From Linderina pennispora (Eukaryota; Kickxellomycota; Kickxellomycetes; Kickxellales; Kickxellaceae), in assembly GCF_002104995.1 (NCBI RefSeq), contig NW_024468276.1, positions 1-64,000 on the forward strand: a stretch of 64,000 nt of DNA, in the 5' to 3' direction. This document shows positions 1 through 64,000 of this stretch, piece by piece. The notes below the pieces were generated by a model. The model searched no databases. It saw nothing but the letters and a program-made list of their open reading frames with translations, and was not told where the DNA came from. Made by a program: the position numbers and the translations under genes. Each line of letters opens with the position of its first letter. Within the stretch, counting starts at the first letter, position 1.

Positions 1-147
1 CCTCCGCCACCATGTGCAGATCCAAATCCCCACCTGTATAAACTTTGTGGGCCGGAACGGCCCCATCCTCCTTTTTCTCCTCCAGCAAATTTTCCATTTT
101 ATTCATTCCATAAAGCTCATAACTACTGGACTCTCTGAAGGTTAACA
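1..147 (+). repeat. 5' LTR, first 25 bases missing
   Basis: Matches the 3' LTR at 4659-4804, ending in GTTAACA at 141-147. Comparison with the 3' copy shows that about 25 bases lie before the window. It has one extra C in a pyrimidine tract near position 83. Confidence 0.93.
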
Positions 148-174
148 TTTTTTTTCCAGTGAAACTATAACCCT

Positions 175-1440
175 ATGGATCGCAACGAGGAGAACTACCC
201 AAGCAGCATGCGCTACGAAGCTGTGCAAGAGCTCATTGGTGAGCTTACCCAACATCTTAAGACACTGGATGACCGCAAGGTCGACCTGACCATCAGGGCA
301 TCAAGACTAGTCCTCAAAGACCCCAAGAGCCAAGAGCGTCACCAGGTACGCCGAGAACTCAACGACATTGACGAGCAACGCACCGAAATGCAAGCTCAGC
401 TAGAGGAGCTCAAACAGTGTGCCGAGGTCACAAGCAATGTACCACATAAGTCGGACCCGCCCACAGAAGCAACCAGCTCCAAGCAAGTTGAGATACCCTC
501 TGTGGAACTCAGCGAGATTCCCGAATGGCAGCCCCACATACGCCAACGCAATGAAGACAACAAGGACCAAATCCGGGTTCCACGTGATCTACCCAAGTAT
601 GCCACCAACAAGGAGGATTGCGATGACATTGAGACATTCCTGGACAAGTTCCAAAACTGAACTGTACTCACACTGCCTCGACCCCGAATATCATTGGACA
701 CGGCTCCTACCGAGATGTCTCACTCCGGAAGATGAGAAATGGCTGCGCACTCATGTCCCGGCCACTCTGGATTGGAGGCATGTTCGGGAGATCGTCATGG
801 AGCACTTCGATGGAGAAGAAGTCCAACGCCGAGCCACGACCGAGCTCTTCAAGTGTGCTCCCAGAGCCAACGAATCAGCCACTGAGTTTGCATACCGATT
901 CCGTAAGACAGCGCTGAGGGCTGGCAATGCCGATGATAATAAGTCAATGGTGGCTCAGCTTGTACAGCAGATTCCCATTGGGGTGCGCAGCATTCTGGAA
1001 GCATGGATGCATCAACGGAGGAAGCCTTGCAGCATGATCGACATTGCCCACCAGCTAAAGAAGATCAGCCTTGCCGACCACCCAACACCACTGTCCGCAG
1101 CAGCCTCGGCATCTGGCCCCCCAAAGAAGAAGCCTCGCCCTCCAGCTAGCTACTGTGCCTACCACAACCAGTATGGACATGACACTGTCGACTGCATCGC
1201 AAAGCAGAGGAGGGACCAGATGGCCTCATCAGAAACCACGGATAAGGACCAGGGCCAGAGAGCAGGCAACATGAAGGAGATCCGGATAAAGTCTAAGGGG
1301 ACTGATCCCACCTGCTTCTCCTGTGGCGAGATTGGTCACATCTCCACTGACTGTCCGAACAAGCCTACTAAGGCTCGCCGCATTATCGCACGTCAATTGC
1401 AGGAGGATGAGCGCATCTTTAGCATCATGGCCAAATGGAC
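175..1440 (+). pseudogene. gag: gag of the Ty3/gypsy element, frameshifted
   Basis: The reading frame opens at ATG 175 and stops at 660. The homologous frame continues one phase over from about 655, where one extra A in an A-run breaks it. The body has a retrotransposon gag capsid-like region (aromatic and leucine-rich, about 660-1060). It ends in a CCHC zinc knuckle, C-x2-C-x4-H-x4-C, at about 1315-1356, the nucleic-acid-binding nucleocapsid signature. The product would package element RNA in virus-like particles. The break is either a real lesion or a sequencing error; it is not at an obvious programmed slippage site. Confidence 0.85.
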
Positions 1441-4400
1441 TCCAAGTGTCAGCATTTGTGGATACGGGTGCAGATGTCTCGGTGATCTCCCTAGAACTCG
1501 TGGAAGAGCTTCAGGTCCAGGTACAGACTACCATGGCCAAACCGCAGACAGCTAACCCAGGTGAGCTCCTCAAGATTATCGGCCAGGCCCGAAATCTCGC
1601 TCTCCACCAAGTCCCACTCAGTCACGGCAACCCTGCTAGTGGCACCGACCATGGACACCACTGCAATCATACTGGGCTACCCCGAGATTAAGAGTCTGAA
1701 TATCAATATATCGACTCACCAGTATTTCTACCCTGACGATGTGGTATCTAGCCACGACCAGGACGTAGACCAAGAGGTTCCCTGCATCACCTCCGAGATG
1801 TCAGGCGCAGTCCCTGCCACATCTCAAAAGCAGTTTGATGAGTACATTCGTAAGGCACTGCAGGACAATCGTAAGATAGATCCTCGCAAACCCTGTACCC
1901 TCCCTGAGGCATATGTTCACATCGACACCAAGGAACACAAGCCAGTCTTTCGTCGCCAATATCCCATTGCCCAATCGATGCGGGCATCATATGACAAGGT
2001 CATACAGGGGTGGCTTGATGATGGCTCGGTAGTGCCAGTGAGGAAGGCTTCACTGTACAACTCACCAATGTTCCCAGTCCCCAAAAAAGACGCCAACGGC
2101 CACTACACTCTGTGTAGACCATGCATGGACCTTCCGTGCCCTCAACGACACTGTAGACGAAGACAGATACCCACTGCCCATCATCCGGGACATCTTCGCA
2201 GGATTAACAGCTGCCAACTTCTTCACGTCATTAGACCTGAAGTCAGCCTATCTGCGCATGCCAGTTGTTGAACGTGATCAACACAAAACGGCTTTCACCT
2301 GGAGAAACTGCCAGTACATGTTCACACGTGCTCCGTTTGGGTTGAAGACTCTACCGTCGCACTTCCAACGTCTCATCACTACCATCCTATATGACATGCC
2401 CTTCGCACAGGCCTATATTGACGATATCATCATATCCAGCACCACACTGGAGGATCATATGAGACATGTATGCGCGGTTGTTGAACGCCTGAACAAAGCA
2501 GCACTCATATTGAACATTGACAAATGCCATTTCTGCAGAACATCACTCACGCTGTTAGGATTCCAAATCAATGGACACGGTCACACGGTAGACACCAAAC
2601 GACGGGCCCAGATTGCTGATCTTGTAAGACCACAATGTGGCAAACAGGCACAAGCCCTGATGGGCTTCCTCAACTACTTTCGTGAACATGTACCAAACAT
2701 GAGCACATTGACCTCACCGCTAAATCAGCTTGCCCAAATGACGACGATCCGTACAGAAGATTGGACAGAAACTCGTGTTGCAGCCTTCAATGCTGTCAAA
2801 GCCATTTTACTAAACCCACCATTCCTGTACTTCCCTGACTTTTCTAGGCCATTCTTTGTCGCCACTGATGCTTCAGACATAGGGATCGGTGCTGGTCTTT
2901 ACCAGGTCAACCCACGAAATGGGGCCAAACAATACATCTCGTGGCAAGCGCGCACCCTATCAACCTCGGAACGCAACTACTCCGCTACCAAACGTGAGCT
3001 ACTAGCCATAGTATTCGCACTCACACGCTTCTACCCCTACATCTGGGGTCGTCACTTCACGTTATTCTCAGATCATAAGGCGCTCACCTTCCTACACACA
3101 CAGCCACGCCTGTCACCGATGATGATTGGCTGGTATGAGCAGATTTTTGCTCACGACTTCCAAATAGTTCACCGCCCAGGTCTCCGCAATATTCTGCCTG
3201 ACAGCCTCTCACGACTATACCCACCATCTGATACTGGAAGGGGGGGAACCAGTACTAGTCAACCCTTGCAACGCACTACTCTCACCATACGCCGCCTACC
3301 ATTGGCTACCCACAGTTCTGAGGAAGATACGCCAAAGGCACTACGGCAAGAGCTGCTGGCCAAGCAACATGCCATCGGGCACTATGGTGCAGAATCAATG
3401 GTACGCACACTGCGTGATAATGGTTACCAGTGGCCGAAGATGCTAGAGGATGCCAAAGGCATAACTAGCAGGTGCATGCAATGCCTACGATATAACATAT
3501 CTAGGCGTGGATACCACCCCATCACGCCGATACTTGCCAGCACACCCTTCGACCATATCTCAATTGATCTTGCTGGGCCATTCACCACATCTGTCCAGCA
3601 GAACCATTTCCTATTCGTGCTGACTGATATACATTCACGCTTCGTCATCCTCCGACCCTTACCTGACAAAACTGCATCGGCAGTGGCAAAGGTCTTAATC
3701 AAGATCTTCTTTGATTTTGGTTTTCCACGCATCGTACAGAGCGATAACGGACGGGAATTCGTTAATGAGGTCATGACAGCCATGTTGAGAGAATCACATG
3801 TGGATCACCGCCTAATCACGCCCTACCATCCACAGGCAAATGGCACTGCTGAACGGACAGTCCAGACGGCTAAACTAATGATCATGAAGTTGGTCAAAGG
3901 CGTATACCACGACTGGGATCTGTTCATTCCTTTTGCGCAATACTGCATCAACTGTAACATTGTGCGCCGTCACCGCACTGCCCCATTCGCAGTAATGTTT
4001 GGTCGAGCACCCAACACATGGGAGGACCACACTGCTGTCTCAGCTGGCCCCCTCGATGATGAAGTACAGGAAGAACGAAGACGATTCATGGAGGACACGC
4101 TATTCCCGGCTATTGAGCGCGCAACGGTCAAGGTATCAGAGGCCTATCGGTTACAGCACAGTGCTAAGCACAAGACCAATAGCATCCCTATTGACACGTA
4201 CGTCATGACCAGGCAGCATAATCGCTCAAGTAAGCATGATCCAGCGAATCAAGGCCCGTACCTGATCACAGCCATCACGAAAGGTGGCAGCTATGTTCTA
4301 CGAGACATGGAGGGTCAACAGCTTGCACGAAACTATACCAGATCGGAGCTAATACCTATCTCTGACAGACCGATATTCCAAGAAGCTTCCCTCGAAGTCG

Positions 4401-4633
4401 AGAGGATCCTGGGCCACAGACTCAACAAGGCCAGGGAGTATGAGTACCACGTTCGTTGGGCAGACGAAGATGAGAAAGACTCCTGGGAACCATTCAGCAA
4501 CTTCGACAGCACTGACGTCATCCAGAAATACTGGCAGGAACATAACAAAGCACAGAAGGAAACCAAGGAAGCCCGCCAGAAGAGGACGACCCAGCAGAAG
4601 AGACCTTATAAGCTCAGATCTAGGAGGGGGTGA
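1441..4633 (+). pseudogene. pol: pol polyprotein (PR-RT-RH-IN-chromodomain), frameshifted
   Basis: A protease motif FVDTGAD is at about 1450-1475. The frame then shifts near 1600 and again near 2115-2125, inside the start of reverse transcriptase. From about 2120 to 4633 one frame is open. It carries the RT YIDD box (about 2415), RNase H (TDAS region, about 2865), an integrase HHCC zinc domain (about 3368-3485), the integrase DDE catalytic residues (D about 3565, D about 3740, E about 3850) and a C-terminal chromodomain (about 4390-4540). Chromodomain integrases steer insertion towards marked chromatin, which is known for this clade. The frameshifts argue that this copy cannot make a full polyprotein. 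Confidence 0.88.
4622..4630 (+). other. polypurine tract of the retrotransposon
   Basis: AGGAGGGGG lies just before the 3' LTR, separated only by the pol stop codon TGA. A purine run here primes plus-strand DNA synthesis in LTR retrotransposons. Confidence 0.75.
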
Positions 4634-4804
4634 TGTTGACATTCGGGCAACTCTATGCCCTCCGCCACCATGTGCAGATCCAAATCCCCACCTGTATAAA
4701 CTTTGTGGGCCGGAACGGCCCCATCCTCCTTTTTCTCCTCAGCAAATTTTCCATTTTATTCATTCCATAAAGCTCATAACTACTGGACTCTCTGAAGGTT
4801 AACA
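4634..4804 (+). repeat. 3' LTR, 171 bp
   Basis: Begins TGTTGAC right after the pol stop codon and ends GTTAACA. The TG...CA ends and 5-base inverted match (TGTTG/ AACA-type) are typical LTR ends. It contains a TATAAA-like promoter box (CTGTATAAACT) that is also present in the 5' copy. Confidence 0.93.
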
Positions 4805-4857
4805 CCCCTTTTTCTCAAAATACCCTCATACCATGTTTCCATGCTCCATTTCTGCAT

Positions 4858-4864
4858 TATAAAA
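4858..4864 (+). promoter_or_regulatory. TATA box for the small C2H2 ORF
   Basis: TATAAAA lies about 90 bases before ATG 4953, a usual fungal spacing that leaves a short 5' leader. Confidence 0.45.
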
Positions 4865-4952
4865 CTCAGACTCTGCCCTTCTAGCTACCTCCGCCATCCC
4901 TAGTCCCTCGATATTTTCCACTACAATCCACTTAATAAAAGTGAACTCTCGT

Positions 4953-5099
4953 ATGCTATCGCTCGTTTTCCCTGCCATGCGTCTCTACCACGCCCACGGC
5001 AACTATGTCTGCCAGCAGTGCGGTGCTACCTTCAAGATCGAAAACTCCTATTGGGACCATATGATCCTCGTCCACTACGCCGGTTCCGAAAATAAATAG
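4953..5099 (+). CDS. short single C2H2 zinc-finger protein, 48 residues
   Basis: An ORF of 48 codons plus stop encodes one classical zinc finger: C20-x2-C23-x12-H36-x4-H41, with Phe27 at the expected hydrophobic position. A TATA box sits 90 bases upstream and the stop TAG is at 5097-5099. An in-frame second ATG at 4977 would give 40 residues and still keep the finger. It starts about 150 bases after the retrotransposon LTR, so it could also be the last exon of a gene cut off by that insertion. It might act as a DNA- or protein-binding module, but no partner is visible. The exact match to finger spacing over such a short ORF is unlikely by chance; expression is not shown. Confidence 0.45.
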   Translation: MLSLVFPAMRLYHAHGNYVCQQCGATFKIENSYWDHMILVHYAGSENK

Positions 5100-5143
5100 C
5101 ACCAATTTTCTCTTGCATACCCTATCAGACTATCTAAAAAATT

Positions 5144-5677
5144 TCATTTCATAAACCAGAATGAGCGTCTAGAAGAAAATGCAGGAGTGAACGAAATTGC
5201 TACTGAGCCCAGTAGTCCCATCCGCGCTGCAGATACCCATCTGAAACTGAATCGCGCTTGCGTAAAAAGCTGGTAGTTCCAGCAGGGTTCTTCAAGTGCT
5301 GGCTCTTTGCCGGACTCGCCGCGCAGGCTAAAGTAGTCCCAGCCACGAGCTCGGACTGCTTGCTTGTCCGATCTGGCAACTGCCAAAACCGGCCGATCGC
5401 GCTGACTGAAATAGTCCCATCCGCGTGGATTAACGCTGCCCTGGCGATCGCAATGGGCTGGGTAGTTCTGGGTGCTTGGCACATCGAGACCTGTGGCAGC
5501 ATCATGCTGGCGCTGCGCCTGGTTGTCCAAGCCCAGTGCCTTTGGTGCAACATATCCGAGAGCAGGAGCAATACCCAGCGAAGCACTGGCAGTATCAGCA
5601 ACTGGAAGGGCTGCTGCCAACGAAACAGCCGCAGTGAAAACAGTGGTGATGGAAACGGTAAAGTTGGTGATGTTCAT
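5144..5677 (-). CDS. secreted protein with GWDY repeats, possible processed-peptide precursor, likely frameshifted
   Basis: The start is taken at 5677, not the upstream in-frame ATG at 5773, because 5677 begins a clear signal peptide (hydrophobic core about residues 7-25, then ALPVADTASA). A TATA box at 5831-5840 would place transcription start near 5800. The mature part repeats a short motif: RGWDYFSQR and RGWDYFSLR 26 codons apart, then a degenerate CWNYQLF 20 codons later. A fourth copy, RGWDYWAQ, follows 61 bases further on in another frame and is directly followed by TAG (5200-5202). A 1-base indel between 5222 and 5278 therefore probably moved the true C-terminus. Arg-rich residues flank the motifs as in Kex2-cut repeat precursors, but there is no perfect KR series. 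Function unknown. Confidence 0.6.
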   Translation of the reverse strand: MNITNFTVSITTVFTAAVSLAAALPVADTASASLGIAPALGYVAPKALGLDNQAQRQHDAATGLDVPSTQNYPAHCDRQGSVNPRGWDYFSQRDRPVLAVARSDKQAVRARGWDYFSLRGESGKEPALEEPCWNYQLFTQARFSFRWVSAARMGLLGSVAISFTPAFSSRRSFWFMK

Positions 5678-5830
5678 GATCGAGGAGTACCGTGGCAAAC
5701 AGCTTTTAGTGAACGGATAACGAAGTGTACTTGTGGATAAGATGTTCGGCAAAACGGAGAGGAATGGACACAAAAGAACTATCTGCTGCTTGGCAATGTT
5801 TGCTTCTCATATGTGGCCTTCGCTGTGCTC

Positions 5831-5840
5831 TTTTATATAT
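5831..5840 (-). promoter_or_regulatory. TATA box of the GWDY-repeat gene
   Basis: ATATATAAAA on the minus strand lies about 155 bases upstream of the chosen start at 5677. Confidence 0.5.
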
Positions 5841-7061
5841 CCCTTGCTTCGAGCTTCGAGCTTCGAGCATTTCTCAAAAAAAAAAAAACCCCCCCCTCAA
5901 TACATCTGAAGTCCGTTTGTCTGCGACACCTACAGCGATTACTTTGAACGACCATGGGCTTTTTCAAGATACCCTGATACACCTCGGTTTTCCTGCTCTA
6001 ACACCTCACATACAGTGCCTACACGGCACAGTATTGGCGATTCCAGTTTCCTTGCACAAACAGAAAGCTGCCTTTTTGTTACGTTTTGGACCAGTGTCAT
6101 GTTGATCATCTAACAAATTGGTATCAGTCGCTGATTGACACCAGTTCATGAACTGTTTTTTCACCAAAGGGGCCCATGCCACGGTAATCCCTCAATGCTG
6201 TTCAGCCGCTACCATGTGTTTGCATTTGAGAAGCCAGTGAGAATGCGGAGAAATGCAACCTCCTATTTGTGAAGTGTGCTCAACCACTATTAGCGTTTTG
6301 GATTGGTCTAACATAATTTTTACTCACAAATCTGTGAATAAACGGACACTGTGTTTCATGAATCCCAGAAATGCTCTCCTCATGAAACTCCCTAGTTGCT
6401 GAACTATATACATGGAGGCCCTTTCTACCTTCTTTGAAATTTCACCAGTATTTTAAGAATGAATGAACAGCTTACATAGTATGGATAAGAGCTGAAGGCA
6501 GTTCATAGTTACCTATGTAGCTAGTATAAAAATGGAGTTGATTGTATAATGCATTACTTAATATATACAGATTAGAAGAAAGCCTCACAACTACCTCCAA
6601 AAATCCCTTACTAATATCTGTTAGTATGCCTATGACTATCAGCTTAGAAAAGCATATCTAGAAAATTGGATGGTTGAAAAAATGATCAAGGTGTGAGGAG
6701 GGGTAGGACTAGCTTGCTTATAAACTAGAGGCATATTCTATCTGCCAACTGAAGACAAAAAAGTAGTACTCTGAGGAGGGTTAGATCTGGAAAGTAGTAA
6801 GGCACATATACTGGAGCTTGCTACCATCAAGCAACAGTCATTTGATATGGCTTGGTTCATCTCATAAGGTAAGCCAGTAGAATTTCTTAGAATGATAGAA
6901 GTATAGAAACTGCTACAAAATACGCGTCGCAACTCCTGCTGAGATCGAGGATAAAATGGGCGCTCTATTCTTTACAATCTCTACTTTCTGAGCAGCTTTG
7001 CAAACCGAGCTAGCATCTTCGCTCAAACAAATACAGAGAAAGCAAAAAATAGGCAAAAGAA
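5841..7061. other. intergenic, no gene recognised
   Basis: Moderately AT-rich sequence. It has a homopolymer junction (A run then C run) near 5878-5897, and beyond that no ORF, tRNA or repeat with a pattern I can support. Short ORFs on the minus strand at 6738-7119 have no coding features, and one overlaps the tRNA. Confidence 0.5.
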
Positions 7062-7134
7062 TGGAGGACCTGGGTATCGATCCCAGTGCCTCGCGCATGC
7101 TAAGCGCGCGCTCTCCCATTTGAGCTAGACCCCC
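7062..7134 (-). tRNA. tRNA-Ala (anticodon AGC)
   Basis: Seventy-three bases on the minus strand fold as a tRNA. The acceptor GGGGGTC pairs with GTCCTCC and includes the G3:U70 wobble pair, the classical alanine identity element. The anticodon stem CGCGC/GCGCG closes the loop TTAGCAT with anticodon AGC. The T stem is CTGGG/CCCAG, and the discriminator is A. The internal A box (TAGCTCAAATGG) and B box (GGATCGATACC) are intact. T-runs that can stop RNA polymerase III follow at about 7044-7058. One U:U mismatch lies at acceptor position 6:67. There is no intron. It sits just outside the transposon island. Confidence 0.93.
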
Positions 7135-7281
7135 TGAATTAAGGAACCTGATCCAACTTTGAATCCGAATTACTTCCCAATTTCTGAATAGGTGTGAGAA
7201 AATAGAATATGCAATACTTCGGGACTATGGTCTTTTTGGGGTTTTTGATTATTACTATCATTTCCCTCCTTTCTACTACTG

Positions 7282-7519
7282 GAGGCTATTCACAGTTACT
7301 AAACTATGTAAAAGATATTTATAACTTCTAAACCTTCTTAGTTATTTGTGATTATAGTGCTTCTACAAAACCCCTATCAGTATCCTAAAAAATTTTAGTT
7401 GATTTCTTATGACCCAGCCTCTATCTCTGTAGAAGCATATTAACTTTATATCTACTGAAATTTTTTAGGATGCTGATAGGGGTTATGTAGAAGCACCTAT
7501 TTTGGTATTTTTACTTATT
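7282..7519 (+). repeat. diverged A-type terminal repeat, left part only
   Basis: Starts GGAGGCTATTCAC like the complete A-type repeat at 16337. It holds a diverged palindrome at about 7362-7488 whose arms and loop match the A palindrome. It is cut at 7519 by element A. The loop is in the TTTCT-first orientation. Confidence 0.7.
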
Positions 7520-7916
7520 GGAGATCAGTCAGAAATGGTTAGCTATTTAATAATTATTAATATTTTTATTGTTTTCTTGTTCTGATGCCAAATATGGTGC
7601 TTCTACGAAACCCCCTTCGGCATCCTGAAAAATTTCAGTTGATACACAATTAATATGCTTCTACTGAGATACAGGCTGCGTCCCGAGAAATCAACTGAAA
7701 TTTTTCAGGATGCCGAAGGGGGTTTCGTAGAAGCACCATATTTGGCATCTTTGTTTGTTTGTTAATCTAGTTGCTAGAATCTTTTTGGCCATTGCTAAAC
7801 ATTCTGTTTTTTAAAATATTTATCTACTGTTAGTAATTGATTTCTTATTTGTTAATTGGTTATTCTGTTAACAGATATTTAGTTTCTTTAAACTTTTATA
7901 TTTATGAATGGCCTCC
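7520..7916 (+). repeat. left terminal repeat of element A, loop orientation I
   Basis: Starts GGAGATCAGTC and ends ATGGCCTCC; that ATG (7908) opens ORF A. It contains a perfect palindrome at 7584-7749: 60-base arms around a 46-base loop (7644-7689) that begins ACACAATT here. It is the same length as the right repeat. Confidence 0.88.
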
Positions 7917-8741
7917 TTAAGAGTACATCTTAACTCCCTTTTGGGACTTGAGTTGAAGAATAGAGATAATATGCCTGATATATCTGATGCAAGATATACT
8001 AGTAATGGCATTGAACAGCAAGGATTTATTCAGCATTCTGATATCTTTATGGATTCATGTGTTGTTGAGATACCTGAATCATATGCTCTTATAGATCAGA
8101 TTAACAATATTACTCCTTTTGATAGATTGCATAGAGTTTTTGGTGATGGATACAGATTTAAGTATATGAAGTGCATGGTAAGTGTGAGAAATGGTAAAGT
8201 CTCTGTTTACAAAGTATCTGCTCCAAATGTTGCAATAGCTGATCCTGCACTAACTGATATCTTTCTTAGGATGCATCAGGAACATGTATTTCTTCTGAAC
8301 TATGATATTACAATGGATTGTCTAAACATATCTTCTAGGGCTGTGATTAAGGAATTTCTTCTTGATACTGGAATCAGTAGCAATGATATTCTTGATGATG
8401 AAGATAAAGTTGGAGCAAACTGTATTAGCTGGTTTACTGATGAAGATGAAATAAGAATTAGGAACAAGTTGTATCAATAAATTTGTTCAACTTCTAGAAA
8501 GTGGTGAGGTTCGCAATCAACTTACTTCTAAGCTATCAGAGCTAGTGATGCCAACTTCTCAGCAATTTGGTGAAACACTTGTTGCTTGTAGGAATGAAGG
8601 ATTAATGAGGCTTGAGCTTACTGTTCACTCTCCTGAGTTGAAAGAAGTAGAATGGAACACAAACTTAATTGCTAGTACACTGGAGTTTCTTAGTGATTGT
8701 AGGACATTTGCAACATCTTATGAAAAGCAATGGATGGCACT

Positions 8742-9207
8742 GGGGGTTATACAGAGACACTTATCTGCCCATTAAACTATTTATGCATGCTGGAACTATT
8801 AGCAATTTCAGTGAAATAAAAATTTCACCCAAACCGCCATCGGCATCTTGGAAAAAGTTTCAGTGAACATAATTTCCCTTGTGGTTGCTTAGCCACATCT
8901 ATTGAGATATTGACTTTTGTTGGCCCAATGATAATTAACTCCCAAATATGCAAAGTTTTTCTTTCTGGTTGAAATTATGTTCACTGAAACTTTTCCAAGA
9001 TGCCGATGGCGGTTTGGGTGAAATGGCAAAAAAAATATTTGTATTTTTAAAATCAATTATACACACAAAAACATTCTGGACACAATAACAAATAATAACT
9101 ATAGAAAAAATAATTAGTAGCAAAAAATAGTTCTGAAAACGATTATTCAAATATCTATCTAACAAAATTGCAAATAACTAAAATTTACAAGTCCAGGAAT
9201 GACCCCC
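8742..9207 (+). repeat. left terminal repeat of B1, loop orientation II
   Basis: Starts GGGGGTTATACAGAGAC and ends ATGACCCCC; the ATG at 9199 opens ORF A. The palindrome spans 8822-9024. Its loop begins CCTTGTGG on the head side, the reverse of the loop in the right repeat of the same element, while the flanking sequence keeps the same orientation. The left arm has one extra A. Confidence 0.9.
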
Positions 9208-10833
9208 TTCCAGAGTGAACTAAGAGCATTACTATCAAGAGTGTTATCAGAAAGAAGAAATATGCCTGATGTTGCTGATGCTAGGTATACTGCTAGAGGT
9301 ATAGAGCAACTTGGATTTGAGCATTCTTCTGAAATATTTGTTGACTCATTCATTGTTGAGGTTGTTGTTGAGAAATGCAGTGAATCAGATATAAAGGTGA
9401 AGCAGAAGTCAGCTAGTGTTAGATTGCATAAAGTATTTGGAGAAGGTTTTGGTTATAAGTATGTTAGAAGCAAGATTAGTGAAAAATATGGTCCAGTTGC
9501 TATTTACAAAGTATCTACCCCAAATATTGCAATAGCTAGTTCTTTGTTAACAGTGAAGTTTGCTACTATGGCTGATCACAAAATATATCTACAGAATTAT
9601 GACATCACAATGGATTGTATGAATATCTCATCTAGAAATATTATCTATAAATACCTTTTAGAAAGAGGAGTTGAAAAGAAAGATGTTGTAGATGATTTAC
9701 GCAAGTCTGGCTCTAACTGTATTAGCTGGTTTACAAAGAAAGGAGATGTTAAAGTTAAGAACAAAATTTACAATAAGTTTATTCAGCTTATTGAGAGTGG
9801 TGAAGTTCATAATCCTCTTAGTTCAAAACTTTCTGAATTTATAATGCCGACTTTGCACAACTTTGGAGAAACATTGTATGCTTGTAGAAACTCTGGTTTG
9901 ACTAGGATAGAACTAACTGTACATTCTTCTCAGATGCAAACATTTGAATGGAATAGCAGCTTGCTTCTTAACACAGTTCAGTTTATGAATGAATGCAGAA
10001 CATTTGCAACTTCTTATGAAAAGCAGTGGATGGCACTTGTTGATAAAGTTAGTAGTTGTTATACTGTTTGTATTTATGTGAGACAACAGCATACTCTAGT
10101 ATATTGTCATTGGTTTAACTCTATCACATCAAAGAAGCAAGGAATTATTAAGAAGCTAAACAAGAATGATGATCCAATGGTAGTTGTTGCTAATCTCTCA
10201 TTCAACAATAGACCTACACTTTATCAAATATATGATTCACTTGAGAGTGGTCTTGAAACAGAAAAAGTTCTTAGAAGAGTTGATGAGAATATAACTATTG
10301 TTCCAAGTCAGAGAAACTCCTTCTGGTCAACTTATCCTACAACTAAGCAGTATCACACTTTTGAAGAGATGGGATTAGTTAACTACAAAGGAATGCATAT
10401 TGGTTGGATAGATAGTAAGCAAGCAAAGAGTAAGATATGTTTATCAGAAATGTCAGAGGTTGATTATTCTGCAAAAGAGGAAAACATCAATGCATTAACA
10501 ACAGCAATAGACAATATCACACTTGATGAAACTAGACATATATTTATCAAAGAGAATACAGATCTGAAACCTTCCTTGTATACAGTTGCTTACAATGTTC
10601 TTCAGTTAGATGATGAATTTATAGTTACACATTATGCACTCCATACTTTCAGAGGGCATTCATACTTCTATGTTGATATTCATATTAAAGGGAGAGATAA
10701 ACAGCCAACTCTTATTAGGACACCAGCTGACAGTTCTATTGGAAAAGCAATTTCTCAACAGTTAGGAGAATCAAAGCAACAAATATATCTAAGAGTTGTA
10801 AGTGTGGGATATAGAAGAATCACAGTTGAGTAG
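9199..10833 (+). CDS. ORF A of B1, unknown transposon protein (544 residues)
   Basis: Starts with Met-Thr-Pro encoded by the last nine bases of the left terminal repeat. This start is conserved in all three B copies and, as Met-Ala-Ser, in family A. The protein is mixed alpha/beta in character with no signal peptide or membrane segment. A central stretch (about residues 130-260) has the order YDITMDC, then GSNCISWF, a basic VKVKNKIYNKF and TRIELTVH. That order loosely recalls replication-initiator proteins, in which a YDK-like block precedes an RIE strand, but this likeness is weak and not evidence of function. It converges on ORF B. Possible roles are end binding, loop inversion or replication, all inference. 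Confidence 0.75.
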   Translation: MTPFQSELRALLSRVLSERRNMPDVADARYTARGIEQLGFEHSSEIFVDSFIVEVVVEKCSESDIKVKQKSASVRLHKVFGEGFGYKYVRSKISEKYGPVAIYKVSTPNIAIASSLLTVKFATMADHKIYLQNYDITMDCMNISSRNIIYKYLLERGVEKKDVVDDLRKSGSNCISWFTKKGDVKVKNKIYNKFIQLIESGEVHNPLSSKLSEFIMPTLHNFGETLYACRNSGLTRIELTVHSSQMQTFEWNSSLLLNTVQFMNECRTFATSYEKQWMALVDKVSSCYTVCIYVRQQHTLVYCHWFNSITSKKQGIIKKLNKNDDPMVVVANLSFNNRPTLYQIYDSLESGLETEKVLRRVDENITIVPSQRNSFWSTYPTTKQYHTFEEMGLVNYKGMHIGWIDSKQAKSKICLSEMSEVDYSAKEENINALTTAIDNITLDETRHIFIKENTDLKPSLYTVAYNVLQLDDEFIVTHYALHTFRGHSYFYVDIHIKGRDKQPTLIRTPADSSIGKAISQQLGESKQQIYLRVVSVGYRRITVE

Positions 10834-11082
10834 CAGCCATTTTAAAAACATAGTATATGCAACCATTCTCTCCATATCTCTATGGAAAGTTTGACAAACA
10901 TCATACACATGTTCAACCCTTACCTCACAATCAGTAGCAATATGTTGGATCCAATTATGCACTTGTATTGCTAAGTCATCACTCATATCAAAGTCATGAA
11001 TAAGTAGCAGAGTAAGCATATCTCTTTCTTCCTCACACATCTCAGCTAAGTGTTGCTTGAAGAAGTTTTGGAATGATCCCAT
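10789..11082 (-). CDS. ORF B of B1, small antisense protein, C-terminal readthrough
   Basis: Homologous to the 79-residue ORF B of B2 and B3 and to the 84-residue ORF B of family A. Its charged, helix-prone sequence begins MGSFQNFF and includes an AEMCEEERD block. In this copy a run of T has five instead of four bases near 10842-10846. The normal stop after MVAYTMF is lost and 18 extra residues are read, overlapping the 3' end of ORF A. It diverges from ORF C across a gap of only 9-51 bases, which probably holds promoters for both. Unknown function; too small for catalysis in known transposon families, so a DNA-binding or adaptor role is a guess. Confidence 0.65.
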   Translation of the reverse strand: MGSFQNFFKQHLAEMCEEERDMLTLLLIHDFDMSDDLAIQVHNWIQHIATDCEVRVEHVYDVCQTFHRDMERMVAYTMFLKWLLLNCDSSISHTYNS

Positions 11083-11091
11083 TTTCTAAAA

Positions 11092-12363
11092 TTGATAAAA
11101 GTTGAAATTTTTATTTATGACTACCTCACACAGATGGACAATCAATTACAAGAATTAAGAGAGAAGGAGTGGAATGTGCTCTACACAACAAAGTGGAGAT
11201 TTCTTGATGAAGATTGGTTAGTACATAAACAACAGAAGTACTATAGGAGTGAAGCTCATGAAGTGAAAGAAATAAAGCTCATCAAAGATACACTTGTGAA
11301 GCAACTTGGAATGATCCCTGTGTTCTTCTTCCTAAATGTTCTATTTGGTGGAAAGCAGTATCCATGTCCATACAGAAATGTTGAGAAAGGACTCTTGATT
11401 TTATACCAGTTAGTTGCTGGGCTATCAATCAATGAGATGGAGAGGTTTATTCCTAAGAGCAGCTATCAGGTAATTCATAACATGTTCTATCTCTCAGAGT
11501 TAAGTGAGTTGAACAAGAAGCTTTCACACTACTTGCACACAATGTTCTCTACTCCAGAACTAAGAGTGATCTCAGCAAAGATTCAGAATCCAACAAACTT
11601 TAAGCATATAACTCTTATGTTAGATGGACATGACTCACGAGCACTACATAATGGTGCATACAAACCAAATCTTTATTCCTTCAAGTTGAAGAAGTCAGGA
11701 TATAGAACACAAGTTTGTATTGATTTGAATGGAATGGTTGTCCTTGTTTCACCAACTGAGGAGTGTAAAGACCACCCAGATTCTAAGATGATTAAGAACA
11801 TGTCACTATTGAAATACATCTCTCCAGTAGATTGTGTTATTTTAGATGGTGGTTATCCTCAAAGTATTCTGGAGGAGTTAACAGAAGCAGAAGAGAATGA
11901 GAATTTTGGAATGCATAACTTTTGCTTACCAGTTAGAAAGCCAAGAGGAACCAACTTAAGTGAGGCAGAGTTAGAATATAATAGCAAACTTGGGTCATTT
12001 AGATCAATGGTTGAGAGCACATTTGGAGAACTAGGTAACACATTTAAGAGACTATCAAATAGAGAAGTTGTAAGAATTAGAAACACAACTGTGTACAATG
12101 TGCAGTTTAAACTCTGTTGCTTACTCTACAATATGAAGAAGATCCTAGCAGCTAGTAAAGTTCCTATTGAACATCACCACACACTTTGGGTTCTATCTAA
12201 CTTTGACTACCCAAGCAACAACCAGGAGAGATCAACTCATGCTGAAGTTGGAAGTACTTTACCACAAAAAGTAGAACTAGAAGCTTCAATGAGAGAACTA
12301 CAAGATAGACTGATTCAAGCTAAAATTGATGAGTCAATGAACTTCTATGTAGACATGTCATAA
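11092..12363 (+). CDS. ORF C of B1, DDE transposase of the HARBI1/DDE_Tnp_4 type
   Basis: Catalyses cut-and-paste transposition through a DDE nuclease fold (family knowledge). Proposed catalytic residues are D178 (LDGHDS), D252 (LDGGYP) and E308 (VESTFGEL). The usual HARBI1-like landmarks surround them: YSFKLKKSGYRTQ, a VSP...HPDS segment and FGELGNTFKRL. The N-terminal third (about residues 15-140) is likely the DNA-binding part. The conserved start is probably the Met at 11134 (residue 15), since the family A protein begins at the matching MNHQLQEL. The length of 409-423 fits the family. The product presumably acts on the GGGGGT ends in the nucleus. Confidence 0.87.
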   Translation: MIKVEIFIYDYLTQMDNQLQELREKEWNVLYTTKWRFLDEDWLVHKQQKYYRSEAHEVKEIKLIKDTLVKQLGMIPVFFFLNVLFGGKQYPCPYRNVEKGLLILYQLVAGLSINEMERFIPKSSYQVIHNMFYLSELSELNKKLSHYLHTMFSTPELRVISAKIQNPTNFKHITLMLDGHDSRALHNGAYKPNLYSFKLKKSGYRTQVCIDLNGMVVLVSPTEECKDHPDSKMIKNMSLLKYISPVDCVILDGGYPQSILEELTEAEENENFGMHNFCLPVRKPRGTNLSEAELEYNSKLGSFRSMVESTFGELGNTFKRLSNREVVRIRNTTVYNVQFKLCCLLYNMKKILAASKVPIEHHHTLWVLSNFDYPSNNQERSTHAEVGSTLPQKVELEASMRELQDRLIQAKIDESMNFYVDMS

Positions 12364-12424
12364 GCAACTTTTAAAATAGGAATTTTTTACAAACTTTACT
12401 CAATGATAGAAATATCTTCAATAA

Positions 12425-12885
12425 GGGGGTTATACAGAGATACTTATCTGCCCATTAACTATTTATGCATGCTGGAACTATTAGCAATTTCAGTGAAATA
12501 AAAATTTCACCCAAACCGCCATCGGCATCTTGGAAAAGTTTCAGTGAACATAATTTCAACCAGAAAGAAAAACTTTGCATATTTGGGGTTAATTATCATT
12601 GGGCAACAAAAGTCAATATCTCAATAGATGTGGCTAAGCAACCACAAGGAAATTATGTTCACTGAAACTTTTCCAAGATGCCGATGGCGGTTTGGGTGAA
12701 ATGGCAAAAAAAATATTTGTATTTTTAAAATCAATTATACACACAAAAACATTCTGGACACAATAACAAATAATAACTATAGAAAAAATAATTAGTAGCA
12801 AAAAATAGTTCTGAAAACGATTATTCAAATATCTATCTAACAAAATTGCAAATAACTAAAATTTACAAGTCCAGGAATGACCCCC
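12425..12885 (+). repeat. right terminal repeat of B1, loop orientation I
   Basis: Same ends as the left repeat. The palindrome is 12504-12702: 54-base arms (12504-12557 and 12649-12702) and a 91-base loop beginning AACCAGAAAG. Its final ATGACCCCC points out of the element into the flanking ORF A of element A. Confidence 0.9.
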
Positions 12886-13701
12886 ACTAGTTGATCAGAT
12901 TCATAACAAACATACATTGTGTATTTACTTTCATAAAGAATATGCTCTTGCTTATTGCCATTGGTTCAATAGGACAACTAAGAAGAAACAAGGAATAGCT
13001 AAAAAGTTGAAAGAGAATGAAGATATGATGACTGTTGTTTCTAATCTTACATTTAATGGACACCCAACTCTTCTTCTTACATATGCTACCAGTAGTGGTC
13101 CTCTTGAATCTGAAGTTGTTCTGAGAAGAGATATCACAAACATCACTATTGTTCCTAGTCAGAAAAATTCTTTCTGGCCTGTTGTTTCAAGAGAAAGGCA
13201 ACAACACACATTTGCTGAAATGGGACTTGTTAACTATCGTGGAATGCATATTGATTGGTTAACAGCTCAGCAAGCAAGAGAGAAAGTTTGTCTCTCAACT
13301 CTCTCAAGTGTTAGTGAGGATACTGATGACCTAGGAATAGATAATCTTATTGCTGATATTAGCAACATTGAACTTGATGATCTAGAACCCACATATATAA
13401 GAGAAAATACTGATCTTAGGCCAGCTAGATATAAAGTTGCTTATAACATACTTCATGTTGGAGATGAGTTCCTAGTTAGTCATTATTTCTTATATACTTT
13501 TAGAGGGTTGCTATTCTATTATCTAGATATCTATATGATTCACAATGAAGTAGTTAGCAGTACTCACACTCATATCAAAATACAAGCAAGTAGTCCATTT
13601 GGAGAATATATTGCTTCTATTATTGGTGAACCAAGTCAAGAAGTGGTACTTAAAGTAACTAGAATTCATAATCGTATTATCCATACTGAGAGGATCTAGT
13701 T

Positions 13702-13956
13702 TTAAAATGGGCAGTTAGCAACCATTACCTCCATATCTGCACAACTGTAGTTGCATACATCAAACACATGCTTAATAGTAACACCCCTATCTTCTGAAAC
13801 ATTCCTGATCCAAGCTCTGATATATACTGTTAATTTTCTGCTCATATTGAAATTTTTGCTAAGTAGTTGGACTAGCTTTTCTCTCTCTTCCTCATCTAGC
13901 TCAGCAAGTCGAGTGTTGAAGAATTTGTAGAATGGGCCCATTGCAATAAATGACAA
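13702..13956 (-). CDS. ORF B of element A (84 residues)
   Basis: The family A counterpart of the small antisense gene. It aligns over its whole length with B-family ORF B. Both share an MG-F--FF start, an AE--EEER block, a W-I tryptophan helix, an HV-DVC block and a MEVMVA/MERMVA end. The homologous start is the Met at about 13941. It ends 2 bases from the ORF A stop (convergent) and starts 25 bases from the ORF C start (divergent). Conservation across clearly diverged families shows selection on the protein. Function unknown. Confidence 0.68.
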   Translation of the reverse strand: MSFIAMGPFYKFFNTRLAELDEEEREKLVQLLSKNFNMSRKLTVYIRAWIRNVSEDRGVTIKHVFDVCNYSCADMEVMVANCPF

Positions 13957-13981
13957 CTTTTAAATTTATAAGTGCCTCACA

Positions 13982-15211
13982 ATGATGAATCATCAATTAC
14001 AAGAACTCAGAGAAAAGGAATATCACAAACTGTACACAAACAAATGGAAGTTTCTGAATGATGACTGGGTAATTCTAAAACATACAAAATATCACAGAAG
14101 TGAAGTTCGTGAAGTAAGAGAAATTAAACTTATCAAGGACACACTTCTTAAACATCTAGGGATGATTCCTGTTTTCTTCTTTCTGAATGTTTTATTTGGT
14201 TGCACTCATTATCCATGTCCTTACAGAAGTGTAGAGAAAGGACTGCTCATCATATACCAACTTGTAGAAGGATTATCTATCAATGAAATGGAAAGATTCA
14301 TTCCTAGGAGTAGCTATCAAGCTATTCATAATATGTTCTATATTTCTGAAATGAAAGATTTGAATAAGAAGCTAACATACTATCTGCAAACAATGTTTTC
14401 AACTCCAGAACTACGAGTCTTTGCAGCAAAGATACAGAATCCTCAAGGGTTTAAACATGTAACACTAATGTTAGATGGCCATGACTCAAGAGCACTACAC
14501 AATGGAGCATACAAACCAGATCTCTATTCATTCAAATTGAAAAAATCAGGATATCGCACACAACTATGCATTGATGTGAATGGAATGGTTCTACTTGTTT
14601 CACCAACTGAAGACTGTAGAGATCACCCAGACTCAAGAATGATTAAGAACATGGGGTTGCTGAAGAATATATCACCTATTGATTGTATTGTGCTTGATGG
14701 TGGTTATCCACAAAGTATTTTGGAAGAGATGACTGAGGAAGAAGAGCAGGATACTTTTGGGCTGCACAACTTTTGTTTACCAGTAAGAAAGCTGAGAGGA
14801 ACAAGCTTATCAGAAACAGAAGCTGAATATAATTCCCATCTTGGATCATTCCGTTCAATAGTAGAAAATACATTTGGAGAACTAGGCAATACATTCAAAA
14901 GGCTATCAAACAGGGAGATTGTTAGAGTAAAGAATAGGAATGTTTACAATGTGCAAATGAAGTTATGCTGCTTACTCTATAATATGAAGAAGATACTAGC
15001 AAACAGTGATGTACATATTGATCATCATCACTCACTCTGGGTTATGAGCAACTTTGATTACCCTGATACACATGATAAGTCAACACAAGTGGAACCAATA
15101 CATACTTTGCCCCAAAAAGCAGAGTTAGAAGCATCTATTGTTGAAATTCAAAATCGATTCCTTCAATCTAAAATTGATGATACATATGATTGCTTGGTGC
15201 ATATTGATTAA
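13982..15211 (+). CDS. ORF C of element A, DDE transposase (409 residues)
   Basis: Same HARBI1/DDE_Tnp_4-like fold signature as the B copies, with LDGHDS, LDGGYP and a VENTFGEL glutamate block. It is intact and collinear with B ORF C from the MNHQLQEL start. It is diverged enough that A and B are separate families rather than recent copies. The 3' end is followed by tandem copies of its own last codons. Because ORF A is destroyed here, this transposase might act only in trans on other A ends. Confidence 0.85.
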   Translation: MMNHQLQELREKEYHKLYTNKWKFLNDDWVILKHTKYHRSEVREVREIKLIKDTLLKHLGMIPVFFFLNVLFGCTHYPCPYRSVEKGLLIIYQLVEGLSINEMERFIPRSSYQAIHNMFYISEMKDLNKKLTYYLQTMFSTPELRVFAAKIQNPQGFKHVTLMLDGHDSRALHNGAYKPDLYSFKLKKSGYRTQLCIDVNGMVLLVSPTEDCRDHPDSRMIKNMGLLKNISPIDCIVLDGGYPQSILEEMTEEEEQDTFGLHNFCLPVRKLRGTSLSETEAEYNSHLGSFRSIVENTFGELGNTFKRLSNREIVRVKNRNVYNVQMKLCCLLYNMKKILANSDVHIDHHHSLWVMSNFDYPDTHDKSTQVEPIHTLPQKAELEASIVEIQNRFLQSKIDDTYDCLVHID

Positions 15212-15500
15212 TTACAGATGGAGTACTAATGACTTGATGACTTGAATTTGATGTTTTAAAATAGCACAGCTTGATTCTTTCTAAAATTGATGACACATAT
15301 GATTGCTTGGTGCATATCTATTAATTACAGATGGGATTCTAACAACTTGATGAATTTATTATGATTTTTTAAAATGGTATAGTTTGATACTTTCTAAAAT
15401 TGATGAGTTATATGATTGCTTGGTATTAGATAAATAGTTATAAATAGGATGATAACGACTTGATGACTTGAACATGATGTTTTAAAATGGCAGCTTTTGA
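15160..15500 (+). repeat. tandem repeats derived from the 3' end of ORF C
   Basis: The stretch encoding KIDDTYDCLVHID plus about 60 bases of trailer recurs about three times with a period near 110-120 bases. Later copies are degenerate and untranslated. Two more copies occur at 16077-16310. Confidence 0.7.
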
Positions 15501-15518
15501 ATAAATCTAATTCTATAA

Positions 15519-15915
15519 GGAGATCAGTCAGAAATGGTTAGCTATTTAATAATTATTAATATTTTTATTGTTTTCTTGTTCTGATGCCAAATATGGTGCT
15601 TCTACGAAACCCCCTTCGGCATCCTGAAAAATTTCAGTTGATTTCTCGGGACGCAGCCTGTATCTCAGTAGAAGCATATTAATTGTGTATCAACTGAAAT
15701 TTTTCAGGATGCCGAAGGGGGTTTCGTAGAAGCACCATATTTGGCATCTTTGTTTGTTTGTTAATCTAGTTGCTAGAATCTTTTTGGCCATTGCTAAACA
15801 TTCTGTTTTTTAAAATATTTATCTACTGTTAGTAATTGATTTCTTATTTGTTAATTGGTTATTCTGTTAACAGATATTTAGTTTCTTTAAACTTGTATAT
15901 TTATGAATGGCCTCC
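15519..15915 (+). repeat. right terminal repeat of element A, loop orientation II
   Basis: 397 bp, almost identical to the left repeat outside the loop. The palindrome is 15583-15748, and its 46-base loop begins TTCTCGGGACG, the exact reverse complement of the left-repeat loop, between unchanged arms and flanks. Confidence 0.88.
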
Positions 15916-16315
15916 AATCACATCTTATCAAAAGTGTGATATTGCTTAGATATAGGATATATAGACCAGAAGTAATTTCTTGGATTTAGAACAATAGATA
16001 TATTATCATCAACTCTTCTAAGAACATTTACCGTATTAAGCATATTCTTATATGACTTGTATATTTGATGTTTTAAACTAGCACAGTTTGATGCTTTCTA
16101 AAATTGATGACATATATGATTGCTTGGTGCATATCTATTAATTACAGATGGGATTCTAACAACTTGATGAATTTATTATGATTTTTTAAAATGGCATAAT
16201 TTGATTCTTTCTAAAATTGATGATATATATGATTGCTTGGTATTAGAAAAATAGTTATAAATAGGATGATAACGACTTGATGACTAGAACATGATGTTTT
16301 AAAATGGCAGCATTT
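15916..16315. repeat. relic of related transposons (ORF A piece, ORF C tail repeats)
   Basis: 15916-16060 matches the minus strand of B-type ORF A (the region around the TVPSQRNSFW block) with many changes. 16061-16315 carries two degenerate copies of the ORF C tail repeat. No open frame remains. Confidence 0.65.
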
Positions 16316-16336
16316 GGAGGTTATTCACAATCACTA

Positions 16337-16732
16337 GGAGGTCATTCACAATCACTAAACTAAGTAAAAAATAATTAGAAGTTGTAAAACTTTTTGTTCT
16401 TTTGTTTTTTTTGAACTTCTCCGAAACCCCCTTCGGCATCCTGAAAAATTTCAGTTGATACACAATTAATATGCTTCTACTGAGATACAGGCTGCGTCCC
16501 GAGAAATCAACTGAAATTTTTCAGGATGCCAAAGGGGGTTTCGGAGAAGCGTCTATTCTTATATTTTTGTTTATTAGTTAATCTAGTTGCTAAAATCTTT
16601 TTGGCCATCACTAAACATTCTGATTTTTAAAATATTTATCTACTACTAGTAATTGATTTCTTATTTGTTAATTGGTTATTCTGATAATAGATATTTAGTT
16701 TCTTTAAACTTTTATATTTGTGAATGGCCTCC
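16337..16732 (+). repeat. complete A-type terminal repeat, loop orientation I
   Basis: 396 bp, starting GGAGGTCATTCAC and ending ATGGCCTCC. A palindrome lies at 16416-16549. A second partial head (GGAGGTTATTCACAATCACT) lies directly before it at 16316-16336, as if two ends were nested. The right flank is Tc1-like sequence. Confidence 0.75.
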
Positions 16733-17288
16733 AGTAGGAGAGTGCAAAGATTATATCTGAAGAAGTCATTATCACATAAATGGCAATTTGGGCTACAAGT
16801 TGGCTAGATATGTATACTGTTTCTACTGTATGATGATCAGTGTAGTCCCCTAGATACGATGCACTACTCACATATAGGGCTTCATTATGAGTATGATCAG
16901 ATAAAGGCTAAAATTTATCGTTTTTGGCACCTACGTTGCGTTGGCCTAGGAAATTATAAATAGGTAAATAAATGAAACCGTTTGTTTATGGCTAGTGAAC
17001 TCGATGCCTGTGCGTATCGCTGCGGTCAAAAAAACCTATGGTGGCTATACTAGTTATTGAGAAAAAAATCGACGAATTTTGTGAGCAAAAATGAGTCTAA
17101 AATTTTTAATTTTAAATACTCCATTTCTCAAATATTTCAAGAGCAATAAGCATGCACCTGCATGAAATAGATTAGTGCATGGCATCCACCATGAATTCAT
17201 TTTATCATATTCAATGAACGTCGTTCTGAGAAATTATTTAATATTGTCGATGGTTTTTATTTTTGTGACTCAATTTTGCTGCCCAGTG
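16733..17288 (+). repeat. Tc1-like deletion derivative, 3' end
   Basis: Contains the decayed C-terminus of a Tc1-like transposase (VNSMPVRIAAVKK-type segment near 16994-17040) and the inverted-terminal-repeat end GCCCAGTG before TA. Related copies with the same left boundary (near AGTAGGAG) lie at 30968-31990 and 33026-33583. Confidence 0.6.
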
Positions 17289-17290
17289 TA

Positions 17291-17387
17291 TTTATCAACT
17301 GCTAGTAATTGATTTATTATTTGCTAATTGGTTAATATAACAAGAGCAATTTGTTTCTTTAAACTTTTTTATTTGTGAAAGGCCTCT
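17291..17387 (+). repeat. A-type terminal repeat, tail fragment
   Basis: Matches the last 100 bases of A-type repeats, ending in a degenerate GGCCTCT. Confidence 0.6.
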
Positions 17388-17603
17388 AATAGGTTAGAAA
17401 TTGAAGATCTCAACACCCTCTGGGAGCAGGTCCAGGACATCTGGTGTGAGCACATAAATGAAACTATTTGCTCACAGCTGGTGAACTCGATACCTGCGCA
17501 TATCGCACTAATCAAAAATGCCCATAGTGGCCATACTAGAAATTGAGTATTAAGTCTTCTAATTTTTATTCACAAAATTGTGTCAACAAATTAAATTAAT
17601 AAT
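17388..17603 (+). pseudogene. Tc1-like transposase fragment, interrupted by B3
   Basis: Encodes a decayed C-terminal segment (EIEDLNTLWEQVQDIW) matching the transposase relic at 27403-28422. The sequence continues after B3 at 25886 as Tc1-type trailer, which confirms the insertion. Confidence 0.65.
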
Positions 17604-18064
17604 GGGGGTCATTCCTGGACTTGTAAATTTTAGTTATTTGCAATTTTGTTAGATAGATATTTGAATAATCGTTTTCAGAACTATTTTTTGCTACTAATTA
17701 TTTTTTCTATAGTTATTATTTGTTATTGTGTCCAGAATGTTTTTGTGTGTATAATTGATTTTAAAAATACAAATATTTTTTTTGCCATTTCACCCAAACC
17801 GCCATCGGCATCTTGGAAAAGTTTCAGTGAACATAATTTCCTTGTGGTTGCTTAGCCACATCTATTGAGATATTGACTTTTGTTGCCCAATGATAATTAA
17901 CCCCAAATATGCAAAGTTTTTCTTTCTGGTTGAAATTATGTTCACTGAAACTTTTCCAAGATGCCGATGGCGGTTTGGGTGAAATTTTTATTTCACTGAA
18001 ATTGCTAATAGTTCCAGCATGCATAAATAGTTAATGGGCAGATAAGTGTCTCTGTATAACCCCC
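17604..18064 (-). repeat. right terminal repeat of B3, loop orientation I
   Basis: 461 bp, with the palindrome at 17787-17985. It reads GGGGGTTAT at 18064 to ATGACCCCC at 17604 on the minus strand. Confidence 0.9.
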
Positions 18065-18114
18065 TTATTGAAGATATTTCTATCATTAAGTAAAGTTTGT
18101 AAAAAATTCCTATT

Positions 18115-19059
18115 TTAAAAGTTGCTTATGACATGTCTAACATAGAAGTTCATTGACTCATCAATTTTAGCTTGAATCAGTCTATCTTGTAGTTCTCTCA
18201 TTGAAGCTTCTAGTTCTACTTTTTGTGGTAAAGTACTTCCAACTTCAGCATGAGTTGATCTCTCCTGGTTGTTGCTTGGGTAGTCAAAGTTAGATAGAAC
18301 CCAAAGTGTGTGGTGATGTTCAATAGGAACTTTACTAGCTGCTAGGATCTTCTTCATATTGTAGAGTAAGCAACAGAGTTTAAACTGCACATTGTACACA
18401 GTTGTGTTTCTAATTCTTACAACTTCTCTATTTGATAGTCTCTTAAATGTGTTACCTAGTTCTCCAAATGTGCTCTCAACCATTGATCTAAATGACCCAA
18501 GTTTGCTATTATATTCTAACTCTGCCTCACTTAAGTTGGTTCCTCTTGGCTTTCTAACTGGTAAGCAAAAGTTATGCATTCCAAAATTCTCAATCTCTTC
18601 TGCTTCTGTTAACTCCTCCAGAATACTTTGAGGATAACCACCATCTAAAACAACACAATCTACTGGAGAGATGTATTTCAATAGTGACATGTTCTTAATC
18701 ATCTTAGAATCTGGGTAGTCTTTACACTCCTCAGTTGGTGAAACAAGGACAACCATTCCATTCAAATCAATGCAAACTTGTGTTCTATATCCTGACTTCT
18801 TCAACTTGAAGGAATAAAGATTTGGTTTGTATGCACCATTATGTAGTGCTCGTGAGTCATGTCCATCTAACATAAGAGTAATATGCTTAAACCCTTGTGG
18901 ATTCTGAATCTTTGCTGAGATCACTCTTAGTTCTGGAGTAGAGAACATTGTGTGTAAGTAGTGTGAAAGCTTCTTGTTCAACTCACTTAACTCTGAGAGA
19001 TAGAACATATTATGAATTACCTGATAGCTGCTCTTAGGAATAAACCTCTCCATCTCATT
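18115..19059 (-). pseudogene. ORF C of B3, C-terminal two-thirds
   Basis: Continues the transposase from residue EMERFIPKSS and contains all three DDE residues. It is separated from its N-terminal part (23200-23541) by B2. One inserted T near the end replaces the usual DMS terminus with a few extra residues. The outward-facing ATGACCCCC of B2's right repeat (19060-19068) is fused to it in frame, giving an open frame 19068-18115 that starts Met-Thr-Pro. It could still make a truncated transposase. Confidence 0.82.
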
Positions 19060-19521
19060 GGGGGTCATTCCTGGACTTGTAAATTTTAGTAAATTACAAT
19101 TTTGTTAGATAGTTATTTGAATAATCGTTTTCAGAACTATTTTTTGCTACTAGATATTTTTGTAACAGATATTTATAATTGTTGTGTCCAGAATGTTTTT
19201 GTGTGTATAATTGATTTTAAAAATACAAATATTTTTTTTGCCATTTCACCCAAACCGCCATCGGCATCTTGGAAAAGTTTCAGTGAACATAATTTCAACC
19301 AGAAAGAAAAACCTTTGCATATTTGGGGTTAATTATCATTGGGCAACAAAAGTCAATATCTCAATAGATGTGGCTAAGCAACCACAAGGAAATTATGTTC
19401 ACTGAAACTTTTCCAAGATGCCGATGGCGGTTTGGGTGAAATTTTTATTTCACTGAAATTGCCAATAGTTTAAACATGTATAAATAGTTGTTATGCAGAT
19501 AACTAGCTCTGAATGACCTCC
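19060..19521 (-). repeat. right terminal repeat of B2, loop orientation II
   Basis: 462 bp, with the palindrome at 19243-19442. The head sequence is GGAGGTCATTCAGAGC rather than GGGGGTTATACAGAGA, a subtype shared with 22738-23199 and 31463-31921. Confidence 0.9.
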
Positions 19522-19582
19522 TTATTGAAGCATTTTCTATCAATGCAAATTTCTTACTGAGAATTCCTATTTTAAAAGTTAC

Positions 19583-20854
19583 TTATGACATGTCTACATA
19601 GAAGTTCATTGACTCATCAATTTTAGCTTGAATCAGTCTATCTTGTAGTTCTCTCATTGAAGCTTCTAACTCTACTTTTTGTGGTAAAGTACTTCCAACT
19701 TCAGCATGTGTTGATCTCTCCTGGTTGTTGCTAGGGTAGTCAAAGTTAGATAGAACCCAAAGTGTGTGGTGATGTTCAACAGGAACTTTACTAGCTGCTA
19801 GGATCTTCTTCATATTGTAGAGTAAGCAACAGAGTTTAAACTGCACATTGTATACAGTTGTGTTTCTAATTCTCACAACTTCTCTATTTGATAGTCTCTT
19901 AAATGTGTTACCTAGTTCTCCAAATGTGCTCTCAACCATTGATCTAAATGACCCAAGTTTGCTATTATATTCTAACTCTGCTTCACTTAAGTTGGTTCCT
20001 CTTGGCTTTCTAACTGGTAAGCAAAAGTTATGCATTCCAAAATTCTCATTCTCTTCTGCTTCTGTTAACTCTTCCAGAATACTTTGAGGATAACCACCAT
20101 CTAAAACAACACAATCTACTGGAGAGATGTATTTCAATAGTGACATATTCTTAATCATCTTAGAGTCTGGGTGGTCTTTACATTCCTCAGTTGGTGAAAC
20201 AAGGACAACCATTCCATTCAAATCAATGCAAACTTGTGTTCTATATCCTGACTTCTTCAACTTGAAGGAATAAAGATTTGGTTTGTATGCACCATTATGT
20301 AGAGCTCGTGAGTCATGTCCATCTAACATAAGAGTTATATGCTTAAAGTTTGTTGGATTCTGAATCTTTGCTGAGATCACTCTTAGTTCTGGAGTGGAGA
20401 ACATTGTGTGCAAGTAGTGTGAAAGCTTCTTGTTCAACTCACTTAACTCTGAGATATAGAACATATTATGAATTACTTGGTAGCTGCTCTTAGGAATAAA
20501 CCTCTCCATCTCATTGATTGATAGCCCAGCAACTAACTGGTACAAAATCAAGAGTCCTTTCTCAACATTTCTGTAAGGACATGGATACTGCTTTCCACCA
20601 AATAGAACATTTAAGAAGAAGAACACAGGGATCATTCCAAGTTGCTTTACAAGTGTATCTTTGATGAGCTTTATTTCTTTCACTTCATGAGCTTCACTCC
20701 TATAGTACTTCTGTTGTTTATGTACTAACCAGTCTTCATCAAGAAATCTCCACTTTGTTGTGTAGAGCACATTCCACTCCTTCTCTCTTAATTCTTGTAA
20801 TTGATTGTCCATCTGTGTGAGGTAGTCATAAATAAAAATTTCAACTTTTATCAA
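19583..20854 (-). CDS. ORF C of B2, DDE transposase (423 residues), intact
   Basis: Nearly identical to the B1 transposase, with a handful of substitutions. The DDE residues are in LDGHDS, LDGGYP and VESTFGEL. The conserved start is probably the internal Met at residue 15 (20812); the first 14 residues overlap the intergenic promoter region. It is divergent from ORF B, whose start is 10 bases away from the longer ORF. It should cut at the GGAGG/GGGGG ends. Confidence 0.88.
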   Translation of the reverse strand: MIKVEIFIYDYLTQMDNQLQELREKEWNVLYTTKWRFLDEDWLVHKQQKYYRSEAHEVKEIKLIKDTLVKQLGMIPVFFFLNVLFGGKQYPCPYRNVEKGLLILYQLVAGLSINEMERFIPKSSYQVIHNMFYISELSELNKKLSHYLHTMFSTPELRVISAKIQNPTNFKHITLMLDGHDSRALHNGAYKPNLYSFKLKKSGYRTQVCIDLNGMVVLVSPTEECKDHPDSKMIKNMSLLKYISPVDCVVLDGGYPQSILEELTEAEENENFGMHNFCLPVRKPRGTNLSEAELEYNSKLGSFRSMVESTFGELGNTFKRLSNREVVRIRNTTVYNVQFKLCCLLYNMKKILAASKVPVEHHHTLWVLSNFDYPSNNQERSTHAEVGSTLPQKVELEASMRELQDRLIQAKIDESMNFYVDMS

Positions 20855-20863
20855 TTTTAGAAA

Positions 20864-21103
20864 ATGGGATCATTCCAGAACTTCTTCAAGCAACATTTAG
20901 CTGAGATGTGTGAGGAAGAAAGAGATATGCTTACTCTGCTACTTATTCATGACTTTGATATGAGTGATGACTTAGCAATACAAGTGCGTAATTGGATCCA
21001 ACATATTGCTACTGATTGTGAGGTAAGGGTTGAACATGTGTATGATGTTTGTCATACTTTCCATAGAGATATGGAGAGAATGGTTGCTTATACTATGTTT
21101 TAA
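20864..21103 (+). CDS. ORF B of B2 (79 residues)
   Basis: Standard-length version of the small antisense protein with the normal stop after TMF. It ends 8 bases from the ORF A stop (convergent). It is acidic and helix-prone with a single tryptophan-containing helix. Its position between A and C on the opposite strand is the same in every copy. Confidence 0.68.
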   Translation: MGSFQNFFKQHLAEMCEEERDMLTLLLIHDFDMSDDLAIQVRNWIQHIATDCEVRVEHVYDVCHTFHRDMERMVAYTMF

Positions 21104-21111
21104 AATGGCTG

Positions 21112-22746
21112 CTATTCAACTGTGATTGTTCTATATCCCACACTTATAACTCTTAGATATATTTGTTGCTTTCTTTCTCCTAACTGTTGAGAAATTGCTT
21201 TTCCAATAGAACTGTCAACTGGTGTCCTAATAAGAGTTGGCTGTTTATCTCTCCCTTTAATAAGAATATCAACATAGAAGTATGAATGTCCTCTAAAAGT
21301 ATGGAGTGCATAATGTGTAGCTGTAAATTCATCACCTAACTGAAGAACATTGTAAGCAACTCTATACAATGAAGGTTTCAGATCTGTATTCTCTTTGATA
21401 AATATATGGCTAGTTTCATCAAGTGTGATATTGTCTATTGCTGTTGTTAATGCATTGATGTTTTCCTCTTTTGCAGAATATTTATCCTCTGACATTTTTG
21501 ATAGACATATCTTACTCTTTGCTTGCTTACTATCTATCCAACCAATATGCATTCCTTTATAGTTAACTAATCCCATCTCTTCAAAAGTGTGATACTGCTT
21601 AGTTGTAGGATAAGTTGACCAGAAGGAGTTTCTCTGACTTGGAACAATAGTTATATTCTCATCAACTCTTCTAAGAACTTTTTCTGTTTCAAGACCACTC
21701 TCAAGTGAATCATATATTTGATAAAGTGTAGGTCTGTTGTTGAATGAGAGATTAGCAACAACTACCATTGGATCATCATTCTTGTTTAGTTTCTTAATAA
21801 TTCCTTGCTTCTTTGATGTGATAGAGTTAAACCAATGACAATATGCTAGAGTATGCTGTTGTCTCACATAAATGCAAACTGTATAACAACTACTAACTTT
21901 ATCAACAAGTGCTTTCCACTGCTTTTCATAAGAAGTTGCAAATGTTCTGCATTCATTCATAAACTGAACTGTGTTAAGAAGCAAGTTACTATTCCATTCA
22001 ACTGTTTGCATCTGAGAAGAATGTACAGTTAGTTCTATCCTAGTCAAACCAGAGTTTCTGCAAGCATACAATGTTTCTCCAAAGTTGTGCAAAGTTGGCA
22101 TTACAAATTCAGAAAGTTTGGAACTAAGAGGATTACGAACTTCACCACTCTCAAGAAGCTGAATAAACTTGTTATAAATTTTGTTCTTAACTTTAACATC
22201 TCCTTTCTTTGTAAACCAGCTAATACAGTTAGAGCCAGACTTGTGTAAATCATCTACAACATCTTTCTTTTCAACTCCTCTTTCTAAAAGGTATTTATAG
22301 ATAATATTTCTAGATGAGATATTCATACAATCCATTGTGATGTCATAATTCTGTAGAAATATTTTGTGATCAGCCATAGTAGCAAACTTCACTGTTAACA
22401 AAGAACTAGTTATTGCAATGTTTGGGGTAGATACTTTGTAAATAGCAACTGGTCCATATTGCTCACTAATCTTGCTTCTAACATACTTATAACCAAAACC
22501 TTCTCCAAATACTTTATGCAATCTAACACTAGCTGACTTCTGCTTCACCTTTATATCTGATTCACTGCATTTCTCAACAACAACCTCAACAATGAATGAG
22601 TCAACAAATATTTCAGAAGAGTGCTTAAATCCAAGTTGCTCTACACCTCTAGCAGTATACCTAGCATCAGCAACATCAGGCATATTTCTTCTTTCTGACA
22701 ACACTCTTGTTAGTAATGCTCTTAGTTCACTTTGGAAGGGGGTCAT
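21112..22746 (-). CDS. ORF A of B2, unknown transposon protein (544 residues), intact
   Basis: Full length and collinear with the B1 and B3 proteins, with scattered conservative substitutions. It starts at the ATGACCCCC of the left repeat. Cysteines at the YACRNSG and NECRTFA blocks and the SYEKQW motif are invariant among B copies and largely kept in family A. No known domain recognised. Confidence 0.76.
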   Translation of the reverse strand: MTPFQSELRALLTRVLSERRNMPDVADARYTARGVEQLGFKHSSEIFVDSFIVEVVVEKCSESDIKVKQKSASVRLHKVFGEGFGYKYVRSKISEQYGPVAIYKVSTPNIAITSSLLTVKFATMADHKIFLQNYDITMDCMNISSRNIIYKYLLERGVEKKDVVDDLHKSGSNCISWFTKKGDVKVKNKIYNKFIQLLESGEVRNPLSSKLSEFVMPTLHNFGETLYACRNSGLTRIELTVHSSQMQTVEWNSNLLLNTVQFMNECRTFATSYEKQWKALVDKVSSCYTVCIYVRQQHTLAYCHWFNSITSKKQGIIKKLNKNDDPMVVVANLSFNNRPTLYQIYDSLESGLETEKVLRRVDENITIVPSQRNSFWSTYPTTKQYHTFEEMGLVNYKGMHIGWIDSKQAKSKICLSKMSEDKYSAKEENINALTTAIDNITLDETSHIFIKENTDLKPSLYRVAYNVLQLGDEFTATHYALHTFRGHSYFYVDILIKGRDKQPTLIRTPVDSSIGKAISQQLGERKQQIYLRVISVGYRTITVE

Positions 22747-23199
22747 TCCTGGACTTGTAAATTTTAGTAAATTACAATTTTGTTAGATAGTTATTTGAAT
22801 AATCGTTTTCAGAACTATTTTTTGCTACTAGATATTTTTGTAACAGATATTTATAATTGTTGTGTCCAGAATGTTTTTGTGTGTATAATTGATTTTAAAA
22901 ATACAAATATTTTTTTTGCCATTTCACCCAAACCGCCATCGGCATCTTGGAAAAGTTTCAGTGAACATAATTTCAACCAGAAAGAAAAACCTTTGCATAT
23001 TTGGGGTTAATTATCATTGGGCAACAAAAGTCAATATCTCAATAGATGTGGCTAAGCAACCACAAGGAAATTATGTTCACTGAAACTTTTCCAAGATGCC
23101 GATGGCGGTTTGGGTGAAATTTTTATTTCACTGAAATTGCCAATAGTTTAAACATGTATAAATAGTTGTTATGCAGATAACTAGCTCTGAATGACCTCC
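22738..23199 (-). repeat. left terminal repeat of B2, loop orientation II
   Basis: 462 bp, with the palindrome at 22921-23120. Both B2 repeats carry the loop the same way round. It supplies the ORF A start codon at 22746. Confidence 0.9.
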
Positions 23200-23541
23200 A
23201 TTGATTGATAGCCCAGCAACTAACTGGTATAAAATCAAGAGTCCTTTCTCAACATTTCTGTAAGGACATGGATACTGCTTTCCACCAAATAGAACATTTA
23301 GGAAGAAGAACACAGGGATCATTCCAAGTTGCTTCACAAGTGTACCTTTGATGAGCTTTATTTCTTTCACTTCATGAGCTTCACTCCTATAGTACTTCTG
23401 TTGTTTATGTACTAACCAATCTTCATCAAGAAATCTCCACTTTGTTGTGTAGAGCACATTCCACTCCTTCTCTCTTAATTCTTGTAATTGATTGTCCATC
23501 TGTGTGAGGTAGTCATAAATAAAAATTTCAACTTTTATCAA
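23200..23541 (-). pseudogene. ORF C of B3, N-terminal part
   Basis: The first 114 codons up to GLSIN, then interrupted by B2. The open frame runs a further 24 codons into the B2 repeat and stops at 23128. It lacks all catalytic residues. Confidence 0.85.
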
Positions 23542-23550
23542 TTTTAGAAA

Positions 23551-23790
23551 ATGGGATCATTCCAAAACTTCTTCAAGCAACACTTAGCTGAGATGTGTGA
23601 GGAAGAAAGAGATATGCTTACTCTGCTACTTATTCATGACTTTGATATGAGTGATGACTTAGCAATACAAGTGCGTAATTGGATCCAACATATTGCTACT
23701 GATTGTGAGGTAAGGGTTGAACATGTGTATGATGTTTGTCAAACTTTCCATAGAGATATGGAGAGAATGGTTGCATATACTATGTTTTAA
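23551..23790 (+). CDS. ORF B of B3 (79 residues)
   Basis: Differs from the B2 protein by a single residue that I can see (Gln for His near the DVC block). Same convergent 8-base spacing to ORF A and divergent start next to ORF C. Confidence 0.68.
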   Translation: MGSFQNFFKQHLAEMCEEERDMLTLLLIHDFDMSDDLAIQVRNWIQHIATDCEVRVEHVYDVCQTFHRDMERMVAYTMF

Positions 23791-23798
23791 AATGGCTG

Positions 23799-25433
23799 CT
23801 ACTCAACTGTGATTGTTCTATATCCCACACTTACAGCTCTTAGATATATTTGTTGCTTTGATTCTCCTAACTGTTGAGAAATTGCTTTTCCAATAGAACT
23901 GTCAGCTGGTGTCCTAATAAGAGTTGGCTGTTTATCTCTCCCTTTAATATGAATATCAACATAGAAGTATGAATGTCCTCTGAAAGTATGGAGTGCATAA
24001 TGTGTAACTATAAATTCATCATCTAACTGAAGAACATTGTAAGCAACTCTATACAGTGATGGTTTCAGATCTGTATTCTCTTTGATAAATATATGTCTAG
24101 TTTCATCAAGTGTGATATTGTCTATTGCTGTTGTTAATGCATTGATGTTTTCCTCTTTTGCAGAATAATCAACCTCTGATATTTCTGATAAACATATCTT
24201 ACTCTTTGCTTGCTTACTATCTATCCAACCAATATGCATTCCTTTGTAGTTAACTAATCCCATCTCTTCAAAAGTGTGATACTGCTTAGTTGTAGGATAA
24301 GTTGACCAGAAGGAGTTTCTCTGACTTGGAACAATAGTTATATTCTCATCAACTCTTCTAAGAACTTTTTCTGTTTCAAGACCACTCTCAAGTGAATCAT
24401 ATATTTGATAAAGTGTAGGTCTATTGTTGAATGAGAGATTAGCAACAACTACCATTGGATCATCATTCTTGTTTAGCTTCTTAATAATTCCTTGCTTCTT
24501 TGATGTGATAGAGTTAAACCAATGACAATATGCTAGAGTATGCTGTTGTCTCACATAAATACAAACAGTATAACAACTACTAACTTTATCAACAAGTGCC
24601 ATCCACTGCTTTTCATAAGAAGTTGCAAATGTTCTGCATTTATTCATAAACTGAACTGTGTTAAGAAGCAAGCTGCTATTCCATTCAAATGTTTGCATCT
24701 GAGAAGAATGTACAGTTAGTTCTATCCTAGTCAAACCAGAGTTTCTACAAGCATACAATGTTTCTCCAAAGTTGTGCAAAGTTGGCATTATAAATTCAGA
24801 AAGTTTTGAACTAAGAGGATTACGAACTTCACCACTCTCAAGAAGCTGAATAAACTTGTTGTAAATTTTGTTCTTAACTTTAACATCTCCTTTCTTTGTA
24901 AACCAGCTAATGCAGTTAGAGCCAGACTTGCGTAAATCATCTACAACATCTTTCTTTTCAACTCCTCTTTCTAAAAGGTATTTATAGATAATATTTCTAG
25001 ATGAGATATTCATACAATCCATTGTGATGTCATAATTTTGTAGATATATTTTGTAATCAGCCATAGCAGCAAACTTCACTGTTAACAAAGAACTAGCTAT
25101 TGCAATATTTGGGGTAGATACTTTGTAAATAGCAACTGGACCATATTTTTCACTAATCTTACTTCTAACATACTTATAACCAAAACCTTCTCCAAATACT
25201 TTATGCAATCTAACACTAGCTGACTTCTGCTTCACCTTTATATCTGATTCACTGCATTTCTCAACAACAACCTCAACAATGAATGAGTCAACAAATATTT
25301 CAGAAGAATGCTCAAATCCAAGTTGCTCTATACCTCTAGCAGTATACCTAGCATCAGCGACATCAGGCATATTTCTTCTTTCTGATAACACTCTTGATAG
25401 TAATGCTCTTAGTTCACTCTGGAAGGGGGTCAT
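23799..25433 (-). CDS. ORF A of B3, unknown transposon protein (544 residues)
   Basis: Intact. Very close to the B1 protein and slightly more distant from B2. It begins at the ATGACCCCC of the left terminal repeat. With ORF C split, B3 could move only if transposase is supplied by B1, B2 or the in-frame fusion at 18115-19068. Confidence 0.76.
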   Translation of the reverse strand: MTPFQSELRALLSRVLSERRNMPDVADARYTARGIEQLGFEHSSEIFVDSFIVEVVVEKCSESDIKVKQKSASVRLHKVFGEGFGYKYVRSKISEKYGPVAIYKVSTPNIAIASSLLTVKFAAMADYKIYLQNYDITMDCMNISSRNIIYKYLLERGVEKKDVVDDLRKSGSNCISWFTKKGDVKVKNKIYNKFIQLLESGEVRNPLSSKLSEFIMPTLHNFGETLYACRNSGLTRIELTVHSSQMQTFEWNSSLLLNTVQFMNKCRTFATSYEKQWMALVDKVSSCYTVCIYVRQQHTLAYCHWFNSITSKKQGIIKKLNKNDDPMVVVANLSFNNRPTLYQIYDSLESGLETEKVLRRVDENITIVPSQRNSFWSTYPTTKQYHTFEEMGLVNYKGMHIGWIDSKQAKSKICLSEISEVDYSAKEENINALTTAIDNITLDETRHIFIKENTDLKPSLYRVAYNVLQLDDEFIVTHYALHTFRGHSYFYVDIHIKGRDKQPTLIRTPADSSIGKAISQQLGESKQQIYLRAVSVGYRTITVE

Positions 25434-25885
25434 TCCTGGACTTGTAAATTTTAGTTATTTGCAATTTTGTTAGATAGATATTTGAATAATCGTTTTCAGA
25501 ACTATTTTTTGCTACTAATTATTTTTTCTATAGTTATTATTTGTTATTGTGTCCAGAATGTTTTTGTGTGTATAATTGATTTTAAAAATACAAATATTTT
25601 TTTTGCCATTTCACCCAAACCGCCATCGGCATCTTGGAAAAGTTTCAGTGAACATAATTTCCTTGTGGTTGCTTAGCCACATCTATTGAGATATTGACTT
25701 TTGTTGCCCAATGATAATTAACCCCAAATATGCAAAGTTTTTCTTTCTGGTTGAAATTATGTTCACTGAAACTTTTCCAAGATGCCGATGGCGGTTTGGG
25801 TGAAATTTTTATTTCACTGAAATTGCTAATAGTTCCAGCATGCATAAATAGTTAATGGGCAGATAAGTGTCTCTGTATAACCCCC
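25425..25885 (-). repeat. left terminal repeat of B3, loop orientation I
   Basis: 461 bp, with the palindrome at 25608-25806. Head GGGGGTTAT at 25885. Provides the start codon of ORF A at 25433. Confidence 0.9.
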
Positions 25886-26392
25886 AATGATCAATATTCA
25901 TATGTGTTTATGAGTGATAAGCATGCAATTATATGAAATACTATAATGCATAGAATATACTATGATTTAATATTGGAGTTCAGGAAGTATGTATTTTTCT
26001 AACTCATTTATTCTATTCAGTGTGTTACTTATTGCTAAGGATGATGTCCTTTCGTCATGAGTATAGTATTACTGCTCTCTGATAATATGCCTTAAGTAGT
26101 AGATATCTAGGTATAAATTGTACTTTCCGCCTGCATTTAAAGTGATATTGGAAGAAGTTAATTATATAGCTTAGTTTCAGATCTCAGTTTATTAATGCTC
26201 CTTCACCATAAAATCTATACCATATAATACTAAAATTTTATCTTCTATCTGCCCCAAAGGAATTGATACTACTATAAATCATAAGTGCTCATTTACACTA
26301 GTCCTAATAATAATAATGGTATCTCAAATGCAAGTAGTACACTATTGCGAATTATATTAAGTGCTATGAATGGTATTTGGAGAAGGAGCCTT
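25886..26392. other. decayed Tc1-like trailer then AT-rich sequence without a gene
   Basis: The first 100 or so bases continue the Tc1-like relic interrupted at 17603 (GAGTGATAAGCATGCA region). After that I see no repeat or ORF. Confidence 0.5.
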
Positions 26393-26866
26393 TCAAAAGG
26401 GAGTAACTATATCAATTGTTACTTCAACATTACGTCTTTTATGCAGTCCTCTAGTAGTTAAAGGGTGCTGTATTGTCAGTATTTCTGCATCATGATTCAA
26501 AGACACTGTAGATGATACTAGTACTATCTCAGATGATTCCTTTGTTAGTAGATCTGGCCCAGGATATGATACTGGTGTTTCTCCTAAAGGTGATGGTATG
26601 CAGCTTGATGGGAAAAATTCATCATCAGTTGTATCACATATCCCTAGGTGTGTCAAAGTCTTAGAAAGTGTAGATAGCATTACTACATTAGAATGTGGTA
26701 TTTGTCTCCAGAAGGGGATCTCTAGGGAAAATGGGAATCTAAGCGATGGGAGGAAATAGCTCTGACTATCTTTATTACCACTATTAACTACTATGATACC
26801 TAGGCCTAGTGGCCTATATAGAGATATAGCACAAAAGAAATATAGAGTAAAAAGTAATACATTCAT
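26393..26866 (-). CDS. hypothetical protein, 157 residues, N-terminal hydrophobic segment
   Basis: An isolated ORF between transposons. The first 27 residues are hydrophobic (LLFTLYFFCAISLY) and could be a signal peptide or membrane anchor. The rest is Ser/Thr/Pro-rich without a recognised domain. In an AT-rich region full of stop codons an ORF this long is unusual, but no homologue is known to me and it may be a relic or chance. Upstream minus-strand sequence is AT-rich with several TATA-like strings, so promoter evidence is weak. Confidence 0.3.
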   Translation of the reverse strand: MNVLLFTLYFFCAISLYRPLGLGIIVVNSGNKDSQSYFLPSLRFPFSLEIPFWRQIPHSNVVMLSTLSKTLTHLGICDTTDDEFFPSSCIPSPLGETPVSYPGPDLLTKESSEIVLVSSTVSLNHDAEILTIQHPLTTRGLHKRRNVEVTIDIVTPF

Positions 26867-27069
26867 TTTATATGATATGTCTAATAGTATAATATGGTAT
26901 GTTTCCTACAGCTGGATATTTTATATATAATTCCAAAAATTATTTAAATACAAATATGAGATATGAATACTACTGATATTTCATTATACAGATGTAAATG
27001 CATATATTAAAATGTTTAATATGGACCAAACATAAATAAAATAAGACAGTAATAGGAAATTGCAATATA
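26867..27069. other. AT-rich intergenic sequence, nothing recognised
   Basis: No ORF or repeat seen between the hypothetical gene and the Tc1-like element. Confidence 0.5.
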
Positions 27070-28649
27070 CACTGCGTGGCAAAATTAAGTCATACAAATT
27101 TTTCTTCAAAAAATGTCCGATTGTGGAAAAAGCAGTAATACCATACCCTTAATAGCAGGGAATGCATATCACTTGCTTGCAATGATGAGTATTGTTTATG
27201 ACCAATGTTCCTAGAATGTCGCACTCACTAGAAATTACTATCTTTTGAAATAGCAGTAATTTTTAGTGGTGCTTATTTTTGTCCTTTCCTACTTTCAATG
27301 ACTAGTTTTATGCCCAAAACATTTATGGAAAAATTCAAAATTTTTGCCATCAATACAACAGCATTCTTTCTTCCACATCCATATCTCATCCCCTATCTAA
27401 CTATGCCTAAAAAATTACAGTCATCAAAAATAAATCACATCCAATATCTTCTAACACAACAATTATCAACTCGGCAAATTGTATTGGACACAGGAGTCTC
27501 CCAATCCACAGTATCACACATTGCCCGAGCACAACATAGCGTAGAGAGGAACTTCCATGCTGGTCATAGTCGGCTGCTATCACTACATGATGAGACATAC
27601 ATTTGTCGACTTGCTACTACTAGTGCATGTTCCGCAGCAACGCAGATCCGACAACAGCTGGCACAATACTCTGGTATGCACATCTCAGTGTACACTATCA
27701 GACGCGCACTACGTCGCCAAGGGATTTGATCTATGCGCAGAATAAATGTCCCTCAACTGAAAGATTGCCATCATAAGGATCGATGCCAATTTGCTATGGC
27801 CTTTGGGAGCTGGACAGACACCAATTGGAGTCAGGTAATTTGGTCAGATGAGACAAGAATACACCTCAATGGAGCAGATGGATGTGAAAGGTGCTTACGT
27901 AAACCAGGTGGAGTCCTCCAGGATCACCACATTACCCCAACCCAAAAATATGGTGGAGGTGGGATCATGGTTTGGGGATACATAACTTTGCGTGGCCTTG
28001 GCCAACTCTGCTGGTTTGAGGGGGGAATTGACACAGTGGTCTATGTGGGTGTCCTGCAGGAGGAACTACTGCAAACAATTGAGATGTATGGGCTGGATAA
28101 GGATGACATCATCTTCCAATAGGACAATGCTTCATGCCATATGGCTTCTAGGACAAGGAAGTGGTTTGCTGAGAACTCCATTTCAGTGCTACCATGGCCA
28201 GTGCAATCCCCTGATCTCAACCCCATTGAGCATTTATAGGACTTCATTTAGAGTGAGATCTGCAATGGGCCAGAAATTGAAGATCTCAACACCCTCTGGG
28301 AGCAGGTCCAGGACATCTGGTGTGAGCATGTAAATGAAACCATTTACTCACAGCTGGTGAACTCGATGCCTGCGCGTATCGCAGCCATCAAAAAAGCCCC
28401 CGGTGGCCATACCAGATATTGAGTAATAAATCGTTGAATTTTTGTGAACAAAATAGAGTCAAAATTTTTTATTTGTAAATATCAATTATTCAATGAATAG
28501 ATGAGCAATACGCATGAAACTACATGTGTTAGAGTTACGCACTGCGTAGATTGTGAATTAATTATAACATGAGTGGTACATGCTGATCATAGAAATTATT
28601 CTAGTTTTTCAACTTTTTTAGTTATGTGACTCAATTTTGCCACTCAGTG
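27070..28649 (+). mobile_element. Tc1/mariner-family transposon, degenerate
   Basis: Inverted ends CACTGCGTGGCAAAATTAAG (27070) and the matching CACTCAGTG end (28649), flanked by TA at 27068-27069 and 28650-28651, the Tc1/mariner target. It carries a transposase relic. Confidence 0.83.
27403..28422 (+). pseudogene. Tc1-like transposase, several in-frame stops
   Basis: Begins MPKKLQSSK. A helix-turn-helix paired-type region (STRQIVLDTGVSQSTVSHI) is near residues 23-41. The catalytic triad is in IWSDETR, the DNASCH block and the SPDLNPIEH block, fitting a DD34E-type Tc1 enzyme. In-frame stops occur after QGI (27727) and before DNASCH (28121). Two more TAG codons at 28238 and 28250 stand where tryptophan or another residue is usual. 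The stops look like point transitions in an otherwise continuous frame, so this is a fairly young pseudogene. Confidence 0.83.
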
Positions 28650-28697
28650 TACAAGATGTTATGTTTCTTTAAATTTTCTTATTTGTGAATGGCCTCC
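28650..28697 (+). repeat. A-type terminal repeat tail fragment
   Basis: Last 48 bases of an A-type repeat ending ATGGCCTCC, left between the Tc1 element and the ORF A relic. Confidence 0.65.
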
Positions 28698-29951
28698 AAT
28701 ATGATCATCTATTCCAAATGCATCAGTATTATCACTAGCACTTGAGAGAGTTGATAGACAAACTTTCTCTCTTGCTTGTTGAACAGTTAGCCAATCAATA
28801 TGCATTCCATGATAGTTAACAAGTCCCATTTCAGCATATGTGTGCTGTTGCCTTTGTCTTGAAGCAACAGGCCAGAAGGAATTTCTCTGACTAGGAACAA
28901 TAGTGATGTTTGTGATATCTCTTCTCAGAACAACTTCAGATTCAAATGGACCACTACTAGTAGCATATGTATGAAGAATAGTTAGGTGTCCATTGAATGT
29001 AAGATTAGAAACAACAGTCATCATATCCTCATTCTCTTTCAACTTTTTAGCTATTCCTTGTTTCTTCTTAGTTGTCTGATTGAACCAATGGCAGTAAGCA
29101 AGAGCATGTTCTTTATGAAAGTAAATGCGTAATGTATGTTTGTTATGAATCTGATCAACTAGTGCCATCCACTGCTTTTCATAAGATATTGCAAATATCC
29201 TACAGTTACTAAGAAACTCAAGTGTATTGACAATTAGGTTTATGGTCCATTCTACTTCTTTCAACTCAGGAGTGTGAACAGTAAGCTCAAGTCTCATTAA
29301 TCCTTCATTCCTACAAGCAACAAGTGTTTCACCAAACTGTTGAGAAGTTGGCATCACTAGCTCTGATAGCTTAGAAGTAAGTTGATTGCGAACTTCACCA
29401 CTTTCTAAGAGTTGAACAAATTTATTATACAACTTGTTCCTAATTCATATTTCATCTTCATCATCAAGAATATCATTGCTACTGATTCCATTATCAAGAA
29501 GAAACTCCTTGATAACAGCCCTAGAAGATATGTTTAGACAATCTTTTGGAATATCATAGTTCAGAAGTAATACATGTTCTTGATGCATCCTAAGAAAGAT
29601 ATCAGTTAGTGTAGGATCAGCTATTGCAACATTTAGAGCAGATACCTTGTAAACAGAGACTTTACCATTTCTCACACTTGTCATGCATCTGATGTACTTA
29701 AATCTGTATCCATCACCAAAAACTCTATGCAATCTATCAAATGGAGTAGTATTATGAATTTGATCCATTAGAATGCATGACTCAGGAATCTCAACAACAC
29801 ATGAATCCATAAAGATATCAAATTGCTGAACAAATCCTTGTTGTTCAATGCCATTACTAGTATATCTTGCATCAGATATATCTGGCATATTATCTCTATT
29901 CTTCAACTCAAGTCCCAGAAGGGAGTTAAGATGTACTCTCAAGGAGGCCAT
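28698..29951 (-). pseudogene. family A ORF A relic, C-terminus missing
   Basis: Begins at 29951 with Met-Ala-Ser from the adjoining repeat. It is open to 29445, where AGA has become the stop TGA within EDEI-RI. The same frame reopens and runs from 29442 to the repeat insertion at 28697. It shows the uninterrupted sequence across the site where B1 sits in element A (SYEKQWMALVDQIHN), which proves the B1 insertion point. ORFs B and C are absent. Confidence 0.8.
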
Positions 29952-30140
29952 TCACAAATAAGAAAGTTTAAAGAAACCTAATTTCATATATTAGAATACC
30001 CAATTGACAAATTATAAATCAATTGAAATTTTTCAGGATGCCAATAGTGGTTTCATAGTAGTACAAAAAAAATAAAAGAATAAAAATATTTAAAAGTTTT
30101 AATTATCAAATACCTAGTTTAGTAATTGTGAATACCGTCC
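29943..30140 (-). repeat. A-type terminal repeat, internally deleted
   Basis: About 198 bp, starting GGAGGCCAT at 29943. Only one palindrome arm (30028-30062) is left, and the loop and other arm are gone. Confidence 0.65.
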
Positions 30141-30183
30141 TTTATTAAATTTACAATTCGCCTATGAATAGGGTTGAAATAAA

Positions 30184-30966
30184 AAAAGTTCTTAGAAGAG
30201 CTAATAAGATGATATCTATTGCTCAAAGTAGAGATATTACTTCTAGCCTATATATCCTATATAAGTAATACCATACTTTTGAAGAGGAATGATTATTGAA
30301 CTATAATAGAATAATTAGTATATAGATAGAAAACAAACAAGTAAAGAGTAATATATTTAATGGAAATAATATATGTATAGTTTTCTATAGTAGACTAAAT
30401 GATCAATTTACTAATAACAGCAATTAAAGGTATCATTCTATATCAAACAGCGGTAGTATTTATAGAAGAGAATACAGATCTTATGCCTTTAATATATAGA
30501 GTTGCTTACAATATTCTTCATATAGGTATTGAATTAATAGTTATACAATATGTACTCCATATATTCAGAGGACATTCATACTGTTGTGTCGGTCGACTAT
30601 GTAGGGGGTATTAAATGCATATTTAATATTGAAGAAAAGAGAGACAAGTAAACACACGAGTTGCACAGGGGAGTTTTTAATACTACCATCTGTGCTACTT
30701 ATCAGAGGCTAGACTCTACCTCTATATCGTAGGCTGTAGCGGGGCTCTCGTTGGCACCTGGATTTCTGTCACCTGATTCGGCTGACATGTCGATGTCAGG
30801 GACAGCCGCATCAGGCATGCAACAATACTTCTATATAGATAATCATATTATTAGGAGAGAATAGCAACTAACTCTTATTCAAATAAGTGCTGATATTTAT
30901 ATTTGAAACACAATTACTCTATAGAATGGATTGACAAATAATTATATTTATCTAAGAGTTGAAAGT
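30184..30966 (+). pseudogene. B-like ORF A relic, heavily decayed
   Basis: Matches the C-terminal half of B ORF A (KVLRR, EENTDL-P, YRVAYNIL and FRGHSY blocks) with many substitutions and deletions. It is split by a solo LTR at 30582-30824 and resumes to about 30966. Confidence 0.7.
30582..30824 (+). repeat. solo LTR, 243 bp
   Basis: GC-richer sequence that starts TGTTG and ends CAACA. It is flanked by ATAC at 30578-30581 and 30825-30828, and it interrupts the relic exactly where intact B copies read straight through. It is unrelated to the LTR at 4634. Confidence 0.75.
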
Positions 30967-30967
30967 A

Positions 30968-31990
30968 AACTGGGCAGCAAAAATTGAGTCACAAAAATAT
31001 AAATCATCGAAAATCTTAAATAATTGCTCAGAACATTGTTCATTGAATACGATAAAATTAATTCGTGGTGTATGCTATGCACTATTCTATTTCATGATGT
31101 TGTATGGTTATTGCTCTTGAAATAAATGAGAAATTACAATTTTAAAAATTAAAAATTTTTGACTCAATTTTGCTCTCAAAAATTCGTCGATTTATTTCTC
31201 AACATCTAGTATAGACACCATAGGCTTTTATGACTGCAGTGATACACCCAGGCATCGAGTTCACTAGCTATATACAAACAGTTTCATTTATTTACCTATT
31301 TATAATTCCTAGGCCAATGCCATGTAGGTGCCAAAAACGATGACTTCTGGTCTTTATCAGATCATACTCATAATGAAGCCCTATATGTGAGTAGAGCATG
31401 TATCTAGAGGATGCCACTGCTCATCATCCAATAGAAACAATATACATATCTAGCTAACTTATGGGGGTCATTCTTGGACTTGTAAATTATAGTAAATTCC
31501 AATTTTGTTAGTTAGATATTTGATTAATCGTTCTCAGAGCAGATTTTTACTACTAGTTATTTTTATCATAGTTAATATTACTTATTATGTCCAGAATGTT
31601 TTCGTGTGTATATTTGATTTTAAAAATACAAATATTTTTTGCCATTTCACCCAAACCGCCATCGGCATCTTGGAAATGTTTCAGTGAACATAATTTCAAC
31701 CAGAAAAAAAAGCTTTGCATATTTGGGGTTAATTATCATTGGGCAACAAAAGTCCATATCTCAATAGATGTGGCTAAGCAACCACAAGGAAATTATGTTC
31801 ACTGAAACTTTTCCAAGATGCCGATGGCAGTTTGGGTAAAATTTTTATTTCACTGAAATTGCCAATAGTTTGAACATGTACAAATAATTGTTGTGCAGAT
31901 AACTAACTCTGAATGACCTCCTGTAGCCCAAATTGCCATTTATATGATAATGACTTCTTTAGACATAATCTTTGCACCCTCCTACTGGTT
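30968..31990 (-). repeat. Tc1-like deletion derivative with inserted B-type repeat
   Basis: Reverse-complement relative of 16733-17288, with a terminal-repeat-like end at 30968 next to TA. It is interrupted by the solo B repeat at 31463-31921 and continues to about 31990. Confidence 0.6.
31463..31921 (-). repeat. solo B-type terminal repeat, loop orientation II
   Basis: 459 bp with both ends (GGAGGTCATTCAGAG at 31921, ATGACCCCC at 31463) and the palindrome at 31644-31842, with no internal genes. The interrupted Tc1-like sequence suggests a 3-bp duplication TGT (right 31922-31924, left changed to TAT at 31460-31462). It resembles a solo LTR in form. Confidence 0.8.
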
Positions 31991-32004
31991 ATCATAGGTA
32001 TGTA

Positions 32005-34592
32005 CACTGAGCGGCAAAATTGAGTCACAAAAAATTTTTTCAACTTTTTGATACTATATCTTCATCATCAGATAATATAGATACTTCCATTCGATATATG
32101 TTCGATAGGGCTTGACATAGTATAAAAGTATTTAGTTACATGTTCTCTAACTATTGTACCTCGCATGGTATCGAAGCAATAGTAAAAAAGTAGAAAAATT
32201 CATGAGTCAAAAATTTGACTCACTTTGACTTCGTAGTGCTATTTCTATACCATATCAATATTCGAATAATGTGAAATCACTACCCATAACTCTGCTGCAC
32301 TCGCTCTTCAATAATAATATCTCATTCACAACGTTGCTCAACTACGCATGGTATTATCATGTAATCAATATGTGAAGAAAAATCATGAAGGAAATGATCA
32401 ACGCTTCAGCGCTGCCTTCACTTTTATAGATGTTGATTGCATAGTTGATATTCGCGTGATTAGTACTCAACGATGACAAGAAATGAGTTTGATAGCTAGT
32501 TCACTGAAGGAGTAATCAACTATAAATGATGTACAACTATGCTTAAGCTCTCTATTGAAGCAATATAATTTTATGACTTGATTTTTTATAGTAACAATAT
32601 ATAGATAGGTAGAGAGGTTACTACTGTGGCTATCTGCTCTATGCTATGAGATATCTATATGTAATCTCTGTGCCTAATGATAAGCCATTTAATCTGAATC
32701 ACAAATTTTGCAACTTTCTTAATCCTTCTTTAAGCAGCTCCTTATGATCAAAAACATATTAGATCAAATCAAATGTACTTACTATACAAAGCACATGCCC
32801 CACAGGTGACTATGGGAATGAAATATCCTAATGAAAGTGCTCTATTCTGTGAACACTGGGAAGAAATCTAGATTCTAAGAAAATCTGAAAAAGTGGATTC
32901 TGAGTTTTAAGTAATATATCTCTATAGAGCTATGGCCATTGCTTCCCTAGTAGAGGGGGATGTGACATGCTGACCAGTGTGTATGTGATGATATAAAACA
33001 TACCTTGAGTAAATACCTAAGAAATGCAATAGGAGAGTGGAAAAATTACGTCTAATGAAGTTATCATCACATAAATGGCAATTTAGGCCACAAGTTGGCT
33101 AGATATGTGTACTGTTTCTACTGGATGATGATCAGTGGCATCACCTAGTTACGATGCGCTACTCACTTATAGGGCTTCACCATGAGTATGATCTGATAAA
33201 GGCCAGAAATCATCGTTTTTAGCACCAATGTTTTGTTGGTCTAGGAAATTGTACATAGGCAAGTAAACGAAACTGCTAGTTCATGGCTAGTGAACTCGAT
33301 GCCTGTGCGTATCGCTGCAGTCAAAAGAACCTATGGTGGCTCTGCTAGTTAGTGAGAAAAAAATTGACGAATTTTGTGAGCAAAATTGAGTCTAAAATTT
33401 TTATTTTTAAAATGTCAGTTTCTCGCTTATTTCAAGAGTGATAAGCACACAACTACATGAAATAGATTAGTGCATGGCATACACCATGATATAATTTTAT
33501 CATATTCATTGAACATCGTTCAGAGAAATTATCTAAGATTTTCGTTGATTTTTATTTTTGTGACTCACTTTTGCTGCTCAGTGTATTCAAGGTATGCTTT
33601 ATATCATCATATACACACTGGTCAGTGTGTCACCTCCCCCTCTACTAAGGAAGCAATAGCCATAGCTGTATAGAGATACACTACTCTAAACTAAGAATAT
33701 ACTTTTTCTGATTTTCTATGATTCTAGATTTCTTCCTAATATTCACAGAATAGAGTATATTTATCAAGATATTTTATCCCCACTGCTACCTGTGGGGCAT
33801 GTGCTTTGTATAGTAAGTATATCTTATTTGATCTATTGAGTATTTGATCAGAAGGAGCTGCTTAAAGAGGGATTACGAAAATTGCAAAATATATGATTCA
33901 TACTAAATTGCTTATCATTAGCCACAGAGGTTACATATAGATATCTCATAGTATAGAGCAGATAGCCACAGTAGTAATCTCTCTACTTATCAATATACTG
34001 ATACTATAAAAAAAATCACATCATAGATTTATATTGCTTGAAAGGTGAGCTGATATGTAGTTGTACATCATTTATAGTTGATAATTCCTTCAGTGAACTA
34101 GCTATCAAACTCATTTCTCTTCAGCATTGAATACTAGTCATGTGAGTATCAACTATATATTCATCATCCATAAGAGTGATGGCAGCGCTAAAGCATTGAT
34201 CATTTCCTTCATAATTTTTCTTCGCATATTGATTACATGATAGTACCATGCGTAGTTGAGCAACGTTGTGGACGAGATATTATTATTGAAGAGCGAGTGC
34301 AACAGAGTTATGGGTAGTGATTTCACATTATTCGAAAAAAGATAAGGTGTATAAATGGCAGTATGAAGTCTAAGTGAGTCAAATTTTTGCCTCTCCAATT
34401 TTTCTACTTTTTTACGATTGCTTCGATATCATGCGAGGTACAACAGTTAGAGAACATGTAACTACATACTTTTATACTATGTCAAGCCCTATCACACATA
34501 TATCGAATGGAAGTATCTATGTTGTCTGATGGCAATGATAGAGCATCAAAAAGTTGAAAAAATTTTTTGTGACTCAATTTTGCCGCTCAGTG
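32005..34592. mobile_element. 2.6-kb foldback element with about 1-kb inverted arms
   Basis: Begins CACTGAGCGGCAAAATTGAG and ends with its reverse complement, flanked by TA (32003-32004 and 34593-34594). The two arms (about 32005-33012 and 33584-34592) match for their whole length with moderate divergence. The centre (about 33015-33583) is a Tc1-like 3' fragment with its own CAGTG-TA end. No intact ORF. It is probably a non-autonomous Tc1-group foldback that was itself entered by another copy. Confidence 0.75.
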
Positions 34593-34673
34593 TAACATTT
34601 CTACACGAGTGCATAGTTCGTGATACGGCGTTGATAGCTTTGAATTTATAAAAACAACTAAAGTGTTTACAAT

Positions 34674-37600
34674 TTACAGCTTGATCTTCAAACGACGCAG
34701 CGGCTTCTTCTTCCGCAGGAGGCTGCGCATAGGACCATTGATGACGAACACCTGCCAGAAATTGGTTGTGGCCATGTTACCAAGACAGTATCCCCACAGT
34801 GCCCAGCGGCTGTTCCTAGGGATAACATTGTGGCCAAGTGGGCTGTTGTATGGCTCGATTTTCCATGTGGGCTTAGGGTAGTGCAGGCTCTCGAGGACAG
34901 TATCGGTTCCACAGTTGAGGCGGAATGCACAGCCCACCCGGTTCGGATTGGCTAGAAGCATATACGACACAAAGGTCATCAAGAAGGCCCAGATGACAAG
35001 CAGCGAGTAGTTCTTGTACCAACGGGCACGGTAGAGGTGACCGTAGTTGACAACGAACCCGTTGTTAATGAACTGGAATGTGGAGACAAACGACAGAATC
35101 GATGCCTCGTAGTTGTCGCCCAACAACCACCACTTGGTCACATCTACCTCAGCAGACGCGTGCTCGTTGCAGCGGAACCAGGGTTGCTGGAAGAGCCAGA
35201 CATAGGCCATTGCAGAGAAGAGCCAGTTGATCAGGGCAATGCCGCCAACGGAGGCCAGCATCTGAGGACCGAGAATGCGTGTGGTCGGCCGATACGGCGC
35301 CAGCTTTTTAGCGGGGCCAGACATGGAAACTGTCATAGCCAGACCAGTGGCGATAGCACCGTCAATAAGCATCCACAGGTTCTGCGTCAGGCTGATGGCA
35401 AAGTAGAAGCTGGCCATTTTGACCATTCCCGACATGATCTGACCGTAGCAGATGAGGGCGGCAAAGTTGGCAAACGATGTGGCCAAGCCAGCACGACTCT
35501 GAATCAGCAGCTCAACACACGAATAGATAGAACGGTTGGCAGACGAGAAGGGCGATACAATCGAGGCCTCAGCATCGGAGAGGGCGATACCAACATGCGC
35601 AGCACGCAGGGCACCGCAGTCATTGCCGCCATCACCACACATTGCCGTGATGCCGTACTTCATATGCAGCTCGATGCATTCAACCTTGTTGACCGGCTTC
35701 ATACGCGCAAATACGCGAGTATGGAACAGGATGCTGTCGATGGCGCCCGTGTTGTTGAGACGCGAGAACGCAGTGCCTGTAAGCGCCAGCTCCGTTGTTG
35801 GATATCCATCTTGGCCAAGCTCTACCAGGTACGGGGCAATGTCGCCGACAGCCTCCATCGTGTCGACATCAATCCACTGGACATCGTCCATGGTCGATTT
35901 GCAGTCTCCTAGCAGGACCTTGTTGTTGGGCGGGATCATGCCGCACTGGCGCGCAATATAGACGCCAGTTAGAGCGGTGTCCCCGGTGATCATGACGGTA
36001 CGGGTTGAGCCACCCTTCAGCTCGCCAATGGCGGACTCAGTGTCCGTCTTGAGCATGTTCTTGAACACCAGCAGGCCAAGCAGATCGCAGTCACCCTCAA
36101 GCTCGTCCTGCGTCAGGTCCTTGATCTTCTCGAGTGGAATGTCCAGCTCCTTGTGGGCAATCGATAGGACATAGCAGCCCTCACGGGCCAGACCGGCGCA
36201 GGTATCATCGTAGTCGGATGGCACAGAATTGCTGTTCGCGATCTGCCTGATGCGCTCAAACGAACCCTTGACAAACACATGCAGCTTACCAGTGGTTTCA
36301 TCCAGAATGGCGACCGACATGGAGGCACGGGCATGGACGAACTCGAAGCGGCGAACAACGTGCAAGATCCCATGCTTGGCGCTATCAGCGGGAATGATCG
36401 CATCGAGGTACCTGGGGGCTGGATCGATGGTAGATTTTGACGCACGGAACTGCTCAATGTCGACGGGGTTACCGATGAGCTGCCCGTTGAGGTCAGTGAC
36501 AGCATGGCAGCTGGCAACAGCCTGCTGGAAGAGAACATCATTGTCGCTCAGCGTGTTCTGGAACTTGTTGAAAACGCCAGTCTGCTTGTCAATGCACTGG
36601 CCGCCGTAGTACTCGAGGCCCTCCTTGGTCAGTGTGCCAGTCTTGTCGAAGCAGAAGATCTGGACCTTGCCTGCAATCATGATGCGCTGAGGGTCGACAC
36701 AGAAGATCTGCTTCTTGCGCAGACGCGCAGCAGCAATCGACTGGCCGATGACCAGAGCAGCAGGCAGCAGCGGCGAGAGCAGCTGGGCAATGGCAAACAC
36801 GCCGTAGAAGACAATGGCGACGTTATTGCCCTTGTACAGGTATGCCGCCATGGCCATGACGAAGACTGAGTACAGGATTAGAATGAACACCACAATGCGC
36901 ATCTGCTCGTTGAAGATGAATGAGATCGGATTCGGGAACAGGATCTTGCGCACCAGCTGGCCCTTGTCAGACGAAGTACCCGTGCGGTTGACCAGCGCCA
37001 GCACACGGTCGCTCTCGAGCTGGTCAGTGGCATGCAGGATGGGCTGCACTTGCGATACGATTGTACCTGCATACAGGGTAGACATCTTTCCGGCGCCTTC
37101 GGGGTCGTAGTGCCCCTCGCCCAGGCGGAGCGGGAACTTGCGTATCGGCAGCGGCTCACCCGTCAGTGATGACTCGTCCATGATGGCACTTCCAGAAAGC
37201 AAGATGCAATCGCACGACATGTGTGAGCCAGAGATGATCTCAATGACATCGCCAGGCACGAGACCTTTTGTCGAAGTCTCGATCCACTGGCCGTCGCGCT
37301 TCACGCTGATCATTTCCTCTTGCTCGGCCATGCGCTTCAGGCGCTTCTCTGAGCCCATGCGCAAGAGGACCTTGATAGTGGCCGAAATCATGATCACGCC
37401 AGTGTCGACAAGGCCGACCTGGTAGTAGGCGTAAAAGTAGAAGGCCCACAGGAAGATGAACTGGTAGATGTAGAAGAACGAGACCAGCTCGCGCACAAAG
37501 GCCATGAAGACGCCGGGCACTTCGACCTGGATAAAGTTGGGACCCACCAGCTCGGAGCGGTACAGCGCATCCTCAGAGGACAAGCCACCTGCCTGCGAGA

Positions 37601-39119
37601 TCAGGCCGCGGTTGGTGGTTCCCAGATCAAAATCGAACGGCGCATACTGGCCAATCTGGTCGTCAAACACGTAGCGTGTGCACTGGTACGTGAAGTAGAT
37701 GCGGCCCTCGCTGGTGCGCTCGACGGGACAAGTGGTGTAGGTCCTATCCTGGCTCATCACAATGCTCAGCCTCTCGGTGATCCGGTTGATGGCCTCCTGC
37801 AGCACGTTGGGCTGCTCAGCTACAAGCTTGACCTCATGCACAGGACGCACCACGCAGACGTACTGCCCTGTGGCCGGCAGGGTCTGCACGCGGAAAAAGT
37901 TGCGCAGGTGGGGCTTGAGGATGTAGAGCACGATCAGGAAAAGGAACGACAGCCCCCAGACGATCAGGAAGGTGGCCAGCTCCAAGTAGTCATCTTTGTA
38001 CGCCAGGCTTGAAACCACGCCGTGGCGCCAGCCGGGCATCGAGCCGTAGTAGTCGGTAGTCCACACGCCCAAGTAGCAGATCCACAGAATCATCACTCCA
38101 CCGATCGACCAGATCCCTAATGTGCCGAGGAAATGGTCGCGGTAGCCCTTGAGGCTGATGTCGCGCTGCAGGCTATCTGTAGTCTCCAGAAGCGATGGGC
38201 TTGCGCCGTTGATCGTGGTAGCACCGGGCCGGGCAGTCTTGTCCAGCGTGTTGCGCTCATCTGAATCGTCATCGAAAGCAATTGCCGCACCCTTCTCGGC
38301 TTTGACGTCATCAATCGGTGTGTTGGCGGCGGCAGCAGTGGCGGCTGAGCGCTTGGCCTCTGAGGCATCGAGCGTGTGGGAGGCAATTTGGTGCACGCCG
38401 CGCTCGGCCCAGCGCTTGTACAGCGACCACACGCCGATTATAAAAGCCAGGGCACCGTTGACGGCAAAGGTGGCAATCCAGTAGCCCTCATTGTACTTGT
38501 AGTTGGCATGTGGCGGCGCTGGGCAGTCAGCCCACACCCCGATCATATCGCCGGTTGCCCACATGCTGCCCCAGATACTTACAGATTGACTCTGGTCGGT
38601 GATGCCGGCCCACTCGCCACACCTGTTGCGGATGTCGGGTTTCGGGTCCCACGGATGGAACTGGGTGATGTTGACCTTGGGGATCGGCCCGCAAGGGACC
38701 AGCGACAGGGCTTCGGAGGGGATCTTACTGGGCTTTTGCAAGCAAAAGCACGGGTTGGCCGCATTGATCTTGGCTGTGCATTCGTCGTGGCAGTGGCCAT
38801 CGGCACAGAAGCTCTGCCCTTCGGGGCAGGCTGGCCGTACATTGTCGGGGCACTTTGACAGATCGGATACGCAGAGCGAATAGCACGTCTGGTTGTATGC
38901 CTGCCTCAGCGGGCATTCGGCGCCGTTCTCATCGTAGCGGTTAACTATGGCGCTGGTACTACGGCGTTAGCATGTGTTATTTTGCTGCGGGGGAGGGGGG
39001 CGTCCAGCTGTTCGGGCCAGGCGGCTTCGTCACGTACCTTGGTGCCAGAGCTGGTTTGCAGTAGCGATTTGCGCGCACAGCAGCGTGCCCAGGACCAGAA
39101 GCGTCTTTCGCAGTTCCAT
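34674..39119 (-). CDS. YPK9: P5B-type ATPase (ATP13A2/Ypk9 group), two exons
   Basis: P-type ATPase of the endolysosomal or vacuolar P5B group; characterised members export polyamines from that lumen (family knowledge). Exon 1 (39038-39119) encodes a signal peptide MELRKTLLVLGTLLCAQ; exon 2 runs 38944-34674. The join is in frame and gives 1450 residues. A Cys-rich segment follows the signal peptide. Motifs in order are DESSLTGEP (actuator), SPLLPAAL in TM4 where P5B usually has PPALP, IFC-DPQRI, phosphorylation site DKTGTLT (Asp about residue 794) and CGDGGNDCGALR. About ten membrane segments. The long form is larger than yeast Ypk9 partly because of the N-terminal domain. The continuous ORF alone starts at a TTG at 38741, so the upstream exon is needed. 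Confidence 0.88.
38945..39037 (-). other. intron of the P5B ATPase gene (inferred)
   Basis: Strong donor GTACGT at 39037, branch-type TGCTAAC at about 38966-38972 and acceptor CATAG at 38945, giving a 93-base intron in the right phase. A nearer acceptor CCGTAG (38959) fits only with an alternative donor GTGACG at 39033. Both models keep the frame and alter only a few residues. Confidence 0.65.
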
Positions 39120-40548
39120 GGCGATGGGTCGTTGCGGTTGGAATAATTACAGTTGTACCAGTGAACAGGAGTAGAGAGTGCAGAAAACAGAGCAGCTGGG
39201 CGGAAGCAAAGCAGAAAGGGGGTTGGTTAGGGAACTGGTGCACGCTTTCGTTGTGTGCCTCCCCTGGCCGATTCAGTCCCTTTAAATAATTGCGGGCGGC
39301 TAATCACAAACGGCGCCCCGTGGGCAAACAGCAGCAGGCGCGCAGTGGCAGATGGGGAGGGGCGCATTGCAGGTTGACTTTTTTCTTGCCGAGGAACGGT
39401 GGGCAATTTGCCCATTGGCGCAACGCGGAGAATAAGGGCGCCAGTTTGGCCCGTGAACACTGGGCCGCGGGCCATAGAGCAGAGGCGGGCGGATCGCGCT
39501 GCCGCGACGGTTGCAGAATGGCCCATCAAAGCGCCTTCCTAAAGCGGCAGTCATGCACTGCCAATCCTGAGCCCCGCACTTCAAAGCGTCAGGCTGCCCA
39601 GCGGGCGCGCACTCAGCCCTTCGATGATGCAAAAGCGCTCGGCTGCCCCGTAATTTCCTGTCTGGCTTATCTCGCCAGCAGGATAGTGTGGTTTTTTTTA
39701 CTCCACATGGCTGGGACGCCAGATAATCGACTGGGCGCGTGAAATACGGCTGCAGCTGCTAGTCCGGGCGCGTCCATGCGCACCGTCCTTATCGCCGGTC
39801 AATTTCTCGACCAGAATAATATCCGCCGCGCTGTTGCAAGAAATCCACGATTGCTCTGGCGCACCAAGCCAGGCGCTGGCAGCAGCAGGCAATTCCCTCT
39901 CGCCCTCTGACGTCAGCAGTGGCAATCGTTTTTACATGGCATTTGCCCAGGAAGGACGCTTCACAGCGGGATGTGCAACGTATGCAGCGCTGGCAAGTCC
40001 TGCGACTGTACGCCTGTCGGACGCGCAAGCAGCATGCGAGCTTTTTATGGCAATCAGCCCACACCCCACCCACAAAAACCTACGCCAGCACCAGCTGGCT
40101 GGCACCGCACAGGGCTATACCATGAGAATTCCTTCTGTGTATCGGCAGGCGACCAGGGCGGGGCGCGCTGTAGAGCGGAATCAGGAGCACTCGTTTTTCT
40201 GGGTGCGGCACGCACAGGAGCATGCTTGTGCATAATCAATAGCCCGTTCGGACCCTCTCAGCAACAGTCATGCCAGGTTTCTGCCCAGGAGCAAGATGGA
40301 CGTCTTCTTCATTTTGGGGGAGCGAGCGAGGCCGGAGATAGGAGGCTTCAAGGCCGCCGAACAAGCTCCTGTAGAGGAAAAAAAAATCAGGTTCAACAAG
40401 AAATTCTGCCTCCATATTCATCCGGATCGCCCGGCTTATTTTATTATCAGGAAACTACGTGTAGACCATTCGGCAGCGAGCCCGCTTGATTTCATAGCCC
40501 CTCTGCCCCTAGCCAACCCTGCACTCTCTTCCCACTACATGACACGAC
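39120..40548. other. intergenic region between divergent genes
   Basis: GC-rich, presumably holding promoters for the P5B ATPase (-) and the OB-fold gene (+). ORFs of 60-170 codons occur on both strands but overlap one another and show no domain or signal peptide, as expected by chance at this GC content. Confidence 0.5.
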
Positions 40549-43500
40549 ATGGGGCCATCAGCCGTGGTAGATATTCGCCGCCTGGACGATGTGCGAAGGC
40601 AGCAGGCGCTGAGCAAGGATGGCTTTGTCGGCGGAGCGCTGTTGGGGAAGCTGCGCGTGGCTAGTCGGACAGAGCAGCTGGCCACTGAGCCATTCCACCT
40701 GCCCGCTGGATCCATCGTGCTGGTCGACTCCTGTGGAGCGCAGATCCGATGCTGCGCTGTGGATCCCCACCCATCATGGTTTGCTGACCACGTATATGTG
40801 CTGCTCACATGCTGGCGGTACATCCCGCCGCCTCGCCAGTTAAGCGGCAGAGAGCGCCTTGCCTGGGCATATATAGAGATCCTGGCTGACCCCGTACTGG
40901 TGCCATCGCAAATGGACATGTCCAAAAACAAGCAGCCGTACTCATGGTGGACCGCTCAGCAGGTCCCTGTGCCCGACACTACGGACCTGATCCAATCGGC
41001 AATTCGGGTATCGCCTCCTATCAGTGCAACCCGTGGGGCACATATATTGCAACAGGCACAGCGCAGTCCAAGTCCGGACCCAACGCACCACCACAGCCAT
41101 TCTGTATATGGGCGAGTTGATGCAATGGGGTCGCTGCTAGTCACCGCATCGGAGGACGTTGGGTTTTTTGTCTGCATCGCCGTCGAATCATCGGCCATGG
41201 GCCCAATTAGCAGCTTCTCAGTGCTACTGGTTGGTGCGCGATTTCTGGGCCTCTTTGCGTCACTGCGCGTCGGCGACTCGCTGTTTGTCGACCATCTGCG
41301 TGCCAGAGCGCCCTTCGCTGAAAGCGATCACTCGCAGGCAATCTTCATTACATCACTCGACTCCCAGGCATTCCGCATCGAGGAGTCTGTGGCTTTTGTT
41401 TGGAGCGACCAGCAGCCCCCGTCGCAGCGGTCGTCGCACTTTACGCAGTCCTCACAGAACATGCTGCTGGAGCAGATTGCCGATAGCTCGCAGAGGACAG
41501 ACACGTCGCAGGCACCGGGAAATTGGGCTTCGCGGCCTGAGCGCGTGCCAGCTGGACCGCCCTTAAACACATGGCGTGACCCCCACTTGTTTGTGAACCA
41601 GGGCAAGCTTGAGAGCTACGCTGGGGTCGTAACCAGGGTTGTCGACCTGGTGCTCGGCATCTACGTCATCGATGACTGCCATATGCTGATCCTCACATAC
41701 TGGCCGCTGCTGTCACCGCTGACGGTTCTGCGGACAGGGACAAGAATACTGGTGGAGAACTCGCATATCATTCTTTTGTCAAACTCGGCTGGCTACCAGT
41801 GGGAGTGGATCAAGCGAGCACTGCCTGCCGACACTGCCGAGCCCAGCAAGCAGCGGCTGCTGGTTTTTGGTGCCTGCGCACGGACGTCTGTGCGGGTCAC
41901 CGACTTTTCTGGCACCGGCAATTCTGCTGCCATGGCAACGGCCATTGACAGCGAGATGGCGTCTTTGCTGGCGAGAAACGCGCAAGGGCTAGTGCAGATG
42001 ATTGAGACGGCAGAGGCGTACTGGAAGCTCAGCAAAAAGTTCCCTCGCGGCATGGTGGCGGGCCACGATCCGCAGGCTGATGGCAAGCTGATACGCCGGG
42101 AGCTGCTCGATTCTGCCATGCGCTGGGCTGGCGTGCCCCCTGTCGCTGGAGCCCCTGCCATGTCGAGGAACCTGTACGCAGAATTCCTCGCCCACGACGC
42201 CAGCTGCCGAGCTGAGACGCCACGGTCGCACTTTCCTACCCGCATCGTTGTTCTGAGCGACGTCGTATCGCGCTTCATCGAGTGGAGCCGGGAGAACCTC
42301 TCGGGTCTGCCTCTTGCACCTGCAGCAAGCGACGAGGGCATGGCAGAGTTTAGTGTCAGCCACGTCAGCCCCGAGGATCTTCAACAAACGACCACGGCTC
42401 TGGTAGGCCGGCTCACCTTGGATACCCGCGGATCGCTGTACCTGGCAGACGCAACAGCGAGGATCCGGGTCCATCCGGACGCAAGCTGCATTGACGACAC
42501 TCACCGGGTGCTCTTCCCGGGCCAGGCACTGATCGGCCATGTCGCTGCATGGATGCACTGGCAATTCTCCGTCGAACGCGTCGCCAAGCATGGCGTCAAT
42601 CCCTTCGACCTCGTATATGCGGCCGCTTCTTCGCCAGTACTCCTTCACTTTGACACATCGTTTGGCCATGCGATCAGCAGTGATCCTCTGCTGAGCTCCG
42701 CCGAATGCCTCCTTGTAGTAGTGCATGCACGTGGCAATGCAGCGCCAGTAAACAGGACACGCCATGTGGATCCCGAAGGCGCAAAAGTCACAGAAGCAAC
42801 TGACAGCCAGTGGTCAATGGGATACACTGCAAAGGGCATTGCTGTTCCAGTCACCAAACAGGATGCGCAAACCGTGCTGGCATCTTTGGGCGGTGAAGTA
42901 GACGAGCCCTTTGATCTTGGCGATATCCCTGCCGCCAGCGTTCGGAGGTGCCTGCTCATGGTTGACTTCAAGCGCCAGTCTGTGCTGCTGGCCCCTGGCA
43001 GTGCCTACCTCGTCTGCATCAAAAGCGCAGCATCGCTGCAGTATGTGCGCAGCGGCGACAGCGGCCAGCACGAGCAGGTCTTGCTCATCACACTTGACTC
43101 TGCCGACTCGGCGATCCCAGTGCAGGCTGAGTTTAGGGCTAGCGGCAGTCCAGCGGACCTGCCGTGGCAAACAGTCAGCGTGGTGCCGTTCATTGTAGAC
43201 GTCTCGACACAGCCCGTACACCTGCCAGCCGTGCAGTGCAATGTCACCACCGATGCTGCAGCGGTCCTGAGCCTGATCAGTGGCCCCAAGGTGTACTCTG
43301 TAGCCGAAGTGCTGCAGGCCAAGGACGGGTGCTCGCCAAATAGCCTGATCACTGTACGCGGAACGGTGGTCGACCGCAGTGTGTCCGGCATTGTGTTCCT
43401 GGAGCCGCTTTTACCCGAGCCGAATATGGTGGCAGACAGCGCATCGCCTCGACCAGTCTCGGGCGTGTTCAGTAATCGCATTACGCTATGTGACGAGGAC

Positions 43501-44376
43501 AGTCCAGAGCAATCCATCCCTGTCTACCTCAAGCTTGCCAGCTTCTCGCACCCGCTTGCAGTGGTGCAAGGCGCTCGGTTTGTGGTCCACGACCTGATCG
43601 TCAGTGTGTCGCAAACGCGCAAAAGCATCTACCTGTCAGGCACGCTGTCAACGTTTGCCCAGGCGATCGTGCCACCGCTGCAGCAGGCAGACCTCTCGGG
43701 TACACCTTCATCAGGCGGCGAACGGCCATCCCAGAGCACCACACCAGCACGCCGGTGGTGCATTGGCGACCTGCACATGTCGTCTGCAGCAGACCGTGCA
43801 TACCCAGTAGAGCTGATCTGCCAGATCACCAAGATCGAGCATGTGGCTATCTCTGTCGCGTGCCGTAAATGCAAGCAGCGTGTTTGCGCAATGCGCTGCT
43901 CGTGCCCAAGCAAGCGACACCGGCTGTCGTCATCGGCATCTGGCCAGACGATCGCTTGCATCACCGAAGCGTGCTGCTGGGCCACGGACGGTAGCGGGAT
44001 TTCATGTCTGGTACTGAGCCGCAGGTGCGATGTTGCCCTCATGCTCGGCATGACTGACCAGGACTTCGACGGCATATGCTGCTCAGCTGCCCAATCGTGG
44101 AATGGCCAGCTCATGTGGAATCCGCAGTCAGACCACTCGCCAATTACTGCAGCTGCCAGTCGCGCAGTGGCAAGCAGTAGGCGCTTGCGTGTTGTTGGCT
44201 GGGCAGAGGCAGCAGCAGACGGCCCGCAGGCAATCAGACAGCAGCCGCTGCGGCTCAACCGCCAGAATGTGCTCGTGAACCAGCGAACCCCGCCCCGAAT
44301 TTCTGTGCGCTCTGTGTCCAACATCAACACTCTGGACATGTGCAGCAGGCTACTCAAGGATCTGTATAGCTCTTAG
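40549..44376 (+). CDS. CTC1: CTC1-like multi-OB-fold protein (1275 residues)
   Basis: Likely large subunit of the CST telomere-replication complex, which binds single-stranded DNA with Stn1 and Ten1 and helps polymerase alpha fill in the lagging strand (family knowledge). Several segments read as OB-fold beta-barrels: VGRLTLDTRGSLYLADAT near residue 620, VRGTVVDRSVSGIVFLEP near 935 and a C-terminal OB. The C-terminal OB contains a zinc-ribbon-like cluster, C-x2-C-x4-C-x3-C, near residues 1107-1120 with further Cys downstream. A zinc ribbon inside a late OB-fold is also known in CTC1 and RPA70. Its length fits CTC1 (about 1200). RPA1 is half this size and is less likely. The ORF has no visible intron and converges on the nucleoporin gene 67 bases away. 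Identification rests on architecture, not close identity. Confidence 0.5.
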   Translation: MGPSAVVDIRRLDDVRRQQALSKDGFVGGALLGKLRVASRTEQLATEPFHLPAGSIVLVDSCGAQIRCCAVDPHPSWFADHVYVLLTCWRYIPPPRQLSGRERLAWAYIEILADPVLVPSQMDMSKNKQPYSWWTAQQVPVPDTTDLIQSAIRVSPPISATRGAHILQQAQRSPSPDPTHHHSHSVYGRVDAMGSLLVTASEDVGFFVCIAVESSAMGPISSFSVLLVGARFLGLFASLRVGDSLFVDHLRARAPFAESDHSQAIFITSLDSQAFRIEESVAFVWSDQQPPSQRSSHFTQSSQNMLLEQIADSSQRTDTSQAPGNWASRPERVPAGPPLNTWRDPHLFVNQGKLESYAGVVTRVVDLVLGIYVIDDCHMLILTYWPLLSPLTVLRTGTRILVENSHIILLSNSAGYQWEWIKRALPADTAEPSKQRLLVFGACARTSVRVTDFSGTGNSAAMATAIDSEMASLLARNAQGLVQMIETAEAYWKLSKKFPRGMVAGHDPQADGKLIRRELLDSAMRWAGVPPVAGAPAMSRNLYAEFLAHDASCRAETPRSHFPTRIVVLSDVVSRFIEWSRENLSGLPLAPAASDEGMAEFSVSHVSPEDLQQTTTALVGRLTLDTRGSLYLADATARIRVHPDASCIDDTHRVLFPGQALIGHVAAWMHWQFSVERVAKHGVNPFDLVYAAASSPVLLHFDTSFGHAISSDPLLSSAECLLVVVHARGNAAPVNRTRHVDPEGAKVTEATDSQWSMGYTAKGIAVPVTKQDAQTVLASLGGEVDEPFDLGDIPAASVRRCLLMVDFKRQSVLLAPGSAYLVCIKSAASLQYVRSGDSGQHEQVLLITLDSADSAIPVQAEFRASGSPADLPWQTVSVVPFIVDVSTQPVHLPAVQCNVTTDAAAVLSLISGPKVYSVAEVLQAKDGCSPNSLITVRGTVVDRSVSGIVFLEPLLPEPNMVADSASPRPVSGVFSNRITLCDEDSPEQSIPVYLKLASFSHPLAVVQGARFVVHDLIVSVSQTRKSIYLSGTLSTFAQAIVPPLQQADLSGTPSSGGERPSQSTTPARRWCIGDLHMSSAADRAYPVELICQITKIEHVAISVACRKCKQRVCAMRCSCPSKRHRLSSSASGQTIACITEACCWATDGSGISCLVLSRRCDVALMLGMTDQDFDGICCSAAQSWNGQLMWNPQSDHSPITAAASRAVASSRRLRVVGWAEAAADGPQAIRQQPLRLNRQNVLVNQRTPPRISVRSVSNINTLDMCSRLLKDLYSS

Positions 44377-44443
44377 GACCGTCAATTTTACGAACAAAAT
44401 GCAGATATATTGATAACCAAGCAAGTACAAGCAGCGACCCTCC

Positions 44444-47400
44444 TCAGTCAGACTCGTCGCCGAGCTCTGCCTCTGAGTTGTCCTCGTAGTCACTCCCATC
44501 GATCATCCTGCGCACTGGATCGTCCATGCCGTTGCCTGACTTGGCTGGCTTTTGCGTGTTCTTGCTCGTCGTCCTCGGAAACGCAACATTGGGCGACACA
44601 GCTGCAGGGTTCGGGCCACCCAAAGCCTGGTCTGACGATGCTTCCTTGTACTTGTCGAACGGATTGATCGAGGCGTCAGACACAGCTCCAAATCCAGACG
44701 ACTTGCTGCCGAATGTCCCCATCGCTGCACCAGCAGTAGGCGACACAATGCGCTTCACTTGAGTCATTGATGCCACGCCAAACGCTGGCTTGCCGAGTTT
44801 CGAGCCAAACTCTGGCATGCGTGTCGTCCCGGCTGTGCTCGAGAATGCGTTGGGCAGTCCGGACGTGCTGGTGTCCGTTGGAGCAACGACATACTTGGGG
44901 CTTCCTCCAAAGCTGCCCATGTTCCCAAATGCACCCTTTTTGAACACACCCGACGAAGTACTAGGCGCCGCCGCCGAAGGCTTCTGGCCAAACGCTGATG
45001 GCTGGCTGAAGAGAGACGACTGTTTGAAAAGAGACGATGCGCCAGGAGCTGGTGATGGAGACATGCCAGGCGGAGGCGTCTCGGCAGCAATATTCGGCAC
45101 GTCGTCGTCGTCGCTTTCCCCGACTTCTTCGGTATCTGCATCAGACACCATATTTGCCGCTGCATCATCAAGGCTCGACGAAATGGCATCCATACCAAAC
45201 AGCGCTGCTGGTGCCGACTCTGCCCTGAGATCGGCCTGGGATATGCGGCCAGTGCCATCAAAGCTGTCTGGGTGTGACAAGAATTCGAAATCATCCGACG
45301 GCTGCGATTCATCGACATCAGCTTCTGTAGCAATGTGGCTCATAGGCTGTTCCGCAGCATCATTTTCGACGGATGCCGCATCCAGTACATTTGCAGACCC
45401 ACTCTCAACGATGCCCTCCACAGCATCACTACCCACCTGCTGGCGTGCGTGCTCCGGTGCCTCCAGCACAGACGACGAACAGATAAGTGCAGGAACTGCG
45501 GCAGCAACAATATCCTCGACGGAGGCACCACGAACTAGCTGACCGACATCCACGCGCCCCAGCTCTGACAGCTCATTAGTCTGCTCTGCGCTGCTTTCGC
45601 CAGAAGCATCAGCAGTTTCCTCAACCTGGCTCTCTGCCTGCTGGCTGACATGGATAAAATCGTCCGATTCATTATCTGACGCAGTCGAATCAGTGCCCTC
45701 TGTGCCCTCTGTGTCCTCCTTGGCCTCCTTGGCCTCCTTGGCCTCCTTGGCCTCCTTGGCCTCCTTGGCCTCCTTGGCCTCCTTGGCCTCCTTGGCCCCA
45801 GACTCCGTCTTGGATTCCGCGACGTCGGCCAGCTGTGTAGCGTCCTCGCTAGTGGCCACATCTGCAGACGGCTTCTGGGCGCCATTAGCGGCATCGTCCC
45901 TCTTGATGGTCACATCGACTCCAGTGCAAATAGTATCGTTGGCGCCAGGCTGACCAGCAACCTCAGCAACTGCCTGCTCGAATACAGCAGCAGCATCGTC
46001 CTCACTGCCCACATCAGCAGCAGAGCGAAGTGCCGATCCAACTACGTCCTCAACCAAAGCACCTGCAGTAGCATCAACGGCTCGAGCCTCTTCAGGAACA
46101 ACCTGATCCAAACAGCTGTCCTCGGCAACCTTCTGTTGCTCAGCTGCTAGCGACTCGTTGGGAGTGCTGATCTTGTCGTAGTCAGCGTTTAGCTGAACAT
46201 TGGCAGATTCAGAAATCTCCAATGCAGGCTCGCCTTTGCCTGCTGGCAGCGCCAACTCTACAATATCCTCAACCTTCGCCTTCTCAACAATTGGCAAAGT
46301 AGCAGGCGTGTCGCTGTGCTTGTCTTGCGCATCGCTGCCAACTGTCAATGCCGATTTGGCAATATCCTCGACCCTTGCGCTCTCAACAGTAATCGCAGCC
46401 GATGGTACCTCCACTCTGTCGAGTCCAGCCTGTGCAACCTTTCCCTGGCTGATCCGGTCGTAATCAGTGTCCAACGGCGCAGCTTCAGCCAGCGCTGGAG
46501 ACATTTGCACATCCTTGGTAGGTGCCGGCCATGAAGCAGAGTCCTGCTTAGACTCCTCGCCATCCGATTCCGCTGGTTCGTCAGTGATGTCCTCAGCCTG
46601 GCTCTCTGTCTGCTGACTAACATGGGCAAAATCGTCCGATCCACTTTCCGAATCCTGGCTTTCCTTTTCTTGATCCACTTCACCACCCACCTCAAGCACG
46701 TCCGCATCAGCATCAGCCGTCTTGCCTTCATCCGGTGCACCAACATCCTTCGAATCCTCCTCGATAGTAGGCTTCTCTGCACTGGGCGGCACGAATCCAC
46801 GGAACAGTGGTGTGGAGATACCAGCACCACTTGACCCAGGTACACCCGCATCAGCATCAGCCGTCTTGCTTTCATGCGGTGCTGCAGTGTCCTTCGAACT
46901 CTTATCTGCAGCAGCCTTCTCTGCACCAGGCGGCACAAATCCACGGAACAGTGGCATGGAGATACCAGCACCACTTGACCCAGGAACGCCTACACCGGTA
47001 CCAGTGGCCATGCCTGCCAGCGAGGTTACATCCTGCCCAGCGGCAGGTTTCTCAGCCCCAGGCGGCACGAATCCAGGGAACGATCTCTTGAACCCGCCAG
47101 TATCACTGAGTGTGGCCTGAAACACCGATGTGTTGCTGGTCCCAAATTGCAATCCACCAGTAGGTTTAAAGCTGCCAAATGAGGGCATAGCTGGTGTGCC
47201 AGCCTTCGTCGCCTCATCGGTAACCGCTCCAGGCTTTGGCGCTTCGCAGACGATGCACTTGGATGCAGAGTTAGGGCTGAGCAGGTCGCATGTCGAACAC
47301 TTCCACTTGCCATCCTCGACCGCCGCCACCTTGAAACCACTGGCTGACAGAGGTGTAAAAGCCCTCTCCGTTGCATCTGCAGCATCCGCCTTTACCGCAG

Positions 47401-50400
47401 GCTTGGGTTCTTCGGATTTGGCCTCGCTCGTCGCTGAGGGCTTTGGTGCATTGCAGCGACTGCATTTGCTCCAAGGGCCAGTGTTCGACATGCTGCACTT
47501 CTCGCACTGCCAAACGGTGCCTGCTGGGAGATTGGGCACAGGGCTGCTGAACGCTACCGTCTTGGAAGCCACAGCCGGTGCTGATGCAGAAACTGGCAGC
47601 ATGAACCGCTTCTCAGCGCCAGCCATGAAGCCCTTGGGTGAAGGCACGGCCGGTGCAGCGGTGTCCTTTGCCGAGTCTCCATCTACAGGCTCCTTGCCAC
47701 CATCGCTCTCGGCTGTCTTTTTCTGCCTTCCCTCTTGCTCCTCCCCAGACTCGGATTCTGCGCTCTGCTCCCCATCCGACTCCTCCTCAGTCTCTGTCTC
47801 AGACTCCCCCTCAGTCTCTGTCTCCCACTCCGTACTTGGCTTTTCCTCTTCGTCATCTTCGTAGTCGGAAACCGGTTCGACCTGCGGCCACTGGGCACCA
47901 TCTGCCTCAGCCTCTTCTACTGCCTGCTCAGAATCGGAAGCCTCCTCGTAGTCAGATTCCAGACCGGCACCCACCGTTTCCCCACCATCAGGATTCAGCC
48001 TTCCAAAAGCCTCGACATACCGCTCCATGTTTGGCATGAGCAGCGGCTCTGGTACTATGCTCTCCTCGCCGTCCATTGCCAGATACCGTGCACTCTTTGG
48101 CGTCTTTGCGATCAGGACGACTGCTGCGCTACGCGCGTTACCAGTCAGGGCCTCACTCACCAAGGCACGACGGCGTCGAGCCTGGATAAACGCTGTTGCT
48201 GCAGATGGCTTCGACACCTTGTTGCTGGCGTCTCCAGTAGCCATCAGCTCGAGATTTGCTATCTCGCTATCGGGAACCAACGACTGGCGGCGAGTGGGCT
48301 TAACCGAGCGACGCGTCAGTGTGCGCACTCGCGTGTGCAGATAGTGCGGATTCTGCGTCGGACTTCTGATCGGCGTACGCAGCGGGTCGGCAGACTCGCC
48401 TTCATCAGCAGCAGCAAATGGCAGCGTGTGTGGCGACCAGGGCTGGCCGTCGGTAGCAGCCCGCAGCGGGGCTCCCGTATCAGCCTGCGCGCGAGTCGCG
48501 ATCACCTGGTCCAGAGTTTCACGCGCCATGCGCGAGCTCCTCTGGGCCTCCTCGGCCGACAGCTCACTCACCTTCATTTCGTTGAGCTCCATGGCAATCC
48601 TATCGAGCGCATCCTTGTTCGTGGCCAGCGACTTGTCGATGCTCTTCATCTTTCGATCGATCGATTCGGGCGATGGGCCAAGCAGGCTGCTACCAAGCAA
48701 GCCATCAGAGTACTGGCGATTGGCCTCCACAGCCTCAACCAGCTCCCTAGCGCGCTCCGAGCTGTCCTTGATGGCAGTGAGGTTCTTTTGGAGGCGCCTA
48801 TGGATTTCGCGCTGCAGCGGGTTCATTCCGCCATCGACAGTCGCATTGGGCGCTGCACGCATCGAATTGGCAGACTCCAGAATGCGCTTGATCTCACTGC
48901 CGCGGGTGTCGATTCGAGACACATCTGCCTGCTCGTCTCGTATCCCCTTGTAGCTGCTCTCCAGGTCTTCGCGCGACTGCAACAGAGCACCAGCCAGCAC
49001 ATCAGCAAAGCTGTTCCAGGCCCCGGTATCCCCGATGCTCAAAGACTCGAGGCGCACCGTAGCTGACGCCAGCTTGGTCACCGACTCGTCGATCTCGATC
49101 GGCGGCAGAGTGGCTGCATGGACTCCCTTGATCGTCTGGCGGGACCGCCGCACCGACTTCTTGAACTGCTTCAGCTCGCTGTCAAACTTGTTCAGGGTCA
49201 AAACAAACTGGTTTCTGACCAGCTGGCTGGACATACGCCTGAGGTCCTGACGCAGCTCACCGCGGCGCCTCCTCTCGGCACGGCACTCATCCGCCTCGTG
49301 ACGCTTCTGCTCCTGGATTAGGCGGTGCTCCTCGCGCTCCTTGGCCCGCTGTTCCTTCTCGGCGCGCTTCTGCTCCTCAGCAGCCAGTCTCTCCACCTCG
49401 GCTTGCTTTGCGCGGCGCTCCTTGTCAATCCGCTTCTGCTCGGCCTCTGCAAGCTTCTTCGCCTCTGCAATCTCCTCGGCAGTGGGCGGCTTGGGCGCAT
49501 CGGTCTTCTTCGACGGGATAGGAGCAAAGGAGACGTGCTTCTCGATCGCCTCAGGCGACTTCTTAATCACAAAGGGACTGGCAACATCGCCCTTGCCTTG
49601 CTTGGGGGATTTGAACAAGCTGGGCTTCAATAGGTTGGCAGTCGAGAACATCGGCATTGAGGTCACGGGCTTGGTTTCAGCTACCGTTGTGTCCGCAGGT
49701 TTCGACTCACCAACCTTGCGCGACTGCGCAAACACCGATCCCTTTACTACCCCAGCACCAGTCGCACTGCCAAAGGCAACGCTGGCCGGTATATTGGCAC
49801 CAGCCTTTGAGCTAGTGGTCGATGCAGGCTCAGGCTTCTTGGCAGGCGCCACTACAACTGGTTCCCCCCAGAACGACTGCTTCTTGGCCATGCCCGAGCC
49901 GAACTTTGACGGTGGCTGGTCAAAAAGTGACGGGCCGCTGGCTGGCTGGTCAAATATGCTGCCGGATGACCCTGAATTTTTCTCTGCCAGTGCTGCAAAC
50001 GACGTCGCACCAGCGGCCCCTGCCGATGCCCCCACCACCTGACCGAACGTGCGCTGCCCACTGATACCAAACGTCGTAGGCGCGTTAGAGTTTGACGCCA
50101 CCTTTGTTGCCATCCCAAACGCTGAAGCACCCGCTGGCCCAAACGACGGCTTAAACTCCTTGGGCGTGCCAAATCCTTGCGTCCCACCCAAGCCGCTGCT
50201 GGGCTTTGGAGCAAGAATCGACGAGAAAGTACCGCCAAATGCCTTGGACTTGACGAATCCAGATATCAGTGATGACTCCTCTTTCTCCGCAGCCGGTGCC
50301 TGAGTTTTGGCAGAAGTGGCCGGCAATGCTGCGGCTCCAGGCAGTGGCTGCACCTGCTTGACCATGCCCGTGCACTGCTGGCCGCGCTCAATCTCGACCG

Positions 50401-51676
50401 TGTTGTAGACATAATACCCAAGCAGACAGCCGTCAGTGGTTAGGATCCATAGGATGGGCTGCGGCGGCATGGGCGCCGTCGAATCCTCGGGGTTAAGCGG
50501 CGGCAGATCACGAGTGCTGGTGAAGTCAATGGCCATGCCTAGCGACGTCGTATCGTTTTCTTCGGTGTTGACCACCGCTAGGGGGAACTGCCCACGGAAC
50601 GGGTCAGTATCCAGATCGCACCAGTCAGGCCCATCGCTACCAGCATCACCGCCCTCAAGCACGCCTGGCAGGCAGTGTGCAATCGTCTTGACATCGGTCG
50701 AGCCCGTGCTCGTCAAAAACTGCATGTGCGGCACGCTTGCTCCCCAATCATAGATGCTAGCAAAGTGGAAGCCCGGGTAGCGCATTGGGAAATCCATTGC
50801 CGTGCATGGATCCTCGATATACTTCCAGTGCATGGGCGCCTGCTTCTTGGTCTGCGTGATAATGTACGCTGCAGTTTGGACTTGTTCAAACTCGTCCTCG
50901 TCATCAGCCGATCCATTACCGCCGCCGCCATTGCCAGACACGAAACCGCCGGGCGGGAACTGGCCATAGATGGCCATGAACGTGTAGGTCTCGATCCAGT
51001 CGACGGCCAACACAGCGAATGAACTGGGATGGTTCTCTGTGGCCGGTGGTTGAATGGTGCGCTTGGCTGCGCCATCGTTGGGTGCCCGTTGCGTGAGAAC
51101 ACCATCGGTATCTCCACACACGATCTGCTTGCCCTTCCGGGACCAACAAATAGCAGTAACCCTTGAGTCTGCATTGCTGGTGATCCTCGTTGTCGTCCCT
51201 TGTGCGATATCCGCCATCAGAACGGCACCGCTCAGCGTCAGTACTGCTACCAGCGTTGGCATCTCCAGTGGGTTGGGTCGCAAGTCGCGGATCTCGTCGT
51301 CCACATCGATGGTCATGGATGGCTTCGCATCGGGGCTGACAAGCAGATCGCGCACCGCGAACACCAGAACCGAGCCAGTCGCCAATGCCACAATGACCGA
51401 GAGCTCGTCAGCACTGAGAGTAACATGCGTGACCTTGCCCACACTGATCTCGCTTCGCTTCGCCAGAACAACGGGCTCACCGTCACCAGACGCGTCACCG
51501 CTGACAAGTGCTGCCTCCGCATCCGCAGTCGTAAAAACACTGATTCCTGAAGGCGCCCCGACAGCAATATACCCGTACTTGTTAGACAGCGCCAAGAGCC
51601 GGGAATATGCGGGCGTGCTGCGCCGTGCCGACGAGAACGGCTCGCTGGTAACGCGCACGCAGGTATCAGCCTTCAC
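44444..51676 (-). CDS. NUP159: Nup159/Nup214-like nucleoporin with RanBP2-type zinc fingers (2410 residues)
   Basis: Cytoplasmic-face nuclear-pore protein that docks the Dbp5 helicase for mRNA export (family knowledge). The N-terminal beta-propeller (about residues 1-440) opens with LLALSNKYGYIAVGAPSG, a signature of Nup214/Nup159. FG motifs follow (about 470-690). Next are a highly charged coiled coil (about 735-860) and a long helical region (to about 1110). Two RanBP2-type zinc fingers (W-x-C-x2-C...C-x2-C-x-APKP at about 1386 and 1455) come next, then an acidic, Ala/Glu-rich tail with a KEA run (about 1960-1990). C-terminal FG repeats (about 2250-2390) end the protein. Zinc fingers are usual in Nup153 and Nup358, not in yeast Nup159. 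One uninterrupted frame; the start at 51676 directly precedes the propeller. Confidence 0.83.
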   Translation of the reverse strand: MKADTCVRVTSEPFSSARRSTPAYSRLLALSNKYGYIAVGAPSGISVFTTADAEAALVSGDASGDGEPVVLAKRSEISVGKVTHVTLSADELSVIVALATGSVLVFAVRDLLVSPDAKPSMTIDVDDEIRDLRPNPLEMPTLVAVLTLSGAVLMADIAQGTTTRITSNADSRVTAICWSRKGKQIVCGDTDGVLTQRAPNDGAAKRTIQPPATENHPSSFAVLAVDWIETYTFMAIYGQFPPGGFVSGNGGGGNGSADDEDEFEQVQTAAYIITQTKKQAPMHWKYIEDPCTAMDFPMRYPGFHFASIYDWGASVPHMQFLTSTGSTDVKTIAHCLPGVLEGGDAGSDGPDWCDLDTDPFRGQFPLAVVNTEENDTTSLGMAIDFTSTRDLPPLNPEDSTAPMPPQPILWILTTDGCLLGYYVYNTVEIERGQQCTGMVKQVQPLPGAAALPATSAKTQAPAAEKEESSLISGFVKSKAFGGTFSSILAPKPSSGLGGTQGFGTPKEFKPSFGPAGASAFGMATKVASNSNAPTTFGISGQRTFGQVVGASAGAAGATSFAALAEKNSGSSGSIFDQPASGPSLFDQPPSKFGSGMAKKQSFWGEPVVVAPAKKPEPASTTSSKAGANIPASVAFGSATGAGVVKGSVFAQSRKVGESKPADTTVAETKPVTSMPMFSTANLLKPSLFKSPKQGKGDVASPFVIKKSPEAIEKHVSFAPIPSKKTDAPKPPTAEEIAEAKKLAEAEQKRIDKERRAKQAEVERLAAEEQKRAEKEQRAKEREEHRLIQEQKRHEADECRAERRRRGELRQDLRRMSSQLVRNQFVLTLNKFDSELKQFKKSVRRSRQTIKGVHAATLPPIEIDESVTKLASATVRLESLSIGDTGAWNSFADVLAGALLQSREDLESSYKGIRDEQADVSRIDTRGSEIKRILESANSMRAAPNATVDGGMNPLQREIHRRLQKNLTAIKDSSERARELVEAVEANRQYSDGLLGSSLLGPSPESIDRKMKSIDKSLATNKDALDRIAMELNEMKVSELSAEEAQRSSRMARETLDQVIATRAQADTGAPLRAATDGQPWSPHTLPFAAADEGESADPLRTPIRSPTQNPHYLHTRVRTLTRRSVKPTRRQSLVPDSEIANLELMATGDASNKVSKPSAATAFIQARRRRALVSEALTGNARSAAVVLIAKTPKSARYLAMDGEESIVPEPLLMPNMERYVEAFGRLNPDGGETVGAGLESDYEEASDSEQAVEEAEADGAQWPQVEPVSDYEDDEEEKPSTEWETETEGESETETEEESDGEQSAESESGEEQEGRQKKTAESDGGKEPVDGDSAKDTAAPAVPSPKGFMAGAEKRFMLPVSASAPAVASKTVAFSSPVPNLPAGTVWQCEKCSMSNTGPWSKCSRCNAPKPSATSEAKSEEPKPAVKADAADATERAFTPLSASGFKVAAVEDGKWKCSTCDLLSPNSASKCIVCEAPKPGAVTDEATKAGTPAMPSFGSFKPTGGLQFGTSNTSVFQATLSDTGGFKRSFPGFVPPGAEKPAAGQDVTSLAGMATGTGVGVPGSSGAGISMPLFRGFVPPGAEKAAADKSSKDTAAPHESKTADADAGVPGSSGAGISTPLFRGFVPPSAEKPTIEEDSKDVGAPDEGKTADADADVLEVGGEVDQEKESQDSESGSDDFAHVSQQTESQAEDITDEPAESDGEESKQDSASWPAPTKDVQMSPALAEAAPLDTDYDRISQGKVAQAGLDRVEVPSAAITVESARVEDIAKSALTVGSDAQDKHSDTPATLPIVEKAKVEDIVELALPAGKGEPALEISESANVQLNADYDKISTPNESLAAEQQKVAEDSCLDQVVPEEARAVDATAGALVEDVVGSALRSAADVGSEDDAAAVFEQAVAEVAGQPGANDTICTGVDVTIKRDDAANGAQKPSADVATSEDATQLADVAESKTESGAKEAKEAKEAKEAKEAKEAKEAKEAKEDTEGTEGTDSTASDNESDDFIHVSQQAESQVEETADASGESSAEQTNELSELGRVDVGQLVRGASVEDIVAAAVPALICSSSVLEAPEHARQQVGSDAVEGIVESGSANVLDAASVENDAAEQPMSHIATEADVDESQPSDDFEFLSHPDSFDGTGRISQADLRAESAPAALFGMDAISSSLDDAAANMVSDADTEEVGESDDDDVPNIAAETPPPGMSPSPAPGASSLFKQSSLFSQPSAFGQKPSAAAPSTSSGVFKKGAFGNMGSFGGSPKYVVAPTDTSTSGLPNAFSSTAGTTRMPEFGSKLGKPAFGVASMTQVKRIVSPTAGAAMGTFGSKSSGFGAVSDASINPFDKYKEASSDQALGGPNPAAVSPNVAFPRTTSKNTQKPAKSGNGMDDPVRRMIDGSDYEDNSEAELGDESD
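45715..45797 (+). repeat. 9-bp minisatellite coding for Lys-Glu-Ala repeats
   Basis: About nine tandem copies of CTTGGCCTC (plus strand) inside the nucleoporin gene, read as KEA triplets on the minus strand. They keep the frame whatever the copy number and are likely length-variable. Confidence 0.85.
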
Positions 51677-53562
51677 TTGGTGAAGCTGGATACGCTACAC
51701 ACTGAAAACAAGACACTTGCTCAATTTAATTGAGAAGAAAACTATACCACATTGGGCTCCTGGCGACAAGCATCGCTTTTGGACTGAACTCGACAAACCC
51801 ACACTTGCCTTTGTTTCATTCTCACCAATTGTGGTGAGCACGTAATTGGCTCCTAATAGGCCGTCAGAACCTTGCATGGTTCAATATTTTCGCTTGGTTG
51901 ATTTTCAATTACAAAACCTGAGAATGAGCAAGCGAAAATGGAGAAGCTGAGGAGAAAACCGCCGTCGTCACTGCTGGTTTGTTTTCAGCCCTGAGTGGCT
52001 GAGGCACCGATTTTTTATTTTTCGACTCAGCTCGTCGAGCCAAGAAAATGGCTGCGGCTCAACTGGCCTGATCGCATACACGTTTTTTCAGAGTTTGTGT
52101 AGAACTCCCCTTGGTGCGCAGCCGGCGACACGTAACATGGCAATGCCATGTCAGCCAACACAATTGCTACCTGCATCCATTTATAACCATGGCAGCACAG
52201 TGTCTTTGCTATTATCTAACTAGACCTATGGCGTTCACGATGCAAGCTCAGCTAGTCCGTATGGTTTAGACAGTTGGTACTGTGGCGGGAAATCTAGCAT
52301 ACGACTTCACTGCCTAAGGCCGATAGCAACTGCCCGGAAAGCTCAAAAACTCCTGGCGAAGGTTTGATTGGCACTGGCGTTATTGCGTTGGCTCGCCATT
52401 GCTGGCAGCGGCTGGGCGCTTCTTGGCTTGCCTGCTTGCTTACTTGCAATCTGGGTGGCACCAGACCCATCAGGAGCAGTCAGTAGTGAAACCTTGCAGG
52501 AATTTTGCCTGTCTGGCACAGCAGGGGGTATGTGCCCACAAAGAGACCTCCATGAAACCCGCCTGTAGGTATGGTATAACGATGTTTATTGCGGAAGGTT
52601 GCAGAGCAAAAGTGGTGTTTCATCCCATTGTCCAGGGCAGGTGATTCTTGCGTAATCAGACGTATCCCATCGGGTGGCTGCCCATACACATCACCGAGAC
52701 AAGCCCGGTACCGAGGTATGCTACGGCTGGTACCCACGAAGATTAAATAACAGAGTGTAAAAGAGGAATTTGTAGGGATATCGGAATGTGTGGAAGGGGG
52801 TGAGGTATTAGAAAAGGTGGGTGACACAGGGAAAGCCGCTTTTATATGCAGGATATGTGTTGGCCAGGAAGCCAATGGTTCCAAGTTTGAGCGCCGAGGA
52901 TGCAGGGATTGGGTGGTTTGCTTAGTACAGTACTGCATCTACAAAATGCGAACTGAAATGAATGGTACTTTGGTATAACTACGGTTCCGGGTTCGATTTT
53001 TCGAGTGCTTTGAAGAAATATTCGTCACCTTAGGGTCTGAATCCATCGGCCATAAAATAACCCTGTTAAGAGTTTACAGAGCGAGTCACACATGCTCGCT
53101 TTGAGGCTCAAAAGAGCTTGAATTGTTCAACTAATTAAAAAGGTTCTAGCGGACGGTTGGTCACTTTTTGGACTATATAACCGTATATATGGGTAAAGAT
53201 ACTGGTAGGGTAAGAAGAAAGTGAAAAATAATTATGAACAAAAGGTGATTTGCGTGCAAACCAGATAGTTTACAAGTTGGTGCGAATGCAGACGATTCAC
53301 TTTTGCCACTAGAACTACACATAAAATTCAACTGTTTATGAATATATACCTACAGATAGCTGCCTTTATCATGTGCTATGCATTCATAGGTCTCTATTAC
53401 TCGTCATACTCTTGTACGATCCATGATATACTGCGAATGTGGCTATCTCTGCAATGCTAACAAATGCAATAGAAATTGGACAATAGAATACTATATTATT
53501 AACAACAGATACTATATGCCACATTGGAAGAATGTAGCGCGTGACAAGGGTGAACATTTCAA
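51677..53562. other. intergenic, no gene supported
   Basis: Holds the nucleoporin promoter. A 152-codon minus-strand ORF (52480-52938) and short plus-strand ORFs have no domain, signal or convincing start. 53000-53540 is AT-rich and lacks ORFs. Confidence 0.5.
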
Positions 53563-54144
53563 TTAGAACGGGTGGGGAGCGTGCGTGCTGCGTGGACGGC
53601 GGCTTCCAGGGGAGAGGTGTGTGCGGTAATGCTGCATCATGTTGTCCTGGCGCGAGAAGCGGCTATTGCAGCTGGGATGCAGGCATACAAAATTCTTCTC
53701 GCCTGTGTGGATGCGATGGTGGCGCGAGAGATGGCCACTGGTCGTAAATGCCTTTCCGCAGCCGGGGTACGAGCACTTGTACTTGCGCACTGTAATTGTC
53801 CGGGGAATGATGCGAGTGCATGGCGGGAGTACCAGGGGCATAGGGTTCAGGACCCTTTGCGGTTGCCTGTGCAGCGGCTTGGCACACGAGCTGGCCATGT
53901 GGCATGCATCGGCCAAAAAGTTGAGCGGTGGGAAGGGAAGCGGTGAGTTGGAGCAGCTGCGCAGGAGAGGCGACTGGTCGGGTGTCAGCCCAGGAATCGA
54001 CGAGCGGCAGCTAAGGTCTTGAGGGGTATCCTCGTTGAGCAGGCTGACACGAGTCCCGTTGGCACTTGTGACCGAGAATGAGCGATGGCAGATGTTGCGG
54101 GGCATGCTGGGCAGACCAAGTGGTGCGGTAGAGGTTGGATACAT
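53563..54144 (-). CDS. C2H2 zinc-finger transcription factor, Nrg1-like (193 residues)
   Basis: Two adjacent C2H2 fingers near the C-terminus, C-x4-C-x12-H-x3-H, joined by the standard HTGEK linker. The second contains FSRQDNMMQHYRTH. The GHLSRHHRIHTGEKNF and RFSRQDN-QHYRTH pattern is that of fungal Nrg1/Mig-related repressors and stress regulators, which bind GC-rich promoter sites (family knowledge). The N-terminal half is Pro/Ser-rich and unstructured. The start is set at 54144 rather than the longer ORF start at 54339, because a TATAAA on the minus strand near 54285 lies between them and would begin transcripts downstream of 54339. Which genes it controls cannot be told here. Confidence 0.8.
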   Translation of the reverse strand: MYPTSTAPLGLPSMPRNICHRSFSVTSANGTRVSLLNEDTPQDLSCRSSIPGLTPDQSPLLRSCSNSPLPFPPLNFLADACHMASSCAKPLHRQPQRVLNPMPLVLPPCTRIIPRTITVRKYKCSYPGCGKAFTTSGHLSRHHRIHTGEKNFVCLHPSCNSRFSRQDNMMQHYRTHLSPGSRRPRSTHAPHPF

Positions 54145-55772
54145 CGCTTGAGCAGGTGATGGTGGTGTGGTTTGGTAGGCCTGAGAGTGCAGGGAATGGA
54201 GGATGCGGTGGTGTCGGATGCGATGTGGAACAATCTGAGGGTATAGTGCAGAACCCAGGGCTGCACAGGAGCCATTTATACATGGCCTGGGAGACGGTCC
54301 CGCGCCGGTCCCACGAACACACTTGCAAGCAGCAAACAATGGCCCGTAATGTGAATGCGTGGGGAGGCTGGCTAAAAAACCTTTCTAGCTTTTAGCCGCT
54401 CGTAAGCAGAAGAATGCATTGGCATCCAGCATGTTTGCTGCTCCGCTGCGCTGGCGGGCAACCTCATCGCAACGGAAACAACAAGTTCAGAGAATCCAGG
54501 TCAAAACGGTCTGGAGAATACAAGGCACATGCGAGTTCTCACAGCGGCCGCTAATTGTTGGTGGTGGACACAAGATAGTTGGAGCACGATGGGTGGACGA
54601 GGACAAAGCAAGGCTATCACTGTTTACACTCTAAATCTGCTGAATGAATCTACAAACTACTCTCGCCCAAATAGGAAAGGCGGTGGTGCATGGTTGAGCC
54701 AAGCGACGCAGCCAAGCACAATGCGCAGTTGCGGTCAGAACCTTAACCGGCTACAAACAAATCAGAAGCGGTTCTGCTTGTCAAGGCTCGCTTGCATTCG
54801 GTCCTGAACAGGAAACCGCGGTCCACAGGCAGCCCGGTTCCCCAGGCTCCAACCTGGGGAATGTAAGCCCTACACCAGTGCCTAGGATGGGAGAGCAGCA
54901 TGGAAAGGGCGCTTATATGCACGATATAGTAGCTAATATATTGCGCCTGCTATTAATAGGGTCTGCAGTGCTGCGCCGTCGAAATGCAGCAGTATCGGGA
55001 AGGGTAGGGACTGAGCTCGGTGCTTGGTGCCTGGCTTTTTACCACGTTCCTTGCTGTCCGCAACTAGTGCTTGAAGCTCCAGCTGAGGACAATGCGTGGC
55101 ACCCTTCCACAACGAGGGGTTTGGCGGGGGATGTTTGACACTCGCCAAATCCACCAACCAAGCCCCTTTGCCCTCGAGCGCTTGGCTGCTCGCATATCCA
55201 CTTTTGATTCATCCGCCTCCCAGCCTTCTCAACCACTCTATTCCCCAAGGCCAGGCGTGTTTGCGGCCACCAGGTGGTGTTTTTGAGGATTTTGGAACAA
55301 AACATGGTTCGAGCTGAACTTGGGCGCCTCTATCTGTCCTCACATTGTCTGGCGTGTTTGGCCGGGCGGGCAGGCATCTGGCATGGGGGAGACGCGGTGG
55401 CGCCCATGTCAACACTGCGCAGCGGGACCGGGTGGGCCTTGGCAGACCAGCCTCTCCAGTGCAGCCTTTGCGCATGCGCCCAAATCCCCAAGCACATATG
55501 AACCAGAAGCTGGCAGATTCCATATATGGCAAGTCGAGCGCATTTAGCGCGAATGGCGCATTTGGTTACCACACCAAAGTCAAGCACAGCGTTTATTATC
55601 TTAAGCGGCGGCTTGTGATGAAGTGGTTATCTCATGCAGTTGTTCTCGATGAGCGTCGACTTGGAGATGCTGCAAAATCAACCCACTGCTGAAAGCTCTC
55701 TTTAAACACGGATAGAGGCTTAAAAACAGAGCTACTACAATGCGAGACCGAGCAGGACATTTATATGTTATT
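54145..55772. other. intergenic, no gene supported
   Basis: Contains the promoter of the zinc-finger gene and the 3' flank of the transporter gene. A strong hairpin (CCCCAGG...CCTGGGG, 54839-54858) was noted but does not extend to a tRNA. The ORFs overlap on both strands without coding signs. Confidence 0.5.
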
Positions 55773-56774
55773 TTAGGTAGTGTGACTGAACCACTTGTGT
55801 AGGCCCATCGCAATGGTACATCCAACAATGACAGCTGCACCCAGGACACTAATCCAGTCTGGCACCTCGTCAAACAGCGTGATGCCAAACAGGAAAGCGA
55901 AAACAACGTCCATGTTGCGCATCAGGGTGCCTGGACCAGCAGGGGCAAGCTGGAGCCCGCGGTTCAGTAGGACCTGGCCCAGATATGCGAACGAGCCAAC
56001 CATGGCCATCACCGTCCACTCGTAGGTAGTCTGTGGCAGGCGTGGATTCTGGAACGCAAACATGGCGATAGACGAGCCAACAAACGACAGGAACCCAAAG
56101 TACACGACATGCACCATGGCATGCACACCGCGGCCAACCTTGCGAACCACGCAATAGGCCAGAGCACCAGACATGGCGCCGATCAGGGCAGCAGCAGCAC
56201 CGCGCACCTGGTGCATCTCGCCAAGCATACCAAGGTGCTCGGAGAAGAGTGCACTGGGCTTGAGCACAAGCACAATGCCCAGCATGCAGACGGCTGACGC
56301 AATCTTGTCGAACCCGTCGTAGGGCTCGCCAAGCATGAGATTGGCGAAGATCGCGCTGAACACTGGGCCGGTGAAGAATACAACAGTGGCATCGGCGAGC
56401 GTCATGACCGAGACCGCATAGAAGAAGCAGGCGTTTCCGAATGCGCCGGCGGCACCACGCAGAACCAGCCATTTGCGGAGCCCATTCGCGTTGCTTGGGC
56501 CCATGGGACTCACACGGTAGTACAGACAGCCAAGAAGACCCAGCGCGAGTTGAACAACGCTGCGGGCGAACACGATCTCGAGGGACGGGAAGTTTGCAAT
56601 GGCCAGCGCCTTGACACAAGCCGAGTTTGTTGCGAACCCGAGTGCAGAGAGCGCCATGAAAACGTACCCCTTGAGCTCATCGCGCCTGCGCTGGCTGGCT
56701 GCCTCGAGCTCTGCAGCAGACGTGTTCCCGACCAAGGGCGTTGTCTCGGTAGCTGCCTCTTCGCGATTCGTCAT
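55773..56774 (-). CDS. EamA/drug-metabolite transporter family protein (333 residues)
   Basis: Integral membrane carrier of the DMT superfamily with two EamA repeats and about ten hydrophobic segments. The first repeat starts at about residue 38 (GYVFMALSALGFATNSACVK) and the second at about 180 (GAAAALIGAMSGALAYCVVRK). Each ends in the typical LGEP/FDEV-P glutamate-proline turn (LMLGEPYD near 140; ITLFDEVPD near 305). The best-matching group is fungal solute carrier 35G-like proteins; the substrate is unknown. The start at 56774 is preferred over the upstream in-frame ATG at 56975. The intervening 67 codons are not membrane-like, and a TATA-like TTTATAT near 56870 lies between the two. The TPLVGN N-terminus could be a cytosolic sorting motif. 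Confidence 0.83.
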   Translation of the reverse strand: MTNREEAATETTPLVGNTSAAELEAASQRRRDELKGYVFMALSALGFATNSACVKALAIANFPSLEIVFARSVVQLALGLLGCLYYRVSPMGPSNANGLRKWLVLRGAAGAFGNACFFYAVSVMTLADATVVFFTGPVFSAIFANLMLGEPYDGFDKIASAVCMLGIVLVLKPSALFSEHLGMLGEMHQVRGAAAALIGAMSGALAYCVVRKVGRGVHAMVHVVYFGFLSFVGSSIAMFAFQNPRLPQTTYEWTVMAMVGSFAYLGQVLLNRGLQLAPAGPGTLMRNMDVVFAFLFGITLFDEVPDWISVLGAAVIVGCTIAMGLHKWFSHTT

Positions 56775-57188
56775 GATACGGGCAGTACAAGCAGTAGTAT
56801 ACGGGGAATGCAAGGAGGAAAACTGCGTGGGGTGGTGGGAAAGGCGGCCGGTCTGGAAGGCACGGGAGGATATAAAGTCGCGCAGCAAGCGGGTGGTCGG
56901 ACAAGGCAAAATTCCGTCCACTGAGAACTCCAGGATCATCAGATTTCGGCCGTGATTAGCCCGAAAATGCGGCACACTGGAGCTTTTTTTACGTGGCAGG
57001 CTGGAATGCGCCGTGTCGACAGCCAGTGTGAGCGGCGCGCTGTAGGCCTTTTTCTCTTCTCCAAAAAAGTTATCCGTAGGCCAGATAGCGTAAACTACTC
57101 AACGTTCCCTTTCCTCTAGCTTCTGCTGTCTTCCTTATCGCTATTTGTAGTGCACAGTTTTATTGCAACGGAGAATTCGGAGAGGAAA

Positions 57189-60100
57189 ATGGCTGTTGCC
57201 CGGTATGCTCACGATTCCAACACACGCCCTGCGGATGCAAAGGTACGCACAGCTTGCTCGTCAGTACGATGCAAACCCATACGCGGTGGTCCTGAACAGC
57301 ACGAGGCGAGGCAGTAGTGTGTTGCAATTTCTGGCTAACGACGAAAACCGCATTTTATTCCCCTGTAGAGTGGACGCAAAGGCGGCTGGTTGGGATGGCT
57401 GTTGCGACGTTTGTTTTTGATGTACGTGGTATTCATTACGCTGACTACGTGCCCGTCGAATCCGGGGCACCTAGTGTGCAGAACAGAGGCAGCGGTGAGA
57501 GAGGTCATCAATGGCCCGGTTCACGGGCTGTTTGTTAGCACTGAGACTGGCGCGCGCATCAGCAACGCATACAATGCGCACCTGGTGCCGCTATACGAGA
57601 GGCACGCAGAACCGCTCCTAGACAACACGCGCGTTTTCGTTGCGGAGACCGTGGCCCCGGCCCTGTCCAAAGCATCGAAGCCTGCGTGCGACGCCTTGCA
57701 CCGGGCTGTTGATCCATACACGGATAAGGCATATGCCGCATATAGCGCACATGCCAAACCCACGGTAGACATGGTTGCTGGCTGGGTCAAGCAGACTGTG
57801 AGCCAGGCCGTGGTGCCTGTAGTGACGGCTACCAAAGAGGTTGTTGTTCGGGTGGGCGGCGACTACGTCCTGCCGCTGGCCAAGAGTGGGTGGAGTGACT
57901 ATATTGTTCCTCTGCACGTCAACCATGTGCAGCCCCTGTGGGCCAAGCAGGTGTACCCGCGATCTGCAAGTACTCCAAGACTGCGCTGCAGTCCGTGCGC
58001 GAAAATCTGCTCCCTGGAATCGTGTCTGGCACGGCCCGTGCGTCCAGTGCCTCATGGGCATTCGCCCAAGAACACATTGTGCCGTATGCCAAGCGTGGTG
58101 CCGTACACGCGTATCTGTTCTTTACTCGTCACGTGTCACCGCCGGTGCGGTCCCTCTATGACCAGCACATGCGCCAGTATGTGGACCGTGTGGTTCCTTG
58201 GGACCAGGTTGAGGTTGTCTACGACAAGTCGGTGCTGATTGGGTCGACGCTGTTTGACATTGCGCGCAGCTTCACCGAAGAGTTCTACTACATGTGCTAC
58301 ACCAATTTTCACCGGCGACGAGCACCCGACTGTCATCCAGCGTCACCACGAAGAACAGCTGGCCAAGGCCGACCAGCCCACGACTCAGACCGTCTTTTCG
58401 ACCCCGGCGGAGCATGCGCAAAACATTGCCCGCAAGATTTCGGGCTCGGCGCGCCAGTGGTTCCAGGTGGCCCGCGGATGGGTTGCGCCTGCCAACCAGC
58501 AGTACGTCTATGACAAGGCCACCGATTTCTACCACCGTGCCACCAAGGCGGTTGTGGAGCGCATTCCCAAGCAGCAACCAGTTGCTTTGACATCATCTGT
58601 TTCTGTCGTCGAGCTTACTCTGTCGGTCACAATGTCCGCTTCGCCTGCGTCTACTCTGGAACCGATTTCTTCTGAGCAGCCCTCGACTGAGGAAGAGCCT
58701 GTGGTTGTGAAGACCATAGTCAAGGAGACTGTTGCTGAGGAGACTGTTGCTGAGGAGACTGTTGCTGAGGAGATTGTTGCCGAGGAGACTGTTACCGAGG
58801 AGACTGTTACCGAGGAGACTGTTACCGAGGAGACTGTTACCGAGGAGATTGCTGGCGAGGAAGCCACTTTGGAGGAGATTGTTATCGAGGTGACCGCAGT
58901 GGAGGAGCCCCGCATCGTTGAGGTAGTCGCTGAAGACACCGTTGTTGTTGTCGAGGCTGATGCCGAAATGTCCGACGTTGTCGATGCTGCTATTGAAGAG
59001 ACCCTTGCTACCACCGAGTCTGTTGTCGCGGAAGAGCCTGCCATCGTCGAGGAACCAGTAGTTACCATTGCGACTGCTCCTGAGCAGCCCCTGGTTGCCA
59101 CCGAGATCCCTGTCAAGGAGACCATCCTTGAGGAGGCTACGCTGACTGAGGTCGTTCCAGAGCAGAAGCCCGTCGTCGAGACTGCTCCTGCTGTCGAGAA
59201 GTCGCCTTCTACTGATTCTGTTAGTGCATCTTCCTCGGACAAGCCTGAGATCGATGCCAACCAGGCAGCCTCTGCTGTCTACGATGCTCGTGAGGCCATG
59301 GCTGGTGTTGGTGTGGACGAGCAGCAGAAGAAGGAGTTTGAGGACCTAGTCGGTGCGGTCAAGGACAGGGATGCGGCAAACCTGGAGAAGATGCCCCAGA
59401 TTGTCAACGACATTAAGCCCAAGGAGGATGACAAAACCGTCGGTGCCGCCACTACTGCGCCAGCTGCTGCTGACGACGACCAGCAGATGCGCGTGGCCAC
59501 GACGCTCCCTGCCCCGGAGACTGCCAGTGCTGCTGGTGTGGAGGCAACGTCTGCGGCCGAGCCTGTCGAAGACCACAGCACCTCAGCCAAGGCCGCCGAG
59601 GTCAAGCGCGAGCTCAACGAGTCCGGCGAGTCGATCAGCCAGTCTGCTTCCCTGGTTGCACAGGAGTCTACCACGACAGTGACGGCCCAGACAACCGCCA
59701 CGCGCACAGTGAACAAGGTGGTCACTGTGGAGCAGCCCGTGCAGCCGCCCAAGGGATCGGCCGAAACGACCACCCAGGCAGTAGTGACCCAGTATCTCAC
59801 CAAGACCGTACGCAAGCAGAGCACAGTGACGTCGCAGGTCACCACCACTGTCAAGACCACTCGTTCAGTGACAGTGAACTCGACGCTGCTCGAGACGCTG
59901 ACCACCGACAAGCAGCAGGTTGTGGCCACCACCGCAGCCAGCGAGAAGACTGCACCGGAGGCTGCCAAGGCCAAGCATGAGACGTCGCAGGCCGCCGGTG
60001 AGCAGCAGCAGGATGGTCTCAAGGAGGCGACGGCCATGTCGGCTGTTGACACAGAGCCTGCTGCCGAGCTGCCGGCTGCCAAGGCTCCGCTGGTAGAAGA

Positions 60101-60778
60101 GCCTGTGGTCTTGGATAGCCAGTCGGTTGATTCCAGCCCGAAGGCAGAGGACGCGGCCAAGTCGGAGGAAGTAGTGGAGGAGACAAGCCCGCTGCTGTCG
60201 ATTGTTGTGCCGGTTGACGACGAGGTGCGCAAGGCGGCTTCGAACTGGGTCAAGGACGCGCGCAAGTCGATCTCGAAGGAGGTTGCGCAGGAGCGCACCC
60301 GCCAGAGCACCTCGGCTACTGAGGAGGAGCAGGTCGAGCAGGAGACGGTCGCTGCGGCGGTCGAATCGCAAGCCGAGCCGTCGCCGGCTGCTTCGGAGCC
60401 CTCGCAGGTGAAGGCGGTGGCCAGCACGGCGGCTGTGGAACGTGCGGTGGCCGAATCCGCTGTGCAGCCCGAGAAGGAGGAGGCCGTGGTGGCGCCACGG
60501 TCGGCGGCCAAGCAGGAGCCGGCTCCGGCACCGGTCCGGCCGAGCAAGACAGCACCCAAGGCAGCCGCAAACGAGGCAGCTGGTTCGCTGCCCCAGGAGT
60601 ACCGGTGGATAAGACGGCGATCAAGTCGGCGCAGAAGGCAAAGACAGCGCAGAAGGCGGCCAAGCCAGCAGCGAGCCGGCGGACGAAGAAGGCCGACGAG
60701 AAGCAGGCGCAAGCCACAAGGGGTCCGCGCAAGATCAAGGTCAAGAAGCGCCGCTCCGCAGCACGCGATGAGCTCTGA
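57189..60778 (+). CDS. ER type II membrane protein with Glu-rich region and C-terminal RDEL; three apparent indels
   Basis: Exon 1 (57189-57242) is joined in phase 0 to 57369 after a 126-base intron. A membrane anchor follows (LLRRLFLMYVVFITL). Next is a long amphipathic region with repeated H-x-x-P-x-Y/L and Y-x-x-H motifs. A Val/Glu-rich tandem region, a Thr/Ser/Val region and a Lys/Ala/Arg-rich tail ending AARDEL-stop come after. An N-terminal anchor puts the C-terminus in the ER lumen, where RDEL acts as a KDEL-like retention signal. The frame needs three single-base corrections: near 57962 (base missing), 58301-58304 (extra T in a T run) and about 60603 (base missing). Without them the Lys-rich tail and RDEL are lost and one long frame reads 58239-61115. 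The indels may be sequencing errors or real damage. No family recognised. Confidence 0.55.
57243..57368 (+). other. intron of the RDEL protein gene (inferred)
   Basis: Donor GTACGC after AAG, acceptor CCTGTAG at 57368, 126 bases. Splicing joins a short open exon starting ATGGCTGTTGCC to the membrane-anchor frame in phase 0, while the unspliced frame is closed. Confidence 0.65.
58728..58858 (+). repeat. 15-bp tandem repeats coding for EETVA/EETVT
   Basis: About eight imperfect copies of a GAGGAGACTGTTGCT-type unit within the RDEL protein gene. They add or lose five residues without breaking the frame. Confidence 0.85.
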
Positions 60779-60845
60779 GCAAACAAAATTATTCACTTTT
60801 TTCCCCGTATATTCACTTCAATCTCCCAATTCAATTCCAACTGGC

Positions 60846-61187
60846 TTACAAGAGGTTCGATTCAAAGTACTTTGCGACCTTGTTGAGCTTGATCTTCTGC
60901 TCCTGCATGGAGAAGCTGCTGGTGGACAGGAAGAGCAGGGTGTCGTAGATGGCGTCGTAGGCGGCCTTGGCGTCGGGCGAGTCTTTGTACAGCTTGCTGG
61001 CGGAGTTGCGCATCCCAAGGCTCACTGCCAGATCGTGGACCAGCTCGACGTTGGTTTTGCCGCCCTTCTTGCCGACATTCTTGGTGTCCTCAAGGAACTG
61101 ATCAACAGCGGTTGATTCTGCAGCAGTGAGTGCCAAGACAGTCGTGACTAGCGCCAAGAACGCGGGAACGAGGAAAGCAAGTCTCAT
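60846..61187 (-). CDS. small secreted protein, 113 residues
   Basis: Start chosen at 61187, where MRLAFLVPAFLALVTTVLAL forms a clear signal peptide ending near TAAES. Upstream in-frame codons to 61454 are not protein-like. A TATA-like AAATAAAG lies near 61227. The mature part (about 90 residues) is alpha-helical, charged and cysteine-free, with no known domain. It converges on the RDEL gene with 67 bases between stops. It could be a wall-associated or effector-like protein, but nothing in the sequence decides. Confidence 0.62.
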   Translation of the reverse strand: MRLAFLVPAFLALVTTVLALTAAESTAVDQFLEDTKNVGKKGGKTNVELVHDLAVSLGMRNSASKLYKDSPDAKAAYDAIYDTLLFLSTSSFSMQEQKIKLNKVAKYFESNLL

Positions 61188-62791
61188 TTCTTCTTGAATA
61201 ACAAAAAATAAGGGATGTGCTACTGCTTTATTTAGGCTGGCTATAGAGTGCAGAATGATCTCTGGAGGTGCGTCTTGGCATACAGGAGGGCTGCGGCGTT
61301 CCGTAGGCCGGCTTATATGCGGCACCTTGGCAAATATATGTGGGTGGTGGGTGGCGATGTTTCGCTGGCACATGGACAGTGTACTGGGGGCATGTGGTGG
61401 TATTAGCATTGGGCTCGAGGTAGCGAGGGGATGGCGAGTGGTTCCGCGCCACATGCAAGGTGTCTCAGTCAGGGGAGGGCGCAGGGGCGAAAAAGCATAT
61501 GATGGCCGGCAACCCCCACCAGAGCTGAAAGTGAGAGCTGGGCTGCCTGTATGTGCGAGGGGGTCGGTTTTACCACGGGGAAATGGGGAGCATGATGTTC
61601 AGCCAGTTTCCAGAAGGAACCCAGAAACATCAGCGAGGGAGGCGATTGGGGGAATGCTCGGGCTGCGTGTGGTCGGACCGCCAGGCACATCAGGACGATT
61701 AGCTCATTCCAAAGCCGAGCAGTCCAGGAGCGTGCCATCATGGGCATTGGGGAGTGTAAATGGGATTCGTGCTCGGCGCATAAAGCACTGATTTCCTAAG
61801 CAGCAGGAATAAGGGGGCGGTGGGCTTCTGGACTCCGCACCCAGGGCGGAGACCGACATTGCGCCGCTGACAAACAGGCGACGCCTCGTGCGATGGAAAC
61901 TGACAAGGGACAAGGCAGAGCGCGGGCATCGGGGGTTGTGTGGCAAAAACCTGAAAAACAAAAATGCAAAGGCTGTTTGTTTTGTTTTCCCTCAATGGCG
62001 TGTGTGCGGCAGGAGAGGGTGAACAAGGGCAGGCGCTATACTACTGCCGGTTCTGCTGGCCTTTTTCCCTGGCTTTCGACAGCAGAAGCGTATAGGTGCG
62101 ATATCATTGGGCATGAGGCGGCAAGGGCTTGGCGTGCATAGATGTCTGGGCGGACATTGGCACATCGACGGGTTGCGCGCTGGCAATTGGGACACGCGTA
62201 TGTAGATGGAAGCAGAGGAAAGGCGAGATATGCCATCAGCAGACATACCTGGCGCATGCAAGTGCGGATTGGTGGAGAACGGGGAGGAAACAAGAGATTA
62301 CACGGGGTCCCTACGTTCATAGCCGGCCCCCAACAGGCAGCTCTCCGAGCGCTTGGAGGTGGACGGCTGGGCGGCATTGCGGATCGGCCAGTTGCGCCCA
62401 TGCATCAGTGACGCCAGGCGCTGTATAAAGGCGGCTGTGGTACAGATGCTGATTTCTTCTTCTGCGCGCGTTTGTACCTTTTTGTTTTTCTTCGTGTTTA
62501 TATCAGCACTTTGCTCTGTTAGGGAAATAAGCTAGCCCCCACCCCAGCGCCGGCCATCCAAAAACAGCGCATATTACTTTCAGCAGCCAGAACAAGGGGC
62601 TGTATTAACGACAGAAAGAGGGGCAGAGGAAAACTGTCCAACGCGCAGAGCTGACCCCATTTCCGGATGGCCAAAAGGCAGCAGCATCGCTTTCTCCCGC
62701 TTTCCTCGCCTGTGTCCCTTCATCGTGTCGGTATTTATTCGTTCTAATTTGCACAAAACAAAATATTGTTTTTTTCTTCGCTTGGGGGCTC
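61188..62791. other. intergenic between divergent genes, no gene supported
   Basis: GC-rich with overlapping ORFs on both strands (the longest is 178 codons at 61255-61791). None has a domain or signal sequence. It presumably holds the two promoters. Confidence 0.45.
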
Positions 62792-63289
62792 ATGGTCCGG
62801 TTATCGTTTGCAGTGACGGCCAGCATCCTGGTGTTCTGGATATCAGCTATGGGGTCGAGCAACTACCTGCTGTACACATGGCGGTCAGGCACCAAGGCGC
62901 TGTCGCCGCAGGTGTTTTCGCTGATGCTGTGGTCGCGGGGCTGGCAGGTGCGCCAGCAAGAGACATTGCGGGCAGCGGGTACAGCGCAGGCAGAGCAGGC
63001 AGAGGAGCAGGTGCCGACGGGTGCCACGTCCAATATGCTGGAGGAGCAGGTGTCGGTGGGCGTCATGTCCAGTGTGCTGGAGGCGGGACGGGTGGACACC
63101 GCGTACCGAGAGGCACAGTACCGGAAGCGCGCATTGGCGCTGCGGCGGGCGTCGGGGACGGCAGCGCGAGTGCTGGTGGCGCCCGAGGACGTGTCGGCGA
63201 AGGACATACTGCCCGAGGGCCATAATGGGTTCACGTCGATGGTTGCGATTTCCTGCGTGCTTGTATTTGCTACATTTGTTGCCTTTTAA
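62792..63289 (+). CDS. putative membrane protein, 165 residues
   Basis: The N-terminal hydrophobic stretch (LSFAVTASILVFWISAMG, residues 4-21) reads as a signal anchor. A C-terminal stretch (MVAISCVLVFATFVAF, the last 16 residues) reads as a second membrane span or a GPI/tail signal ending at the stop. The middle is Ala/Gln/Glu-rich, with two loose repeats of the type MLEEQV-VG and an Arg-rich helix. No recognised family. The ATG follows a T-rich leader. It converges on the reductase gene 63 bases away. Coding is plausible because both ends are structured as membrane segments, but it is unproven. Confidence 0.5.
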   Translation: MVRLSFAVTASILVFWISAMGSSNYLLYTWRSGTKALSPQVFSLMLWSRGWQVRQQETLRAAGTAQAEQAEEQVPTGATSNMLEEQVSVGVMSSVLEAGRVDTAYREAQYRKRALALRRASGTAARVLVAPEDVSAKDILPEGHNGFTSMVAISCVLVFATFVAF

Positions 63290-63352
63290 TCATATTAATC
63301 TTTAGAGTATGTGTATTGCAAAACGTGTTTTTGGACTGGGAGAGATTATCGG

Positions 63353-64000
63353 CTACGACCACACGTCCTCCTGGTAGCGCGAGGCCTTGCGCATCTCGGC
63401 CAGCCACTGGGCAGCAGTGTCCACTGGCACGCCGGCCTTGTCGGCGATCAGAGCAGCCAGGGCTCGGGTCACGTCCTTGGCCATGGCCTTGGCGTCGCCG
63501 CACACGTAGATGTGGGCCCGCGGCGGACCGGTGAGCTTGTCCTGGCCCGCCAGCAAGGCCTCGAAGACAGCGTCGGCGTGCTCGGCCAGACGGTGCTGCA
63601 CATAGATCTTGTTGGCCTGGTCGCGCGAGAAGGCCGTGATGACCTGCGACTGCGGAGCCACGGTGCGGATGTCGTCGAACAGACGCGCCAGCTCGTCCTC
63701 ATACATGTAGTCGTGGACAGCCGTGCGCGCGCCGAAGAACAGCAGCGCCGTGCCCTGCGCCGACTCGGGGTTGGCACGTGCCTGGTGGGCGCGCTCCTGC
63801 ACAAAGCCGCGCATGGGCGCCAGGCCAGTGCCGGGCCCAATCATGATGATCGGCACCGCGGGGTCGGTGGGCAGACGGAACTGCGACTTGCGGATATACA
63901 CCGGCAGGGCCAGCTGGCGGTCGACCGGCGGATGGATGGTGTAGGAGCCCAGCACATGGCCCTTGTTGTCCGCCACCACTGGAGCACCGGACGCGTCGTG
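63353..64000 (-). CDS. NCP1: NADPH-cytochrome P450 reductase, C-terminal part (continues beyond window)
   Basis: Carries electrons from NADPH through FAD and FMN to P450 enzymes on the ER membrane (family knowledge). Visible here is the ferredoxin-reductase NADPH-binding domain: PVYIRKSQFRLP, then the MIGPGTGLAPMRGF nucleotide loop, LLFFGAR, SRDQ, YVCGDAKAMAKDV, and the C-terminal RYQEDVWS. The penultimate Trp stacks on FAD in this family. The stop is at 63353. The frame is open to the window end at 64000, so the apparent GTG start at 63979 is not real. The FMN and FAD domains must lie outside the window. Confidence 0.93.
   Translation of the reverse strand, partial: HDASGAPVVADNKGHVLGSYTIHPPVDRQLALPVYIRKSQFRLPTDPAVPIIMIGPGTGLAPMRGFVQERAHQARANPESAQGTALLFFGARTAVHDYMYEDELARLFDDIRTVAPQSQVITAFSRDQANKIYVQHRLAEHADAVFEALLAGQDKLTGPPRAHIYVCGDAKAMAKDVTRALAALIADKAGVPVDTAAQWLAEMRKASRYQEDVWS

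Follow-up and report, generated by a model that had tools for sequence, protein, structure and literature searches.

The window, by which we mean the whole 64-kb stretch analysed, carries at 8742-12885 a single insertion, B1, with a 3-bp target-site duplication, ACT, on both flanks (8739-8741 on the left and 12886-12888 on the right). It consists of a long terminal repeat (R), two genes and a second R, with both R in direct orientation on the plus strand: the left R spans 8742-9207 (466 bp) and the right R 12425-12885 (461 bp). The first gene, a 544-aa ORF (9199-10833, plus strand) with a residue pattern like that of Rep_trans initiators, has its ATG start codon within the end of the left R; the second, a 423-aa ORF (11092-12363, plus strand), encodes a DDE_Tnp_4 transposase. 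The R of B1 starts GGGGGTTATA and ends TGACCCCC, and a second R subtype starts GGAGGTCA.

Each R, of about 461 bp, consists of a 79-bp left flank, a 54-bp palindrome arm, a 91-bp loop, a second arm and a 183-bp right flank. In the right R of B1, the arms lie at 12504-12557 (plus strand, 54 bp) and 12649-12702 (minus strand, 54 bp) on either side of a loop at 12558-12648 (plus strand, 91 bp). In the left R, they lie at 8822-8876 (plus strand, 55 bp with one extra A) and 8971-9024 (minus strand), and the loop that they enclose, at 8877-8970 (plus strand), is reversed relative to 12558-12648. Folded as a single strand, R reaches -85.7 kcal/mol compared with -36.3 (s.d. 4.4) for 100 shuffles; this difference, together with the genome-wide pattern matches given below against none for reversed-pattern controls, means that the palindrome is not a product of chance.

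An earlier, sequence-only reading of this DNA had proposed that the loop is in orientation II at the left end of B1 and orientation I at its right end, and comparison of the two R confirms this. Its description of arms and flanks as identical needs correction, as the left R has five single-base insertions and one substitution, the latter in the left flank; these differences may be residual read errors.

The window holds two further B elements and a solo R, all on the minus strand. The second element (17604-25885, duplication ATT) has both loops in orientation I and an element nested inside it. The third, nested element (19060-23199, 4,140 bp, duplication AAT) has both loops in orientation II and is identical to a copy on contig C1, and the solo R (31463-31921) is in orientation II between non-matching flanks. 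The assignments made earlier for all seven R in the window therefore stand: orientation I at 12425, 17604 and 25425, and orientation II at 8742, 19060, 22738 and 31463.

Loop orientation across the genome

We searched the 26.17-Mb genome (222 contigs) with two 75-base patterns running from the left flank through the arm into the loop, one per orientation, allowing at most three mismatches and no indels, so that copies bearing indels, such as that at 8742 itself, are missed. The two patterns matched 60 and 54 places, and the reversed-pattern controls matched 0. Six palindromes were matched by both patterns, as a left flank adjoins each of their arms; their removal leaves 54 versus 48 copies (binomial p 0.62), and zero-mismatch matches number 37 and 38. 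A sequence sample comprising the window, 20 longer stretches (up to 10 kb each) and 37 short ones (about 0.6 kb each) that surround further copies contains 90 palindromes. Two have right flanks on both sides, one has left flanks on both sides, and the 87 with a left and a right flank divide into 44 and 43, a near-equality partly built in because copies were drawn from the top 40 matches of each of two opposite-orientation queries; the pattern search gives the better count. Overall, loop orientation is about 1:1 and independent of the remaining sequence.

These counts bear on the explanation to which we give the least credence, that the assembler mis-oriented the palindromes. The five extra bases in the left R of B1 do resemble residual long-read errors, and repeats are hard to polish. 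However, orientations are about even in 102 copies and in two families (the second, A, is described below), and both occur among copies with at least three arm mismatches (6 and 6, compared with 11 and 4 at one or two mismatches). The balance across families and in copies with several arm mismatches leads us to judge an artefact very unlikely.

The flip-flop state that the sequence-only reading likened to site-specific inversion is real and near 1:1, and a search of the two ORFs recognised no domain of a site-specific recombinase. A dedicated invertase that recognises the arms and flips the loop would account for the near 1:1 balance and for the conservation of arms and loop, yet with neither ORF carrying such a domain we consider it quite improbable. 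Flipping alone requires no dedicated inversion system, because hairpin-loop inversion by template switching or inter-arm recombination is known elsewhere.

Fast flipping and exchange at the palindrome

Flipping is fast. Among the 87 two-flank copies, 86 could be cut into parts for comparison, and 20 of these are letter-identical once their loops are turned alike; eight have one orientation and 12 the other. Another group of eight identical copies splits 4 and 4. Three whole elements (C144:19060, C35:14 and C112:392039) show no difference across 4,140 bp outside the loops, which are -/-, +/+ and +/-, respectively. Because identical copies and elements differ in their loops, orientation must change much faster than bases are substituted. 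Loop orientation can also differ between the two ends of one element: 16 of 25 possible R-R pairings have matching 3-bp flanks, with like loops in 10 and unlike loops in six (p 0.45 versus even odds), and the other nine, some of them false pairings across nested elements, have like loops in six and unlike loops in three. The loop is a marker with two states, switching while the remaining 4 kb stay identical, and records a DNA-processing step that substitutions do not reveal.

The B element is a composite-like DDE transposon with long terminal direct repeats, solo R and tandem units. Of 30 R copies that adjoin no unit, 21 have matching 3-bp flanks, although one of these (C24:727781) is a unit border that was misread; two R were found between two units, common to both. 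Across 16 elements, the two R of one element diverge by a mean of 1.3%, compared with about 7.5% between elements, so both ends may derive from a single R, or recombination may keep them alike; in two exceptional elements, their own R are 7.6 and 9.5% apart.

Variation among the copies shows exchange at the palindrome. The four-gamete test fails for 144 of 224 site pairs across the palindrome, compared with 24 of 91 within the left flank and 42 of 120 within the right flank, and flank types on either side reassort, with occasional duplicates in which two left flanks (Lf-Lf) or two right flanks (Rt-Rt) face each other. Diversity per site is 0.013-0.025 in arms and loop and 0.09-0.11 in the flanks, about four- to eightfold lower in the former. 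For each part, copies with an atypical length were left out, so that of the 86 copies the counts used were 82 for the left flank, 85 for the arm, 44 for the loop, 86 for the second arm and 67 for the right flank; the loop set omits a common 92-bp subtype, and loop diversity is understated as a result. The low diversity of arms and loop is compatible with homogenisation as well as with constraint. Of the 86 copies, 59 have perfect arms.

Several of these features recall viral genomes with hairpin ends. In parvoviruses and poxviruses, the flip and flop forms of the end hairpins are about equally frequent, and a replicon of this kind, with a linear stage ended by the R hairpin, a loop that flips in each copying round and R-genes-R arrays as concatemers, would produce the 1:1 orientation; Lf-Lf and Rt-Rt junctions, and R common to tandem units, are likewise expected of joined hairpin ends. 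However, the viral hairpin is the physical end of the genome, whereas that of the B element is internal to the repeat, and the boundaries of insertions, marked by 3-bp duplications, are the outer tips of R rather than the hairpin. Lf-Lf junctions are also rare (six versus 102 by pattern), as are Rt-Rt junctions (two of 90), and neither a telomere resolvase nor a Rep of a known hairpin type was recognised. We therefore regard such a replicon as improbable, and reject a literal parvovirus-like linear genome on the grounds that insertions end at the R tips with 3-bp duplications. The likeness to hairpin-ended replicons suggested earlier survives in part: G-rich transposon ends, 3-bp target duplications and a palindrome internal to each R mean that B1 itself is not one, but the transposase has a partner protein with a residue pattern like that of rolling-circle initiators.

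The two proteins and related systems

The 423-aa ORF matches DDE_Tnp_4 (PF13359; E 1.4e-13, over the cut-off), with DDE_Tnp_1 also among its Pfam matches. With the 3-bp duplications, this match probably places the B element in the PIF/Harbinger superfamily. Elements of that superfamily (PHIS) share with it the DDE_Tnp_4 transposase, the 3-bp target duplications and the two-gene layout; the B element differs in its long direct end repeats, in the hairpin within each and in a second protein without a Myb/SANT match. According to a passage of PMC12730594, the Myb/SANT protein is missing in some related families too.

The 544-aa protein is 92% identical to a protein of the fungus Linderina pennispora, which makes this species or a close relative the probable source of the genome. 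A protein search returned six relatives, three of them from Linderina pennispora. Patterns for further relatives matched 282 stretches in viral_contigs and 176 in genome_contigs, of which none was confirmed. The 544-aa ORF has no Pfam match, and hence none to Myb/SANT or a His-Me finger endonuclease. Compared with the residues named in part of PMC4797284, its D49, D135/T137/D139, K189/Y191/K193/Q196 and R236/E238, all invariant in seven sequences, make up most of the Rep_trans active-site pattern: a catalytic-type tyrosine with a lysine two residues on, three acidic metal ligands, of which D49 would be the first, and an R-x-E motif. Counting places from D135 and Y191, the conserved Rep_trans residues R140 and T176/Y178/G180 are absent, with N or S in place of the first and S, F/L/V and K/D in place of the others. 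The Rep_trans profile (PF02486) has no match in the genome and none to the seven family members, and profile comparison of the family with bacterial Rep_trans proteins was not significant; a search for such bacterial proteins gave 0 matches in 24 genomes and 11 matches in nine of 193 genomes. Any fold similarity to Rep_trans is weak and comes from a low-confidence model; the full-length model (mean pLDDT 44) is too poor to use.

As described in sections of PMC4797284 and PMC13107129, Rep_trans initiators and archaeal Rep-Arvir have a palindrome as their recognition site and nick DNA at a hairpin close by. The 544-aa protein resembles them in the order of catalytic tyrosine, lysine and acidic residues, and perhaps weakly in fold, but differs in having no detectable profile similarity, in lacking some conserved residues, in its eukaryotic host and in its DDE transposase partner. 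Were it a Rep_trans-like nickase, an enzyme class described from bacteria and, lately, from archaea would extend to eukaryotes, and a composite-like architecture of animal transposons would gain a fungal counterpart with another nuclease.

That architecture is KolobokP, a group of composite-like DNA transposons of animals (Kojima and Bao 2022, PMC9587614), which, as parts of that paper describe, have target duplications of 3-5 bp, solo repeats, (repeat-internal)n-repeat multimers and a transposase together with a second DNA-cutting enzyme. The B element likewise has long terminal direct repeats with their own short inverted tips, solo repeats and multimers. In contrast to the Kolobok transposase and His-Me homing endonuclease found in animals, it combines a DDE_Tnp_4 transposase with a 544-aa Rep_trans-like protein in a fungus. 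The words hairpin and inversion have 0 occurrences in the KolobokP text (PMC9587614), and among titles and abstract openings in mostly open-access literature we found no prior description of the B element.

How the loop may be turned

The explanation that we tentatively place first is that the R hairpin is an origin or recombination site, that flipping is its footprint and that the element's own protein is the agent. R would be handled in single-stranded, hairpin form during the element's replication or transposition, possibly as a circular form of about 3,678 bp that contains the genes and a single R. At the hairpin, fold-back joining or strand exchange would put the loop back in either orientation with equal chance. 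Less certainly, the 544-aa protein, as a putative Rep_trans-like nickase, may cut at the R hairpin and drive the exchange, while the DDE_Tnp_4 protein may insert the element at its G-rich tips. A fuller scenario, which we consider rather unlikely, is a eukaryotic element uniting a DDE transposase and a Rep_trans-like initiator, in which the palindrome is the origin, direct-repeat origins free a circle of R plus genes for copying and reinsertion, and each cycle flips the loop at even odds.

Almost as likely as our preferred explanation is that no enzyme of the element takes part. The element would supply only the palindrome, and the loop would be inverted generically by host inter-strand template switching or by recombination between the near-perfect 44-54-bp arms. 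Sections of PMC12928735 document flip-flop orientations of small chloroplast inversions (5-50 bp between 11-24-bp inverted repeats), and according to passages of PMC8794818, template switching inverts loops while stems stay perfect. As in these cases, the B loop lies between inverted repeats in both orientations; the prevalence of perfect arms fits such a process, as does the finding that the A and B families both flip despite different loops. However, the published loops are shorter, the quoted chloroplast inversions among them, and lie outside transposon ends, and complete loop inversions are very rare in the account of PMC8794818, although this concerns RNA genes with loops under selection; in the present elements, copies that differ by no substitution have their loops in random orientation. 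As controls, we sought unrelated palindromes in the window and the 20 larger stretches; the four candidates were three ends of another transposon and one A-family core, so that none could serve.

The A family, whose protein is about 51% identical to that of the B family, has a repeat of about 397 bp, in which 44-bp arms enclose a 46-bp loop, and it also flips its loop. The sampled stretches contain 36 A-family cores. In 32 of them the usual right flank faces a different flank across the core, with 19 in one orientation and 13 in the reverse one. Among the remaining four, both flanks are of the right type in one, of the left type in another and of a third type in a further one, and the last has no recognised right flank. 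Two A-family repeats in the window, each a palindrome core plus the right part on the plus strand, lie at 7600-7916 (core orientation +) and 15599-15915 (core orientation -). We take these to be the two ends of one A element interrupted by B1, and their core orientations are opposite.

A solo B repeat and the B1 site

One solo copy of the B repeat, L030 (C146:1592489), is flanked by ACT on both sides and lies within A-family-like sequence, the same setting as that of the B1 transposon insertion; its right flank is of a different type from that of B1. The common ACT/ACT site reflects either one target that was picked twice or an older insertion that the two have in common. Within the palindrome arm of the B repeat, its two CpG sites are frequent positions of mismatch in many copies, which matches the expectation from decay of methylcytosine.

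Two protein relatives

For both P0004, a relative of the 544-aa protein of the B element, and P0056, a DDE_Tnp_4 relative, the longest contig is 3,700 bases, so the two genes may be neighbours on one contig.

Other elements and genes

The window also holds a Ty3/gypsy-type retrotransposon (1-4757), with a 99-bp repeat at 1-99 and 4659-4757 and ORFs for a gag-like protein and a pol with a chromodomain. A further transposon family with inverted ends of ~31 bp, represented at 32003-34594, often lies inside or adjoining A and B repeats. The window has in addition a tRNA-Ala gene near the transposon cluster (7062-7134), a 1355-aa ORF for a P-type ATPase with an E1-E2_ATPase match (34674-38741) and a 1275-aa ORF that matches the telomere-maintenance protein CTC1 (40549-44376; PF15489, E 1.2e-8).
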